DNA from: Allostella sp. ATCC 35155 | GTDB lineage: Bacteria > Pseudomonadota > Alphaproteobacteria > ATCC43930 > Allostellaceae | Direction: 5' to 3' | Assembly: GCA_006738865.1 (NCBI GenBank) | Contig: AP019701.1 | Coordinates: 859,001-923,000 of the forward strand | Length of the DNA: 64,000 nt | In this document: piece after piece, positions 1 through 64,000 of the stretch | Numbering within the stretch: position 1 is the stretch's first letter | Layout of the letters: every line of letters starts with the position of its first letter | Translations under genes and position numbers: made by a program | The notes under the pieces: generated by a model | The model's database searches: none | What the model was told of the DNA's origin: nothing | What the model saw: the letters and a program-made list of their open reading frames with translations, nothing else

Positions 1-252
1 CGTGCCGCGGTGCAGGGCTCGAACCTGCAGCTGCAGCTCGGCTACAGCCACGACGTGCTCTTCCCGATCCCGGAAGACGTCAAGATCGTCTGCGAGCGCC
101 CGACCGCGATCAAGGTTTCGGGTGCGGACAAGCAGCGCGTCGGCGAGGTGGCTGCGAAGATCCGGTCGTACCGGCCGCCCGAGCCCTACAAGGGCAAGGG
201 GATCAAATACGCGGACGAGACGATCATCCGCAAAGAAGGCAAGAAGAAGTAG
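1..252 (+). CDS. rplF: 50S ribosomal protein L6 (C-terminal part)
   Basis: This is the C-terminal end of ribosomal protein uL6, which binds 23S rRNA near the factor-binding site of the large subunit. The frame is open from the first base, so the N-terminal half lies outside the window. The visible 83 residues include the L6 C-terminal signature [15 protein letters not shown] (about residues 60-74 of the visible part) and end in a run of lysines. It is followed after 10 bases by rplR, the normal spc-operon order. Identification is secure from motif and context. Confidence 0.96.
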
Positions 253-262
253 GTACCGGCCG

Positions 263-625
263 ATGCTGACGACAAAGGAATTGTTCGCGCGCCGCCGGGA
301 GCGGACGCGGACCCAGATCCAGATCAAGTCCGGCGGCCGCGCGCGGCTGTCGGTCTTCCGGTCGAGCAAGCATATCCACGCCCAGATCATCGACGACGGC
401 AAGGGCCACACGGTCGCCGCCGCCTCGACGCTGGAGAAGGATCTGCGCGGGCGCCTGAAGACCGGCGCCGACACCGCCGCGGCCCGCGAGGTCGGCCTGC
501 TGCTGGCCGAGCGCGCCAAGGCGGCCGGTATCGAGAGCGTCGTGTTCGATCGCGGCGGCTACCCCTATCACGGCCGCGTCAAGGCGCTGGCCGAGGCCGC
601 GCGCGAAGGCGGCCTCTCCTTCTGA
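263..625 (+). CDS. rplR: 50S ribosomal protein L18
   Basis: Ribosomal protein uL18 (120 residues) binds 5S rRNA in the central protuberance of the large subunit. The protein opens with [19 protein letters not shown] and ends with [16 protein letters not shown], the family's typical C-terminus, and its length is normal. The frame stays open upstream to base 2, but that part overlaps rplF. The ATG at 263 gives the standard L18 start, 10 bases after the rplF stop. It belongs to the spc operon. Confidence 0.97.
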
Positions 626-645
626 CGAGTAGGACGGGAATCGAA

Positions 646-1272
646 ATGGCACGCACTCCCACGTCACGGAATTCCTCGGGACGGTCCCCGTCGAGCGATC
701 GGCCGCAACGCGAAGGCGGTCGGGGTCGCGAGCGCGGATCCGACCGGGAGCGCGGGGGCGACGAAGGCGAACTCGTCGAGAAGCTCGTCAGCATCAACCG
801 CGTCGCGAAGGTGGTGAAGGGCGGTCGGCGGTTCGGCTTCGCCGCGCTGGTCGTCGTCGGCGACGGCAAGGGTCGGGTCGGGCACGGCTCGGGCAAGGCC
901 CGCGAGGTGCCGGAGGCGATCCGCAAGGCGACCGAGCAGGCCAAGCGCGGCATGATCCGCGTCCCCCTGCGCGAAGGACGGACGCTGCACCACGATGCCC
1001 GCGGCCATTTCGGCGCCGGCAAGGTGGTGCTGCGCGCGGCCGTCGCCGGTACGGGCATCATCGCGGGCGGTCCGATGCGCGCCGTCTTCGAGGCGCTCGG
1101 TGTGCATGACGTCGTCGCCAAGTCGGTCGGCACGTCGAATCCGCACAACATGGTGAAGGCGACCTTTGAGGCGCTCGGCGGCATCAGCTCGCCGCGTGCG
1201 GTGGCCAACCGCCGTGGCAAGAAGGTCAGCGAGATCCTCGGCCGCCGCGAAGAGGCCCGGGAACAGGCTTGA
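646..1272 (+). CDS. rpsE: 30S ribosomal protein S5
   Basis: Ribosomal protein uS5 (208 residues) sits at the mRNA entry side of the small subunit and affects decoding accuracy. The core begins near residue 41 ([20 protein letters not shown]), followed by the double-stranded-RNA-binding-like fold and the C-terminal S5 domain with [15 protein letters not shown]. Before the core is an extra arginine-, serine- and glycine-rich, low-complexity N-terminal tail of roughly 35 residues; the E. coli protein has about 166 residues in all. The stop codon overlaps the rpmD start (TGATG), suggesting translational coupling. Confidence 0.97.
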
Positions 1273-1481
1273 TGAGCGGAGCAGGCGAGATGACCGAAGC
1301 AACGGGCCGGGTCCGCGTGACCCAGATCGCCAGCGCGATCGGCCGGCAGAAGGACCAGGAGGCGACCCTGATCGGGCTCGGCCTCAACAAGATGAACCGG
1401 ACGCGGGTCCTCGAGGACACGCCGTCGGTGCGCGGCATGATTTTCAAGGTAAAGCACCTCATCCGGGTCGAACCGGCCTGA
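1272..1481 (+). CDS. rpmD: 50S ribosomal protein L30
   Basis: Ribosomal protein uL30, a small large-subunit protein. The sequence contains [20 protein letters not shown] and [20 protein letters not shown], diagnostic for L30. Two starts are possible: the ATG at 1272, which overlaps the rpsE stop, and the ATG at 1290, which gives a 63-residue protein closer to the usual length. I list the longer form because of the overlap, but 1290 is about as likely. It lies between rpsE and rplO as in other spc operons. Confidence 0.94.
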
Positions 1482-1500
1482 GGACGAGCGGGGAAGCGAT

Positions 1501-1980
1501 ATGAAGCTCAACGAGATCCGCGACAATCCGGGCGCGCGCAAGAAGGCCAAGGCCGTCGGCCGCGGCATCGGCTCCGGCAAGGGCAAGACCTCCGGTCGCG
1601 GCGGCAAGGGCCAGACGGCGCGCTCGGGCGTGGCGCTCGCCGGCTTCGAGGGCGGCCAGACCCCGCTGCATCGCCGCCTGCCCAAGCGCGGCTTCGTCAA
1701 GCCGTTCCGCAAGGAATACGAGCTGGTGAACGTCGGGCGCCTGCAGAAGGCGATCGACGCCGGCCGGATCGACGTCGCGCAGACCATCGATACCGACGCG
1801 CTGCGGCGTGCCGGGCTGGTCGGCAAGGCGAAGGACGGCGTCCGCCTCCTGGCGCAGGGCGAGATCAAGGCGGCCGTGACCATCCAGGTCGCCGGTGCGT
1901 CGGCGGCCGCCGTCGCGGCGGTCGAGCAGTCCGGCGGCAAGGTGATCGTTCCCGCGGTAGCGGAGGCGGCGGGCGCCTGA
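1501..1980 (+). CDS. rplO: 50S ribosomal protein L15
   Basis: Ribosomal protein uL15 (159 residues), a late-assembling large-subunit protein. The N-terminus [20 protein letters not shown] and the following glycine/lysine-rich tract ([19 protein letters not shown]) are the rRNA-contacting extension. [17 protein letters not shown] is the family signature. The C-terminal alpha/beta part ends in an alanine-rich tail. It is preceded by a purine-rich ribosome-binding site and followed 29 bases later by secY. Confidence 0.97.
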
Positions 1981-2009
1981 CGGCGTCCCCCACCTCGAGG
2001 AAGCAGCCC

Positions 2010-3350
2010 ATGGCATCGGCGGCCGAGCAGCTCGCTGCGAACATCAACTTCGGCGCCTTCTCGAAGGCGACCGAGCTGAAGAAGCGGATCTGGTTCACGC
2101 TGGCGGCGCTGGTCGTGTACCGGATCGGGACCTACATCCCGATTCCGGGCATCAATCCGCACGTGCTCGCGCAGGTCTTCGAGCAGAATTCGGGCGGCAT
2201 CCTCGCGATGTTCGACATGTTCTCCGGCGGCGCGCTCGGCCGGATGACGATCTTCGCGTTGAACATCATGCCGTATATCTCGGCATCGATCATCATTCAG
2301 CTCCTGACGGCGGTGTCCCCGACGCTCGAGGCGCTGAAGAAGGAGGGCGAGTCCGGGCGCAAGAAGCTGAACCAGTATACCCGCTACGGAACCGTCGTCC
2401 TGGCCTCGGTCCAGGCCTACGGAATTTCCGTCGGGCTGGAACAGCTGACCGGGGCGACGGGCGGCGCCGTCATCGATCCCGGCATGTTCTTCCGCCTGTC
2501 GACCGTCATAACGCTGGTCGGCGGCACCATGTTCCTGATGTGGCTGGGCGAGCAGATCACCGCCCGCGGCGTCGGCAACGGCATCTCGCTGATCATCTTC
2601 GCGGGCATCGTCGCGAACCTTCCCTTCGCGCTGATCAACACGCTCGAACTCGGCCGTACGGGCGCCATCTCGGCGTTCCTGATCGTCTTCTTCCTGTTGA
2701 TGTCGGTGGTGGTCGTCTGCGCGATCGTGTTCGTCGAGCGCGCCCAGCGCCGGATCCTGGTGCAGTATCCCAAGCGCCAGGTCGGCAACCGGATGTTCGG
2801 TGGCGAGAGTTCGCACCTGCCGCTGAAGCTCAACAGCTCCGGCGTCATCCCGCCGATCTTCGCCAGCTCGCTGCTGCTGCTGCCCGCGACGTTCGCCAGC
2901 TTCAGCGCCGGCCAGGGGCCGGAATGGCTGCAGCTGCTGTCGGCCTGGCTCGGCCATGGCCAGCCGGCGTACATGCTGCTCTATGCCGGGCTCATCATCT
3001 TCTTCGCCTTTTTCTACACGGCGATCGTCTTCAATCCGGCGGAGACGGCCGACAATCTGCGCAAGTACGGCGGCTTCGTCCCCGGCATCCGTCCCGGCAA
3101 GAACACGGCCGACTATCTCGACCATGTGCTGACGCGGCTGACGGCGGTCGGCGCCCTCTATCTGGCGGTGATCTGCCTCCTGCCGGAGTTCCTCATCTCG
3201 CAGTACTCCGTGCCGTTCTACTTCGGTGGAACCAGCCTGCTGATCGTGGTCAGCGTGACCATGGACACGGTCGCCCAGGTCCACTCGCACCTCCTGGCGC
3301 ATCAGTATGAGGGGCTGATCAAGAAGTCCCGCCTGCGCGGCCGGAACTGA
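2010..3350 (+). CDS. secY: Protein translocase subunit SecY
   Basis: SecY is the channel-forming subunit of the SecYEG translocon in the inner membrane. The 446-residue protein is of usual length and shows about ten hydrophobic segments. Recognisable landmarks are [15 protein letters not shown] after the first segment, [18 protein letters not shown], and [20 protein letters not shown] with [10 protein letters not shown] in the large cytosolic loop that binds ribosomes and SecA. It starts at an ATG after a GAGG-type ribosome-binding site. It ends the spc operon and is followed directly by adk. Confidence 0.98.
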
Positions 3351-3364
3351 GCCAGGTGCCGGCG

Positions 3365-4030
3365 ATGAACATCATCCTGCTGGGCCCGCCCGGCGCCGGG
3401 AAGGGAACCCAGGCCAAGCGCCTGGAGGAGCGGTACGGCGTCGTGCAGCTCTCCACCGGCGACATGCTGCGCGCGGCCGTCGCGGCCGGCACGCCGCTCG
3501 GGCGTGAGGCGAAGGCGGTCATGGACCGGGGCGATCTGGTGCCCGATGCCGTCATCATCGCCATGATCGACGAGCGGATCGGCCGCGACGACTGCGCCCA
3601 GGGGTTCATCCTCGACGGCTTCCCCCGGACGGTCGCCCAGGCCGAGGCGCTCGACGCGATGCTCGCGCGGCGCGGCCTCGAGCTGGATGCGGTGATCGAG
3701 CTGGCGGTCGACGAGTCGGAGCTGACCCAGCGGATCGCGGGACGCTTCACCTGCGCGCGTTGCGGTGCCGGCTATCATGACCGCTTCAAGCCGACCGCGG
3801 TCGACGGCGTCTGCGATCGCTGCGGCGGGACCGAGTTCGTGCGGCGTGCCGACGACCGGGCGGAGACGGTGCACACCCGCCTTGCCGCCTATCGCAGCCA
3901 GACGGCGCCGATCCTGCCCTACTACCGGTCGCACGGCCTGCTGCACACGGTCGACGGCATGGCACCGATGGACGAAGTCGCTGCCGCCATCGATCGCGAA
4001 CTCGCCGTCGCGACGGCGGCCGGAGACTGA
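3365..4030 (+). CDS. adk: Adenylate kinase with zinc-finger-type LID
   Basis: Adenylate kinase converts ATP and AMP to two ADP. The P-loop [10 protein letters not shown] is at residues 7-16, the AMP-binding region contains [10 protein letters not shown], and [14 protein letters not shown] is the conserved core motif. The LID has four cysteines in the pattern CARC...CDRC (around residues 130-160), the zinc-binding form common in Gram-positives and in many alphaproteobacteria. The ATG at 3365 gives the standard [10 protein letters not shown] start; a GTG at 3356 would add three residues. The position between secY and rpsM is typical of alphaproteobacteria. Confidence 0.97.
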
Positions 4031-4032
4031 CG

Positions 4033-4060
4033 TTGACTCCGCGCGGACCTTGAATATAAT
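4033..4060 (+). promoter_or_regulatory. Sigma-70-type promoter ahead of rpsM-rpsK-rpoA-rplQ
   Basis: TTGACT at 4033-4038 and a perfect TATAAT at 4055-4060 are separated by 16 bases, immediately after the adk stop. About 60 bases of leader follow before the GTG of rpsM, which has an AGGAG ribosome-binding site at 4111-4115. It would give the rpsM-rpoA group its own transcription start in addition to read-through from the spc operon. A CGGACC (4044-4049) / GGTCCG (4085-4090) pair brackets the start region. Confidence 0.72.
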
Positions 4061-4122
4061 GCGCGACCTTCCGGCGCACCCTGCGGTCCGTACCCTTTTG
4101 CACGTTTGCTAGGAGCATTCTC

Positions 4123-4491
4123 GTGGCGCGCATTGCTGGCGTGAACATTCCCAATCAGAAGCGGGTGGAAATCGCGCTTACCTATATTCACGGGATCGGC
4201 CGCACGACGGCCAAGCAGATCTGTGCCCAGATCGGCATCCCCAGTGAGCAGCGGGTCAACCAGCTGACCGAGGACGAGGTGCTGCGCATCCGCGAGCACA
4301 TCGACCGCGAGCATCGGGTCGAGGGCGACCTGCGCCGTGAAGTCGCGATGAATATCAAGCGTCTGATGGATCTCGGCTGCTATCGCGGCCTTCGGCACCG
4401 TCGCGGCCTGCCGGTCCGTGGACAGCGGACGCACACCAATGCGCGCACGCGCAAGGGTCCGGCCCGGCCGATCGCCGGGAAGAAGAAGTGA
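4123..4491 (+). CDS. rpsM: 30S ribosomal protein S13
   Basis: Ribosomal protein uS13 (122 residues) lies in the head of the small subunit and contacts the large subunit and P-site t[22 protein letters not shown] is the standard start, here encoded from GTG with AGGAG about 7 bases upstream. [20 protein letters not shown] is the signature near the C-terminus and the tail ends in lysines. It is first in the group behind the promoter at 4033-4060. Confidence 0.97.
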
Positions 4492-4523
4492 CGCGGACGC
4501 GCTAGGAAATCGGAAGGTCATCG

Positions 4524-4916
4524 ATGGGCAAGGCACCTGCGGGGCGCATTCGGCGCCGCGAACGCAAGAACATCACGTCGGGCACTGCCCACGTCAGCGC
4601 GTCGTTCAACAACACGATGGTCACCATCACGGACGCCCAGGGCAATACGATCGCCTGGGCGTCTTCCGGCAGCCAGGGCTTCAAGGGGTCGCGCAAGTCG
4701 ACTCCCTATGCCGCCCAGATGGCGGCGGAGGCGGCCGGCCGGAAGGCGATGGAACACGGGATGCGGACCCTCGAGATCGAGGTCAAGGGGCCGGGCTCCG
4801 GGCGCGAGTCGGCGCTGCGGGCGCTGCAGACCGTCGGGTTCATCGTCACTTCGATTCGCGACGTGACGGCCATCCCGCACAACGGCTGCCGTCCGCCGAA
4901 GCGCCGTCGCGTCTGA
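4524..4916 (+). CDS. rpsK: 30S ribosomal protein S11
   Basis: Ribosomal protein uS11 (130 residues) is in the small-subunit platform near the Shine-Dalgarno helix. [19 protein letters not shown] and the C-terminal [20 protein letters not shown] are diagnostic. Length and start are normal. It lies 32 bases after rpsM, and rpoA follows after a 151-base spacer. Confidence 0.97.
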
Positions 4917-5067
4917 TTCGAGCGAGCCGGCCGGCGCGTGGCCGGCCGGAGGGCGCCGGGGTGGCGCGTCCGGAATTCGATTGGGTTGTGGCCGCGGAGA
5001 TCGTCGATCTTCGCGGCCGACACCAGTGAACGGGTACCGTGAGCGGAACCCAGAGAGCGTGAGGAAC

Positions 5068-6090
5068 ATGCTCGTGATTCAGAAGAACTGGCAACAGTTG
5101 ATCAAGCCAAAGAAGCCGAGCGTGGAGCCCGGTGACGATCCCAAGCGCGTGGCGACCGTGGTCGCCGAGCCGCTGGAGCGCGGCTTCGGCCTGACGCTGG
5201 GCAATGCCCTGCGCCGGGTGCTGCTGTCGTCGCTCCAGGGGGCCGCGGTCACCTCGATCCAGATCGAGGGCGTGCTGCACGAGTTCTCCTCGATCCCGGG
5301 GGTCCGCGAGGACGTCACCGACATCGTGCTCAACGTGAAGAGCCTGGCGCTGCGGATGCATGGCGACGGCCCGAAGCGGATGCGGCTGAAGGCTTCGGGG
5401 CCGGGCGAGGTGCGCGCGGGGCAGATCGAGACCGGGCACGACATCGACGTCATGAACCCGGACCATATCCTGTGCACGCTCGACCGCGACGCCAAGATCG
5501 CCATGGAGTTCGTGGTCGAGAACGGCAAGGGCTATGTCGCGGCCGCGCAGAACCGGCCGGAGGACGCGCCGATCGGTCTCATTCCGGTCGACGCGCTCTA
5601 CAGCCCGGTGCGCAAAGTGACCTACAAGGTCGACAACACCCGCGTCGGCCAGGTGACCGACTACGACAAGCTGTCGATGCGGGTCGAGACCAACGGCGCC
5701 GTGTCGCCGGAGGACGCGGTCGCGCTGGCGGCGCGTATCCTCCAGGACCAGCTGCAGATCTTCATCAATTTCGAGGAGCCGAAGCCGGCCTCGGAAGACG
5801 TGAAGGCGCAGGAGTTCCCGTTCAACCGCAACCTGCTGCGCAAGGTCGACGAACTGGAACTTTCGGTCCGTTCGGCCAACTGCCTCAAGAACGACAACAT
5901 CGTCTATATCGGCGATCTCGTGCAGAAGACCGAGCAGGAGATGCTGCGCACGCCGAATTTCGGGCGCAAGTCGCTCAACGAGATCAAGGAAGTGCTGGCC
6001 CAGATGGGGCTCCATCTCGGGATGGAGGTCACGGGCTGGCCGCCGGAGAATATCGAGGATCTCGCCAAGCGGCTCGAAGAGCCGTACTGA
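5068..6090 (+). CDS. rpoA: DNA-directed RNA polymerase subunit alpha
   Basis: The alpha subunit (340 residues) nucleates RNA polymerase assembly through its N-terminal domain and contacts UP elements and activators through its C-terminal domain. The N-terminal domain shows [20 protein letters not shown] and [20 protein letters not shown]. The C-terminal domain shows [20 protein letters not shown] and [14 protein letters not shown]. The frame extends upstream to 4981, but [11 protein letters not shown] from the ATG at 5068, seven bases after GAGG, is the accepted alphaproteobacterial start. Confidence 0.98.
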
Positions 6091-6120
6091 GCGCCGGATC
6101 AGGTTCAGGAGGAAGGGCAG

Positions 6121-6540
6121 ATGCGCCATCGTCTCGCCGGCCGGAAGCTCGGCCGTACCGTCACCCATCGCAAGGCGATGCTCGACAACATGGCGGCTTC
6201 GCTCGTCAAGCACGAGCAGATCCGCACCACCCTGCCGAAGGCGAAGGAGCTGCGGCCCTTCGTCGAGAAGCTGGTGACCCTCGGCAAGCGCGGCGGGCTC
6301 CATGCCCGGCGCCAGCTCATCGCGACGCTGCAGGACGAGGCGATGGCCTCCAAGCTGCTGACGACGCTGGCCGATCGCTACCGCTCGCGGCCGGGCGGCT
6401 ATATCCGCGTCCTCAAGGCGGGCTTCCGCCAGGGCGACAACGCCGCCATGGCGGTGATCGAGTTCGTCGACCGCGATCCGGCCGCCAAGGGCCAGGACAG
6501 CGGGCCGAAGGCGGACGCGGAGGGTGCGGCGGCTGCCTGA
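6121..6540 (+). CDS. rplQ: 50S ribosomal protein L17
   Basis: Ribosomal protein bL17 (139 residues), at the polypeptide exit side of the large subunit. [20 protein letters not shown] is diagnostic, and the core ends near residue 119 with [10 protein letters not shown] short alanine-, lysine- and glycine-rich C-terminal extension of about 20 residues follows. It is the last gene of the ribosomal operon; a hairpin terminator lies 28 bases downstream. Confidence 0.97.
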
Positions 6541-6567
6541 CCGGGCGGCATCGCCGGAAGGTTGCGG

Positions 6568-6600
6568 GGGCGGTCGGAAGCGGCCGCCCTTTCGCTTTTC
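6568..6600 (+). terminator. Rho-independent terminator after rplQ
   Basis: A 9-base-pair stem (GGGCGGTCG at 6568-6576 with CGGCCGCCC at 6581-6589, one G-U pair) has a GAAG loop and is followed by a T-rich stretch (TTTCGCTTTT). It closes the ribosomal protein operon before the HtrA-type protease gene. Confidence 0.8.
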
Positions 6601-6643
6601 CGGGATATTCCCAAGCCGCGGCGCCCTGCCTACATCGCGTTCC

Positions 6644-8053
6644 ATGCCTCGGATGATCTTCCTCGTGCTGGCGGGCCTGATGGTGGCGTCCGCGCCGTCG
6701 CTGCCCGCCGCCGCCCAGACGCCGCTGCGCGCGGTGCCGGCCGACCGCGAGCAGATTCAGCTCAGCTTTGCGCCCGTCGTGCGCCGGGCGGCGCCGGCGG
6801 TGGTCAACGTCTTTACCCAGCGGACGCGGCAGGTGGCCGGGAATCCGCTGTTCGACGACCCCTTCTTCCGCCATTTCTTCGGCGGGCGCGGGCTGGCGGG
6901 GCCGCGGGAGCGCGTGCAGCAGTCGCTCGGCTCGGGCGTGATCGTCGATTCGAGCGGCACCGTGCTGACCAATCACCATGTCGTGCGCGGCGCGGACGAG
7001 ATCCGGGTCGTGCTGGCCGACCGGCGCGAGTTTCCCGCCCGCCTCGTGCGCAGCGACGAGCGCACCGATCTCGCCGTGCTGCGGATCGACCCGGCCGGCG
7101 AGGCGCTGCCCTTCCTGGAACTGCGCGACTCCGACGAACTGGAGGTCGGCGACCTCGTCCTTGCGATCGGCAACCCTTTCGGCGTGGGGCAGACCGTCAC
7201 GAGCGGAATCGTCTCGGGCCTTGCGCGCACCAATGTCGGCATCACCGACTACGGCTTCTTCATCCAGACCGACGCCGCGATCAATCCCGGCAATTCCGGA
7301 GGCGCGCTGGTGACGCTCGACGGCCGCCTCGTCGGCATCAACACGGCGATCTACTCGCGCACCGGCGGGTCGGTCGGGATCGGCTTCGCGATCCCGTCGA
7401 ACATGGTCCGCACGGTGCTGGTGGGCGACGGTCCGCGGATCGTGCGTCCCTGGTTGGGCGCCGGCGGTCAGGCGGTCACGGCCGACATCGCCCAATCGAT
7501 GGGTCTGCTCCGGCCGCGCGGGGTGCTGCTCAACGAGGTCCATCCGCGCGGACCGGCGGCGCGGGCCGGCCTGCGGGTCGGCGACATCGTGCTGGAGGTC
7601 GGGGGGCGGGAGGTCGACGATCCGGAGTCGCTGCGCTTCCGCTTCGCCACCGCGCCGGTGGGGTCGACGGTGCCGGTTCTCTACCGCCGCGGCGAGCAGC
7701 AGATGTCGGTCTCCGTCGCGGTCGAGCCGCCGCCGGAGGATCCGCCGCGCCAGACGATGCTGCTCGACGGGCGCCATCCGCTTGCCGGAGCGGAGGTCGC
7801 GAATCTTTCGCCGGCTCTGGCCGAGGAGATCGGCTTTGTCGGCGTCGCCCGCGGCGTGGTGATCACGCGGCTGCGGGCCGGATCGATGGCCCAGCGCCGG
7901 GGCTTCCAGACCGGCGACGTCGTGCAGGAGGTCAACGGCGAGACGATCGATTCGGTCCAGCGGCTGCGGCGCGCGATGGCGCGTGGCGGCGCGCCCTGGC
8001 GGATCTCGGTGCGGCGCGGCGAGCAGGTGCTCACCGCCACGCTCGGCGGCTAG
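6644..8053 (+). CDS. HtrA/Deg-family periplasmic serine protease
   Basis: A DegP/DegQ-like envelope protease that would degrade or refold misfolded periplasmic proteins. The 469-residue protein has a signal peptide at about residues 1-24 (ending LPAAAQ). A trypsin-like domain follows with the triad His112 (TNHHVV), Asp142 (RTDLAVLRID) and Ser218 (NPGNSGGALV). There are two PDZ domains, around residues 265-365 and 380-465. The open frame begins earlier at 6524, but the ATG at 6644 places the signal peptide correctly; ATG 6653 is an alternative. It is close upstream of rarA, a common alphaproteobacterial arrangement. Confidence 0.93.
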   Translation: MPRMIFLVLAGLMVASAPSLPAAAQTPLRAVPADREQIQLSFAPVVRRAAPAVVNVFTQRTRQVAGNPLFDDPFFRHFFGGRGLAGPRERVQQSLGSGVIVDSSGTVLTNHHVVRGADEIRVVLADRREFPARLVRSDERTDLAVLRIDPAGEALPFLELRDSDELEVGDLVLAIGNPFGVGQTVTSGIVSGLARTNVGITDYGFFIQTDAAINPGNSGGALVTLDGRLVGINTAIYSRTGGSVGIGFAIPSNMVRTVLVGDGPRIVRPWLGAGGQAVTADIAQSMGLLRPRGVLLNEVHPRGPAARAGLRVGDIVLEVGGREVDDPESLRFRFATAPVGSTVPVLYRRGEQQMSVSVAVEPPPEDPPRQTMLLDGRHPLAGAEVANLSPALAEEIGFVGVARGVVITRLRAGSMAQRRGFQTGDVVQEVNGETIDSVQRLRRAMARGGAPWRISVRRGEQVLTATLGG

Positions 8054-8068
8054 AGGGGCCCCCGCGTC

Positions 8069-9367
8069 TTGGGCGGTCTCTTCGAGGCGACGGCTCCGCG
8101 ACCGCTGGCCGACCGGCTGCGCCCGCTGCGCCTGTCGGAGGTGGTGGGCCAGGACCACCTGCTGGCCGCCGAGGCGCCGGTCGGGCGCATGGTGGTGCAG
8201 CATCGCCTCGCCTCCATGATCCTCTGGGGCCCGCCCGGTTGCGGCAAGACGACGATCGCGCGTCTCCTGGCGGACGGCACCGACCTCCATTTCGAGGCGC
8301 TCTCGGCCGTGTTCTCGGGCGTCGCCGATCTGCGCAAGGCGTTCGAGGCGGCACGGGCGCGGCGCGGCATGGGCCGCGGCACGCTGCTCTTCGTCGACGA
8401 GATCCACCGCTTCAACCGGGCCCAGCAGGACGGCTTCCTGCCCTATGTCGAGGACGGGACCATCGTCCTGGTCGGAGCGACGACGGAGAATCCCTCCTTC
8501 GAGCTGAATGCGGCGCTGCTGTCCCGCTGCCAGGTGTTCGTCCTGCGCCGGCTCGACGATGCGGCGATGGACCTGCTGCTGGGGCGGGCCGAGGCGCTCG
8601 AAGGCCGGCCGCTGCCGCTCGCCGAGGATGCCCGCCGCGCCCTCCATGCCATGGCCGACGGCGACGGGCGCTATCTCCTGAACCTGGCCGAGGAGCTGTT
8701 CCGGCTGCCCGCGTCGCCGCCGCTCGACGCCGCACGGCTGGTCGAGACGGTGCAGCGCCGGGCGCCGGTCTACGACAAGGCGCAGGAGGGGCACTACAAT
8801 CTCATCAGCGCGCTCCACAAGTCGTTGCGCGGGTCCGATACGGACGCAGCCCTCTATTGGTTCGCGCGCATGCTCGCCGGCGGCGAGGATCCGGTCTACA
8901 TCGCCCGCCGGCTGACGCGGTTCGCGGTCGAGGATATCGGGCTGGCCGATCCCGCCGCCCTGACCCAGGCGATCGCCGCGTGGGACACCTACGACCGTCT
9001 CGGCTCGCCCGAGGGCGAACTGGCGCTGGCGCAACTCGTCATCTATCTCGGCACGGCGCCGAAATCGAACGCGGCCTACGTCGCCTACAAGGCCGCGGTC
9101 CAGGCGGCCCGCGAGACCGGCTCGCTGATGCCGCCGGCGCACATCCTGAACGCGCCGACGCGGCTGATGCGCGACCTCGGCTATGGCGCCGGCTATCGCT
9201 ACGATCACGATGCGCCGGACGGCTTCTCGGGGCAGGACTATTTCCCGGACGGGATGACGCGGCGGCAGTTCTATGCGCCGGCCGAGCGCGGCTTCGAGCG
9301 GGAGATCCGCAAGCGGCTCGACTATTGGGCGAAGCTGCGGACCGAGCGCCGCGCGGCGGAGGAATGA
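8069..9367 (+). CDS. rarA: Replication-associated recombination protein A (RarA/MgsA, AAA+ ATPase)
   Basis: RarA is a clamp-loader-like AAA+ ATPase acting at stalled replication forks, where it interacts with single-strand-binding protein. The 432-residue protein shows Walker A GPPGCGKTT (about residues 53-61), Walker B LLFVDEIHRFN, sensor 1 GATTENPSFE and the C-terminal MgsA/RarA region (YWFARML, TAPKSNAAYVAYKAA). The start appears to be TTG at 8069, giving MGGLFEATAPRPLADRLRP, which matches the family's N-terminus. It begins 15 bases after the protease stop. Confidence 0.94.
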   Translation: MGGLFEATAPRPLADRLRPLRLSEVVGQDHLLAAEAPVGRMVVQHRLASMILWGPPGCGKTTIARLLADGTDLHFEALSAVFSGVADLRKAFEAARARRGMGRGTLLFVDEIHRFNRAQQDGFLPYVEDGTIVLVGATTENPSFELNAALLSRCQVFVLRRLDDAAMDLLLGRAEALEGRPLPLAEDARRALHAMADGDGRYLLNLAEELFRLPASPPLDAARLVETVQRRAPVYDKAQEGHYNLISALHKSLRGSDTDAALYWFARMLAGGEDPVYIARRLTRFAVEDIGLADPAALTQAIAAWDTYDRLGSPEGELALAQLVIYLGTAPKSNAAYVAYKAAVQAARETGSLMPPAHILNAPTRLMRDLGYGAGYRYDHDAPDGFSGQDYFPDGMTRRQFYAPAERGFEREIRKRLDYWAKLRTERRAAEE

Positions 9368-9377
9368 AGGAATCGAG

Positions 9378-10358
9378 ATGAGTGGCGTGCAGACCATCAC
9401 CGTCGACCCGGGGGAGTCCGAGATCCGGCTCGACCGTTGGTTCAAGCGGCATTTTCCCGAACTGGCCCATGGCCGGCTGGAGAAGCTCCTGCGCACTGGC
9501 CAGGTGCGGGTCGACGGCAAGCGGGCGACCGCCGGCCAGCGGGTCGGCACCGGCCAGGTGATCCGCGTGCCGCCGCTGGGCGAGGCGCCGTCGGAGCCGG
9601 CGCCACCGCGGCCGATCGCGGGGCGCGATGCGGAGATGCTGCGCGGCCTCGTGCTGCACCGCGACCGCCACCTGATCGTGCTCAACAAGCCGCCCGGGCT
9701 GGCCGTGCAGGGCGGCACCGCCACGCACCGGCACATCGACGGGATGCTGGAGGCGCTGCAGTTCGACGCGCCCGAGCGGCCGCGGCTCGTCCATCGGCTC
9801 GACCGCGACACCTCCGGCGTCTTCGTCGTCGCGCGCAGCGCGGCCGCCGCGCGGTTCCTCGGGGAGGCTTTCCACGACAAGACGGTGCGCAAGGTCTACT
9901 GGGCGCTGGTCGTCGGCCAGCCCAAGCCGCGCCGCGGCAAGATCGACTCGCCGATCACCAAGCGCGGGACCGCTCGCGGCGAGCGCGTGGTCGAGGACGA
10001 GGAGGAGGGCCAGCGCGCCGTCACCTGGTACGCCACGGTCGAGAGCGCGGGCCGTCAGGCGAGCTGGCTGGCGCTGATGCCCGTCACCGGCCGCACCCAT
10101 CAGCTCCGCGTGCATTGCGGCTCGGTGCTCCAGACGCCCATCGTCGGGGACGGCAAGTATGGCGGCTCGGCCGCCTTCCTCGCCGATCTCGACCCGAAGG
10201 CGCCGCTGCACCTCCACGCCCGTTCGATCCGGCTGCCGCACCCCGACGGCGGCAGCCTGTCGGTCGTGGCCCCGCTGCCGGCCCACATGCAGGAGTCCTG
10301 GGCCTATTTCGGCTTCGGCGAGGATGATGGCGATCCGTTCGCTGAGATTGATTCTTAA
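9378..10358 (+). CDS. rluC: RluA-family 23S rRNA pseudouridine synthase (RluC-like)
   Basis: This enzyme would convert specific uridines of 23S rRNA to pseudouridine. The 326-residue protein has an N-terminal S4 RNA-binding domain (about residues 13-65: RLDRWFKRHFPELAHGRLEK). The catalytic domain contains PRLVHRLDRDTSGVFVVA, with the nucleophilic Asp in HRLDRDTSG. TGRTHQLRVHC lies in the later motif. The ATG at 9378 is preceded by GAAGGAATCGAG and lies just after rarA. Paralogue assignment (RluC rather than RluD) rests on overall similarity and context and is less certain than the family. Confidence 0.9.
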   Translation: MSGVQTITVDPGESEIRLDRWFKRHFPELAHGRLEKLLRTGQVRVDGKRATAGQRVGTGQVIRVPPLGEAPSEPAPPRPIAGRDAEMLRGLVLHRDRHLIVLNKPPGLAVQGGTATHRHIDGMLEALQFDAPERPRLVHRLDRDTSGVFVVARSAAAARFLGEAFHDKTVRKVYWALVVGQPKPRRGKIDSPITKRGTARGERVVEDEEEGQRAVTWYATVESAGRQASWLALMPVTGRTHQLRVHCGSVLQTPIVGDGKYGGSAAFLADLDPKAPLHLHARSIRLPHPDGGSLSVVAPLPAHMQESWAYFGFGEDDGDPFAEIDS

Positions 10359-10394
10359 CGCCGCTGGACAGATTGCCGCACCGGACCTATCTTG

Positions 10395-10925
10395 ATGGCC
10401 ATGTACAAGGATCGCTCGCTCGTACCGACCCAGGCCGTGCGGCTGGCAGCCCTCGGCTTTCTCGCCGATGGCCCCAGGCAGTACGGCGCCCTGGCGGGAC
10501 TCGTGCGGCAGTTCATCATCCGCACCGTCGCGCCCTCGATCGAGCTTCTCGGGCCGTCGATCGAGCTCTTGCGCCTGGAAGGGCTGGTCGCGGCGGAGGG
10601 CGATGCGGCGATCGAGACCAATCCCGTCCTCTCCATCACCGCGGCCGGCCGCCGCGCGATGCGCGATCTGGTCTGTGCCCCGGTCCGCGCGACCGAGGGC
10701 GATCTCAACCGGCTCGTCACCGGCCTCAAGCTGCGGTTCCTCGACCATCTCGACGGCGCCGATCGTCAGGCGGTGATCGCGGGCCTGGTCGAGGCGGCAG
10801 AGCGCGACCTGGAGCGGCTGGCCGACCTCATGGCGAACAGCGGCGAGGGCCCTCTCGCCGGCTGGCTGGCCCTTGACGGGGAGCATCTGGAACAGCGCCT
10901 GGCCTGGCTGCGCGGGCTCGCCTGA
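10395..10925 (+). CDS. PadR-like winged-helix protein
   Basis: A 176-residue protein whose first 100 residues resemble a PadR-type winged helix: AVRLAALGFLADGP, then a helix, then LRLEGLVAAEG with a LSITAAGRRAMRDL wing end. A helical second half (KLRFLDHLDGADRQAVIAGL) follows, as in PadR C-terminal dimerisation domains. The ATG at 10395 sits directly after a CTATCTT element, so the transcript may have almost no leader; ATG 10401 is an alternative. It ends convergently with hipA. The target genes are unknown. Confidence 0.6.
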   Translation: MAMYKDRSLVPTQAVRLAALGFLADGPRQYGALAGLVRQFIIRTVAPSIELLGPSIELLRLEGLVAAEGDAAIETNPVLSITAAGRRAMRDLVCAPVRATEGDLNRLVTGLKLRFLDHLDGADRQAVIAGLVEAAERDLERLADLMANSGEGPLAGWLALDGEHLEQRLAWLRGLA

Positions 10926-10944
10926 GGGCGAGGCTGCGCCGCGT

Positions 10945-12144
10945 TCAGAGGGTCGGTGCGAAGGCGCCGCCTAGTCGACGAATCGTTGACGCGTCGACCT
11001 CGTGGGCTGCGAAGAAGGGCCGCCAGTTGCGAAGGCGCTCGACGATGCCGCCGGCCACAGCGCGTGCCTCATCGTCGTGCAGACCGAATTCGCCACACAG
11101 GGTGTAGCAGTTGGCGAGGCTCGCGGTGGTACCGAACCGACCGACCGAAATCGCCTGAACCGGCGCGAACTCGGGCTGCGGCATGACGTCGAATGCCGGG
11201 GCCAGCCTCCAGCCTTGGCCCGGCCGGAAGAGAACCGCGTGGTTCTTGAGGTGGTCATCGCGGTTGCCCACCAGGACGTTGAACACCATGCGCCGGAACA
11301 GTTCGACCGCGTCGGCGCGGTGGTCGGCGGAGACCCGGCGCAGGAAGCCGGCAATGGCAGCGTACGACCCGCCCTGCGCCGTCTCATCGAGATCGAGTGC
11401 CGACAGCGCGCTCAGATAGTGTGCGGACGGCCGGAAGTCGGGTCCGGGCGTACGGTCGAATCGCTGCACGAGGACGGCTCGACGCACCCCTGCGTTCGCC
11501 AGGCGGGTAGCGGCCGCGTCGATCCCGCAGACCTGGGCCAAACGCATGGCCGCATGCTCCGCCGCGCAGTGATCGAACCCGTCGCTGGTGCGCGAGAATT
11601 TGGCGATCCACAGTTGGTCGTCCTGGGCGATGACGGCCTTGGGCCGGGCCCCGCCGAGACTGGCGCCGGCCCGGAAGAGATGCTCGGAGAGCGGGTCGGC
11701 GGCTTCGCCGCGCTCGATCGCGGCGAAGGCCGATGCAAATCGTCCGAGATCGCTGTCGGCGCCGACAGCGGCCCGAACCGCCGGCGGTGATGGCGTCCGC
11801 GAGAACGCCAGGCAGCCGACCCTTTCGTCGCCGCTGGCCAGCAGCCATTCGATGCCGTTCCCTGGCCGATGTTCCGGTCCCTGCAATGCCTCGACGATAC
11901 GGCGACCCCAGCTGTCCGGCGTCGAATCGGCGAGCGGCCCGATCTGGCTGCGCGTTCGCAGGACGAACTCGCCACCATCGAGCGGCATCCGTTCGGGATG
12001 GAGTGGAAAGGCGCGGCCATGGCGGTTCTCCCTCCACGACCCCGCATAGGCAAACTGGCCCAGGCGGTCGGCGAGGCGGCAGCGTCCGACCAGGTGGCTG
12101 CTGCCGTCGGCGAAGCGCGCATGAACGAACGCCTCAGAGATCAT
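10945..12144 (-). CDS. hipA: HipA-family serine/threonine kinase toxin
   Basis: HipA toxins are kinases; E. coli HipA phosphorylates glutamyl-tRNA synthetase and promotes persistence. The 399-residue protein (ATG at 12144) has an N-terminal HipA_N-like region and a kinase domain. The ATP-binding part is LGGARPKAVI...LWIAKFSRTSDGFD, the catalytic segment is VFNVLVGNRDDHLKNHAVLF and the metal-binding segment LAPAFDVMP. All expected kinase residues appear intact. It overlaps the antitoxin gene by 11 bases, typical of coupled hipBA. The target of this kinase is not inferable from sequence. Confidence 0.9.
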   Translation of the reverse strand: MISEAFVHARFADGSSHLVGRCRLADRLGQFAYAGSWRENRHGRAFPLHPERMPLDGGEFVLRTRSQIGPLADSTPDSWGRRIVEALQGPEHRPGNGIEWLLASGDERVGCLAFSRTPSPPAVRAAVGADSDLGRFASAFAAIERGEAADPLSEHLFRAGASLGGARPKAVIAQDDQLWIAKFSRTSDGFDHCAAEHAAMRLAQVCGIDAAATRLANAGVRRAVLVQRFDRTPGPDFRPSAHYLSALSALDLDETAQGGSYAAIAGFLRRVSADHRADAVELFRRMVFNVLVGNRDDHLKNHAVLFRPGQGWRLAPAFDVMPQPEFAPVQAISVGRFGTTASLANCYTLCGEFGLHDDEARAVAGGIVERLRNWRPFFAAHEVDASTIRRLGGAFAPTL

Positions 12145-12469
12145 CGATCGGATCCCGGCGGCGCCGTGCGCGCCGTGGCGCACGGTTTGCCTCGAGGGCG
12201 GCTGCGATCCGATCGGCCTCGGGACGCAGGGCATCCTGGACCGGCGCCAGCATCTGCAACGCCCACAGGGCGGTGGCGAACGTGCCGATCGCGACACCGG
12301 GGTCGCCGCGCTCGAGCTTCAGCAGCGTGCGCAGGGACACACCCATGCGACCGGCAAGATCGCGCGCCGTCTGGCGCCGGCGCAGCCGCGCCGTGCGGAT
12401 GCCCGCGCCGATCTCGACCAGCGCATCGCGCGCCTCGAATGGCGGCGGGAGTTTGGCGGGAGCCGGCAC
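12134..12469 (-). CDS. hipB: HipB-like HTH antitoxin
   Basis: A 111-residue XRE-type DNA-binding antitoxin that would neutralise HipA and repress the operon. The helix-turn-helix lies at about residues 20-75 (IRTARLRRRQTARDLAGRMG then SLRTLLKLERGDPGVAIGTF). The C-terminal tail is arginine-rich. It starts with GTG at 12469; no better ATG precedes it. It lies immediately upstream of and overlapping hipA. A 12-base palindrome at 12506-12517 is a candidate operator. Confidence 0.87.
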   Translation of the reverse strand: MPAPAKLPPPFEARDALVEIGAGIRTARLRRRQTARDLAGRMGVSLRTLLKLERGDPGVAIGTFATALWALQMLAPVQDALRPEADRIAAALEANRAPRRARRRRDPIDDL

Positions 12470-12505
12470 AATGGCAGGATACTACCACCTAACCCGCTCT
12501 GGATG

Positions 12506-12517
12506 GCAGAATTCTGC
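12506..12517. promoter_or_regulatory. 12-base palindrome upstream of hipBA
   Basis: GCAGAATTCTGC is a perfect 12-base palindrome centred about 42 bases upstream of the hipB GTG, between hipB and the end of the SDR gene. Because HipB-type antitoxins bind palindromes in their own promoters, it is a candidate operator. A single short palindrome can arise by chance. Confidence 0.35.
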
Positions 12518-12526
12518 TTCTGTGGT

Positions 12527-13267
12527 TCACAGCAGGTGTTGGCCGCCGGTGATGAAGATCTCCGTCCCGGTGATGTAGGTCGCCTCGGCGCTGCAGAGAT
12601 AGTGGATGGCCGCGGCCACCTCCTCCGGCTGGCCGAGGCGGGCCAGGGGGATGCGCGGGATCAGCACCTCGGTCTCCGGCGACAGCATCGCGGTCTCGAT
12701 CTCGCCCGGCGCGATGGCGTTGACGCGCACGCCGATGCCGGCGAACTCGACCGCCATCTCGCGCGTCAGCCCGGAGAGGGCGGCCTTCGAGGTCGAGTAG
12801 GCCGATCCCGCGAACGGGTGGGTCGCATGGCCGGCGATCGAGGTCACGTTGACGATCGCGCCCTGGCCGCGGTGGAGGGCGGCGGCGAAGCCGCGGGCCA
12901 GGACCAGAGGGGCGAAGAAGTTGAGCTCGAAGACCGCGCGCCAGCCGTCGATCGGCCCGTTGAGGCAGCCCAGCCGTTCCTTGTAGGGGGTCTTCGGCGA
13001 GACGCCGGCATTGTTGACCAGCGCATGGATCGGTCCGTCGCCGATGATCGCGTTGGCCTGCTGGACGAAGGCCGCCTGGCCGGCCGGATCGCCGAGGTCC
13101 GCGACGATATGGTCGCTCCAGCTCGTGTCGCGCCGGCACTCGGGCGGCGCGTCCTCGCGCGAGCAGGTGATGATGCGCCAGCCGCGCGCCATGAAATAGG
13201 CGACGGTGGCGTGGCCGATCCCGCGGCTGGCGCCGGTCAGGATCAGGGTGCGGGGCGGGCTGGTCAT
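12527..13267 (-). CDS. Short-chain dehydrogenase/reductase
   Basis: A 246-residue classical SDR, an NAD(P)-dependent oxidoreductase of unknown substrate. Visible motifs are the Rossmann glycine motif TGASRGIG (near residue 10), NNAG (around residue 85), a serine in NVTSIAGH and the catalytic YSTSK (about 155). The C-terminal part reads TYITGTEIFITGGQ. The frame is open 13 codons further upstream, but MTSPPRTLILTGASRG fits the family. It is divergent from the HAD phosphatase gene 64 bases away. Confidence 0.87.
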   Translation of the reverse strand: MTSPPRTLILTGASRGIGHATVAYFMARGWRIITCSREDAPPECRRDTSWSDHIVADLGDPAGQAAFVQQANAIIGDGPIHALVNNAGVSPKTPYKERLGCLNGPIDGWRAVFELNFFAPLVLARGFAAALHRGQGAIVNVTSIAGHATHPFAGSAYSTSKAALSGLTREMAVEFAGIGVRVNAIAPGEIETAMLSPETEVLIPRIPLARLGQPEEVAAAIHYLCSAEATYITGTEIFITGGQHLL

Positions 13268-13331
13268 GGCCAGCCATAGATAGGCCGCCTGCGTTGCAGC
13301 GGCCATAGGCGAGCGGTGCTAGAAGGGGGGC

Positions 13332-14033
13332 ATGCCCGACGCTTCCCTGCGACTGGTGCTGTTCGACTGCGACGGCACGCTCATCGACGGACGCCACGCC
13401 GCCGTGGCGGCGGTGGCCGAAGCCATGGCGGCCGTCGGTCGGACGCCGCCGCCCGATGCGGTGATCGTCGGGCTGCTCGGGCTGTCGCTCGACGAATTGC
13501 TGCGCCGCCTGCTGCCGGGCGGCGCGGACGATGCGGCGGTCGCCGAAGCGGCGGCGGCGTTTCAGGGCGCCTATCAGGCGCTGCGCGCCCGCCCCGACGG
13601 GGGCGAGCCCCTGTTTCCGGGCATCTTGCGCGCGCTCGACCGCATCGAGGCGGCGGGCTGCCTGCTGGGGGTGGCGACGGGGATGGCACGCCGACCCCTG
13701 CTGAGCCTGCTGGAGGCGCACGGCATCCGAGGGCGCTTCGCGACGCTGCAGACGGCCGACGACGGGCCGGGCAAGCCCGCGCCCGACATGGTGGTGCGCG
13801 CCATGGCCGAGTGCGGCACGACCGCCGCCTCGACGATCCTGGTCGGCGACACCACCTACGACATGGATATGGCCGCCAACGCCGGTATCGCGGCCGTGGG
13901 CGTCGCCTGGGGCCATCATCCGCCACCGGCGCTGCGCCGGGCGGGGGCGCGCCTGCTGGCGACGACCCCGGCCGACCTGCCGCGCCTCGTCCTGGAACTG
14001 TTGCCCGAGGAAGGACATGCGCCGGGTCTATAA
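13332..14033 (+). CDS. HAD-superfamily hydrolase (phosphoglycolate-phosphatase-like)
   Basis: A 233-residue haloacid dehalogenase-fold phosphatase. Motif I is LFDCDGTLIDGRH (nucleophile Asp and acid Asp both present), motif II is the threonine of GVATGMARRP, motif III the lysine in GPGKPAPDM, and motif IV GDTTYDMDMA. An alpha-helical cap of the GPH/Gph type lies between motifs I and II. Substrate is unknown. It overlaps the following ATP12 gene by 17 bases, so the two are probably co-translated. Confidence 0.88.
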   Translation: MPDASLRLVLFDCDGTLIDGRHAAVAAVAEAMAAVGRTPPPDAVIVGLLGLSLDELLRRLLPGGADDAAVAEAAAAFQGAYQALRARPDGGEPLFPGILRALDRIEAAGCLLGVATGMARRPLLSLLEAHGIRGRFATLQTADDGPGKPAPDMVVRAMAECGTTAASTILVGDTTYDMDMAANAGIAAVGVAWGHHPPPALRRAGARLLATTPADLPRLVLELLPEEGHAPGL

Positions 14034-14709
14034 GAAGGTGTCCGTCGCCGGCAGCGCGGGCGCATACGAGGTGCGCCTCGACGACCGGCCGCTGCGGACG
14101 CCGGCCCGCCGCCCGCTGCATCTCCCGACGGCCGGTCTGGCCGGGGCGATCGCCGAGGAATGGGACGCGCAGGGCGAGACGGTCGTGCCCGCCCGGATGC
14201 CGATGATGCAGCTCGCCGCGACCGCCATCGACCGGGTGCTGCCCGATCCGGCCGCGATGGCGGATGCGGCTGCCCGCTATGCGGAGAGCGATCTCCTCTG
14301 CTACCGCGCCGATGCGCCGGCCGAGCTGGTGCATCGGCAGCATGGCGCCTGGCAGCCGCTGCTGGACTGGGTGGCGCTCGACCATGACGCCGTCCTCAAG
14401 GTGGCGCACGGGATCATGCCGGTGGCACAGCCGCCCGCGGCGCTGGCCGCGGTGCGTGCGGCCGTCGGCAGGCTCGATCCCTGGCGGCTCACCGCCCTGT
14501 CGGTCGCGGGCTCGGCGGCGGGATCGGTCGTCCTCGGCCTGGCGCTGGTCACCGGCCGCATCGACGCGGAGGCGGCGTGGTCGCTCTCCCAGCTCGACGA
14601 GACGTTCCAGATCGAGCGATGGGGAGAGGACGCCGAGGCGGCGGAACGGCGCGCCGCCCTGCGGGAAGAGTTCCGGTCGGTGGAACGCTTCCTCAGCCTG
14701 GTCGCTTGA
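14017..14709 (+). CDS. ATP12-family F1 ATPase assembly chaperone
   Basis: ATP12 proteins bind the F1 alpha subunit during ATP synthase assembly; the bacterial forms are characteristic of alphaproteobacteria. The 230-residue protein begins [12 protein letters not shown] and shows [45 protein letters not shown] and [14 protein letters not shown]. It ends with [19 protein letters not shown], all typical of the family. Start overlaps the end of the HAD gene. Confidence 0.92.
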
Positions 14710-14777
14710 CCGCGCCGGAGGGTTTGCATCGACTTCCCGAGGTGCTATGGCACCGGCCGGGCGTCTGGAGAGCGATC

Positions 14778-16310
<1,533 letters not shown>

Positions 16311-16330
16311 CCGAACGGGTACTGTTCCCC

Positions 16331-16993
16331 ATGGACTTGTCACAGATCTTCACGGGCGACGCGATGGTCGCGCTGGGCCAGGTGCTGCTGATCGACCTGG
16401 TGCTGGCCGGCGACAATGCGATCGCCGTCGGCCTCGCCGCCGCGGGCCTGCCGAAGGAGCAGCGCGGCAAGGTCATCCTCATCGGCATCGCCGCCGCCAC
16501 GGTGCTTCGCATCGCCTTCGCCGCCATCACCACGCAGCTGCTGCAGATGATCGGCCTGATGCTGGCCGGCGGCGTGCTGCTGCTCTGGGTCTGCTGGAAG
16601 ATGTGGCGCGAGCTGCGGGCCGGTCACGAGCAGGAAGAGGAGGAGGCCGAGGAACTCCTGGAGGAGGCGACCGGCGGCGATGCGGCGAAGGTGAGCGGCC
16701 GGCCGCGCAAGACCTTCGCCCAGGCGGCCATGCAGATCGTGGCGGCCGACGTCTCGATGTCGCTCGACAACGTGCTGGCGGTCGCCGGTGCGGCGCGCGA
16801 GCATCCGTGGGTGCTGGTCACCGGCCTCGTGATGTCGGTGGCCTTCATGGGCCTGGCCGCGACGGCGATCGCGTCCCTGCTGCAGAAGTATCGCTGGATC
16901 GCCTATATCGGCCTGGCGATGATCTTCTACGTCGCGCTGGCGATGATCTGGGAGGGCGGGCAGCAGGTCTATCTCGCCGTCGGCCCGGCCTGA
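16331..16993 (+). CDS. TerC/YjbE-family integral membrane protein
   Basis: A 220-residue membrane protein of the TerC superfamily, whose members are linked to metal (notably manganese) handling. About six or seven hydrophobic segments are visible. The family motif LIDLVLAGDNAIAVGLAAAG lies near residue 17, and the paired acidic motif AADVSMSLDNVLAVAGAA near 140. An acidic cytosolic linker (EQEEEEAEELLEEAT) separates the two halves. It lies between pccB and pccA; a functional link to carboxylation is not obvious. Confidence 0.87.
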   Translation: MDLSQIFTGDAMVALGQVLLIDLVLAGDNAIAVGLAAAGLPKEQRGKVILIGIAAATVLRIAFAAITTQLLQMIGLMLAGGVLLLWVCWKMWRELRAGHEQEEEEAEELLEEATGGDAAKVSGRPRKTFAQAAMQIVAADVSMSLDNVLAVAGAAREHPWVLVTGLVMSVAFMGLAATAIASLLQKYRWIAYIGLAMIFYVALAMIWEGGQQVYLAVGPA

Positions 16994-17007
16994 TCCGGCG
17001 GCGCCCG

Positions 17008-18990
<1,983 letters not shown>

Positions 18991-18992
18991 GC

Positions 18993-19274
18993 ATGGCCGA
19001 CGCGGCCGAGCGCCTGGCGATCTCCGGCCGCGTCCAGGGCGTCTGGTACCGCGCCTGGACGGTGGAGAATGCGCGGGCGCTGGGCTTGCGCGGATGGGTC
19101 CGCAACCGCGCCGACGGCAGCGTCGAGGCCCTGGTGATCGGCGCGCCGGCCGCGATCGAGGAGATGGCCCGCCGTTGCCATGCCGGCCCGCCGAAGGCGC
19201 GCGTCGCCGCCGTGGTGCGCACGCCGGCCGGCGACGATGGCTCTACCGGCTTCGAACAGGTGGCGACCGTCTAG
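18993..19274 (+). CDS. acyP: Acylphosphatase
   Basis: A 93-residue acylphosphatase that hydrolyses acyl phosphates such as carbamoyl or acetyl phosphate. The signature GRVQGVWYRAWT with the phosphate-binding arginine lies at about residues 12-23, and GWVRNRADGSVEALV with the catalytic asparagine at about 33-47. It starts 2 bases after the pccA stop and is probably co-transcribed with it. Confidence 0.93.
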   Translation: MADAAERLAISGRVQGVWYRAWTVENARALGLRGWVRNRADGSVEALVIGAPAAIEEMARRCHAGPPKARVAAVVRTPAGDDGSTGFEQVATV

Positions 19275-19336
19275 CTTCGATCGGTCCGCGTGCGTATGTG
19301 TTACACTGCACCGCAGGCGTAGCACGGGAGCCGCCG

Positions 19337-19624
19337 ATGACCGAAGCCACGTTCACCTTCCGCGTCGACGAAGCACTGAAGGCCGAGTTCACCCAGGCCG
19401 CCAAGGCCAAGGATCGCACGGGCGCCCAGCTCCTGCGTGACTTCATGCGCGACTTCGTGCGCCGGCAGCACGAGGCGGATGAATACGACGCCTGGTTCCG
19501 CCAGCAGGTGCAGATCGGCATTGACGAGGCGGATGCAGGCAAGCTGATTCCGGCCGAAGAGGTCGAGGCTCACTTCGCTGCTCGACGACTGGAACTGCGC
19601 CGCCGTCTTGAAGAATCCAAGTGA
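19337..19624 (+). CDS. Antitoxin of ParE/RelE-type module (RHH-like)
   Basis: A 95-residue protein with a ribbon-helix-helix-like N-terminus (TFTFRVDEALKAEFTQAAKA), resembling CopG/RelB-type antitoxins. The charged, helical C-terminal half probably wraps the toxin. The frame is open upstream, but ATG 19337 after GGGAG fits. Its stop overlaps the toxin start (GTGA). A 9-base palindrome GTGTTACAC at 19298-19306, about 30 bases upstream, could be an operator (weak). Confidence 0.75.
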   Translation: MTEATFTFRVDEALKAEFTQAAKAKDRTGAQLLRDFMRDFVRRQHEADEYDAWFRQQVQIGIDEADAGKLIPAEEVEAHFAARRLELRRRLEESK

Positions 19625-19911
19625 CGTTGCTGTTCTGGACGCCGAGGGCGATTCGGGATCGCGATGAAATATTGGACTACATCGAATCCGAGAACCCCAA
19701 TGCGGCCGAAGCGCTCGATGCGCTGTTCTCGGAAAAGGCCGAGCACCTGGTCAGTCACCCGAGATTGGGGCGTCCTGGCAGGGTGCCCGGCTCACGAGAA
19801 CTGGTCGTCCACCAGAACTACATACTGATCTATGATTTTTCCCGTGACGTCGTTCGCGTGCTCCGCGTGATGCATGTCAGCCGCCGATGGCCGCGCATCA
19901 TGGATCGGTAG
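19621..19911 (+). CDS. ParE/RelE-family toxin
   Basis: A 96-residue RelE/ParE-superfamily toxin: LLFWTPRAIRDRDEILDYIE at the N-terminus, the central PRLGRPGRVPGSREL segment, and the C-terminal strands YILIYDFSRDVVRVLRVMHV ending in RRWP. ParE-type members poison gyrase and RelE-type members cut mRNA on the ribosome; the sequence favours the ParE/YafQ-like side but does not settle it. GTG start overlapping the antitoxin stop. It is convergent with the phosphotransferase gene. Confidence 0.82.
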   Translation: MTLLFWTPRAIRDRDEILDYIESENPNAAEALDALFSEKAEHLVSHPRLGRPGRVPGSRELVVHQNYILIYDFSRDVVRVLRVMHVSRRWPRIMDR

Positions 19912-19920
19912 ACCGGCCAA

Positions 19921-20919
19921 TCACGTCGACGCCTCCAATCCAGGCGGGACGGCGTCGGTTGCGAAGGCCGCAAGATACATTCGGCCGAGGGTGAACTTGG
20001 TGGCGGGCGTTCCGGGGTGCAGCAGGCCCGTGCGGACCGCTTTCTCGAACTCGGGCGCGGACGGTGCCGCGAGGTCGGGTTGGGCGACCGCCCCGAAGGC
20101 CGCCGCGGCGGCGCTCAGTAGGACGCCGGCATAGTAGAGGCGGGTCAGGGCCCGGACGGCGGCGAGGCGGCCGCGCAGATCCTCGCCGGGCGCGCGTCCC
20201 AGCCATGCCGCCAGGAAGAGCCCCTCGAGTTCCGGCGTCGGCGCGAGGTTGTCGAGCATGATCGCGGCATCGACCAGAGGGTCGTTGGCGCAGGCCGATT
20301 CCCAGTCGATCAGCCACAGGCGCCGGCCGTCGAAGAGGATGTTGCGCGGTACGGGGTCGCCGTGGCTCGACACCGGCCGAACCGCTTCGCGGCGCAGGCC
20401 CGCCCGGATGCGATCCAGGCGTTCCGTGTGCGGATCGAGGGCGCCGGGCGCGAACAGGCCGGTGCGGCAGACATGCGCCCATAGCCGCTGGACGATGTCG
20501 GGGTAGGCCATGAAAGGCGGGAAGGGCGGCGTCGCCTGGAGCTGCGCCAGGAGTTCGCCCAGTGCCGTCGCCAGCGCGGCCCGGCCGCCGGGATAGGCGG
20601 CGAGGGGGCACTCGTCGACGAAGTCGAGGACGGCGACCCGCTCGGCCTCGTCGGCATGGTGGAGGACCGGTGCGATGCCGGCCGCGGCGGCGATGGCCAT
20701 CGAGTCGTACTGCCGCGGGTTGCGCAGTGGGCTGGCGGCGCCTTCGACCCGCACCAGATACTGCCGCCCGCCGACGTCGGCCCGGAAGGGAAAGGCGCCG
20801 GACGCGCCGCCGTTCAGGAGCCGCAGCGCATCGCAAGGCGTGGTGCCGAATGCGCGGCGCAGGGCAGTGCGCGCCGTCTCCTCGGCCGCCCGGCTGCGAT
20901 CCACCGGGGCCGACTCCAC
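19921..20919 (-). CDS. Choline kinase/aminoglycoside phosphotransferase-fold protein
   Basis: A protein of about 332 residues with a phosphotransferase (APH/choline kinase) fold. Visible are a nucleotide-binding N-lobe (LLNGGASGAFPFRADVGGRQ, YLVRVEG), the Brenner motif SSHGDPVPRNILF with catalytic Asp and metal-binding Asn, and the metal-binding LWLIDWESA. The family phosphorylates small alcohols (choline, thiamine, sugars, homoserine); the substrate here is unknown. No ATG fits the 5' end. GTG at 20919 is the best start, 17 bases after the lipB stop, suggesting co-transcription with lipB. Confidence 0.78.
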   Translation of the reverse strand: MESAPVDRSRAAEETARTALRRAFGTTPCDALRLLNGGASGAFPFRADVGGRQYLVRVEGAASPLRNPRQYDSMAIAAAAGIAPVLHHADEAERVAVLDFVDECPLAAYPGGRAALATALGELLAQLQATPPFPPFMAYPDIVQRLWAHVCRTGLFAPGALDPHTERLDRIRAGLRREAVRPVSSHGDPVPRNILFDGRRLWLIDWESACANDPLVDAAIMLDNLAPTPELEGLFLAAWLGRAPGEDLRGRLAAVRALTRLYYAGVLLSAAAAAFGAVAQPDLAAPSAPEFEKAVRTGLLHPGTPATKFTLGRMYLAAFATDAVPPGLEAST

Positions 20920-20936
20920 CGCCGCGAGCTGCCGGG

Positions 20937-21620
20937 CTATGGCCTGCCGTCTTTCCCGAAGACGTCCTCGAAGGCCAGCTTCATCGCCGCGTCGACCTCC
21001 GGCATCGAGACCAGGATGCCCTCGCGCACCAGCGAGGTGACGCCGAACTCGCGCACGCCGCACGGCACGATGCCGCCGAACCGTGTAAGGTCCGGGTCGA
21101 CGTTGAGGGCGACCCCGTGCAGCGTCACCCACTGGCGCACGCGCACGCCGAGGGCGGCGATCTTGCGCTCGCGCCCGTCCTGCCCGACGACCCAGACGCC
21201 GATGCGGCCCTCGCGCCGCTCGCCCTTCATGTTGAACAGGGCAAGCGTGCGGATCAGCCAGTCCTCGAGCCGTGCGACGTACCAGCGCACGTCCGGCTGG
21301 CGGCGCTTCAGATCGAGCAGGCAGTAGCCGATGCGCTGGCCTGGGCCGTGATAGGTGAGGCGCCCGCCGCGGCCGCTGCGGTGGACGGGCAGCCCGCCGG
21401 CGTCCAGCAACTCGGCATCGTCGGCGCTGGTGCCGGCCGTATAGAGCGGCGAATGCTCCAGCAGCCAGACCAGTTCGCGCTCCGATCCGGCGCGGATCGC
21501 GGCGGCGCGGCGGTCCATTTCGGCCACTGCGGCGGGATAGTCGACGAGGGCGTCCTCGACCCGCCACTCCGGCGGTTCGAGGAGCGGCTCGAGAACGTCG
21601 TCACTTGCTTGCCATGCCAT
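20937..21620 (-). CDS. lipB: Octanoyl-[acyl-carrier-protein]:protein N-octanoyltransferase LipB
   Basis: LipB moves octanoate from acyl carrier protein to lipoyl domains, the first step of lipoate synthesis. The 227-residue protein shows [22 protein letters not shown], the conserved [18 protein letters not shown] with the catalytic lysine, and the cysteine nucleophile in [17 protein letters not shown]. The ATG at 21620 gives MAWQASDD; the frame continues far upstream but only as an antisense shadow. Divergent from tRNA-Leu. Confidence 0.94.
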
Positions 21621-21676
21621 TGCGGATTTGCTAACACCCCGCGGCCCGAGGCGGCAACAGCCACCCTCTGGCACAT

Positions 21677-21763
21677 GCGGTCGTGGCGGAATTGGTAGAC
21701 GCGCAGCGTTGAGGTCGCTGTGGGGGAAACTCCGTGGAAGTTCGAGTCTTCTCGACCGCACCA
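21677..21763 (+). tRNA. tRNA-Leu (anticodon GAG)
   Basis: An 87-base class II tRNA including an encoded CCA. The acceptor stem is GCGGTCG paired with CGACCGC, followed by discriminator A and CCA. D-loop consensus is present (GGCGGAATTGGTAGAC), the anticodon stem CAGCG/CGCTG carries the loop TTGAGGT with anticodon GAG at 21711-21713, and a long variable arm (TGGGGGAAACTCCG) precedes TTCGAGTC. A hairpin terminator follows 8 bases later. Confidence 0.97.
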
Positions 21764-21770
21764 TCCTTCC

Positions 21771-21795
21771 GAAGCCCGCCTTACCAGCGGGCTTC
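21771..21795 (+). terminator. Hairpin after tRNA-Leu
   Basis: GAAGCCCGC (21771-21779) pairs perfectly with GCGGGCTTC (21787-21795) across a 7-base loop. The downstream GTAGCTTG has only a weak T-run, so termination strength is uncertain. Confidence 0.6.
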
Positions 21796-21860
21796 GTAGC
21801 TTGTAGGCTGACCCTGTCGCCCGGGGCACCTGCGGGCGGGAGGAAGGACCAGAACACCGA

Positions 21861-24139
<2,279 letters not shown>

Positions 24140-24140
<1 letters not shown>

Positions 24141-25516
24141 TGTCGGAGGCGGCCGAGCGTCCCGCCGCGGCCAGCCTCTACGGCCTGACGCCGCGCCTCA
24201 TGGGCGCGATCGGCCTGGCACTCGAGCAGGGCCAGGACAGCCATGTGCGCGCGCTCGTCCGACCGCTCCACCCCTCCGACCTCGCCGATCTGATCGAGCG
24301 CCTCGATCCCGACGATCGGATGCGGCTGGTCGCGGCCGTCGCGGACGTCTTCGATCCCGAATGCCTGCCGTGGCTGGAAGACGGCGTGCGCGAGCAGGTG
24401 CTCGACCGTCTCGGCATGGCGCGCGTCGCCGAGGCCGTCGCCGGGCTGGACACCGACGACGCGGTCGAGGTCCTGGAATCGCTCGACGAGGCCGAGCGGC
24501 GCGAGGTGCTGCGGCATGTGCCGGCCGAGGACCGCGCCGTGCTGGAGCAGGGGCTGACCTATCCCGAGGACAGCGCCGGCCGCCTGATGCAGCGCGAGCT
24601 GGTGGCCCTGCCGCCGCACTGGACCGTGGGCCAGGCGATCGACTTCATGCGCAGCAGCGCCGATCTGCCGGATCATTTCTTCGATGTCTTCGTGGTCGAC
24701 CCGCGGCACAAGGCGATGGGGGTGGTGCCGGTCAGCCGGCTGCTGCGATCCCGCCGGCCGGTCCGGCTGACGGAGATCATGGAGCGCGAGTTCCATCGCA
24801 TTCCCGCCGGCGCCGACCAGGAGGAGGTCGGCCTGCTCTTCCAGCGCTACGGCCTCGCCTCGGCCCCGGTGGTCGACGAGGACGACCGGCTGGTCGGCGT
24901 CATCACCATCGACGATGCGGTGCATGTGCTGGGCGAAGAGGCCGAGGAGGATCTCGCGCGGCTCGGGCGCGTCGGCGACACCAACGTCAATGCACCGATC
25001 CTGGAGACGGCACGGACCCGTATCAGCTGGCTGTTGATCACGCTGGTCAACACGCTCCTTGCCTCGACCGTCATCTCCCAGTTCGAGGCGACGATCGAAC
25101 GGATCGTCGCGCTGGCGGTGCTGATGCCGATCGTGGCCGCGATGGGCGGCAATGCCGGGATGCAGGTCGTGACGGTGGTGGTGCGCGCGCTCGCGACGCG
25201 GGACCTCGGCACCGACAACATCTTTCGCTTCGTGCGCAAGGAGATCGGCGTCGGCATCCTGAACGGGCTCGTCTTCGCCACCATCCTCGGAACGGTCGCC
25301 GCGCTGTGGTTCGAGGATGTCCGCATGGCCGGCGTATTGGCGGCTGCGATGGTCCTCAACATGGTCTGGGCCGCGTTCGCCGGCGCCGTGATCCCGATCC
25401 TCATCCGGCGCCTGCGAATCGATCCGGCCGTGGGAGCCGGGCCGCTGCTGACGACGACCACCGACGTCCTCGGCTTCTTCTCGTTCCTCGGGCTCGCCAG
25501 CCTGCTGCTGCTGTGA
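24140..25516 (+). CDS. mgtE: Magnesium transporter MgtE
   Basis: MgtE is a Mg2+ channel gated by intracellular Mg2+. The 458-residue protein has the superhelical N-domain ([20 protein letters not shown]), two CBS domains ([34 protein letters not shown]), the plug helix region ([20 protein letters not shown]), and five membrane segments including [21 protein letters not shown] and the C-terminal [20 protein letters not shown]. Start ATG overlaps the maeB stop. No M-box could fit, because there is no leader. Confidence 0.94.
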
Positions 25517-25634
25517 ACCGGAAGGGCGAATGCCGCTCCGGCATCCGGCGCAAAAAGGTTCGGTTGATTCCTGATGGTAGTTCCTGAGACTATCGCGCAA
25601 CGTGAGCGGCCGCTCCGTCGATAGCTTCGGGCTT

Positions 25635-25654
25635 GCCGGTCGGTATCGACCGGC
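25635..25654. other. Short perfect hairpin in mgtE-SUOX spacer
   Basis: GCCGGTCG (25635-25642) pairs perfectly with CGACCGGC (25647-25654) around GTAT. It lies in the 238-base gap between mgtE and the SUOX-like gene, without a T-run. It could be an operator or transcript hairpin. I saw no clear promoter in the gap. Confidence 0.35.
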
Positions 25655-25754
25655 TGTCCGATGTCGGCATGGCGTGCCGTTTGCCGGGATCGACGACGGA
25701 CGCCGTGGCCCGCCTCGACCGGGTGCCGTCCAGCCTGATGAAGGAGGGTGCTCG

Positions 25755-26267
25755 ATGTTGTTGCGTTGCCTGACCAGGGTGATCGCCGCCGTGCTGCTGC
25801 TGGCGGCGCCGATCGCAGCCCACGCGGAAAAACTGCCGCCGCCGACCGGCAATGTGATTCTCGAACTCAGCGGGAACATCACGAACACGACGGACGGCAA
25901 GGTCGCCAAGTTCGATCTCGCCGCCCTGGAGGCGCTCGGCAAGAAGTCGATCCGCACATCGACCAAATGGACCGAGGGCACCATCGGCTTCGAGGGTGTC
26001 CTGATGCGCGACCTCCTGAAGAAGGTCGGCGCCAGCGGGACCGAGATCACGGCCGTCGCGCTCAACGACTACAAGGTGAAGATTCCGATCGCCGACTTCG
26101 AGAAGTTCGACGTCATCCTCGCCTATCGCCGCGATGGCCGGACGATGCCGGTTCGCGACAAGGGGCCCCTGTGGATCATGTATCCGTTCGACGACAACCC
26201 CTCGCTCAAGACGGATCTCTACTTCGCGCGGTGCGCTTGGCAGCTCAAGGCGATCGAAATCCGCTAG
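25755..26267 (+). CDS. Periplasmic SUOX-fold (molybdopterin-oxidoreductase-like) domain protein
   Basis: A 170-residue secreted protein: signal peptide at residues 1-23 (ending IAAHAEK), then a single domain resembling the sulfite-oxidase/YedY cofactor fold (ILELSGNI, WTEGTIGFEGVLMRDLLKKV, ALNDYKVKIPIADFEKFDVI, RDKGPLWIMYPFD). It is far shorter than catalytic YedY-type enzymes and has only one mature cysteine, near the C-terminus. It is therefore more likely a ligand-binding or sensory protein than an enzyme. A strong AAGGAGG ribosome-binding site precedes ATG 25755. It lies 29 bases before a sensor kinase. Confidence 0.75.
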   Translation: MLLRCLTRVIAAVLLLAAPIAAHAEKLPPPTGNVILELSGNITNTTDGKVAKFDLAALEALGKKSIRTSTKWTEGTIGFEGVLMRDLLKKVGASGTEITAVALNDYKVKIPIADFEKFDVILAYRRDGRTMPVRDKGPLWIMYPFDDNPSLKTDLYFARCAWQLKAIEIR

Positions 26268-26296
26268 CCGCCGAGGGTCTGGCCAGGCCGACCGGC

Positions 26297-28537
26297 ATGG
26301 ACGAGCTGCCGACTTTGCCGCCGCGGGGGCGCGGTGCCGCGCGCCTGCGGCTGGCGGTGATCGGCGGCCTGCTCGTGTCGACGGTGGTCGTCGGCTTTCT
26401 CTTCGTGTCGACGCTGCGCGACCTCTACAAGCGCGCCGAGGTCTTCCAGTACGACATCCTCTGGTACGCCTATCAGACGCATCTCGAATACCAGAAGCTG
26501 ACCGATCTGCTGCTGGCGGCGCAGACGCCGGGCTCGCATGTCGATCTCGACCGCATCTCGACCGCGGCCGACATCTTCTTCAGCCGCAATCCCAGCATGG
26601 TGACGGTCCTGGGGCCGGAGATCGGGGACGACAATCCGACCCTCCGGCTGGTCGTCTCCCGGATCGACGAGTTGATCACCGAGACGGACCGGCTGTTGGC
26701 CAGGACCGACCTCGATATTGCCACCGTCGCCCGCGCCCTGTCCGAGAAGACCGAGCAGCTCAGCCCGCTGCTGCAGGATCTGCTGTCGGATGTCCGCCAA
26801 CGTTCGGCCCAGCATTGGCAGAACGAGAAGCTGGCGATGCTGCATTCGCTGCTGTCCGTGGTGGTGGCGGCGGTCGTGCTCATCACCTGCCTGCTCGCGT
26901 TCGGCGCCCTCTCGACGATCCAGATGCGCCGTCTGGAGGTGCAGGGGCAGGAACTGACCGAGCTCTCGCACGGACTGAAGATCGCCAAGGAGGCCGCGGA
27001 ACGCGCGAATTCCACCAAGTCCGCATTCCTGGCCACCATGAGCCACGAGATCCGGACGCCGCTGAACTCGGTCATCGGCATGGCCGATCTCCTGGTCGAC
27101 ACCCCGCTCAACGAGAGCCAGCTGCGCTACATCCGGGTGATCAACGCCTCGGCCCAGCATCTCCTGTCGATCATCGGCGACATCCTCGACTTCTCGCGGA
27201 TCGAGGCCGGCAAGCTCGATATCGAGTGTATCCCCTTCGACCTGCGGACGCTGTGCGACGACGTCACCGAGATCGCGCGCGCCCTGCCCAACGGCTCGAT
27301 CCTGGAGATCCGCCAGCACATCGACGAGGACGTGCCGTCGGCGCTGCTCGGTGACCCCGGCCGGCTGACGCAAGTCCTCCTCAACATCGTCGGCAACGCG
27401 GTCAAGTTCACCGAAGCCGGCAGCGTCAGCCTGTCCATCTCCATCGCGCGCCGGGAGGGCAAGCACATCAGCCTGATGTTCTCCGTCGTGGACACCGGCA
27501 AGGGCATCCCGGCGGAGCTTCACGACCGGCTGTTCGAGCCGTTCGAGCAGGCGGACTCCGACGTCGGCCGGCTGAAGAGCGGGACCGGCCTCGGCCTCGC
27601 CATCAGCAAGCGGCTCGTCCAGGTCATGGGCGGCGCGATCGGCTTCGAGAGCGGTGCCGGGCAGGGGTCGACCTTCTGGTTCCAGATTCCGTTCGAGGTC
27701 GGGCGGGTGAGCATGCCCGCGGCGGGCCGGCGTGCCGACGTGGTGGCCCCGACGAACGTGCATCTGCGGGTGCTGGTGGCCGAGGACACGCCGGCCAACC
27801 AGCTCGTCATCCGCTCGATGCTGGAAAGCATGGGGCACCGCGTCCAGACCGTGAGCAACGGCGCGGAGGCGATCGACGCCGTGCAGCAGGCGAAGTTCGA
27901 TCTCGTCCTGATGGACCTGCAGATGCCGATCATGGGCGGATACGAGGCGACCCGCCGCATCCGCGCCCTGCCGGGCGACGTCGGCCGCATTCCGATCGTG
28001 GCCCTGACGGCGCTCGCGCTCTCCACCGACCGCGAGCGGGCCCAGGCCAGCGGCATGAACGAATTCCTGACCAAGCCGATCCGCAAGGCCGACCTCACGG
28101 GGTTGATCGATCGGCTGCTGGGGCGGGTGCATGCACCGGTATCGCAACCGACCGAAGAGCTCGAATTCGACGGGGAGCGCCTGACCGAACTGCTGGACAG
28201 CGTCGGCCTGCAGCAGTTTGAGCGCATCCTCGACACCTTCGCCGCCGATGTCCGCTTCGACCTGGTGGAGATCGAGCGCGCGATCGCGGCTGCCGACTAT
28301 CCGGCGCTGCGCATCCGCGCCCATCGGCTGAAGGGCATCTTCTACCAGATCGGCGCCTGCAACGCGGGCAAGCTGGCCGGCATGATCGAAACTGCCGAGG
28401 GCGCCGAGGCGCTGGTGCTCGGCCGCAGCCTGCTGTCCTACGGGCCCTCCGCCATCGACGAGTCGCTGCGCCACGGCGAGTCCCTGATCGTCAGCCAGGG
28501 CTTCCGCGCCGAAGCCGAGGGCCGCGCGGCCGGCTGA
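26297..28537 (+). CDS. Hybrid sensor histidine kinase (HisKA-HATPase-REC-HPt)
   Basis: A 746-residue membrane-bound hybrid kinase. A transmembrane helix at about residues 17-38 and another at about 191-212 flank a periplasmic sensor region of roughly 150 residues without a recognised fold. Then follow HisKA with phospho-His250 (SHEIRTPLNSV), the HATPase domain (NIVGNAVKFTEAG; DTGKGIP; GTGLGLAISKRL), a receiver with phospho-Asp540 (LVLMDLQMP), and an HPt domain with His676 (RAHRLKGIFYQIG). The full His-Asp-His relay is present, but no separate output regulator is adjacent. It is probably co-transcribed with the SUOX-like protein, which may be its sensory partner. Confidence 0.92.
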   Translation: MDELPTLPPRGRGAARLRLAVIGGLLVSTVVVGFLFVSTLRDLYKRAEVFQYDILWYAYQTHLEYQKLTDLLLAAQTPGSHVDLDRISTAADIFFSRNPSMVTVLGPEIGDDNPTLRLVVSRIDELITETDRLLARTDLDIATVARALSEKTEQLSPLLQDLLSDVRQRSAQHWQNEKLAMLHSLLSVVVAAVVLITCLLAFGALSTIQMRRLEVQGQELTELSHGLKIAKEAAERANSTKSAFLATMSHEIRTPLNSVIGMADLLVDTPLNESQLRYIRVINASAQHLLSIIGDILDFSRIEAGKLDIECIPFDLRTLCDDVTEIARALPNGSILEIRQHIDEDVPSALLGDPGRLTQVLLNIVGNAVKFTEAGSVSLSISIARREGKHISLMFSVVDTGKGIPAELHDRLFEPFEQADSDVGRLKSGTGLGLAISKRLVQVMGGAIGFESGAGQGSTFWFQIPFEVGRVSMPAAGRRADVVAPTNVHLRVLVAEDTPANQLVIRSMLESMGHRVQTVSNGAEAIDAVQQAKFDLVLMDLQMPIMGGYEATRRIRALPGDVGRIPIVALTALALSTDRERAQASGMNEFLTKPIRKADLTGLIDRLLGRVHAPVSQPTEELEFDGERLTELLDSVGLQQFERILDTFAADVRFDLVEIERAIAAADYPALRIRAHRLKGIFYQIGACNAGKLAGMIETAEGAEALVLGRSLLSYGPSAIDESLRHGESLIVSQGFRAEAEGRAAG

Positions 28538-28569
28538 CCGACCGGGGTCCGGAGGCACGCCCGCCGGGG

Positions 28570-29556
28570 TCAGCGCAGCAGGCCGACCTCTCCCAGATAG
28601 CGCGCCGTGCCGGGGTGCAGATGCCGTGACTCGGGGGCGGCGGCCAGGGTGTTGGCGGCCGTGCTCTCGCGGGCCTGCTCCAGTCGGCGCCCCAGCTCGG
28701 CCTCGGCGCGGTGGAGGGCGCGGGCGAAGCGCCAGGCGGCCTCCTCCGGCAGGTCCGGGCGGGCCATCACCACGTTCCAGGCGCCGACGGTCGTCAGCGG
28801 TCGGTCGATGCCGCGATAGGCGCCGGCCGGAACGGTCATCGGCTTCAGGAAGGGATGGCGCGTCCGGACGCGCTCGACCTCGTCCGCCTCCAGGCCGATG
28901 AAGCGGGCGCCGGCCGGGCCTGCGGCGACCCGCGTGAAGCCGGGCCAGCCGATGCCGCCACCCCACAGGGCAGCGGCGCTGCCGTCCAGGACCATCGGCG
29001 GCCCGTCGCCGGCCTTCTGCAGCAGGACCGGATCGAAGTCCCGCGCCGGGTCGAGGCCGAGCCCGTCCAGGACATAGCGTGCCTGGACGACGAGGCCCGA
29101 ACTGGCGGCGCCCAGCACGATGCGGCGCCCCTTGAGGTCGGCCACGCTGCGATAGGGGCTGTCGGCGCGAACCACGAACATGCCGGGGCTGGAATACATC
29201 GCCGCGACGATCCGGGCCGCGGTCGCCGGCCGGTCGATGCCGGCCAGCGCCTCGTAGGCGCTGGTGCCCTGGACGAGGCCGAGATCGATCTCGCCCGCCT
29301 CCAGCATGGGCAGGTTGGCGCCGCTGCCCGCTGTCGCGCGCGTCTCGATCCGCAGCGTGTCGTCGGCCGTCGCGATCGCCGCGGCGAGGGCCGCGCCATA
29401 GACCGCGAAGCCGCCGCCCTCGGTTGCCGTCCCGAGCGAGAGGCGCAGGGGCGCGGCTGTGGCACCGGCGGACGAAGCGGCGACAGCGGCGGTCGCGGCG
29501 AGCAGCGCGCGGCGGGAGAGGCGGCGCTCGGCGGCGCGGTCGGATGGGTAGGACAT
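28570..29556 (-). CDS. TAXI-family TRAP-type solute-binding protein
   Basis: A 328-residue exported solute-binding protein of the TAXI (TRAP-associated extracytoplasmic immunogenic) family. It has a twin-arginine-like signal (RRLSRRALLAATAAVAAS, residues about 11-28). Family landmarks include LSLGTATEGGGFAVYGAALA, GSGANLPMLEAGEIDLGLVQ and ADLKGRRIVLGAASSGL. TAXI proteins normally work with a fused TRAP permease, which is absent here, so it is an orphan or serves a permease elsewhere. Convergent with the kinase gene. Confidence 0.85.
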   Translation of the reverse strand: MSYPSDRAAERRLSRRALLAATAAVAASSAGATAAPLRLSLGTATEGGGFAVYGAALAAAIATADDTLRIETRATAGSGANLPMLEAGEIDLGLVQGTSAYEALAGIDRPATAARIVAAMYSSPGMFVVRADSPYRSVADLKGRRIVLGAASSGLVVQARYVLDGLGLDPARDFDPVLLQKAGDGPPMVLDGSAAALWGGGIGWPGFTRVAAGPAGARFIGLEADEVERVRTRHPFLKPMTVPAGAYRGIDRPLTTVGAWNVVMARPDLPEEAAWRFARALHRAEAELGRRLEQARESTAANTLAAAPESRHLHPGTARYLGEVGLLR

Positions 29557-29640
29557 CGGGCGGTTCTCTCCGGGCTCGGCGACGCTCGTCTAGAACTGTA
29601 GGATCGATCGGCCCAATGGCAACCGCCGGAACCCGCCGCG

Positions 29641-30096
29641 ATGACCGAGTTCGCTCCGCCCGATCCCGAATACGCCGCGCGCGTCCGCGCGAGCTTCGAC
29701 CGTCAGCCCTTCATGCGCCTGATCGGCGCGAGCGTGGATGCGGTCGAGCCCGGCCGCTGCCGCATTTCGCTGCCCTATCGTCCCGAGCTGTCCCAGCAGC
29801 ACGGCTTCTTCCATGGCGGCGTGATCGGCACGATCGCCGACAATTGCGGCGGCTACTCGGCCTTCACCCTGGCCGAGGCCGACTCCACGATCCTGACGGT
29901 CGAGTACAAGCTGAACATCGTGGCGCCCGGCCGGGGCGAGCGCCTGGAGGGCGAAGGGCAGGTGCTGCGGGCCGGCCGCCGTCTCGTCGTCTGCGAAAGC
30001 CGGATCTTCGCGGTCGAGGGCGGCCGCAGGACGCTCTGCGCGGTCGCGCTCGCCACCCTCATGCTGATCGCCGGGCGCAGCGACGCGCCCGCCTGA
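29641..30096 (+). CDS. PaaI-type hotdog thioesterase
   Basis: A 151-residue hotdog-fold acyl-CoA thioesterase. The active-site segment QQHGFFHGGVIGTIADNCGG (about residues 50-70) matches the PaaI pattern with HGG and a downstream acidic residue. VEYKLNIVAPGRGERLEGEG follows. Substrate unknown; the location ahead of ivd fits acyl-CoA metabolism. A strong inverted repeat lies right after the stop. Confidence 0.86.
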   Translation: MTEFAPPDPEYAARVRASFDRQPFMRLIGASVDAVEPGRCRISLPYRPELSQQHGFFHGGVIGTIADNCGGYSAFTLAEADSTILTVEYKLNIVAPGRGERLEGEGQVLRAGRRLVVCESRIFAVEGGRRTLCAVALATLMLIAGRSDAPA

Positions 30097-30100
30097 CGGG

Positions 30101-30136
30101 CGGCCCGGCCCGGCGCGACTGGACCGGGCCGGGCCG
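30101..30136. repeat. 13-bp perfect inverted repeat before ivd
   Basis: CGGCCCGGCCCGG (30101-30113) is an exact inverted copy of CCGGGCCGGGCCG (30124-30136) with a 10-base loop. It starts 4 bases after the thioesterase stop and is followed by CTATAGT (30141-30147), a possible -10 element for ivd. Without a T-run it would be an atypical terminator. Confidence 0.55.
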
Positions 30137-30183
30137 CGCGCTATAGTCCGGCTCCGTCCGACGGACCTCCCGGGGAGACGCCG

Positions 30184-31356
30184 ATGCTGCGCAACGACTA
30201 CGCCTCGCTCGATTTCGGCCTCGGCGACACCGCCGACATGCTGCGCGACAGCGTCCGCAGCTTCGCTGCCGCCGAGATCGCGCCGCGCGCGGCCGACATC
30301 GACCGCACGAACGCGTTCCCCATGGATCTCTGGCGCAAGATGGGCGACCTCGGCGTGCTCGGCGTCACCGCCGAGGAGGAGTATGGCGGCGCCGGCCTCG
30401 GCTATCTCGAGCATTGCGTGGCGATGGAGGAGATCAGTCGCGCCTCGGCCTCGGTCGGCCTCAGCTACGGCGCCCATTCCAACCTCTGCGTCAACCAGAT
30501 CCGGCGCAACGGCTCGGCCGACCAGAAGCGCCGCTATCTGCCGCGGCTGATCTCGGGCGAGCATGTCGGCGCGCTCGCCATGAGCGAGCCCGGCGCCGGC
30601 TCCGACGTGGTGTCGATGCGCACCCGGGCCGAGCGGCGCGGCGACCGTTTCGTCGTCAACGGCAGCAAGATGTGGATCACCAACGGCCCCGACGCCGACG
30701 TGCTGGTGGTTTATGCCAAGACCGATGCCGATGCCGGGCCGAGGGGGATCACCGCCTTCCTGGTCGAGAAGGGGATGAAGGGCTTCTCGACGGCGCAGAA
30801 GCTGGACAAGCTCGGCATGCGCGGCTCGAACACCTGCGAGCTCATCTTCGAGGATTGCGAGGTGCCCGAGGAGAACCTGCTGGGCGACCTCGGCCGCGGC
30901 GTCAACGTGCTGATGAGCGGGCTCGACTATGAGCGCGCGGTGCTGGCCGCGGGCCCCATCGGCATCATGCAGGCCTGCATGGACGTCGTCGTGCCCTACG
31001 TCCACGAGCGCAAGCAGTTCGGCCAGCCGATCGGCGAGTTCCAGTTGATCCAGGGCAAGCTCGCCGACATGTACACGACGATGAATGCCTGCAAGGCCTA
31101 CGTCTATGCGGTGGCGCGCGCCTGCGACGCCGGGCAGACGACCCGCAAGGACGCCGCCGGTGCCATCCTCTATGCCGCCGAGAAGGCGACCTGGATGGCG
31201 CTGGAGGCGATCCAGTGCCTCGGCGGCAACGGCTACACCAACGACTATCCGACCGGGCGCCTGCTGCGCGACGCCAAGCTCTACGAGATCGGCGCGGGCA
31301 CCAGCGAAATCCGCCGCTGGCTGATCGGCCGCGAGCTGTTCCAGGAGTCGCGGTGA
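30184..31356 (+). CDS. ivd: Isovaleryl-CoA dehydrogenase
   Basis: An FAD-dependent acyl-CoA dehydrogenase of leucine breakdown. The 390-residue protein shows [34 protein letters not shown] and the C-terminal [16 protein letters not shown]. The putative catalytic glutamate is in [18 protein letters not shown], the isovaleryl-CoA dehydrogenase position, rather than the C-terminal position used by short-chain enzymes, where this protein has Ala-Gly ([10 protein letters not shown]). That makes ivd the best assignment. Electrons would go to ETF. Confidence 0.92.
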
Positions 31357-31487
31357 GGCGGGTGGCGGCACTGCTGGTCCTGGCTGCCGCGCTCGGCGGC
31401 TGCGCGCCGCTGCGCGATCTCCTGGTGGTGCGCGGCGACTACGGCTCCTCGAGCGGCCTCCGCGGCGCGGTCGGCGTCCGCTTCTGA
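31353..31487 (+). CDS. Very small predicted lipoprotein (44 residues)
   Basis: A 44-residue frame from a GTG start that overlaps the ivd stop (GTGA). It reads [20 protein letters not shown], a short positively charged n-region, hydrophobic stretch and lipobox (LGGC with Cys17). A 28-residue mature tail with a glycine/serine turn ([17 protein letters not shown]) follows. The final aromatic residue after alternating residues recalls an outer-membrane strand. No family recognised. Coupling to ivd and the lipobox make it more likely real than a random frame. Confidence 0.55.
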
Positions 31488-31515
31488 CGGGCGCCGGACA
31501 GAAAGGAACGAGGCG

Positions 31516-32652
31516 ATGCAGCTGACCGAAGAGCAGGCGATGGTGCGCGACATGGCGCGCGACTTCGCCACCGAACACCTCAAGCCGCATGCCGGCGAGC
31601 GCGACCGCGCCGGGGCCTTCCCGCGCGACGTGCTGCGGCAGATGGGCGAACTCGGCCTCATGGGCATGACCGTGCCCGAGGAATGGGGCGGCGCCGGCAT
31701 CGACAACGTCGCCGCCGCCCTGGCGGTCGAGGAGATCGCGGCCGGCGACGGCGCCTGCTCGACCATCGTGTCGGTCCACAATTCCGTCGGTTGCCTGCCG
31801 ATCCTGCGCTTTGGCACGGCGGAGCAGAAGGAGCGCTTCCTGAAGCCGCTGGCGCGCGGCGAGAAGCTGGGCGCCTTCTGCCTGACCGAGCCCGGCGCCG
31901 GCTCGGATGCCTCGGCCATCACCACCCGCGCCCGGCGCGACGGCAACCACTGGGTGCTGAACGGCACCAAGCAGTTCATCACCTCGGGCAGTACGGCCGA
32001 CGTCGCCATCGTCTTCGCCGTCACCGACCCCGAGGCCGGCAAGAAGGGCATGTCGGCCTTCATCGTGCCGACCGACAATCCCGGCTGGAAGGTGGCCCGG
32101 GTCGAGGAGAAGCTCGGCCTGCGCGCGTCCGACACCTGCCAGATCCTGCTGGAGGATCTGCGCCTGACGCCGGACCTGATGCTGGGGGAGGAGGGGCGCG
32201 GCTACAACATCGCGCTCGCCAACCTCGAGGGTGGGCGCATCGGCATCGCCGCGCAGGCGGTCGGCATGGCGCGCGCCGCCTATGAGGCCGCGCGCGACTA
32301 TGCCAGGGAGCGCAAGTCGTTCGGCAAGGCGATCATCGAGCACCAGGCGGTGGCCTTCCGCCTCGCCGACATGGCGACCCAGATCCGTGCCGCCCGGCTG
32401 ATGACGCTGGATGCGGCCGCCAAGCGCGACCGCGGCGAGCCCTGCCTGACCGAGGCGGCGATGGCCAAGCTCTTCGCCTCCGAGATCGCCGAGAAGGTCG
32501 CCTCGGACGCGATCCAGATCCATGGCGGCTATGGCTATCTCGCCGACTTCCCGGTCGAGCGCATCTATCGCGACGTCCGCATCTGCCAGATCTACGAGGG
32601 CACCAGCGACATCCAGCGCATGCTGATCGCGCGCGCCGTCGCCGCCGAATAG
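31516..32652 (+). CDS. Acyl-CoA dehydrogenase (short/branched-chain type)
   Basis: A 378-residue FAD-dependent acyl-CoA dehydrogenase. Landmarks: [76 protein letters not shown]. The catalytic glutamate is in the C-terminal position ([17 protein letters not shown]), as in short-chain, butyryl- and isobutyryl-CoA dehydrogenases. With ivd next door, a branched-chain substrate such as isobutyryl- or 2-methylbutyryl-CoA is a reasonable inference. Confidence 0.9.
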
Positions 32653-32663
32653 GGAGAGGACCC

Positions 32664-33263
32664 ATGGCCGAGCCGATCGACTTCTATTTCGACTTCTCCT
32701 CGCCCTACGGCTACGCCGCCTCCGGGCGCATCGACGCGATCGCGGCGCGGCACGGGCGCGACGTGCGCTGGCGCCCGATCCTGCTGGGGGCGGTCTTCAA
32801 GGTGACCGGCGGCCAGCCGCTGGTCGCCGTCCCGATGAAGGGCGACTATTCGCGGCGCGACTTCGCCCGCACCGCCCGGCTGATGGGCCTGCCCTTCACC
32901 ATGCCGCCGACCTTCCCCTTCGCCTCGGTGCCGCACGCCCGGGCCTTCTACTGGATCGAGGGGCAGGACGCGTCCAAGGCGCGGATGTTCGCCCGCGGCG
33001 TCTACCAGCTGATCTTCGGCGAGGGCCGCGACGTCACGGCAGCCGACCTCGCGCGCATCGCCGGCCAGCTCGGCTACGACGCGGACGATCTCGCGAAGGG
33101 CATGGCCGACCCCGCGATCAAGGACCGCCTGAAGGCCGAGGTCGACACCGCCATCGCCCGCGGCGTCTTCGGCTCCCCCTTCATCTTCATCGACGACGAG
33201 CCCTTCTGGGGCTCCGACCGCCTCGACCAGATCGATCGCTGGCTGGAGACGGGGGGCTGGTAG
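32664..33263 (+). CDS. 2-hydroxychromene-2-carboxylate isomerase / kappa-class GST-like (DsbA family)
   Basis: A 199-residue DsbA-fold protein without a CxxC. The N-terminal IDFYFDFSSPYGYAASGRID carries the glutathione-activating serine of HCCA isomerases and kappa-class GSTs. The C-terminal GVFGSPFIFIDDEPFWGSDR is the conserved cis-proline and binding segment. HCCA isomerase acts in naphthalene-type degradation, but no other such genes are present, so the true substrate is unknown. It follows the acyl-CoA dehydrogenase by 11 bases. Confidence 0.86.
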   Translation: MAEPIDFYFDFSSPYGYAASGRIDAIAARHGRDVRWRPILLGAVFKVTGGQPLVAVPMKGDYSRRDFARTARLMGLPFTMPPTFPFASVPHARAFYWIEGQDASKARMFARGVYQLIFGEGRDVTAADLARIAGQLGYDADDLAKGMADPAIKDRLKAEVDTAIARGVFGSPFIFIDDEPFWGSDRLDQIDRWLETGGW

Positions 33264-33297
33264 TCGGACGGAGTTGAAGACTCGTCGGATGAAACCA

Positions 33298-33319
33298 GAT
33301 AGAGTGAGGTCATTCTATC
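33298..33319. promoter_or_regulatory. Inverted repeat ahead of Xre/RES module (candidate operator)
   Basis: GATAGA (33298-33303) and TCTATC (33314-33319) are perfect inverted arms 10 bases apart, ending 22 bases before the antitoxin ATG. Antitoxins of this class autoregulate from such sites. Confidence 0.5.
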
Positions 33320-33341
33320 CAGAATCATCAGGGCCGGGCCG

Positions 33342-34127
33342 ATGTCCGAAGCGCATATCCAGTCCGTGCCGGCGGAGGCATTCCGCAAGGCCCTGAGCCG
33401 GAAGGTGACGGAAGGGCTCGTGCCGTCCCAGGCGGTGCGCCGGGAGCCGGTCGGACCGGTGCCAGCAACGACGCCGGAACCCGCCGACGAAGCCGTGTCG
33501 ACCGATGAAGCCGAGGTGCGGGCGGCCGTCGACAGCGCCGTTCGGGATGTGATCGGGCCCGCGACCCAGCTCTTCCTGCTGCAAGCGGACCCGGCCATCG
33601 GAAAGCTCATCGGCAGCCTCGTCGAGCAGCTGCCGGACGTCATCGCCAGCCGGCGGCAGGCGCTCACGGAGCGCAACATCGAGGCCCTGGTCGACGTCTT
33701 CCTCGGCGCCGACCCGCTCGCCGCGGCGATGCCCAAGCTGGAGCGGGATAACGCCAAGGCGCAGGCGCGGTTCCTCGCGGCCTGGCCGGTATTGACCGCC
33801 GAGGATGTGGCGGAACGGGCCGGGCACCGGTCGTCCAACCGCAGCGCCACCGCGAACCGCTGGAAGAGTGCGCGGCGGATCTTCGGCCTGCGGGCCGGCG
33901 GACGCGAAGTCTATCCGGCCTTCCAGTTCGAGGATGACGGACAACCCAAGCCGGCCATTGCCGCGATCCTGGCCCGCCTGCCCCCGACGCTGAGCGGCTG
34001 GCAGACGGCCTTCTGGTTCGTCGGCGCGAACGGCTGGCTGGACGGCGATGCGCCGGTGAAGCGGCTGGGCGATGTCGCGTCGGTGGTCGCGGCCGCCGAG
34101 CGAGAGCGCGACGCCTGGATGGGGTGA
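33342..34127 (+). CDS. Xre/MbcA/ParS-type antitoxin (long form)
   Basis: A 261-residue antitoxin partner of the RES toxin. The C-terminal 70 residues carry the MbcA/ParS/Xre toxin-binding type sequence (AFQFEDDGQPKPAIAAIL, LPPTLSGWQTAFWFVGANGW, LDGDAPVKRLGD). A likely helix-turn-helix precedes it at about residues 149-185 (LTAEDVAERAGHRSS). The first 110 residues are an extra proline-, alanine- and acid-rich plus helical region; usual members are about 120-170 residues, so this one is unusually long. The stop overlaps the toxin GTG. Confidence 0.78.
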   Translation: MSEAHIQSVPAEAFRKALSRKVTEGLVPSQAVRREPVGPVPATTPEPADEAVSTDEAEVRAAVDSAVRDVIGPATQLFLLQADPAIGKLIGSLVEQLPDVIASRRQALTERNIEALVDVFLGADPLAAAMPKLERDNAKAQARFLAAWPVLTAEDVAERAGHRSSNRSATANRWKSARRIFGLRAGGREVYPAFQFEDDGQPKPAIAAILARLPPTLSGWQTAFWFVGANGWLDGDAPVKRLGDVASVVAAAERERDAWMG

Positions 34128-34765
34128 GGGTGGCGGTTCCCGATCCGCCGCGTCCGTTTCCGGCATTCAACACCGGCAGGCTGGCCGCCGGGACGACGCT
34201 CGTGCGCTTCCACGCCGCCGCCTTTGCAGGCGACGCGCCCAACCCGTGCAGGGGCGGACCGACCCGCTTTGCGCCGATCTACGATCCCGCCGGCGGCTGC
34301 ATCCCCAGCCTGTACGCCGCGGCGACCCTCGAATGCGCCGCCTTCGAATCGGTCTTCCACGACGTGCCGCACACCGACGCCGACAAGTTCGTGCCGCTGC
34401 AAAAGATTCTCTCCCGCGCCGTCAGCCGGCTGGAGTTGCAGGTGGATCTGATGCTGGCCAACCTGTTCGAGCCGGACCTCAACCGGATCATGCTCACCCG
34501 GGCCGATCTCATCGATACTCCGGCCAGCACCTATCGCCGCACCGCGCGCTGGGCCGAGGCCATTCACCGCGCGGATGCCGAGGTCGCGGGCCTTGCCTGG
34601 ACATCGCGGCGCTGCGACACGGGGCCCGCCTATCTCTTCTTCGCCGACCGCCTACCGGAGGGCGCGTTCGCCATCCTCGACCGGACCGAGGTCGGCGCCT
34701 CGGCCGACCTTCTGGAGGAGGTTCGCGCCATCGGTGCGCGCGCCGGCATCACGCTGTCGATCTGA
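34124..34765 (+). CDS. RES-domain toxin
   Basis: A 213-residue RES-family toxin; characterised members degrade or phosphorolyse NAD+. The RES landmarks are visible: the first arginine in TTLVRFHAAAF, the second conserved region PTRFAPIYDPAGG, the glutamates in LYAAATLECAAFESVFHDVP, and AWTSRRCDTGPAYLFF towards the end. GTG start at 34124 overlaps the antitoxin stop by four bases. Convergent with the GST gene. Confidence 0.85.
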   Translation: MRVAVPDPPRPFPAFNTGRLAAGTTLVRFHAAAFAGDAPNPCRGGPTRFAPIYDPAGGCIPSLYAAATLECAAFESVFHDVPHTDADKFVPLQKILSRAVSRLELQVDLMLANLFEPDLNRIMLTRADLIDTPASTYRRTARWAEAIHRADAEVAGLAWTSRRCDTGPAYLFFADRLPEGAFAILDRTEVGASADLLEEVRAIGARAGITLSI

Positions 34766-34784
34766 CGTCGCGTCGCCCCCGCGC

Positions 34785-35402
34785 TCACCGCTTCCCGTCT
34801 GCCGCCAGCGTCCGTTTCCAGGACGGCCGCTGGGTGGCGCGGCCGACATAGTCGCCGAGCGGGCCGGTGCGGGGGATGACCTCGACCGCCATGCCCCAGC
34901 CGAGGAAGGACGCGATCATGACGTCGGCGGCGGTGAACTGGTCGCCGAGGAGCCAGGGGCTCTTCGACACCGCGGCCGTCAGCGTCTCGATCATCGTCTC
35001 CCACTCGCCCCAGGCGAGCGCGCCGGGAGGGGCGTCGGGCTCGATCTTCAGCATGGCGAAGGCGAGCAGCGGTTCCATGACGCCGATGGCGTAGAACATC
35101 CAGCGCAGATAGTCCCCGCGCCGCGGATCGTCGATCGGCGGTGCGAGGCGCCCCATGGCATAGCGGTCGGCGAGATGGACGGCGATCGCCCCGCGCTCGG
35201 TCAGCACCTGGTCCCCGTCGATCACCGCCGGCACCTTGCCGGCCGGGTTGACCTGCCGGTACTCGGCCCCGCGCTGCTCGTTGCGGGCGATGTCGAGCTG
35301 CCGGATGCGGTAGGGCTGGCCCAGTTCCTCCAGCAGCCAGAGGATGGTGATCGATCGGCTCTGGGGGATGTGGAAGAGGACGAGCTGGCGGGGTTCGGGC
35401 AT
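34785..35402 (-). CDS. Glutathione S-transferase family protein
   Basis: A 205-residue cytosolic GST. The thioredoxin-fold N-domain shows PQSRSITILWLLEELGQPYR with the candidate catalytic serine, then NPAGKVPAVIDGDQVLTERG with the glutathione-binding cis-proline and SNAIL-like acidic segment. The helical C-domain has LLGDQFTAADVMIASFLGW. Substrate unknown. It lies downstream of the liv-type operon on the same strand but 51 bases away. Confidence 0.9.
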   Translation of the reverse strand: MPEPRQLVLFHIPQSRSITILWLLEELGQPYRIRQLDIARNEQRGAEYRQVNPAGKVPAVIDGDQVLTERGAIAVHLADRYAMGRLAPPIDDPRRGDYLRWMFYAIGVMEPLLAFAMLKIEPDAPPGALAWGEWETMIETLTAAVSKSPWLLGDQFTAADVMIASFLGWGMAVEVIPRTGPLGDYVGRATQRPSWKRTLAADGKR

Positions 35403-35453
35403 GGCGTTTCTCCCAGGGGCGGGCCGGCGGCGGTCGGCCGGGAGAACGGCTTG

Positions 35454-36092
35454 CTACACCGTCGGTTCCGCCTCCGCATGGTCTGCGAGTGCGCCGAGAT
35501 AGCGGCGGACCGCGGGTTCGGCGACGGCGGCGGGCAGATCGTCGAAGCCCCGCACCGCGCCACCGCCGACGAAGAGGAAGCGGTCGCAGATCTCCCGCAG
35601 GATGTCGATCTGGAACGGCGCCGTCGGGTGCAGGCAGACGAAGACGAGGCGATCCTCGCCCTTCAGCCGGCGGAAGAAATCGAGCATGAAGCCGATATAG
35701 CCGTCCTGGGTGTTGAATTGCGGCTCGTCGAAGAGGTGGACGAGCGGATAGGGACTGGCCGCCCGCTCCATCAGCCAGGCCGGCCGCAGATGCCGGAACC
35801 GGCGCACCTGGTAGGACTGGTGGTAGTGGATGGCCAGCCGGTCGCGCTCGCGCGGGCGGACGCGATGGATGTCCTGGCCGGCGATGCGGACCTGGCCGCT
35901 GGTCGGCTGGTTCGAGCCCGCGATCATCTCGAACAGCGTCGTCTTGCCGGCGCCGTTGGGCCCGAGCACGCCGACGATCTGGCGCCCGGCGAAGCTGCGG
36001 TCGATGTCGAGCCGGAACGCCGTCTCGCGCGACAGCCGGCCGCGGCGATAGACCTTGCCGACGCGGTCGAGGACGAGCAGCGGGTCGCTCAT
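35454..36092 (-). CDS. Degenerate ABC-type ATPase attached to the liv operon
   Basis: A 212-residue ABC-like protein. Walker A is intact (GVLGPNGAGKTTLFEMIAG, about residues 42-60) and a Walker B with DEP is present (LVHLFDEPQFNTQDG). However, the LSGGQ signature normally found just before Walker B is missing; RPAWLMERAASPYP occupies that place. The D-loop is also not recognisable, while an H-loop histidine (VCLHPTAPF) remains. It overlaps livF by four bases at its 5' end, so it is the last gene of the transporter operon. It may be a regulatory or specialised ATPase rather than a third standard one. Confidence 0.72.
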   Translation of the reverse strand: MSDPLLVLDRVGKVYRRGRLSRETAFRLDIDRSFAGRQIVGVLGPNGAGKTTLFEMIAGSNQPTSGQVRIAGQDIHRVRPRERDRLAIHYHQSYQVRRFRHLRPAWLMERAASPYPLVHLFDEPQFNTQDGYIGFMLDFFRRLKGEDRLVFVCLHPTAPFQIDILREICDRFLFVGGGAVRGFDDLPAAVAEPAVRRYLGALADHAEAEPTV

Positions 36093-36790
36093 TGCAGGCC
36101 CCCCAGAAGCTGCCGGCGCAGGGCGGGGTCGGCCGCCAGTTCGGCCGGTGTGCCCGCCCAGGCGACCTGTCCGCGCGCCAGGACGACCACCCGGTCTGCC
36201 ACCGCCAGGGCCACGTCCGGGTTCTGCTCGACGACGATCGCGGCGATGCCTTCGCCGCGCATGCGGGCGATGACCGCCATGACGTCGCCGACGATCTTGG
36301 GTGCGAGCCCCTGGCTCGGCTCGTCGAAGAGAACGAGGCCGGGGGCGCCCAGCAGCGCGCGGGCGATCGCCACCATCTGCATCTCGCCGCCCGACAGCGT
36401 CTCGGCCTCGCGCGCCATCAGGTACTTCAGCGGCGAGAAGAGTTCCGTCACCTCGTCCATGGTCCAGCGGCGGAATCCGGTCGCCTTCATGCCGAGCGAC
36501 AGGTTCTTGGCGACGGTCAGGGTCGGGCACAGCCGGCGGTCGTCGGGCACCCAACCGACGCCGGCGCGCGCGATCTCGTGCGTCGGGCGCCGGGTGATGG
36601 CGCGGTCGCGGAAGCGGATCTCCCCGCGGCGCGGCCGAGTCAGGCCGAGGATCGAGCGCAGGAGCGTCGTCTTGCCGGCGCCGTTCGCGCCGAGCAGCGC
36701 CAGCACCTCGCCGGCGCCGACCGCCAGCGAGACGCCGAACAGCGCCTGCGTCTCGCCGTAGAAGGTGTCGATCGCGTCGATTGCGAGCAT
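36089..36790 (-). CDS. livF: Branched-chain amino acid ABC transporter ATP-binding protein LivF-like
   Basis: A 233-residue ATPase of the HAAT family. Walker A LLGANGAGKTTLLRSILGLT, the LivF-type GVGWVPDDRRLCPTLTVAKN, signature LSGGEMQMVAIARAL, Walker B LVLFDEPSQGLAP, and H-loop in VVEQNPDVAL (Gln-Asn, as usual for LivF). The ATG at 36790 overlaps the livG stop by one base. It pairs with LivG to power uptake through LivHM. Confidence 0.93.
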   Translation of the reverse strand: MLAIDAIDTFYGETQALFGVSLAVGAGEVLALLGANGAGKTTLLRSILGLTRPRRGEIRFRDRAITRRPTHEIARAGVGWVPDDRRLCPTLTVAKNLSLGMKATGFRRWTMDEVTELFSPLKYLMAREAETLSGGEMQMVAIARALLGAPGLVLFDEPSQGLAPKIVGDVMAVIARMRGEGIAAIVVEQNPDVALAVADRVVVLARGQVAWAGTPAELAADPALRRQLLGGLQ

Positions 36791-37536
36791 CAGGCGCCGT
36801 CCCCCAGCTTGGATGCCATCACCCACGGGTTCGCCTTCAACTCGGCCGGGGTGCCGCGCGCGATCACCTGGCCCCAGTGGATGACCGAGATCTCGTCGGC
36901 GAGGCCGAAGAGGAAATCCATGTCGTGCTCGATGACGACGATGGTGACGTGGCGCTTGAGCGCCCGGATCAGTTCGGCGAGCCGCGCCCGTCCGTCCGAT
37001 CCGAGCCCGGCCGTCGGCTCGTCGAGGAAGAGAAGCTGCGGGTCGGACGCCAGCGCGACCGCGATCTCGAGCGCGCGCCGGGCGCCGTAGGGCAGGGACT
37101 TCGCCGGCTGGTCGGCGCGGTCGGCGAGGCCCACCCGCTCCAGCACGGCCATGGCGGCGGCCACCGTCGCCGGCTCGCCATAGGCGCGGCCGACCGGGTC
37201 GGCGACCCGCCGCCGCGTCGCCGGCAGGGCGACCGCGACATTCTCGAACACCGAGAACTCGTCGAAGAGGTTCATGAGCTGGAACGACCGCGCGATGCCG
37301 AGGCGGGCGATGCGGTGCGGCGCCATGCCGGTGATGTCGCGCCCGCCGAACAGCACCTGGCCGCGATCGGGGCGGTAGCGGCCGGTCAGCACGTTGAAGC
37401 AGGTCGTCTTGCCGGCGCCGTTCGGCCCCATGATGCCGGAGAGGGTGCCGGCCGGAAAGGCGAGCGACACGTCCTCCAGCACCACCCGGTCGCCGAAGCG
37501 CAGGTGCAGGCCGCGGGCCTCGAACAGGGGCGCCAT
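36790..37536 (-). CDS. livG: Branched-chain amino acid ABC transporter ATP-binding protein LivG-like
   Basis: A 248-residue ATPase. Walker A GIMGPNGAGKTTCFNVLTGR, the LivG-type ARLGIARSFQLMNLFDEFSV, a signature-region variant SLPYGARRALEIAVALAS (the usual LSYGxQR form), Walker B LLFLDEPTAGLGSDG, and H-loop VIEHDMDFLFGLAD. It lies 3 bases after livM on the minus strand. Confidence 0.93.
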   Translation of the reverse strand: MAPLFEARGLHLRFGDRVVLEDVSLAFPAGTLSGIMGPNGAGKTTCFNVLTGRYRPDRGQVLFGGRDITGMAPHRIARLGIARSFQLMNLFDEFSVFENVAVALPATRRRVADPVGRAYGEPATVAAAMAVLERVGLADRADQPAKSLPYGARRALEIAVALASDPQLLFLDEPTAGLGSDGRARLAELIRALKRHVTIVVIEHDMDFLFGLADEISVIHWGQVIARGTPAELKANPWVMASKLGDGA

Positions 37537-37539
37537 GCC

Positions 37540-38547
37540 TCAGCCCCCTCCCGCGCGCGGCGGCGGCGCGATCGCGGCCCGCAGGCCGGCCGCGATGCCG
37601 GCCAGCCCGTCCGGGCGGAACATCACCAGCACGACGAACAGCATGCCGAACCACAGCATCCAGCCGGTGGTGACGGCGCCGATCAGGTCGCGCGCCAGGA
37701 GGAAGGCGACGACGCCGGCGACCGGGCCCCAGAAGGAGACGAGGCCGCCGCCGACCAGCGTCATCATCACGATATAGCCGGAGAAGTGCAGGCTCATCAC
37801 GTCGGGGAAGGCAGAGCGCTGGGCCATGGCGAAGAGGCCGCCGGCGAGGCCCGACAGTGCTGCCGACAGCACGATCACGGCGAACTTGGCCTTCCACACG
37901 TCGTAGCCGATGAAGCGGGCGCGCTGCTCGTTCTGCTTGATCGCCTTGACGACGCGGCCGAAGGGCGAGTGGACGAGCCGCCACAGCCCGAGCGAGACCA
38001 GCACGAACACCGCCAGAACGCCGTAGTAGAGGCTGAGATTGTCCTCGAGCGGGATGGCGGCGACGCCGAGTTCGACCGGCAGCCGGACGATGCGCAGCAG
38101 GCCGTCCTCGCCGCCGGTGATCGCATGCGCCTTGACGGCGATGAACCAGAAGACCTGGCCGAAGGCGATCGTCATCAGCGCGAAATAGATGCCGCGCCGG
38201 TGCGAGATGAAGAGGCCGACCAGCGCGCCCGCCATGCCGGCCGCGAGCAGGGCGGCGGCGAGGCAGACCCAGAGGTTGGCCGCGATGTTGAACTGCGCCA
38301 GCCCGAAGGCGTAGGCGCCGATGCCGAAGAAGGCGCCATGCCCGAAGGAGGGCAGGCCGGCATGGCCCAGCACCAGGTTGAAGGCGAGCGCGTAGGTCGC
38401 CCAGATCAGCACCTCGACGGCGAGGTACTGGTAGAGGCCGACCCGCTCGACCCAGAAGGGCAGGGTCGCCAGCACCGCCCAGGTCAGCAGCATGGTCGGG
38501 GTGAAGGTCCGCACCAGATGGGCGCGGGCCGTGTCGGGCATCGTCAC
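37540..38547 (-). CDS. livM: Branched-chain amino acid ABC transporter permease LivM-like
   Basis: A 335-residue inner-membrane permease with about nine or ten hydrophobic segments. The conserved LivM segment NLVLGHAGLPSFGHGAFFGI is near residue 55, and LAGGLFAMAQRSAFPD and MTLVGGGLVSFWGPVAGV are typical of later parts. It starts 1 base after the livH stop. Confidence 0.92.
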   Translation of the reverse strand: MTMPDTARAHLVRTFTPTMLLTWAVLATLPFWVERVGLYQYLAVEVLIWATYALAFNLVLGHAGLPSFGHGAFFGIGAYAFGLAQFNIAANLWVCLAAALLAAGMAGALVGLFISHRRGIYFALMTIAFGQVFWFIAVKAHAITGGEDGLLRIVRLPVELGVAAIPLEDNLSLYYGVLAVFVLVSLGLWRLVHSPFGRVVKAIKQNEQRARFIGYDVWKAKFAVIVLSAALSGLAGGLFAMAQRSAFPDVMSLHFSGYIVMMTLVGGGLVSFWGPVAGVVAFLLARDLIGAVTTGWMLWFGMLFVVLVMFRPDGLAGIAAGLRAAIAPPPRAGGG

Positions 38548-38548
38548 G

Positions 38549-39469
38549 TCACGCCTCCAGCAGGCTCTTCTTGCCGAACAGCCCGCGCGCGCGGAACGTC
38601 ACGACCAGGATCAGCAGCAGGTACATCGAGAGCAGCGACCATTCCGAGGCATAGGCACCCGAGAGGCCGACCACCATGCCGACCATGAGGCCGGCCAGCA
38701 CCGCGCCCCAGAACGAGCCGACGCCGCCCAGCACGATGATGACGAAGGCCGGCACCACTGCGTCCACGCCCATGTGCGGCCGGATGCCCCAGACCGGCGC
38801 CATGATGACGCCGGCCAGCGCCGCCAGCATGGTGCCGAGCGCGAAGACGCCGGCCCGGAGCTTGCGGATGTCGACGCCCATCGCCTGCACCATCTCGCTG
38901 TCGTGGGCGCCCGCCTTGACCATGGCGCCGAAGCGCGTGCGCTCGACGACGACCCAGACGACGGCCATGGCCGCGATGGCGAAGGCGGCGGCCCAGAAGC
39001 GATAGCGCGACCAGATGAGGTCGAGCAGGAAGAAGCCGCCCGAGATGTCGCGCGGCACCGGCAGGCTGTAGTCGCGCGTGCCCCAGACGGTGCGAATCGC
39101 GTCCTCCAGCACCAGCGCGATGCCGAAGGTCAGCAGCAGGCCGTAGAGCGGGTCGCGGCCGTAGGTGCGCCGCATCAGCCGCTCGATGACGAGGCCGACG
39201 GGGGCGACCAGGACGGGCGCCAGCAGCAGGGCCGCCGTATAGCGCCAGCCGAGCGGGACGGTGGCCCAGGCCTGGTTGAGTTCGGGCCAGGGCAGCCGCG
39301 GCGTGGCGATGACGAAGGCGAAATAGGCGCCGAGCGCGAACAGCGAGCCGTGCGCGAGGTTGATCTGCTCCATCAGGCCGAGGATCAGCATGAAGCCGAG
39401 CGCGATCAGCGCGAAGAGCAGCCCCAGCGTGAGGCCGTTCACCAGGTGCGGAAGCAGGTTGAAGAGCAT
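38549..39469 (-). CDS. livH: Branched-chain amino acid ABC transporter permease LivH-like
   Basis: A 306-residue permease. FALIALGFMLILGLMEQINL followed by AHGSLFALGAYF is the LivH signature at the N-terminus, and MAPVWGIRPHMGVDAVVPAF with IVLGGVGSFWGAVLAGLMVG is the conserved late region. It lies 79 bases downstream of the binding-protein gene across a strong hairpin. Confidence 0.92.
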   Translation of the reverse strand: MLFNLLPHLVNGLTLGLLFALIALGFMLILGLMEQINLAHGSLFALGAYFAFVIATPRLPWPELNQAWATVPLGWRYTAALLLAPVLVAPVGLVIERLMRRTYGRDPLYGLLLTFGIALVLEDAIRTVWGTRDYSLPVPRDISGGFFLLDLIWSRYRFWAAAFAIAAMAVVWVVVERTRFGAMVKAGAHDSEMVQAMGVDIRKLRAGVFALGTMLAALAGVIMAPVWGIRPHMGVDAVVPAFVIIVLGGVGSFWGAVLAGLMVGMVVGLSGAYASEWSLLSMYLLLILVVTFRARGLFGKKSLLEA

Positions 39470-39493
39470 CGGCCTGACCGGTGGCGGAGCGGG

Positions 39494-39521
39494 CGGCCGG
39501 GGCGCTCGCGCACCCCGGCCG
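39494..39521 (-). terminator. Intercistronic hairpin between livK-like and livH
   Basis: CGGCCGGGG (39494-39502) pairs perfectly with CCCCGGCCG (39513-39521) around a 10-base loop. It lies downstream of the binding-protein gene on the minus strand. Such structures often cause partial termination or mRNA stabilisation that raises binding protein over permease. There is no T-run. Confidence 0.55.
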
Positions 39522-39548
39522 GTATCATGGGCGCAAGGGCTGGCGCCC

Positions 39549-40844
39549 TCACATCTCGTAGGTCGGCACCCGCTCCATGGCGACGAGCTTGCACTTGGTC
39601 GGCGCGGCCGCGTCGAGCGCGTTGGCCGGTGCGGTCTGGCTCAGGATCTCGTAGAGGTCGGTCTTGTCGGACGGCTTGGCGTTGCGGCGGGCGAGATAGA
39701 TCGTCTGCTGCACCTGATGCGTCGCCGCGTCGATATAGGCGTCGAAATGCTGCATGCGGTCGGCCGCCGGCATCTTGTGGCCTTCGAGCGCGGCGATGAC
39801 CTTGCCGTTGTTGGTGGTGCCGGCGCGCTCGACGGCGCGCAGCAGCTCGCGCGTCGCCATGTAGCCGTTGTAGGAGACGTTGCCGGGCACGGGGATGGGC
39901 GACTTGGGGAACGCCGCCTGCCAGCGCTTCACGAACTCGTCGACGCCGGGCAGCTTCAGCTTGTGGTACCAGGTCGTGCCGAAGACGCCGAACAGGCTCT
40001 CGGGCGCGCCCCAGATGTCGGGCCAGTCCTGCTGGTTGTTGATCCAGGCCGTGCGCTCCTCCAGGCGGAGGTCGGTGATCTGCTGGCGCAGCGCCTTCAG
40101 GTCGTCGCCGCCGATGGCGGTCGCGACCACGTCCGGCTTCAGCTGCTGCACCTTCAGGAGGTAGGAGGTGAAGTCGCGGGTGTTCTGCGGCACCAGCAGG
40201 TTGTCGATGATCTGGGCGCCCGCCGCCTCCGCCAGGGCCTTGGTCGACGCCGCGGTGGTGTGGCCCCAGACATAGTCGTTGGTCAGCAGCAGCCAGCGCT
40301 TGCCGATGCCCTCGACCGCATTCCGGACGGCGGCCTTGGAGAAGTTCGTGCCGTTGCCGTCCCAGACGAACTTGATCCGCGAGCAGTTCTCGCCCGCCTC
40401 GCTCGGCGCGGACGAGTTGGTGTTCATGTAGACCGTGCCGTACTTGGCCGCGACCTGGGTGATGGCGTTGGCGACGCCGGAATGCACGGCGCCGATCAGG
40501 AAGGCGCACTGCTCCTGGGCGATGAAGCGCTCGGCGACGCGGGTGGCGGTGGCGGGGTTGGTCTCGGTGTCGGTGGTGATCCACTCGATCTTGCGGCCGA
40601 GGACGCCGCCCTTGGCGTTGAACTCCTCGATCGCCATGCGCATGCCGAGCAGGTCGTCCTGGCCGCTGGCGCCGTACTGGCCGCTGGCGTCGCAGGTCAG
40701 GCCCAGCTTGATCGGCTTGGCCGCGCCCTGCGCCCAGACCCGGTTGTGCTTCCAGGGGCCGAACATGGTGGCCCCGCCGGCGAGCGCGGCGGCCATCAGG
40801 CTGCCCTGCATCACCCGGCGTCGCGAGATGCCGTTGTCCCTCAT
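39549..40844 (-). CDS. Periplasmic substrate-binding protein (LivK/HAAT type, Tat-like signal)
   Basis: A 431-residue type I periplasmic binding protein. The signal SRRRVMQGSLMAAALAGG (about residues 6-23) looks twin-arginine-dependent. The mature part has IKLGLTCDASGQYGASGQDD, GGVLGRKIEWITTDTETNPA and NDYVWGHTTAASTKALAEAA, typical of leucine-, amide- or urea-binding proteins. Substrate cannot be fixed. ATG 40844 has GGAGG six bases upstream; ATG 40856 is possible. It heads the operon and is divergent from the RpiR-type regulator. Confidence 0.88.
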   Translation of the reverse strand: MRDNGISRRRVMQGSLMAAALAGGATMFGPWKHNRVWAQGAAKPIKLGLTCDASGQYGASGQDDLLGMRMAIEEFNAKGGVLGRKIEWITTDTETNPATATRVAERFIAQEQCAFLIGAVHSGVANAITQVAAKYGTVYMNTNSSAPSEAGENCSRIKFVWDGNGTNFSKAAVRNAVEGIGKRWLLLTNDYVWGHTTAASTKALAEAAGAQIIDNLLVPQNTRDFTSYLLKVQQLKPDVVATAIGGDDLKALRQQITDLRLEERTAWINNQQDWPDIWGAPESLFGVFGTTWYHKLKLPGVDEFVKRWQAAFPKSPIPVPGNVSYNGYMATRELLRAVERAGTTNNGKVIAALEGHKMPAADRMQHFDAYIDAATHQVQQTIYLARRNAKPSDKTDLYEILSQTAPANALDAAAPTKCKLVAMERVPTYEM

Positions 40845-40887
40845 CGCTTCCTCCATCGACGACGTCGTTTGCGCGTCTTCCAAAATA

Positions 40888-40922
40888 GAATGAACATTCC
40901 AATTTCTGTTGTAAAGTGGAAT
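40888..40922. promoter_or_regulatory. Inverted repeats in livK/rpiR divergent promoter region
   Basis: This AT-rich island holds GAATG-AA-CATTC (40888-40899, perfect 12-base inverted repeat) and a larger pair ATTCCA (40896-40901) / TGGAAT (40917-40922). It sits between two divergent genes, one encoding an RpiR-type repressor, so it is a candidate operator controlling both. On the minus strand TTTACA (40915-40910) is a possible -35 for the transporter. Confidence 0.5.
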
Positions 40923-40946
40923 GCCTGATCCAAATGGCGAGCAAGG

Positions 40947-41783
40947 ATGAACGACGGCGCGACGGGGACGGATGCCTACGAGGCGCTGCGCATGGCGATC
41001 GCCCAGCGTCACGCCGAGCTGCCGAGCCGCCTGCAGCAGGTGGCGGAGTTCGTCCTCGACCATCCGACCGACGTCGCCTTCGGGACGGTGGCGGAGGTGG
41101 CGAGCCGCACGGGGGTCCAGCCCTCCGCAATCGTGCGCTTTGCCCGCGCGGTCGGGTTCAACGGCTTCACGGAGATGCAGCAGGTCTTCCGCTCCCGCCT
41201 CGTGGCGGGGGTGGCGCCGAGCTACAAGGCGCGCCTGTCGCGGCTGAAGCGCGACCAGGGGGCACGGCTCGGCCGCCGGCCGCGCGCGGTGCTGGACGGC
41301 TTTCTCGCCGATGCCCATTCCGCGCTGGAATCCCTGTCGCAGTCGGTGACCGAGCGGGACCTCGATGCCGCCATCGCGCTGCTGGCGCCGGCGCGGGACA
41401 TCTATCTGCTGGGGCTCGGCGGCTCGTACCCCGTCGTCGCCCATCTCGCCTATGTGCTGCGCAAGCTCGGCCGCCGGGTCGTGCTGCTCGACGGCATCGG
41501 CGGCAGTATCGGCGAGCAGGCCCATGCCGCCACGGCGGCGGATGCGCTGATCGTCGTCAGCTTCCGCAGCTACTATCCCGATACGGTCCGGCTGTTCCCC
41601 GAGCTGGTGGCGCGCGGGGTGCCGACCATCGCCATCACCGACAGCCTCTTGAGCCCGATCGTCGCCGGCGCGCGGCTGGTGTTCGAGATCCCCGACATGC
41701 CCGAGGCGGCGATGCGCACCATGGTCGCCCCGCTCTGCCTCGTGCAGTCGCTGGCGATCGGGCTGGACCTCGCCAGTGATTGA
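40947..41783 (+). CDS. RpiR-family transcriptional regulator (HTH + SIS)
   Basis: A 278-residue regulator. The N-terminal HTH_6 domain (LPSRLQQVAEFVLDHPTDVA, GTVAEVASRTGVQPSAIVRF, ARAVGFNGFTEMQQ) covers about residues 20-85. The SIS domain for phosphosugar-type ligands spans about 125-260 (IYLLGLGGSYPVVAHLAYVL; LIVVSFRSYYPDTVRL). It is divergent from the transporter operon and probably controls it. It ends 6 bases from the convergent fhs gene. Confidence 0.9.
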   Translation: MNDGATGTDAYEALRMAIAQRHAELPSRLQQVAEFVLDHPTDVAFGTVAEVASRTGVQPSAIVRFARAVGFNGFTEMQQVFRSRLVAGVAPSYKARLSRLKRDQGARLGRRPRAVLDGFLADAHSALESLSQSVTERDLDAAIALLAPARDIYLLGLGGSYPVVAHLAYVLRKLGRRVVLLDGIGGSIGEQAHAATAADALIVVSFRSYYPDTVRLFPELVARGVPTIAITDSLLSPIVAGARLVFEIPDMPEAAMRTMVAPLCLVQSLAIGLDLASD

Positions 41784-41789
41784 GGGGGC

Positions 41790-43460
41790 TCAGAACAGCC
41801 CGACCACGTTCCCCTCCGCATCCAACCCGATCGACTCCGAGGCCGGCACCCGCGGCAGCCCGGGCATGGTCATGATGTCGCCGCAGAGGGCCACGACGAA
41901 GCCCGCGCCCGCCAGCAGGCGCAGCTCGCGCACCGGGACGACATGGCCCGTGGGGGCGCCCTTGGCGTCGGGGTCGGTCGAGAAGCTGTACTGGGTCTTG
42001 GCCATGCAGACCGGCAGGTTGCCGTGGCCGCTCTTCTCCAGCTCCTGGGCGCGGGCCGTGACCTTGGCGTCGGGGGCGATGTCGGCGGCGCCGTAGAGGG
42101 TGGTGGCGATGGTGCGGATCTTGTCGAGGATCGGCAGGGCGTCGCCATAGAGCGGCTGGAAGCGGGCCGAGCCGCCCTCGGCCAAGTCGACGACGGCCCG
42201 GGCGAGGCCCTCGGCGCCGGCGCCGCCATCGGCCCAGTGGGAGCAGTCGAAGGCCTCGACGCCGAGCCGGCGGCAGCCGGCGACCACCGCCTCGCGCTCG
42301 GCCGGGGTGTCGGTGGCGAAGCGGTTGAGGGCGACGACCGGCGGCACGCCGAAACGGCGGACATTCTCGACATGGCGGGCGAGGTTGGAAAATCCGGCCT
42401 CGACCGCGGCCACGTTCTCGCGCCCGAGATCGGCCTTGGCGACGCCGCCATGCATCTTGAGCGCGCGCACGGTGGCGACGATGACGGCCGCGGACGGGGA
42501 GAGGCCGGCCTTGCGGCACTTGATGTCGAAGAACTTCTCCGCACCGAGATCGGCGCCGAAGCCCGCCTCGGTCACGACATAGTCGGCAAGGCCGAGCGCC
42601 GTCGTCGTCGCCAGCACCGAGTTGCAGCCATGGGCGATGTTCGCGAACGGCCCGCCATGGACGAAGGCGGGGTTGTTCTCGATCGTCTGCACGAGGTTGG
42701 GCGCCAGCGCGTCCTTGAGCAGCACGGTCATGGCGCCGTCGGCCTTGAGGTCGCCGGCCGTCACCGGCTTGCGGTCGCGGGTGGCGGCGACGACGATCCG
42801 CGACAGCCGCTCCTGCAGGTCGGCGAGATTGCGCGACAGGCAGAAGATCGCCATCACCTCCGACGCGACCGTGATGTCGAACCCGTCCTCGCGCGGGAAG
42901 CCGTTGGCGACGCCGCCGAGGCCGACGATGATCTGGCGCAGCGCGCGGTCGTTCATGTCGACGGCCCGCCGCCAGGCGACGCGCCGATGGTCGATGCCGA
43001 GGCCGTTGCCCCAGTAGAGATGATTGTCGATCAGCGCCGCCAGCAGGTTGTGGGCGGCGCCGATCGCGTGGAAGTCGCCGGTGAAGTGGAGGTTGATGTC
43101 CTCCATCGGCACGACCTGCGAATGGCCGCCGCCGGCCGCCCCGCCCTTCATGCCGAAGGACGGGCCGAGGCTCGGCTCGCGCAGGCAGATGGCGGCCTTC
43201 TTGCCGATGCGGTTGAGGGCGTCGCCGAGGCCGACCGTCGTCGTCGTCTTGCCCTCGCCGGCCGGGGTCGGGTTGATCGCCGTCACCAGGATCAGCTTGC
43301 CGCGCGGGTTCTGCGCCCGCTCGCCGGCCCAGGCGAGGTCGATCTTGGCCTTGTGCGGGCCATAGCGGAACAGCGCCTCCGCCGGGACGCCGAGGCGGGC
43401 GCCGATCTCCTCGATCGGCTTCAGCTTGGCGGCGCGGGCGATCTCGATGTCGGACGTCAT
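41790..43460 (-). CDS. fhs: Formate--tetrahydrofolate ligase
   Basis: ATP-dependent ligation of formate to tetrahydrofolate, giving 10-formyl-THF for purine and one-carbon metabolism. The 556-residue protein has the N-terminal phosphate loop [60 protein letters not shown]-like [15 protein letters not shown], and [20 protein letters not shown]. Length is standard. The ATG overlaps the stop of the upstream dehydratase gene (ATGA). Confidence 0.96.
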
Positions 43461-44428
43461 GGCGTTTCCTCGGCGGCCAGGATGGGGGCGTACATGGCGC
43501 GGTCGACGTTGCCGCCGGAGAGGATCAGCGCGACGCGCCGGCCCGCCATGCGGTCCCGTTCCTTGACCAGGGCGGCGAGCGGTGCCGCGCCCGCGCCCTC
43601 CGCGACGTTGTGCGTGTCGGTGAAGTAGTGGCGCATCGCGGCCGCGATCTCGCCGTCCTCGACGGTGACGATGCGGTCGGCGCCGCGGGCGATCAGCGCG
43701 ACCGCCGCGGGGACGGGAACCCGGCAGGCCATGCCGTCGGCCATGGTGTCGGCGCTGTTGGTCGAAACCGGCCGCCCGGCGGCGAAGGAGAGGGCATAGG
43801 CGGGCGCCGCGGCCGCGACCACGCCCACGACCCTGGTCTGGAGCCCGAGCGCGTCGCGGGCGGCGATGGTGCCGCAGATGCCCGAGCCGAGGCCGATCGG
43901 GACATAGACCGTGTCGATGTCCGGGACGGCCTCGAAGAGTTCCAGCCCGTAGGTGCCGACGCCGGCGACGAGGTCGTCCTGGAACGACTGGACCATGTGC
44001 AGCCCGCGCCGGTCGGCCTCGGCTGCGGCGAACTCGTAGGCCGCCTGGAAGTCGTGCCCGTGCTCGACGAGCTCGGCGCCGAGCGCGCGCATCGCCGCAT
44101 TCTTCTCGACGCTGTTGCCGTGCGGCACGACGACCGTCGCCGCCAGCCCGACGGCGCGGGCGGCGAGCGCGATGCTCTGGCCGTGATTGCCGCGCGTCGC
44201 GGTGATGACGCCCGCCAGTTCCGGCCGCTCGCGGCGCAGGTTGGCCATGTGGACGATGCCGCCCCGCACCTTGAAGGCGCCGACCGGCGTGTGGTTCTCG
44301 TGCTTGACCCAGACCTCGGCGCCGGTGCGCGCCGATAGGAGGGGCCAGTGGATCTGCGGCGTCGGCCCGAACACGGCATGGACCGTGGCGGCCGCGGCGC
44401 GCAGGGCGTCCAGATCGGGGAGGGGCAT
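43457..44428 (-). CDS. Threonine dehydratase-like PLP enzyme (EutB/serine-threonine ammonia-lyase type)
   Basis: A 323-residue fold-type II PLP enzyme. The PLP lysine is in [17 protein letters not shown] (about residue 50). The asparagine loop is [14 protein letters not shown], and the phosphate-binding glycine loop is [16 protein letters not shown]. No regulatory ACT domain follows, as in catabolic threonine/serine ammonia-lyases and EutB of ectoine use. It is translationally coupled to fhs. Confidence 0.86.
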
Positions 44429-44509
44429 CGCGACGGGGCCTCGCGCCGTGGTGGGGAGGCGGACCCTAGCGGGCGCCTCCCCCTCCGGGCAAGGGGCCGG
44501 CCCCGCCGG

Positions 44510-45592
44510 TCAGTAGCCTTCGCCGATCAGCGGGAAGGCGCTGAGCGCGTGCGCCGGGGCGACCGGCTGGGAGCGGGAGAGGTGGCTGCGCGACAGCTCG
44601 CCCAGGTTGCGGCAGCCGAGCAGCGCCAGCGCGATCGTGATCTCCTCCTTCAGGAGGTCGAGCACGCGGACCAGCCCGTCCTCGCCGGCCGCCGCCATGC
44701 CGAGGCCGGTCATCCGGCCGCAGCCGACGCAGTCGGCGCCCAGCGCGATCGCCTTGACGATGTCGGTGCCGCGATAGAAGCCGCCGTCGACGATGACGGT
44801 GGCTCGGCCGGCGACGGCCGCCACGACCTCCTCCAGCACCTCCATCGAGCCGCGGCCCTGGTCGAGCTGGCGGCCGCCATGGTTGGAGACATAGATGCCG
44901 TCGACGCCGAGCGCGACGGCGGCCGCGGCGTCCTCGCCGGTGCCGATGCCCTTCAGGATCAGCGGCACCTGGTGCTTGTCCTTGAAGCGCTTGACGTTGT
45001 CCCAGCTGTAGGCGGCCTGCCAGTCCATGCCGGTCGCCGCCTGGCGCCACGGCTTGACGAAGCGGTTGGCGAGGTCGCGCTCGCGCCGGGAATAATGGGC
45101 GGTGTCGACCGTGACGGCGAAGGCGAAGTAGCCGCGGTCGACGGCGCGCTTCACATGGTCGTCCTCGAAGGCATGGTCGCCGCGGACATAGAGCTGGAAG
45201 ATGCGCGGCGCGTCGGGTGCTGCGTCGGCCACCGCCTCCAGCCCGGGGTTGCACACCGAGCTCAGCATCAGCGGCACGTTCATGCGCCCGCCGGCCCGGG
45301 CCGCGGTGGCGCCGCCGCCCGCCTCGAAGGATTCGAGCGAGCCGATCGGCGCCATCAGCACCGGCATGGCGATGTCGCGGCCGAACAGGGTCGTGCCGGT
45401 CTCGATCTGCGTCACGTCGCGCAGGACGCGCGGCCGGAAGGCCCAGCTGTCGATCGCCTGGCGGTTGCGGCGGAAGGTCGTCTCCGTCTCGGTCGCGCCC
45501 ATCAGATAGTCCCAGCGGCCCTTGTCGAGGCGTTCGCGGGCCGCCTTGACGATCTCGTGCAGGGTCAGGAACTCGTCGGCTGCGCTCGCCAT
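44510..45592 (-). CDS. FMN-dependent alpha-hydroxy-acid oxidase/dehydrogenase
   Basis: A 360-residue TIM-barrel flavoenzyme of the lactate/glycolate/mandelate family. [20 protein letters not shown] is the N-terminal region, [19 protein letters not shown] lies in the FMN site, the substrate-binding arginine and catalytic histidine are in [18 protein letters not shown], and [19 protein letters not shown] is the FMN phosphate site. [15 protein letters not shown] from ATG 45592 is the natural start. Substrate among 2-hydroxy acids is not determined. Confidence 0.88.
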
Positions 45593-45798
45593 GTCGGGGT
45601 CTCCGGATCGGGATCGGTGGGGGAGGAACGGGAAGGGCGCCGACCCTAGCATTGCTCCCGGCCGCAGGCGAAGCCCGTCCGAGGCAGGATGCATCATCGG
45701 CGGGCGCGCGCGGCGAATCGACGCCCGGCTTGTGGCGCCGGGGGGGCACGACTAAGTTCCGGCCGCAATTTCCGCCCAACATCGCCGGTTCGCCCGCC

Positions 45799-47385
45799 AT
45801 GGCCGACGCCAAGCTTGTCCCGATCAACCGGGCACTCGTCTCCGTTTCCGACAAGACCGGGCTCCTCGAGCTCGGCCGGGCCCTGGCGGCGCTGGGGGTC
45901 GAGATCCTGTCGACCGGCGGGTCCGCCAAGGCGTTGGCGGCAGCCGGTGTGCCGGTGACCGAGGTCTCGGCCCATACCGGCTTCCCGGAGATCATGGACG
46001 GGCGGGTCAAGACGCTGCACCCCGGCATCCATGGCGGCATCCTCGCCCGCCGCGACGAGCCCGAGCATGTGGCGGCGATGGAGCGGCACGGCATCCGGCC
46101 GATCGACCTCGTGGTCGTCAACCTCTACCCCTTCCGTGAGACGGTCGCGCGCGGCGCCGGCGAGGCGGAGTGCGTCGAGAACATCGACATCGGCGGCCCG
46201 GCGATGATCCGTGCGGCCGCCAAGAACCATGATTTCGTGGCGGTGGTGACCGCGCCCGCGCAGTACGCCGACCTGCTGGCCGAGCTGGCGGCGCATGGCG
46301 GCGCGACCTCGTTCGCGCTGCGCCGCAGGCTGGCGGCGGCCGCCTATGCCCACACCGCCGCCTACGACGCCGCGGTCGCCGCCTGGATGGCCGAGCGCGA
46401 GGGCGACACCTTTCCCGCAACCCTGGTCCTGGCGGCCGAGCGCCGGCAGGTGCTGCGCTATGGCGAGAACCCGCACCAGCAGGCCGCCTTCTATGCCGGC
46501 GGCGCGCGCCGCGCCGGGGTCGCGACCGCCGTCCAGGTGCAGGGCAAGGAACTCAGCTTCAACAACTTCAACGACACCGACGCCGCCTTCGAGCTGGCGG
46601 CGGAGTTCGCCGATCCGGCGGTCGTCATCGTCAAGCACGCCAACCCCTGCGGCGTCGCCACGGGCGGCACGATCCTGGAGGCCTGGGGCCGTGCGCTCGC
46701 CTGCGACCCGGTCAGCGCCTTCGGCGGCATCGTCGCCATCAACCGGCCGCTGGAGGCCGCGCTGGTCGAGGCGATCGGCAAGCTCTTCCTCGAGGTGATC
46801 GTCGCCCCCGACGCGACGGAGGAGGCGAAGGCGGCACTCGCCCGCAAGGCCAACCTGCGCCTCCTGCTGACCGGCGGGATGCCCGACCCGGCGGCGGCCG
46901 GCATGACGCTGCGCTCGCTCGCCGGCGGCTACCTGCTGCAGACGCGGGACGCCAGGCCGGTGATGCCGGCGGAGCTGAAGGTGGTGACGAAGCGCACCCC
47001 GACGGCGCAGGAGATGGCCGACCTCGTCTTCGCCTTCACCGTCGCCAAGCACGTCAAGTCGAACGCCATCGTCTATGCCCGGGGCGGCGCCACGGTCGGT
47101 ATCGGGGCCGGCCAGATGAGCCGCGTCGACAGCGCCCGCATGGCCGCCTGGAAGGCGGAGGAATCCGGCCGTATCGCCGGCTTGCCCGAGAGCCCGGCCA
47201 AGGGCTCGGTCGCCGCATCCGACGCCTTCTTCCCCTTCGCCGACGGCCTGCTGGCGACCGTGGCCGCCGGCTGCACCGCCGTCATCCAGCCCGGCGGCTC
47301 GATGCGCGACGCCGATGTGATCGCCGCGGCCGACGAGCAGGGCCTGGCGATGGTTCTCACCGGCCACCGCCACTTCCGGCACTGA
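45799..47385 (+). CDS. purH: Bifunctional AICAR transformylase/IMP cyclohydrolase
   Basis: PurH catalyses the last two steps of IMP synthesis using 10-formyl-THF, the product of fhs nearby. The 528-residue protein has the IMP cyclohydrolase (MGS-like) domain at residues 1-190 ([46 protein letters not shown]) and the transformylase domain ([46 protein letters not shown]). The ATG at 45799 gives [19 protein letters not shown]. The 206-base upstream gap holds no riboswitch I could recognise. Confidence 0.96.
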
Positions 47386-47416
47386 GGCTGGCTCGACCCG
47401 GGGTGCGGGGGCCAGC

Positions 47417-48151
47417 TCAGCCCGCCGGCGCCTCGCAGACCCAGACGCAGTCGCGCGGGACCGTTTCGTGGTCTTCGAGCAGGACGCGGTAGCCGAGATG
47501 GTCGAGGAAGCGGCGCATGATCGCCGGCGTCATGACCGAGAAGGCCTCGCCGTGGCGCTGGCCGCCGATCGAATGGTGCCAGTCGCCGAGGAACTTGGCG
47601 AAGCCGCGCTCGCTGAGGGTGTCGGCGTGATGCAGCACGCAGCGGCGCCGGCCGCGCAGCACGCGCGGCAGCAGGGTCAGGTAGTTGAAGATGTCGCGCG
47701 GCTCGACATGGACCAGCGTGTCGTAGCAGAAGCAGGCGTCTGCGGCCCCGTCGGCGATGCCGGCGAGGGAGGTGCCGTCGAGCTTCACGAAGCGGGTGCG
47801 CTCGGTCCGGCCGGGTGCGGCGGCGAGTCGCTGGCGCGTCAGCTCCAGCATCCCGGCCGAGACGTCGGCGCAGATCAACTCGCGGCAATGGTCGGCCAGG
47901 ATCGCCGCCGTGCGGCCGCCGCCCACCCCGATCTCCAGCACCGTCTCGGCCGGGTCGATCCAGGGCAGCACGAAGCGCTCGTGGATGAGGGCGACATAGG
48001 CGGCCAGCGTCTCGGCCGCGCCGGCCTCGCGGCCGATCCACTCGTCGCCGAGATGGCTCAGCCCCGGATGGGCGGTGCGCCAGCGCTGGGCGTAGCCGTC
48101 CCAGGCCGCCTCGTAGTCGACATACTTTTCGGATTTCTCAGGCTGCGTCAT
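47417..48151 (-). CDS. Class I SAM-dependent methyltransferase
   Basis: A 244-residue methyltransferase. SAM motif I is [19 protein letters not shown] (about residues 70-88), motif II contains [18 protein letters not shown], and the post-I region has [18 protein letters not shown]. The target is unknown. It resembles methyltransferases of surface polysaccharide loci, and its similarity of layout to the one at 53488-54237 plus its position suggest a role there. Start chosen at ATG 48151 ([14 protein letters not shown]); ATG 48178 is possible. Convergent with purH. Confidence 0.83.
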
Positions 48152-48222
48152 GGGTGCTCTCGGACCATGCGCGGCCACCCGCCGTCAAGCGAAGCCATGG
48201 ATTTTGCCGCCCCGTGCCGCTA

Positions 48223-48256
48223 AAGCATGCCCGGCCGAGAAGCATGACCGGCCGAA
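48223..48256. repeat. Two tandem 17-base repeats in divergent promoter region
   Basis: AAGCATGCCCGGCCGAG (48223-48239) is followed head-to-tail by AAGCATGACCGGCCGAA (48240-48256), matching at 15 of 17 positions. They lie between the divergent methyltransferase and HAD-like genes and could be regulator sites. Confidence 0.5.
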
Positions 48257-48269
48257 GCTGGCGCCGACG

Positions 48270-48286
48270 CCGGCCGTGACGGCCGG
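48270..48286. promoter_or_regulatory. 17-base palindrome upstream of surface-polysaccharide operon
   Basis: CCGGCCGT-G-ACGGCCGG is a perfect 17-base palindrome ending 21 bases before the ATG at 48308. Candidate operator; GC-rich DNA makes chance palindromes more likely, so confidence is low. Confidence 0.35.
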
Positions 48287-48307
48287 ACAACCCTGGACCC
48301 GAGGCTG

Positions 48308-49072
48308 ATGAGCCGCCTGACCGAGGCGATCGACCGCATCGTCCGTGACCATTCGATCCGCCTCCTCAGCGTCGACGTGTTCGACACGCTGCTGCTGCGC
48401 GGCACCCGGCCGGAGATGGCGCGGTTCGCGCGGGTGGCCGGGATGCAGGCGCGGGCGCTGGCGGCCCGCGGCGTCGCGGTCGAGGCGGATGCGCTCTATG
48501 CCGCCCGGATGATCGCCGCGCGCACCGCCTATCGCGTCATCCGCACGGTCGAGGGCGAGCGCGAGGGGCATCTCGACCTCATCTTCGCGATGGTCGCCCG
48601 CGCCCTCGATCTCGACCCGGCGCTGGTGCCGGTCCTGGCCGAGGTCGAGTTCGCGTCCGAACTGGACGAACTGGCCGGCAATGTCCCGCTCGCGGACGCG
48701 CTGATGCGGCATCGCGCGGCGGGGTGCCGGGTCGTCTTCGCCAGCGACATGTACCTGCCCGAAGCGACGATCGCAGCCCTGATCGCCCGCAAGCTGCCAG
48801 CGCTCGAACTCGACGGCGGCTACAGCAGCGCCGACCATGGCGTGACCAAGCGCGGCGGCGGCCTGTTCCGCGTCCTGATGGCGGGCGAGGGGGTGGAGCC
48901 GGCCCAGGTGCTGCACATGGGCGACAGCGCGCTGGCCGATGTCGCGACGCCGCGTGCCATGGGCATCCACGTCCTGCACACGCCGCGGCCGCCGGGCTGG
49001 CAGCGCATCCACGGGCTGCGCCAGAAGCTCGCGATCCTGCACCACCGCGCGATGTTGCGGCGGGCGGCATGA
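48308..49072 (+). CDS. HAD-like protein of surface-polysaccharide type
   Basis: A 254-residue HAD-fold protein. Motif I is LLSVDVFDTLLLR: the nucleophile Asp is present, but the D+2 acid of phosphatases is Phe and an Asp appears at D+3. Motif II is VFASDMYLPEATI, motif III lysine in DHGVTKRGGGLFRV, and motif IV MGDSALADVATPRAMG. The D-x-F-D-T form is common in HAD-like proteins of capsule and O-antigen loci whose chemistry is not established. It overlaps the next gene by four bases (ATGA) and heads a five-gene coupled operon. Confidence 0.75.
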   Translation: MSRLTEAIDRIVRDHSIRLLSVDVFDTLLLRGTRPEMARFARVAGMQARALAARGVAVEADALYAARMIAARTAYRVIRTVEGEREGHLDLIFAMVARALDLDPALVPVLAEVEFASELDELAGNVPLADALMRHRAAGCRVVFASDMYLPEATIAALIARKLPALELDGGYSSADHGVTKRGGGLFRVLMAGEGVEPAQVLHMGDSALADVATPRAMGIHVLHTPRPPGWQRIHGLRQKLAILHHRAMLRRAA

Positions 49073-50466
49073 CGGTGGCGGCATTGGCCATGCCGGCGGC
49101 CGACGAAGATCTCGAGGCTTCGCTGGAGCGCCGCTTTCCGCCGCCCGAGGCCTATTCGCACCTCGCCGGCGACGACTGGCCGGGCGAGCCGCCGGTCGCC
49201 GCCGACCCCGCGGCGCAGCGCCGCTTCGGCGAGGAACTGCTGGGGCCGATCTTCCTGCAGTTCTGCCGCCGGCTGCATCTCGCCGGAGTCGGCTTCGAAG
49301 CGCGCGACGCACGGCTCCTGTTCGTGGCGCGCGGCGGGCTGCGGCTCGGGCTGCTCTACCGGCTCTGGTGCGAGCGCACCGGCACGGCGCCGGTGCTGCC
49401 GCTGGGCGACCTCGCCATCTCGCGCGTTGCGGCGGCCAAGGGCTGCCTCGTCCACGACTTCGCCGGCATCGCACCGACCCTGGTGCGCGAGTTCGGCGCC
49501 GGCTCGCTCGGCTACATGCTGCGCTGCCTCCTGCGCGGGCGCGGCATCGACCTGCCGGACGTGCTGGCCCACACGCCGGTCACCATCGGCTCCTTCGCCG
49601 CGATCTACGATGCCGAGGATGCGCTGGGCCAGGCCGTCCGCGCCTATTTCGCCGAGCAGGCGACGGCGCTCGCCCGGTATCTGGAAACGCTTCTCGACGG
49701 CGTTGCGACGCCGGTCCTGGTCGATTCCGGCTGGACCGGCGGCACCCAGGCGCTGCTGATGCGCCATTTCCCGCAATGGGACTGGCACGGGCTCTATTTC
49801 GGCCGCTGGGACTATGGCCGGGGGGCCGCGCCGCATTTCGGGCACATCTTCGGCGTCTCGGTCGACAGCCTGGAGCCGTTCGCCAACGCGCCCGGCCAGG
49901 CGCTCTTCGCCTACCACCACCTGATCGAGGATCCGCTCGAAATTGCGGCTCCCAGTGTCGAGGGCTACCGCCTGCTGCCCGACGGAAGCGGTGTGCCGGA
50001 GGGCGAGCCGATCGACCCGGCGGTGCTGCAGCCGGGTGCCGACGACGCCATGTTCCAGGGCATCCTCGACCATTTCCGCTCGCCCGCCGGGGCGGCCGAT
50101 TTCCTCACGGTCGAGCGCCGCGCGGACGCCGCCTACCGCCGCCTGCGCCGGATGATCCTGTGGCCGCGGCGGGCCGAGCTGCCGGGGATGCAGGTGCGGC
50201 CGCGCTCGGCCGATTTCGGGCGCAGCCTGACGGTGCCGGTGCTGCTGCGCCTGCCCGACGCCAGCCTGAAGCGCCGCCTGAAGTCGGTCGGCGCCGCCCT
50301 GTGGAAGCCGGGCCAGATGCTGGTCGCCTTTCCCGTCCTCGCCCCCGTCGTCAACGGCGGCGGCTACCTGCTGCGGCGCATTCCCTTCGCCGGCCGCCAT
50401 GTCGACCGGGTGTTGCGGCTGGGTTCGGGCTTCGCCCGGCGGGTGCTGCGGCGGCTCGTGCGATGA
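49069..50466 (+). CDS. Unrecognised 465-residue protein in polysaccharide export operon
   Basis: I do not recognise this family with certainty. Visible features: RLLFVARGGLRLGLLYRLW around residue 82 and TPVLVDSGWTGGTQALLMRH around residue 220, which together resemble the two halves of a phosphoribosyltransferase-like site. A WDYGRG segment follows, then a basic, arginine-rich C-terminal 100 residues. No signal peptide and no convincing membrane helix. It overlaps both neighbours by four bases (HAD-like before, Wzm after), so it is co-translated with the exporter. A role in making or modifying the exported glycan is inferred from context only. Confidence 0.6.
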   Translation: MTVAALAMPAADEDLEASLERRFPPPEAYSHLAGDDWPGEPPVAADPAAQRRFGEELLGPIFLQFCRRLHLAGVGFEARDARLLFVARGGLRLGLLYRLWCERTGTAPVLPLGDLAISRVAAAKGCLVHDFAGIAPTLVREFGAGSLGYMLRCLLRGRGIDLPDVLAHTPVTIGSFAAIYDAEDALGQAVRAYFAEQATALARYLETLLDGVATPVLVDSGWTGGTQALLMRHFPQWDWHGLYFGRWDYGRGAAPHFGHIFGVSVDSLEPFANAPGQALFAYHHLIEDPLEIAAPSVEGYRLLPDGSGVPEGEPIDPAVLQPGADDAMFQGILDHFRSPAGAADFLTVERRADAAYRRLRRMILWPRRAELPGMQVRPRSADFGRSLTVPVLLRLPDASLKRRLKSVGAALWKPGQMLVAFPVLAPVVNGGGYLLRRIPFAGRHVDRVLRLGSGFARRVLRRLVR

Positions 50467-51275
50467 GCGCCGCCGACGGCATGCTGGGGCCCGTCGGCAC
50501 GGCCCTGCGCTGGCGCCAGCTCATCCTCCAGCTCGCCCGGCGCGAGGTCGAGGGGCGCTATCGCGGCTCGTTGCTCGGGCTCGTCTGGGCGGTGGCGCAG
50601 CCGCTGCTCTATCTCGGGGTCTTCACCTTCGTCTTCGGCATCGTCTTCGAGGCGCGCTGGGGCGTGGCGACGGGGCCCAGGGCGCCGTTCGGGCTGATGC
50701 TGTTCGCCGGCCTCATCGCCTACTGGCTCTTCTCGGAGACGGTTGCGCGCGCGCCGGGCCTGGTGCTCTCCCATGCCAGCCTCGTCAAGCGGGTGCTGTT
50801 CCCGGTCGAGGTGCTGCCCATGGCGGCGGTGCTCGCCGGCTTCTTCCACACCGCGCTTGCGCTCGCGGTCTGGCTTGCGGGCCATCTCGTCTTCGTCGGC
50901 ATGCCGCCCTGGACGGCCCTGCTGGCGCCGGTCGCGCTCGCGCCGGTGGCGCTGATGGCGCTGGCGGTCGCCTATGTCGTCGCCGGGGTCGGGGTCTATG
51001 CCCGCGACATCGGCCAGATCGTGACCGTCGGGCTGACGGTGCTGATGTTCCTGTCGCCGATCTTCTATCCGCTGGACGCGGTGCCGGAGGCCTATCGCGG
51101 CCTCTTCTTCCTCAACCCGCTGACGGCGGCGGTGGAGGAGGTGCGAGGGGTGCTGCTGGATGGCGAGCTGCCCGGCCTGCCGACGCTGGTCGGCCTCCTA
51201 GCCGGGGCGGTCGCGGTGCGCGTCGCCTTCGCCCTGTTCCGGCGCCTGCGCCGCGGGTTCGCCGATGTCCTCTGA
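50463..51275 (+). CDS. wzm: ABC-2-type polysaccharide export permease (Wzm-like)
   Basis: A 270-residue permease with about six membrane segments. The amphipathic N-terminus LARREVEGRYRGSLLGLVWA is the classic Wzm/KpsM/TagG entry, FSETVARAPGLVLSHASLVKR and VLFPVEVLPMAAVLAGFFHT are conserved, and the C-terminal FLSPIFYPLDAVPEAYRGLF is typical. It would export a lipid-linked polysaccharide (O-antigen or capsule) across the inner membrane with the ATPase encoded next, whose start overlaps by 11 bases. Confidence 0.92.
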   Translation: MSAADGMLGPVGTALRWRQLILQLARREVEGRYRGSLLGLVWAVAQPLLYLGVFTFVFGIVFEARWGVATGPRAPFGLMLFAGLIAYWLFSETVARAPGLVLSHASLVKRVLFPVEVLPMAAVLAGFFHTALALAVWLAGHLVFVGMPPWTALLAPVALAPVALMALAVAYVVAGVGVYARDIGQIVTVGLTVLMFLSPIFYPLDAVPEAYRGLFFLNPLTAAVEEVRGVLLDGELPGLPTLVGLLAGAVAVRVAFALFRRLRRGFADVL

Positions 51276-52584
51276 AGCGCCGGCCCTGCTGGTCGAGGGC
51301 GTCGGCAAGGTCTATCGCCGCTATGCCTCGCCCTGGGACCGCGTGCGCCAGGCGCTGCGGCGCGAGGCCTCCCATGTCGACGAGCACTGGGCGCTGCGCG
51401 GCATCGATTTCCGCGTTGCGCGCGGCGAGACGGTCGGCCTCGTCGGCCGCAACGGCTCGGGCAAGTCGACGCTGCTGCAGATCATCGCCGGCACCATGAC
51501 GCCGACGGTCGGGCGGGTGCAGGCCGTCGGCCGCATCTCCGCGCTGCTGGAACTCGGCGCCGGCTTCCACCCGGACTTCACCGGCCGCGAGAACGCTCGG
51601 CTCAACGCCGCCATCCTCGGCCTCGACGACCGACAGATCGCCGAGGCCATGCCGTCGATCGCGGCGTTTGCCGACCTCGGCGACCATCTCGACCAGCCGC
51701 TGCGCACCTATTCGAGCGGCATGGGCGTGCGCCTCGCCTTTGCCGTCGCCGTGCATGTCGAGCCCGACATCCTGATCGTCGACGAGGCGCTGGCGGTGGG
51801 CGACGAGGCCTTCCAGCGCAAGTGCTTCGCCCGGCTGGAGCGGTTCCGCGCGGGCGGCGGCACCATTCTCTTCGTCTCCCACGCGGCTTCCCACGTCACC
51901 ACCTTGTGCGATCGCGCCATCCTGATCGACGACGGCGAGAAGCTGGCCGAGGGGCCGCCGCGCGCGGTCGTGGCGCAATACCACCGCCTGCTGTTCTCCC
52001 AGCCCGAGCGCCGCGCTCAGCTGCGCACCGCGATCCGCGAGGGCCTGCCGGAGATCGAGCCCGTCGCCGCCCCGGTCGACGACGCCTTCCACGACGCCGA
52101 CATGCGCCCGGCCGCGGCCGTCGTCTACGAGCCGGCCGGCGCCACCATCTCCGAACTGCGGGTGACGACGCCCGACGGGGCGCCGGTCAACGTCCTGCGC
52201 CGCGGCGGCGCCTACGAGATCCGCTGCCGCGTCACCTTCGCCGAGACCGCGTCCGGCGTCAGCTTCGGGACGCTGATCCGCACCGTCGCCGGCACCGAGC
52301 TGGCGGGCGGCTCGACCGCGGCCGCCGGCCGGGCGCTGGCCGAGGTCCATGCCGGCGAGGCCTGGCAGGTCCGCCACGCCTTCCGCTGCCGCCTGCTGCC
52401 CGGCACCTATTTCGTCAATGCCGGCGTCTCGGCCGAGACCGGGTCCGAACGCCGCTTCCTCCACCGCCTCGTGGATGCCGCGATGTTCAAGGTGATGCCC
52501 GATCCCGACCGCTGGCGCGCCGGGCTGGTCGATCTCGATTTCGAGTCCGAGGCGAACCCCGACCCGGCGGCGGACGGCCCATGA
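51265..52584 (+). CDS. wzt: ABC polysaccharide export ATPase with C-terminal extension (Wzt-like)
   Basis: A 439-residue ATPase. Residues 1-240 form the nucleotide-binding domain: Walker A GLVGRNGSGKSTLL (about 58-71), LELGAGFHPDFTGRENARLN, signature YSSGMGVRLAFAVAV, Walker B ILIVDEALAVGDEAFQRKC. From about 270 to 439 there is a beta-rich extension (ATISELRVTTPDGAPVNVL, YFVNAGVSAETGSE) in the position of the Wzt carbohydrate-binding domain. In E. coli O9a/O8 systems that domain recognises the capped end of the glycan, so a capped polysaccharide is expected here. Confidence 0.92.
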   Translation: MSSEAPALLVEGVGKVYRRYASPWDRVRQALRREASHVDEHWALRGIDFRVARGETVGLVGRNGSGKSTLLQIIAGTMTPTVGRVQAVGRISALLELGAGFHPDFTGRENARLNAAILGLDDRQIAEAMPSIAAFADLGDHLDQPLRTYSSGMGVRLAFAVAVHVEPDILIVDEALAVGDEAFQRKCFARLERFRAGGGTILFVSHAASHVTTLCDRAILIDDGEKLAEGPPRAVVAQYHRLLFSQPERRAQLRTAIREGLPEIEPVAAPVDDAFHDADMRPAAAVVYEPAGATISELRVTTPDGAPVNVLRRGGAYEIRCRVTFAETASGVSFGTLIRTVAGTELAGGSTAAAGRALAEVHAGEAWQVRHAFRCRLLPGTYFVNAGVSAETGSERRFLHRLVDAAMFKVMPDPDRWRAGLVDLDFESEANPDPAADGP

Positions 52585-53303
52585 CCGGCCGGCTGCCCGA
52601 CTTTCTCGGCATCGGCGCGCAGAAGGCGGGGACGACCTGGCTCTGCCGCATGCTGGAGGTGCATCCCGAGGTCGCCTTTCCGGCCGGCAAGGAGGTCCAT
52701 TTCTGGGACTGGCAGCGCGAGCGCGGCATCGACTGGTATCGCGGCCTCTTCGCGGGGGCGCCGGCCGAGCGCCGCGTCGGCGACTTCACGCCGGGCTACG
52801 GCGCATTGCCGCCGGAAGCCATCGCGGAGGTGCACCGGACGATGCCGGACGTGCCGCTGCTCTTCATCGCGCGCAACCCGATCGAGCGGGCCTGGTCGGC
52901 GGCGCTGATGCTGGTGCGCTGGGGACTGATGTACCCCCGCGAGCTCTCGGACGCCTGGTTCCTCGACGTCTTCCGCTCCGGCCAGTCGCAGGTGCGGGGC
53001 GACTATGCCGGCTGCCTCGAGCGCTGGACGGCGGAGTTTGCGCGCCAGCAGGTGGTGGTGCTGCTCTATGACGACGTCCTGGCCGATCCGCGCGGCGTCC
53101 TGGAGCAGACCTGCCGGCACATCGGGGTCGATGCGTCCGTCGTCCGCGACTGGCCGGAGGAGCAGATCGCCGAGCGCGTCCATGCCGGGGACGGCGAGCC
53201 CTTGCGCGAATCGCTGCGCCAGCCGCTGCGCGACCTTTACGGGCCGCGCGTGGCCGCCTTCTCCCGCCTCGTCGGGCGGGACCTGTCGCACTGGCTCGGG
53301 TAG
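52581..53303 (+). CDS. Sulfotransferase (PAPS-dependent)
   Basis: A 240-residue sulfotransferase of the heparan sulfate/NodH-like fold. The 5'-phosphosulfate loop is GIGAQKAGTTWLCRMLEVHP at the N-terminus and the 3'-phosphate site is LLFIARNPIERAWSAALMLV (about residues 92-111). It would transfer sulfate from PAPS to a carbohydrate hydroxyl. Start ATG 52581 overlaps the wzt stop, so it is the last gene of the coupled HAD/unknown/wzm/wzt operon; sulfation of the exported glycan is the natural inference. A perfect inverted repeat follows. Confidence 0.88.
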   Translation: MTGRLPDFLGIGAQKAGTTWLCRMLEVHPEVAFPAGKEVHFWDWQRERGIDWYRGLFAGAPAERRVGDFTPGYGALPPEAIAEVHRTMPDVPLLFIARNPIERAWSAALMLVRWGLMYPRELSDAWFLDVFRSGQSQVRGDYAGCLERWTAEFARQQVVVLLYDDVLADPRGVLEQTCRHIGVDASVVRDWPEEQIAERVHAGDGEPLRESLRQPLRDLYGPRVAAFSRLVGRDLSHWLG

Positions 53304-53360
53304 GGCCGGGCAGACACCAGTTCCGAAGCGCGATGACTCATGCGCGGGCCAGCGGCCGTG

Positions 53361-53442
53361 CGTCCCTCGACTTCGCTCGGGATGAGGTAGGCCTTTGTTA
53401 AAATTAATTAATTCCGGTCATCCCGAGCGAAGTCGAGGGACG
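53361..53442. repeat. Perfect 25-bp inverted repeat between convergent genes
   Basis: A 25-base arm at 53361-53385 (starting CGTCCCTCGACTTCGCTCGG) has an exact inverted copy at 53418-53442, with a 32-base AT-rich loop containing TTAATTAATT. Outside the arms, AGCGGCCGTG and CAACGGCCGCG extend the pairing with a one-base offset. It separates the plus-strand sulfotransferase from the minus-strand methyltransferase and could end transcription from both sides. The arm resembles a dispersed palindromic repeat I recall as common in alphaproteobacterial genomes. Confidence 0.85.
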
Positions 53443-53487
53443 CAACGGCCGCGATGACGGGTCGTTCCGCACCCACTTTACTTGGTA

Positions 53488-54237
53488 TCAGCCAGCCTGG
53501 GGCGGTCGCCGTGTCGCCACGAACCAGCAGTCGCGGCCGGCCAGCTTGGGCAGGAAGCGGACGTCGAATCCCAGCCGGTTGAGGACGTGCGCCACCATCG
53601 GCGGGCACAGCCACTCGAACTTGGAGGTGATCTTGCCCTGGGTGGCAAAGTAGGTCGGCACGTCCGCCATCAGCTTCTCGAAGCCGTGCGGCGAGGTCGC
53701 GTCGGCGACGCTCATGATCATCTTGCCGCCCGGCCGCAGCGCGTCGGCGGCCGCCATCCAGTAGGCGACGAGGTACTGCAGGTCGACATGGACCATGGCG
53801 TCGATCGAGAAGACGAGGTCGACGGAGCCCCGCCAGCCGCGCTCGGCGACGAGGCGCGCCAGATGGTCCCATTCCGGCAGGAGCTGCGCCGTCGCCAGCC
53901 GCCCGGCGGCCATCGCGGGCGCCATCCGTTCCTCCAGCACCGCGAGGTAGGCGGGGGAGACGTCCACCGCCAGAATCTCAGCAGTGGGGCAATGGTCCAG
54001 CACCATGCCCGTGTACTTGCCGGCGCCGGGGCCGATCTCGATCGCGCGGGCGGGTGGCGGCTCGAGTTCGGGCGCGAAGACCATCTGGTAGATGCGTTCC
54101 CAGATCTCGGGCGTGCCCCACTCGTCGCCGGGCCAGGCGAGGCGCTCGCCGGCCGGGTCGTGGGCGCGGATCTGCGGGAAGATCGAGCGGACGTAGAGAT
54201 CCCAGTACTGGCCGTAATCGTCGGCGCGCTCGGTCAT
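53488..54237 (-). CDS. SAM-dependent methyltransferase in polysaccharide locus
   Basis: A 249-residue class I methyltransferase. Motif I is AIEIGPGAGKYTGMVLDHCP (about residues 65-84), motif II ILAVDVSPAYLAVLEERM, and SIDAMVHVDLQYLVAYWMAA matches the same region of the methyltransferase at 47417-48151. The N-terminal DDYGQYWDLYVRSIFPQ recalls methyltransferases acting on surface sugars. It overlaps the upstream sulfotransferase/coiled-coil gene by four bases. A chain-capping role is inferred from the neighbours. Confidence 0.82.
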   Translation of the reverse strand: MTERADDYGQYWDLYVRSIFPQIRAHDPAGERLAWPGDEWGTPEIWERIYQMVFAPELEPPPARAIEIGPGAGKYTGMVLDHCPTAEILAVDVSPAYLAVLEERMAPAMAAGRLATAQLLPEWDHLARLVAERGWRGSVDLVFSIDAMVHVDLQYLVAYWMAAADALRPGGKMIMSVADATSPHGFEKLMADVPTYFATQGKITSKFEWLCPPMVAHVLNRLGFDVRFLPKLAGRDCWFVATRRPPQAG

Positions 54238-55673
54238 GGCCGCCCCCTGCGCAACAGCCGGGCGGCGGCGCGCAGCGGCCCGGTCAGATTCCAGAAGAAG
54301 CCCTGCTGCAGGGCAACGGCGAGCCGCGCCTGATCCTCGGGCGTCGGCGTCGGCGGCCGTTCGACGGCCGCCCGCCCGCCGACCAAGCGCTGCAGCGGAC
54401 GGGCGACGCGCAGCGAGGTCGAGTTCCAGATATCGTCGAGGGCGCGGGCGGGGTCCGGCATGACCTGGTCGAGGATGCGCTGGCGGGCCGCCAGCTCGTT
54501 GAGGAGGCCCGTCCGCTGCGCCTCCATCGCATCGCGCTCGGCGACGAGCGCCCCGATGCGGCGGTGGAGGGCCGCCATCTCGGCCTCGGCGGCCAGCCGC
54601 CGGCCGTCCAGGACCGCATAGAGTTCCTGCAGCTGCGCATGGTCGCGCGCGAAGGCCTCGGCGCGGGTCCGCTGCTGGGCGATGTCCGCCTTGGCCTGGG
54701 CGCGGAAGGTCTGGAACTGGCCGCGCATCTCCTCGAAATCGCGGCCGAGCCGCTGCATGGCGGCCTCCCGCTCGGGATGCCGGGCGACATACTCGCCCCA
54801 TCCGGCGAGCAGGCAGCGGGCCTGGTCGAGGCGGGCGATCAGCGGGCGGACGGCATCGGCCGGCGGCGCATCGGGGGCGCCGGCGCGCAGGAGGCCGTAG
54901 AGTTCGCGCACTTCCGGCAGCAGGCTGGCGGGCTGCTGGCCGCGACCGTGGCGGAGATCGGCGCGCACGATGCGGCCGACGGCGGCGTCCAGTGCGGCAT
55001 CGTCGGCCGGCCAGGCGAGGCCGAGGCGGTCGATCGTCGCGCGCGCAGTGGCCAGCGGACGCGCGAACCAGTCGTCATAGTCGACGACGGCGGCGATGCG
55101 GTCGCCGACGTAGCGGAAGGCGTCCAGCGTGTGGTCGAGCCAGAGGAGCTGGGCGGCCGCCATGCTCATCCGGTCGCGCTTGGCGAGCGACTGCGCGACC
55201 GCCTCGGGGTTGCGGATGGCCAGCAGCCAGACGGGCTCGATGCCGAGCTGGGGGCCGAGATCGGCGAAGATGTCGAGCCACAGCGGCAGCAGCCGCACGG
55301 TCCGCGGATCCTTGAAACCCCACGGCCCGACGGTCTCCGACGTCTCGCGCCGGACGATGTCGGCCAGCCGGCGGCGGTGGGGCCGCATCTCCGGCAGGCG
55401 CCACCAGCCGGCGGGCAGGGGAACCTGGCCCTCCGGCAGGTACCAGGTGCGGCCGAGCTGGGAGAGGATCGCCTCCTGGGCCTCGGCGATCTCCTTGTGC
55501 TCCCAGTAGCCGGCCTCATTGTCCGGGGTCTGGTCGAGCAGCAGGTCGGGGCCGAGTTCGACTCCCACCGCCTGGAGCAGGGACGCCAGCAGCGAGGTGC
55601 CGCTGCGGTGCATGCCGAGGACGACGACGACCGGTCGGCGGCCTCCGTCCGGTCCGGTCGGGCGGGCGGTCAT
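54234..55673 (-). CDS. Sulfotransferase-like protein with C-terminal coiled coil
   Basis: A 479-residue protein. The N-terminal 290 residues form a sulfotransferase-like P-loop domain: PVVVVLGMHRSGTSLLASLL at residues 14-33, GFKDPRTVRLLPLWLD at 119-134, and a 3'-phosphate-type site LLAIRNPEAVAQSL at 150-163. Residues 300-403 are a continuous charged heptad-rich helix, probably a coiled coil. The tail WNSTSLRVARPLQRLV (416-431) is a motif often seen near the C-terminus of surface-polysaccharide enzymes. It overlaps the methyltransferase downstream and the GT2 gene upstream by four bases each. Confidence 0.8.
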   Translation of the reverse strand: MTARPTGPDGGRRPVVVVLGMHRSGTSLLASLLQAVGVELGPDLLLDQTPDNEAGYWEHKEIAEAQEAILSQLGRTWYLPEGQVPLPAGWWRLPEMRPHRRRLADIVRRETSETVGPWGFKDPRTVRLLPLWLDIFADLGPQLGIEPVWLLAIRNPEAVAQSLAKRDRMSMAAAQLLWLDHTLDAFRYVGDRIAAVVDYDDWFARPLATARATIDRLGLAWPADDAALDAAVGRIVRADLRHGRGQQPASLLPEVRELYGLLRAGAPDAPPADAVRPLIARLDQARCLLAGWGEYVARHPEREAAMQRLGRDFEEMRGQFQTFRAQAKADIAQQRTRAEAFARDHAQLQELYAVLDGRRLAAEAEMAALHRRIGALVAERDAMEAQRTGLLNELAARQRILDQVMPDPARALDDIWNSTSLRVARPLQRLVGGRAAVERPPTPTPEDQARLAVALQQGFFWNLTGPLRAAARLLRRGRP

Positions 55674-56614
55674 CGGCGGGTCAGCCGGCGCCAGGTGCGG
55701 GCGACCCAGCGCAGGGGCGCCAGCACCGCCTCGAGCACGCGGAAGCTGAAGCGCGCGGCATCGAAGAGGGCGTTCAGCTTCAGCTCGAGCAGCGACAGGT
55801 GCTGGCCGACATTGACGAGCGTGCCGAGCCCGACCTTGCCGGCGTCGAGGTCGCGGCGCATCAGCTCGTTGCGGATCAGCGCGTCGTAGAGAGCATGCTT
55901 GTCCTGGGCGCCGAAGATCGAATTGGCGTAGGCGGGGTCGGTCGAGCTCGGCCGGTGATGGTAGAGCGCAAGCGGCCGCGGCAGCACGCCGATGTCGCTG
56001 CGGGCGAGGAAGCGCAGGTTGAAGTCCCAGTCGCCGAGGACGGGCAGATCCTCGCGGTAATAGCCGACCGTATCGAGCATCGACCGCCGGAACAGGAAGG
56101 AGATGGGCGGGAACATGTTGCCGCCGGCCATCCGGAACAGCGTGATGCTGCGCACCCACTCGTTATAGGGGCTGCGCCGCTCGATCTCGACCGTGTCGCC
56201 GACGATCCGCTCGTCGATCCGCACGCTGTGGGTGACGACCCCGGCAATCGTCGTGCCGTCATGGGCGTCGAGATAGGCCGTGGTGGCCTGCAGGAACTCC
56301 GGCTCCCAGCTGTCGTCGTCGTCGTGGATGACGACGTAGCGGCTGTCGGCCGCCCGCAGGCCGACATTGGACGCCGCCTCCATGCCGAGCGAGCGCGGGT
56401 TGTGGACGACCTTCAGACGGCCGGCATAGCGATCGGCGAAGAAAGCTGCCAGCCGGTCGACCGGGGCGGGATCGCCGCCGTCATTGACCACGACGTGGAC
56501 CCAGTCGCCGGAAGTCTGGGCCAGCACGCTCTCCATCGCGCGGCGAAGCAGGACGGCGCGGTCCTTGGTGCGGGTGACGACCGCGACGGCAGGCGCGACG
56601 GCGGGCTGGGACAA
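55670..56614 (-). CDS. Family 2 glycosyltransferase
   Basis: A GT-A fold glycosyltransferase of about 314 residues. PAVAVVTRTKDRAVLLRRAM at the N-terminus is followed by VVVNDGGDPAPVDRL, RSLGMEAASNVGLRAADS, and the metal-binding aspartates in YVVIHDDDDSWEPEFLQ. GDWDFNLRFLARSDIGVLPR is the acceptor-side segment. No ATG is available. TTG 56614 with AGAGG six bases upstream is my choice; TTG 56677 would add 21 residues. First gene of a coupled three-gene minus-strand operon. Confidence 0.86.
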   Translation of the reverse strand: MSQPAVAPAVAVVTRTKDRAVLLRRAMESVLAQTSGDWVHVVVNDGGDPAPVDRLAAFFADRYAGRLKVVHNPRSLGMEAASNVGLRAADSRYVVIHDDDDSWEPEFLQATTAYLDAHDGTTIAGVVTHSVRIDERIVGDTVEIERRSPYNEWVRSITLFRMAGGNMFPPISFLFRRSMLDTVGYYREDLPVLGDWDFNLRFLARSDIGVLPRPLALYHHRPSSTDPAYANSIFGAQDKHALYDALIRNELMRRDLDAGKVGLGTLVNVGQHLSLLELKLNALFDAARFSFRVLEAVLAPLRWVARTWRRLTRR

Positions 56615-56994
56615 GCTGGGCCTCTGGCAGGTCTCGGAGCGGGGGCCGGCGGGGCGCCGGCCGGTGCGGGCGACCAATGCCCGGCTGCGGGCGTGCCGTC
56701 AACCGGCAGGGCCGTCGGGTACCGGGCGGATTCTTGACACCGGCTGTGATGGCCGTCACTTTGAACCGGCAGCACACTCCGTGCGACCGAGCGATTGACG
56801 GCCCCTTTGTTGCCGGGCGGCAACATCCGGGGGGGCTGGAGGCGGGCCGATGGCGGCCCAGGGGAAATCGCTTGCGTTGGTCAAAACCGAAAACCTATCT
56901 TCCGGGGCGTTAGTTCTCGGACTGGGAGCCGGCGGCTGGGCGTTGCCCGGCACGATCAACGGGCAGCATTCGAAAGACGAGGAGGTAGCCAGTT
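56615..56994. other. 380-base divergent intergenic region (GT2 operon / RTX1)
   Basis: No gene seen. It contains a perfect 8-bp hairpin GGCCGGCG/CGCCGGCC (56644-56662), a TTGACA hexamer at 56734-56739 without a good -10 on the same strand, a GTTGCC/GGCAAC hairpin (56809-56824), and a plausible RTX1 promoter: TTGCGT (56872-56877), 18 bases, TATCTT (56896-56901). A GAGGAGG ribosome-binding site lies at 56980-56986, just before the RTX1 ATG at 56995. Confidence 0.5.
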
Positions 56995-58860
56995 ATGGCG
57001 GTTATTAGTTGGAATGGGGCGAGCAATCTCGACCTGAAGAGCCTGGGTCAGACGTTCGATTTCCGCACGGACGTGCTGCAGATTTCCGATCCGTCGCTCC
57101 AGGCGAACCAGTTCGACCTGGTCGAGAGCGGCACGGACCTGGCGATCGTCAAGTCGCGCGACGCGACGGGCGCGCCGCTGCCGGCGGCGGACGTCACCTA
57201 TGCCTACATCCCGAACATGCTCGTGCGCCAGGTCGGCGGCACGGATGCGTCGCCGGTTTCCTCGAACATCGTGCTGTCGAACGGCGGCCAGCTGTGGGTC
57301 GGCGACCGTCTGACGGACACGCTGCTGGACGACGCCGGCAACGACGCGACGGCGCTGTCGACGCAGCTGCAGTCGGTGCAGGTGTGGGGCCTGGGCGGCG
57401 CGGACACCATCACCACCGGTGACGGCAACGACCGCGTCTACGGCAACACGGGTGCGGACAACGTCTCGGGCGGCGCCGGCAACGACTCGCTCTATGGCGG
57501 CCAGGAGAACGACACGGTTTCCGGCGGCGGCGGCAACGACAATGTCGCGGGCGATCTCGGCAACGACCAGGTCAATGGCGGGTCGGGCAACGACATCCTC
57601 TATGGCGGTGCCGGCAACGACATCCTCGATCCCGACACCGGCAACGACACGATCTTCGCCGGCAACGGCAACGACACGGTCACGATCGGCAACAGCGACA
57701 CCGGCGACAAGCTTATCTACATGGATAAGCTGCAGGACGAGGTGAACATCATCTCGACTACGGGCGATCACACGGTCTACCTGGGCGAGAACAACGACGA
57801 GGCCTATCTCGAGGCGAACTCGGGCGACATCCAGGTCTTCGGCGAGTCGGGCAACGACTACATCGAGGCCCAGAACTCCGGCTCCGACACGCTCGACGGC
57901 GGCAACGACGACGACTACGTCGCCATCCTGAACGGCTCGGTCGGCCAGAAGGTTCTGATCGGCGGCTTCGGCGACGACGAGATCAGTGTCGGCGACAGCT
58001 CCGGCTTCGCCAGCTCGCAGATCCTGCCGAACACGCAGGTGACGACGTCGGGCGGCGAGGGCGACGACTACATCTACTACAATCGTGGCCTGTTCATCAC
58101 CGACGCCAACGACGGTGGTTCGGACAACGACTCGATCTACTTCGACCAGCAGACGATCCTGGTGCTGCGCGACAAGTCGATCGAGAACATCGAGACGGCC
58201 TCGTTCAGCTCCGACAGCGACTATGTCGTCTTCGCCGACGGCAACAACGTCAAGGTCGTCAACGGCAATGGCGGCGAGGACTATCTCGATGCCAGCCGCG
58301 AGACCTCCTCGGCCTACACGCTGAACGGCAACGAGGGTGACGACACGCTGATCGGCGGCGCCGGTGCGGACAAGATCCGCGGCGGCAACGGCGAAGACCT
58401 GCTCACCGGCAATGGCGGTGCCGATACCTTCCAGTTCATCGAACCCTGGAACGGCTCGGCCTATTCCGACGTGATCCAGGACTTCACCGGCAACGTCGAC
58501 ACGCTGGCCTTCAACGGCAACGCGTTCTCGGACGTGTCGGCGATCGACGGCTACAAGGGCACGGCCGGCGACAGCGCTTCGGCCAACGACAACCTGCTCA
58601 TCGCGACGGGCGACAGCTACTCGATCGCCTCGTTCGACACCTTCCTCTCGGTGGGTGCGGCCGATACCGACAAGCCCGGCTTCTACATCTTCTTCAATGC
58701 CAGCACGAACCGCGGCGAGATCTGGTTCGACACCTCGATGGTGTCGACCGACGGCGCGGTGCTGATCGCCACCTTCAACAACATCACGGCGATCAACCAG
58801 CTCTCGCAGTTCGACGAGGGCCCGAACGGCGGCAACTCGGGCGACTTCGTGATCATCTGA
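56995..58860 (+). CDS. RTX (haemolysin-type calcium-binding) surface protein, copy 1
   Basis: A 621-residue acidic, lysine-poor protein with no signal peptide. After an N-terminal beta-rich segment (MAVISWNGASNLDLKSLGQ; about residues 1-132), residues 133-230 hold about ten GGxGxDxL-type nonapeptides (GGAGNDSLYGGQENDTV, GGSGNDILYGGAGNDIL). A second block is at about 426-480 (GDDTLIGGAGADKIRGG). The C-terminal region ends in GNSGDFVII, aliphatic residues after an acidic one as in type I secretion signals. Calcium-folded extracellular or S-layer protein is the likely role; no catalytic domain seen. A strong terminator follows. Confidence 0.88.
   Translation: MAVISWNGASNLDLKSLGQTFDFRTDVLQISDPSLQANQFDLVESGTDLAIVKSRDATGAPLPAADVTYAYIPNMLVRQVGGTDASPVSSNIVLSNGGQLWVGDRLTDTLLDDAGNDATALSTQLQSVQVWGLGGADTITTGDGNDRVYGNTGADNVSGGAGNDSLYGGQENDTVSGGGGNDNVAGDLGNDQVNGGSGNDILYGGAGNDILDPDTGNDTIFAGNGNDTVTIGNSDTGDKLIYMDKLQDEVNIISTTGDHTVYLGENNDEAYLEANSGDIQVFGESGNDYIEAQNSGSDTLDGGNDDDYVAILNGSVGQKVLIGGFGDDEISVGDSSGFASSQILPNTQVTTSGGEGDDYIYYNRGLFITDANDGGSDNDSIYFDQQTILVLRDKSIENIETASFSSDSDYVVFADGNNVKVVNGNGGEDYLDASRETSSAYTLNGNEGDDTLIGGAGADKIRGGNGEDLLTGNGGADTFQFIEPWNGSAYSDVIQDFTGNVDTLAFNGNAFSDVSAIDGYKGTAGDSASANDNLLIATGDSYSIASFDTFLSVGAADTDKPGFYIFFNASTNRGEIWFDTSMVSTDGAVLIATFNNITAINQLSQFDEGPNGGNSGDFVII
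57100..57720 (+). repeat. Near-identical DNA shared by the three RTX genes
   Basis: This segment recurs at about 61194-61814 (copy 2) and, with one replaced block, at about 63305-63925 (copy 3). Long runs are identical, with mostly third-position changes. It covers the N-terminal domain and the first nonapeptide block, consistent with recent duplication and/or gene conversion. Confidence 0.85.
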
Positions 58861-58887
58861 TCCGAAGCTCGATCGGGACGACTGGCT

Positions 58888-58922
58888 GGGCCGGGGGAGA
58901 AATCCCCCGGCCCTTCCTTTTT
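58888..58922 (+). terminator. Rho-independent terminator after RTX1
   Basis: A perfect 11-bp stem, GGGCCGGGGGA (58888-58898) with TCCCCCGGCCC (58903-58913), has a GAAA loop and is followed by TTCCTTTTTG. This is the strongest terminator in the window and isolates RTX1 from the glycosyltransferase genes. Confidence 0.9.
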
Positions 58923-59013
58923 GTCGCGGCCGGGGGATGTGGCGCCGTCCGCCGCCATGGACTAGAGAGGGGTGCAGCGCAACCCCGCATCCGGGCGCAA
59001 TCCGAGGATCCTC

Positions 59014-59721
59014 ATGACGGACGCATTTCCCGTGATGGTCGGCTGGGACAGCCGGGAAGACATCGCCTATCAGGTCTGCCGCCATTCGCTGCTGAAGCGC
59101 GCCACCGTGCCGGTGACGGTCGCGCCGATCCGCCAGCCCGATCTGCGCGCCGCCGGCGTCTATACGCGCGCCGCCGATCCGCTGGCCTCCACCGAATTCA
59201 CCTACACCCGCTTCCTCGTGCCGCACCTGCGGGGCTTCCAGGGCTGGGCGCTCTTCGTCGATTGCGACTTCCTCTGGCTCGACGACATCGCCCATCTCAC
59301 CGGGTTGTGCGATCCACGCTACGCGGTCATGTGCGTGCATCATGACTATGCGCCGACCGAGAGCTGGAAGATGGACGGGGTTCCGCAGACCCGCTATCCG
59401 CGCAAGAACTGGTCGAGCCTGATGCTGTGGAACTGCGGCCATCCGGCCAACCGGGTGCTGACGCCGGAACTGGTCAGCCGCGAATCCGGCGCCTTCCTGC
59501 ACCGCTTCCAGTGGCTGGGGGACGAGCTGATCGGCAGCGTGCCCGAGCGCTGGAACTGGCTCGAAGGATGGAGCACCCCGCCGACCGCGGGGCTGCCGGG
59601 CGCGGTCCACTACACGCGTGGCGGGCCGTGGTTCGCCGAATGGCAGACCGTCGTCTATGGCGACCGCTGGCTGGCGGAGGAAGCCGACTACCGGCAGCAC
59701 CCGATTCCCGCGGCGGCGTGA
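59014..59721 (+). CDS. Glycosyltransferase-like protein (DxD-containing, GT8-like)
   Basis: A 235-residue protein resembling GT-A glycosyltransferases: FPVMVGWDSREDIAYQVCRH at the start and a DxD-type motif in WALFVDCDFLWLDDIAHLTG (about residues 80-99). MDGVPQTRYPRKNWSSLMLW then SGAFLHRFQWLGDELIGSVP form the acceptor region, and GAVHYTRGGPWF is near the end with a probable metal-binding histidine. Donor and acceptor unknown. ATG 59014 follows GAGGA. The stop overlaps the next gene's GTG. Confidence 0.75.
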   Translation: MTDAFPVMVGWDSREDIAYQVCRHSLLKRATVPVTVAPIRQPDLRAAGVYTRAADPLASTEFTYTRFLVPHLRGFQGWALFVDCDFLWLDDIAHLTGLCDPRYAVMCVHHDYAPTESWKMDGVPQTRYPRKNWSSLMLWNCGHPANRVLTPELVSRESGAFLHRFQWLGDELIGSVPERWNWLEGWSTPPTAGLPGAVHYTRGGPWFAEWQTVVYGDRWLAEEADYRQHPIPAAA

Positions 59722-61004
59722 GCGGCACGACGCCGCAGGCGGTCGCGGCGGCGGCGGAACAGCGGCTGGCCGCGGGCGACCGCGCCGGCGCGACGGCGCT
59801 GCTGCGCGCCGGCCAGATGCGCTGCCCACACCCGGTCCTGGCGACGAACCTCGCGCGGCTGATGTGGCGCGCGGGCGAGGCCGGCGAGGCGGCGGCGCTG
59901 CTGGACTGGGCGATCGAGCGGGCGCCCGATTCCCCGGCCGGGTGGGTCAACCGGGCCGATCTGCGGGCGGCGCTCGACCATCCGCTGGCCGAGTGCGACT
60001 ATCGCCGCGCGCTGGCACTGGTTCCCGACCCGGCCGAGATCCACTGGTCGATCGCCGTGCATCTCCTGACACAGGGGCAGTGGCGCCGGGCATGGCCGCA
60101 TTATGCCTGGCGGGCGCACCATCCGAGGGTTCGCAACCGGCCGGCTCCGTTCCCGCGGCTGACCGACCTCCGCGCGCCCGGCGGCCGGATCCTGGTGTGG
60201 AGCCATGAGGGGATCGGCGAGGATTTGCGCCACGCGGCGCTGCTGCCGGCCTTGCTCGCGGCCGGGTTCGGGATCGTCCTCGAAGTCGACGGGCGCCTGG
60301 TCCCGCTCTTCGCCCGTTCCTTCCCGGCGGTAGAGGTGGTCGCGCGCGCCTGGCCGCCGCATCCGGCGACGGCCGACCGCGCGATCACGGCGCAAGTCGC
60401 ACTCGGCGACCTGCCCGCCTGGTTCGGGCTCGAGCCGGGGCGCCTGCCGGGCGGCGGCCCCTGGCTGCGGGCCGATCCCATGCGCTCGGCCGAACTGCGT
60501 CGGCGCTACCGCGCGTTGGGCCCCGGCCCGCTCGTCGGCATCGCCTGGGAAAGCCGGGGGACGCCGCTGGCCGACGCCAAGTCGATCCCGCCCGGGATGC
60601 TGGCCCCGCTGCTCGAACGGGAGGGGTTCGTCTTCGTCGATCTCCAGTATGGCGCCCACGGCACGGTTTCGGGTCGGCTCCATCGCGATCCGGCGATCGA
60701 TGCGCTCGCCGACCTCGACGGCTTCGCGGCCCAGGTCGCAGCACTCGATCTCGTGGTCTCCTCGAGCAACAGCACGGTCCACATGGCCGGAGCCCTGGGC
60801 GTGCCGGCATGGGCGATGATCCATCGCGGCCCGCCGGTCACGCCCTACTGGATCGCCGGCGCCGCGATCTCGCCCTGGTACCCGGCGACACGCATCCTGC
60901 GCCAGGATCGCCCGGGCGACTGGAGCGGCCCGGTCGAGACGGTGGGCCGTAGCCTGATGCAATGGAATAGCGCTCCCTCCGCATCCGGTCCGACCCAAGA
61001 ATAG
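59718..61004 (+). CDS. TPR-glycosyltransferase fusion protein (GT9/OGT-like)
   Basis: A 428-residue protein. Residues 1-125 are alanine-rich helical pairs resembling tetratricopeptide repeats (AAAEQRLAAGDRAGATALLR; AGEAGEAAALLDWAIERAPD; HWSIAVHLLTQGQWRRAWP). The rest resembles GT-B enzymes fused to TPRs: RILVWSHEGIGEDLRHAALL, PLVGIAWESRGTPLADAKSI, and the donor-site segment LDLVVSSSNSTVHMAGALGV then PAWAMIHRG. Such fusions commonly glycosylate proteins or surface glycans. GTG start overlapping the previous stop, so the two transferases are coupled. They sit between RTX1 and RTX2. Confidence 0.78.
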   Translation: MSGTTPQAVAAAAEQRLAAGDRAGATALLRAGQMRCPHPVLATNLARLMWRAGEAGEAAALLDWAIERAPDSPAGWVNRADLRAALDHPLAECDYRRALALVPDPAEIHWSIAVHLLTQGQWRRAWPHYAWRAHHPRVRNRPAPFPRLTDLRAPGGRILVWSHEGIGEDLRHAALLPALLAAGFGIVLEVDGRLVPLFARSFPAVEVVARAWPPHPATADRAITAQVALGDLPAWFGLEPGRLPGGGPWLRADPMRSAELRRRYRALGPGPLVGIAWESRGTPLADAKSIPPGMLAPLLEREGFVFVDLQYGAHGTVSGRLHRDPAIDALADLDGFAAQVAALDLVVSSSNSTVHMAGALGVPAWAMIHRGPPVTPYWIAGAAISPWYPATRILRQDRPGDWSGPVETVGRSLMQWNSAPSASGPTQE

Positions 61005-61088
61005 TTGCGATTCGGCGCTGCAATTGATACTCGGTAAGTATGGCGGGTCTATCTTGGCGCCGGTTCAATGATTTAGGGGGCGTTTCTT

Positions 61089-62957
61089 ATGGCGGTCATC
61101 AGCTGGAATGGGGCGAGCAACCTCGACCTGAAGAGCCTGGGTCAGACGTTCGATTTCCGCACGGACGTGCTGCAGATCTCCGATCCGTCGCTCCAGGCGA
61201 ACCAGTTCGACCTGGTCGAGAGCGGCACGGACCTGGCGATCGTCAAGTCGCGCGACGCGACGGGCGCACCGCTGCCGGCGGCGGACGTCACCTACGCCTA
61301 CATCCCGAACATGCTCGTGCGCCAGGTCGGCGGCACGGACGCGTCGCCGGTTTCCTCGAACATCGTGCTGTCGAACGGCGGCCAGCTGTGGGTCGGCGAC
61401 CGTCTGACGGACACGCTGCTGGACGACGCCGGCAACGACGCGACGGCGCTGTCGACGCAGCTGCAGTCGGTGCAGGTGTGGGGCCTGGGCGGCGCGGACA
61501 CGATCACCACCGGTGACGGCAACGACCGCGTCTACGGCAACACCGGGGCGGACAACGTCTCGGGCGGCGCCGGCAACGACTCGCTCTATGGCGGCCAGGA
61601 GAACGACACGGTCTCCGGCGGCGGCGGCAACGACAATGTCGCGGGCGATCTCGGCAACGACATGGTCAATGGCGGGTCGGGCAACGACATCCTCTATGGC
61701 GGTGCCGGCAACGACATCCTCGATCCCGACACCGGCAACGACACGCTGTTCGCCGGCAACGGCAACGACACGGTCGCGATCGGCGACAGCGACACCGGCG
61801 ACAAGCTTGTCTACATGGACAAGATGCAGGACCTGGTGCAGATCGTCTCGACGACCGGCGACCACGCCGTCTATCTCGGCGACAACAACGACGAGGCCTA
61901 TCTCATCGCCAATTCGGGTGATGTCCAGGTCTTCGGCGAAGACGGCAACGACGAGATCGTGGCCCAGAACTCCGGCTCCGACACGCTCGACGGCGGCAAC
62001 GACGACGACTATGTCGTCGTGCTCGACGGCTCGGTCGGCCGCAAGGTGCTGATCGGCGGCTTCGGCGACGACGAGATCGAGATCGTCGACAGCTCGGGCA
62101 ACGGGTCGGCCCAGATCCTGCCGAACACGCAGGTGGAAGCGTCGGGTGGCGAGGGCGACGACGTCATCCGCTACTATCGCGGCCTGTTCATCACCGACGC
62201 CAACGACGGCGGTGCCGACGGCGACCGGCTGGTCATCGAGGGCTCGACCATCCTGACCTTGCGCGACAAGTCGATCGAGAACATCGAGACGGTCGAGTTC
62301 AGCGACGAGAACGATTCGGTCGTCTTCGCCGACGGCAACAACGTCAAGGACGCCGACGGCAATGACGGCGACGATCTGCTCGATGCCAGCCGCGAGACGT
62401 CGTCCGGCTACATCCTCTACGGCCATGAGGGCAACGACACGCTGATCGGCGGCGCCGGTGCGGACAGCATCCGCGGCGGCGACGGCGAGGACCTGCTGAC
62501 GGGCGGCGCCGGCGCCGACACCTTCCACGCGATCGAGCGCCCGAACGACGACGGCCATTATTCCGACGTCATCCAGGACTTCACGGGCACCGTCGACACG
62601 CTGGCCTTCAACGGCAACGCGTTCGCCGACGTGTCGGCGATCGACGGCTACAAGGGCACGGCCGGCGACAGCGCGACGGCCAACGACAACCTGCTGATCG
62701 CGACGGGCGACAGCTACTCGATCGCCTCGTTCGACACCTTCCTCTCGATCGGTACCGCCGATACCGACAAGCCCGGTTTCTACATCTTCTTCAATGCCAG
62801 CACGAACCGCGGCGAGATCTGGTTCGACACCTCCATGATCTCGACCGAAGGGGCGCGGCTGATCGCCACCTTCAACAACATCACGGCGATCAACCAGCTG
62901 TCCCAGTTCGACGAGGGCCCCAACGGAGGGAACTCGGGAGACTTCGTCATCATCTGA
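61089..62957 (+). CDS. RTX (haemolysin-type calcium-binding) surface protein, copy 2
   Basis: A 622-residue paralogue of RTX1 with the same architecture: N-terminal beta-rich segment, nonapeptides at about residues 133-230 and 427-485, and the identical C-terminus GNSGDFVII. Most changes are in the middle (about residues 235-470), for example VQIVSTTGDHAVYLGDNND and DDEIEIVDSSGNGSAQ. The first 230 and last 110 residues are almost unchanged. The ribosome-binding region is TTTAGGGGGCG, weaker than that of RTX1. It follows the TPR-glycosyltransferase by 84 bases and ends in its own terminator. Confidence 0.88.
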   Translation: MAVISWNGASNLDLKSLGQTFDFRTDVLQISDPSLQANQFDLVESGTDLAIVKSRDATGAPLPAADVTYAYIPNMLVRQVGGTDASPVSSNIVLSNGGQLWVGDRLTDTLLDDAGNDATALSTQLQSVQVWGLGGADTITTGDGNDRVYGNTGADNVSGGAGNDSLYGGQENDTVSGGGGNDNVAGDLGNDMVNGGSGNDILYGGAGNDILDPDTGNDTLFAGNGNDTVAIGDSDTGDKLVYMDKMQDLVQIVSTTGDHAVYLGDNNDEAYLIANSGDVQVFGEDGNDEIVAQNSGSDTLDGGNDDDYVVVLDGSVGRKVLIGGFGDDEIEIVDSSGNGSAQILPNTQVEASGGEGDDVIRYYRGLFITDANDGGADGDRLVIEGSTILTLRDKSIENIETVEFSDENDSVVFADGNNVKDADGNDGDDLLDASRETSSGYILYGHEGNDTLIGGAGADSIRGGDGEDLLTGGAGADTFHAIERPNDDGHYSDVIQDFTGTVDTLAFNGNAFADVSAIDGYKGTAGDSATANDNLLIATGDSYSIASFDTFLSIGTADTDKPGFYIFFNASTNRGEIWFDTSMISTEGARLIATFNNITAINQLSQFDEGPNGGNSGDFVII

Positions 62958-62980
62958 GCGACGACGTCGCCGCAATGCGG

Positions 62981-63014
62981 AACGGCCGGGGCTTGCCCCG
63001 GCCGTTCTTCGTTT
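62981..63014 (+). terminator. Terminator after RTX2
   Basis: A perfect 12-base inverted repeat AACGGCCGGGGC (62981-62992) / GCCCCGGCCGTT (62995-63006) is followed by CTTCGTTT. The two-base centre means the top pair or two must open to form the loop. Confidence 0.78.
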
Positions 63015-63199
63015 CCGCCTCCGGAATCCCGGAGACGCCCCAGCCGAGGCACAACCGCGAGCCCGCGAGCTCGAACGGATCTTCTGCGCGATTTCGTCCT
63101 CCATATCTTCCAATCAAGGTTGCCGTCGGCGGCGGCTGCTGATAATCGACATCAACGATCGGTTGCGATCGGGGATGGAGATCAGTCAGGGCGTTGTTT

Positions 63200-64000
63200 A
63201 TGGCGGTCATCAGTTGGGATGGGACGAGCAATCTCGATCTGAAGGTCCTGGGCCGGACATTCGACCTTCGATCGGACGTGCTGCAAATTTCCGATCCGAC
63301 GCTCCAGGCGAACCAGTTCGACCTGGTCGAGAACGGCACGGACCTGGCGATCGTCAAGTCGCGCGACGCGACGGGCGCGCCGCTGCCGGCGGCGGACGTC
63401 ACCTACGCCTATATCCCGAACATGCTCGTGCGCCAGGTCGGCGGCACGGACGCGTCGCCGGTTTCCTCGAACATCGTGCTGTCGAACGGCGGCCAGCTCT
63501 GGGTCGGCGACCGTCTGACGGACACGCTGCTGGACGACGCCGGCAACGACGCGACGGCGCTGTCGACCGTTATCGAGGCGATACAGGTCTTTGGGCTGGG
63601 CGGCGCTGACACCATCGTCACGGGCAGCGGCGCGGACCGCATCTACGGCAACAAGGGTGAGGATTTCATCTCGGGCGGCGCCGGCAACGACTCGCTCTAT
63701 GGCGGCCAGGAGAACGACACGGTCTCCGGCGGCGGCGGCAACGACAATGTCGCGGGCGACCTCGGCAACGACATGGTCAATGGCGGGTCGGGCAACGACA
63801 TCCTCTATGGCGGTGCCGGCAACGACATCCTCGATCCCGACACCGGCAACGACACGCTGTTCGCCGGCAACGGCAACGACACGGTCACGATCGGTGACAG
63901 CGATACCGGTGACAAGCTGGTCTACATGGACAGGATGCAGGATCAGGTGAACATCCTGTTCACGCCTGGAGATCATGTCGTCTATCTCGGCGACGACAAC
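63200..64000 (+). CDS. RTX (haemolysin-type calcium-binding) surface protein, copy 3 (3' end outside window)
   Basis: 267 residues of a third paralogue, open to the window edge. The first 35 residues differ from copies 1 and 2 (MAVISWDGTSNLDLKVLGRT), the next 87 are nearly identical, and a block at about residues 123-156 is replaced (TVIEAIQVFGLGG; SGADRIYGNKGEDFI). Identity then returns through the nonapeptides (GGAGNDSLYGGQENDTV). The ribosome-binding site is weak (CAGGGCG). The upstream 242 bases contain the RTX2 terminator and a TATCTT at 63104-63109. Confidence 0.87.
   Translation, partial: MAVISWDGTSNLDLKVLGRTFDLRSDVLQISDPTLQANQFDLVENGTDLAIVKSRDATGAPLPAADVTYAYIPNMLVRQVGGTDASPVSSNIVLSNGGQLWVGDRLTDTLLDDAGNDATALSTVIEAIQVFGLGGADTIVTGSGADRIYGNKGEDFISGGAGNDSLYGGQENDTVSGGGGNDNVAGDLGNDMVNGGSGNDILYGGAGNDILDPDTGNDTLFAGNGNDTVTIGDSDTGDKLVYMDRMQDQVNILFTPGDHVVYLGDDN

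Follow-up and report, generated by a model that had tools for sequence, protein, structure and literature searches.

The window that we analysed, a stretch of 64,000 nucleotides, comes from Stella, a genus of star-shaped bacteria (PMC6687932). Three of its minus-strand genes lie in series and encode a GT2 glycosyltransferase, a sulfotransferase-like protein with a long helix, and a methyltransferase (Table 1). The stop of the GT2 gene, at 55670, overlaps the start of the sulfotransferase gene by 4 nt, and the sulfotransferase and methyltransferase genes likewise share 4 nt (ATGA). A sequence-only reading of this DNA had described overlapping methyltransferase and sulfotransferase-like genes, and these were found exactly where it had placed them, on the minus strand. 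Facing this trio are plus-strand genes for a HAD phosphatase, a protein with a PRPP-like loop, the exporter components Wzm and Wzt, and a second sulfotransferase, so that the trio and the wzm-wzt operon are convergent and do not form one operon. The same reading had mentioned a Wzt with a C-terminal extension about 1 kb away; indeed, the extension matched Wzt_C (PF14524, E 2e-26), and the end of wzt lies 0.9 kb from the methyltransferase gene. Between the convergent operons we observed a perfect 22-bp inverted repeat (53364-53439, with arms at 53364-53385 and 53418-53439), which has no second copy in the window and is possibly a terminator or a repeat element.

Table 1. Coordinates of the genes and protein segments discussed in the text, as positions in the window.
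Feature	Position	Strand	Basis or remark
Second methyltransferase	47417..48151	-	Pfam and comparison; distant paralogue, 29% identical to the methyltransferase of the trio
HAD phosphatase	48308..49072	+	Matches Bcs3 and 7shg; resembles the phosphatase part of ribofuranosyltransferases
Candidate phosphoribosyltransferase	49069..50466	+	PRPP-loop-like VLVDSGWTGGTQ; putative assignment
Wzm, ABC-2 permease	50463..51275	+	Pfam ABC2_membrane
Wzt (ABC ATPase); Wzt_C reader domain at residues 291-424	51265..52584	+	ABC_tran and PF14524
Second sulfotransferase, 240 aa, coil-free	52581..53303	+	Pfam; directly after wzt
Class I SAM methyltransferase, 249 aa	53488..54237	-	Pfam and homolog search; genus-specific partner
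Sulfotransferase-coil protein, 479 aa	54234..55673	-	PAPS sulfotransferase domain ~10-266, helix 300-404, helical tail 408-475
Tail, residues 405-479	54237..54461	-	Contains NSTSLRVARPL and FFWNLTGPLRAAARLLRR; conserved among Stella
Uninterrupted helix, residues 300-404	54462..54776	-	AlphaFold, heptad test, no gaps in four Stella species
GT2 glycosyltransferase, first gene of the trio	55670..56614	-	Pfam Glycos_transf_2; start codon uncertain

All nine window proteins (9/9) had orthologues in both complete Stella relatives by tblastn. The block was cut by contig ends in a fourth Stella genome, where the orthologues of the GT2 and of the second methyltransferase were not on the contig; as far as the contigs reach, it is kept in 4/4 Stella genomes. 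One scan of genome contigs returned two loci, both of them Stella-like. In S. vacuolata, a gene pair is tandemly duplicated beside the sulfotransferase cluster (L018:109-5192). On the other side of the trio, starting 0.4 kb beyond it, the window holds three RTX-repeat genes (56995-63976) whose N-terminal parts are nearly the same. The third of these runs off its listed frame near the window end, a short unassigned gene and a TPR gene sit between two of them, and another Stella genome also carries the array (L017).

The only Pfam family found before the coil of the 479-residue protein was Sulfotransfer_3, at E 1.6e-5 and 25.8 bits, just below the cut-off of 27; the score rose above it, to 30.3, when the pieces in the frame were summed, and two Stella orthologues (G001 and G003) passed the cut-off themselves. 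A fold search, with Foldseek run as well, assigned residues ~10-266 of the AlphaFold model to the PAPS sulfotransferase fold, the best match being human TPST1 (5wrj; Z 15.2, rmsd 3.9 over 208 aligned residues), and 4gox matched with Z 15.1. The near-invariant PAPS motifs GMHxSGTS, KDPR and R...S are intact, and G20, M21, H22, S24, G25, T26, S27, R154 and S162 were conserved in at least 90% of 30 sequences. We take these residues to represent the 5'-PSB loop and the 3'-PB. Motifs and modelled fold together place the protein among the predicted PAPS-dependent sulfotransferases. The second sulfotransferase matched both Sulfotransfer_3 and Sulfotransfer_1 and has no coil. In plasmid records, 22 in number, only the sulfotransferase domain was matched, over at most half of the query.

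Behind this domain, the sequence-only reading had noticed about 100 residues of heptad-like helix, and it had proposed coiled-coil prediction and AlphaFold modelling of residues 300-403 as a check. Both bore the observation out. AlphaFold, supplied with the 30-sequence alignment, built a single uninterrupted helix over residues 300-404 (block pLDDT ~82-98), followed by lower-confidence helices up to residue 475 (tail pLDDT 56-76). Across the four Stella species, ILVMFY residues occupied 59/120 cells at the a and d positions versus 26/296 elsewhere, none of 5000 column shuffles did as well, and the periodogram peaked at 3.50. The heptad register is mostly shared by the orthologues over residues ~317-385, with a phase change before. 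A COILS-type scan marked residues 324-405 of the window protein as coil, and 0/300 segment shuffles yielded as many residues. A Kyte-Doolittle periodogram of the coil gave no signal at 3.5 (1693/2000 shuffles were as high), probably because the helix is rich in alanine.

The length of this helix proved to be constant within Stella. Among the Stella orthologues (four sequences, the fourth partial at its N terminus), the sulfotransferase domains were pairwise 66-82% identical, the tails (399-479) 69-88% and the coils (301-398) 40-54%. The coil alignment had no gap columns (0/98), so that its length is the same in all four species in spite of the divergence in sequence; in the sulfotransferase domain, by comparison, the window protein differs from two other orthologues by an indel of four residues. 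Conservation of length under sequence drift is stated as a general principle for coiled coils in the accessible part of PMC5082667, and in this alignment it would be the pattern expected of a spacer. The tail, which was the best conserved of the parts compared, is basic and amphipathic, and we propose that it is a docking or membrane helix. Relatives carry an STxWRxTxPL-like motif after the coil, similar to the Stella tail. We rejected SWRxTxPLR as a widespread Stella tail, since the matches to its DNA pattern in three Stella genomes (4, 4 and 1, versus 0, 1 and 2 for the control) were about at chance level. Coil length among relatives ranges from ~30 to several hundred residues, a spread that neither proves nor excludes a ruler.

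The sulfotransferase tended to occur together with Wzt_C. A match was present in at least 21 of 385 genomes of the class, with no more than four candidates scored per genome, and in 14 of 43 genomes of the order, the four Stella genomes included. The same set of 385 included 41 genomes with Wzt_C. Among the matches listed, 17 of the 21 sulfotransferase genomes had Wzt_C and four did not, compared with 24 of the 364 others (Fisher 4e-15); leaving Stella out, 16 of 20 had it (3e-14), again among the matches listed. These genomes are related, so that the counts do not equal independent events; outside Stella, the sulfotransferase occurs in at least 15 families, 11 of them with Wzt_C. Sixteen non-Stella genomes had both; in six of these, sulfotransferase and Wzt_C lay within 10 kb on one contig, where 0.12 would be expected. 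The remaining pairs were 20-22 kb apart (two genomes), far apart (two) or on different contigs (six), and the genes were not close in G252, G341, G258, G418 and several draft genomes. At the other extreme, the two matches lay within ~100 bp of each other in G093, G137 and G400. As a control, we counted by hand the other Sulfotransfer_3 matches in the 20 non-Stella sulfotransferase genomes, leaving out six rows that represented the enzyme under study. Of the 82 rows, four were within 10 kb of Wzt_C, and these four included at least two relatives of the second sulfotransferase.

A Wzt tree of 44 rows, which excluded G341 as not fetched, G140 for its split frame and G316 for want of a matching frame, contained one clade of 19 rows from 18 genomes (support 100/99), all with the sulfotransferase. 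None of the 23 rows from genomes lacking the sulfotransferase fell inside it, where lacking refers to a search with the window protein that could miss a distant sulfotransferase. Two rows from sulfotransferase genomes fell outside, the second Wzt of G148 and that of G245. Genomes in which the two genes are unlinked are also represented in the clade (G148, G252, G258, G418, G176, G276, G357 and G105).

We compared the architecture of the relatives. In the order, beyond Stella, the sulfotransferase is mostly the front part of a long protein in which it is followed by a coil and glycosyltransferase modules. Of 20 loci fetched from 19 sulfotransferase genomes of the class, nine had a neighbouring gene resembling wzm or wzt (L069-L074, L082, L083 and L085; weak ABC matches in L076 and L077 were not counted). 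A relative of the second sulfotransferase was present in four of the 20 loci, all four among the nine with an exporter gene. In G137, wzt is directly followed by a gene for a sulfotransferase-coil-GT2 protein. Three genomes (G098, G219 and G390), which make up three of the six rows of the Wzt clade neighbouring the sulfotransferase-linked one, encode a protein of 1151-1223 aa in the stretch around wzt that starts with Methyltransf_24 and continues with coil, GT2 and GT2. The sulfotransferase-coil-GT2-GT2 proteins of G174, G266, G258 and G418 were 37-49% identical to these over 570-1005 aa. This identity ran from the coil onward, and no N-terminal match was reported between the two types compared. 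The sulfotransferase fusion is a neighbour of wzt in G174 and G266 but not in G418 and G258; the proteins of G223 and G137 are more distant in sequence. The Stella GT2 matched the GT2 modules of the fusions distantly. Judged from these alignments, the common coil-GT2-GT2 body with differing N-terminal enzymes is a swap of a putative cap module. Since a sulfotransferase stands in place of a methyltransferase, we read it as the likely terminator and sulfate as its mark; that it would act on the non-reducing end and stop growth is suggested by this swap. Separately, G334 encodes a different sulfotransferase with ~300 residues of coil in a gene that abuts wzt (L145:7298-9403), possibly an independent sulfotransferase terminator, and a 1780-aa protein at L034:5660-11002 combines a sulfotransferase with a repetitive coil of ~500 residues and with TPR, GT4-like and GT2 domains.

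Sulfotransferase-coil-GT fusions of ~1300 aa were also found at six loci in two genera of the order (L036-L041). The neighbours tested at L036-L040 were flagellin, FlgK, FliD or FlgL-like genes in 5/5 loci, with the fusion placed between FlgL-like or FlgK genes and flagellin or FliD genes, a setting in which an exporter would not be expected. These fusions are candidate enzymes for the glycosylation and sulfation of flagellin. The sulfotransferase-coil module is not exclusive to exporter clusters. We counted this as evidence against exclusivity only, not as a refutation of the terminator reading. It does lend something to the idea that the Stella enzyme decorates internal residues or repeat units, with the coil a mere scaffold in a synthase complex and a different export mark: fusions outside exporter clusters present the coil as a tether of general use, the flagellar-cluster proteins have a short one (~35-60 residues), and the Stella cluster has two sulfotransferase genes. 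Such decoration would leave unexplained why one Wzt clade pairs exclusively with this sulfotransferase and why the N-terminal methyltransferase was replaced on the same polymerase body, and we regard it as unlikely. The flagellar relatives, the convergent orientation of trio and exporter operon, and the nearby start of the RTX-repeat genes would also fit the idea that the trio glycosylates and sulfates a surface protein, for instance the adjacent RTX-repeat proteins or flagellin, and has nothing to do with wzm-wzt. The three genomes in which sulfotransferase and Wzt_C matches almost touch, and a Wzt clade that tracks the sulfotransferase, speak against this explanation, which we hold to be very improbable.

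The methyltransferase of the trio matched Pfam Methyltransf_12/25 (7.7e-9 and 4.8e-8) and had no coil in the COILS-type scan. Among the matches listed in the 385 genomes, with up to seven candidates scored per genome, it had no relative outside Stella at 1e-12 (own genome only, 1/385). Its fold is generic class I; the fold search returned a saturated list of class I enzymes, and the absence of WbdD from the best 50 matches is therefore neutral for or against WbdD likeness. Conceivably, this enzyme could be the terminator, recruited by the coil protein, with sulfation secondary. Methyl caps are known, as in E. coli O8 (accessible part of PMC11231755), the overlapping genes are kept in 4/4 Stella, and in G024 sulfotransferase, Methyltransf_24 and coil share one polypeptide. 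Set against this are the confinement of the methyltransferase to Stella among those matches, its lack of a coil and generic fold, and the association of the sulfotransferase with the Wzt clade in its absence. A methyltransferase terminator thus appears improbable to us. The sequence-only reading had suggested sulfate and/or methyl as the cap: the sulfotransferase half is favoured by the co-occurrence with Wzt_C, the Wzt clade and the module swap, while a general partnership of the methyltransferase found no support among the matches listed. Comparisons outside the genus point to the sulfotransferase, not the methyltransferase, as the putative cap enzyme, and the methyltransferase is, by the same comparisons, a Stella-specific addition.

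As for the polymer itself, the genes for the HAD phosphatase and for the protein with the PRPP-like loop overlap by 4 nt. The phosphatase matched Bcs3 (1.9e-7) and 7shg, 'Ribofuranosyl transferase' (9e-7). Its partner had no match in Pfam or the database search; its loop VLVDSGWTGGTQ, which we presume to be PRPP-binding-like, is invariant in four Stella. The two genes probably encode a split ribofuranosyltransferase, which suggests ribofuranose in the Stella polymer, and the polymerase would probably consist of the GT2 and this pair.

We therefore favour, at a probability of roughly 0.55, that the sulfotransferase-coil protein is a WbdD/WbbB-like terminator of the polysaccharide exported by Wzm/Wzt, with sulfate replacing methyl or Kdo. 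The N-terminal domain would transfer sulfate from PAPS to the non-reducing chain end, whereupon growth would stop. The coil of ~105 residues, ~16 nm if fully helical, would keep the active site away from the membrane polymerase, so that a chain would be capped only once it had grown far enough to reach that site; this control of chain length is suggested by analogy and by the conserved length in four species. The conserved tail may dock to the membrane and/or the polymerase, that is, the adjacent GT2 and the probable ribofuranosyltransferase pair. Wzt_C would read the sulfated end, and the overlapping methyltransferase might add a further, Stella-specific modification. Alternatively, the cap might be added by the second, coil-free sulfotransferase encoded next to wzt. 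In evolutionary terms, we see about even odds that sulfate is an export-licensing cap, that a PAPS sulfotransferase replaced a methyltransferase, that a dedicated Wzt clade evolved to read sulfate-ended chains, and that in Stella the machine was split and a methyltransferase added, so that chain ends there might carry sulfate and methyl together.

If this is true, a sulfate cap would be new chemistry for the termination and export licensing of ABC-exported glycans, the cap enzyme would prove to be a module that can be exchanged on a conserved body of coil and polymerase, and the specificity with which an entire Wzt clade reads chain ends would become directly testable. It would also account for sulfotransferase genes beside wzt where the repeat unit is free of sulfate. 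Aeromonas salmonicida is such a case: the available text of PMC4483657 describes a sulfotransferase-domain gene, wbsalmo ORF19, between wzt and wbbB and reports no sulfate in the O-antigen repeat unit, an absence that would be accounted for by a mark placed solely at the terminus. At 216 aa, ORF19 is nearer in size to the coil-free second sulfotransferase of Stella, and the likeness drawn here is one of domain annotation and gene position. A literature search, with much subscription literature outside its scope, found no sulfotransferase or sulfate terminator associated with Wzt.

Terminators that carry a coil have a published layout in ABC-exported glycan systems, with methyl, methylphosphate or Kdo as caps. 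According to the accessible part of PMC11231755, the class is marked by a coil after the catalytic domain, a C-terminal membrane-associated amphipathic helix or polymerase recruitment site, and a Wzt with a C-terminal carbohydrate-binding domain. The Stella protein shows, by prediction, an extended coil after its catalytic domain and is accompanied by a Wzt with such a domain. Its arrangement of enzyme, coil and Wzt_C, with a conserved tail as the candidate docking helix, matches this published terminator-ruler marker. This layout and the comparative evidence above support the terminator interpretation in part. One of the closest known parallels in layout is WbdD of E. coli O9a/O8, which the portions available of PMC3482155 and PMC11231755 describe as having an N-terminal cap enzyme, a long coil and a C-terminal membrane/polymerase-binding region, as separate from the polymerase, and as served by a cognate Wzt with a C-terminal domain; all of this resembles Stella, with the tail as the candidate binding region. 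In Stella, however, a sulfotransferase replaces the methyltransferase(-kinase), and the methyltransferase is a separate protein. Direct homology to WbdD was rejected, as Pfam found no kinase domain and the N-terminal fold is that of a PAPS sulfotransferase; of the WbdD parallel in the sequence-only reading, the architecture stands, with the activities on separate polypeptides.

Other terminators differ in how the parts are joined. In ORF6 of K. pneumoniae O7 and WbbB of O12, terminator, coil and polymerase form one chain, as they do in G174, G266 and G137 beside wzt; the cap enzyme of the former is a methyltransferase-kinase or a Kdo transferase, whereas that of the relatives described here is a sulfotransferase. 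ORF7 of K. pneumoniae O4 has terminator and coil on a polypeptide of their own, as in Stella, and both systems include a ribofuranosyltransferase, in Stella the candidate pair. The O4 system uses a Kdo transferase (GT137) and a separate ribofuranosyltransferase, while the ribofuranosyl parts of Stella are divided over two genes. The ribofuranosyltransferases of K. pneumoniae O4 and O7 combine phosphatase and PRPP-transferase activities, and it is these that the Stella pair resembles.
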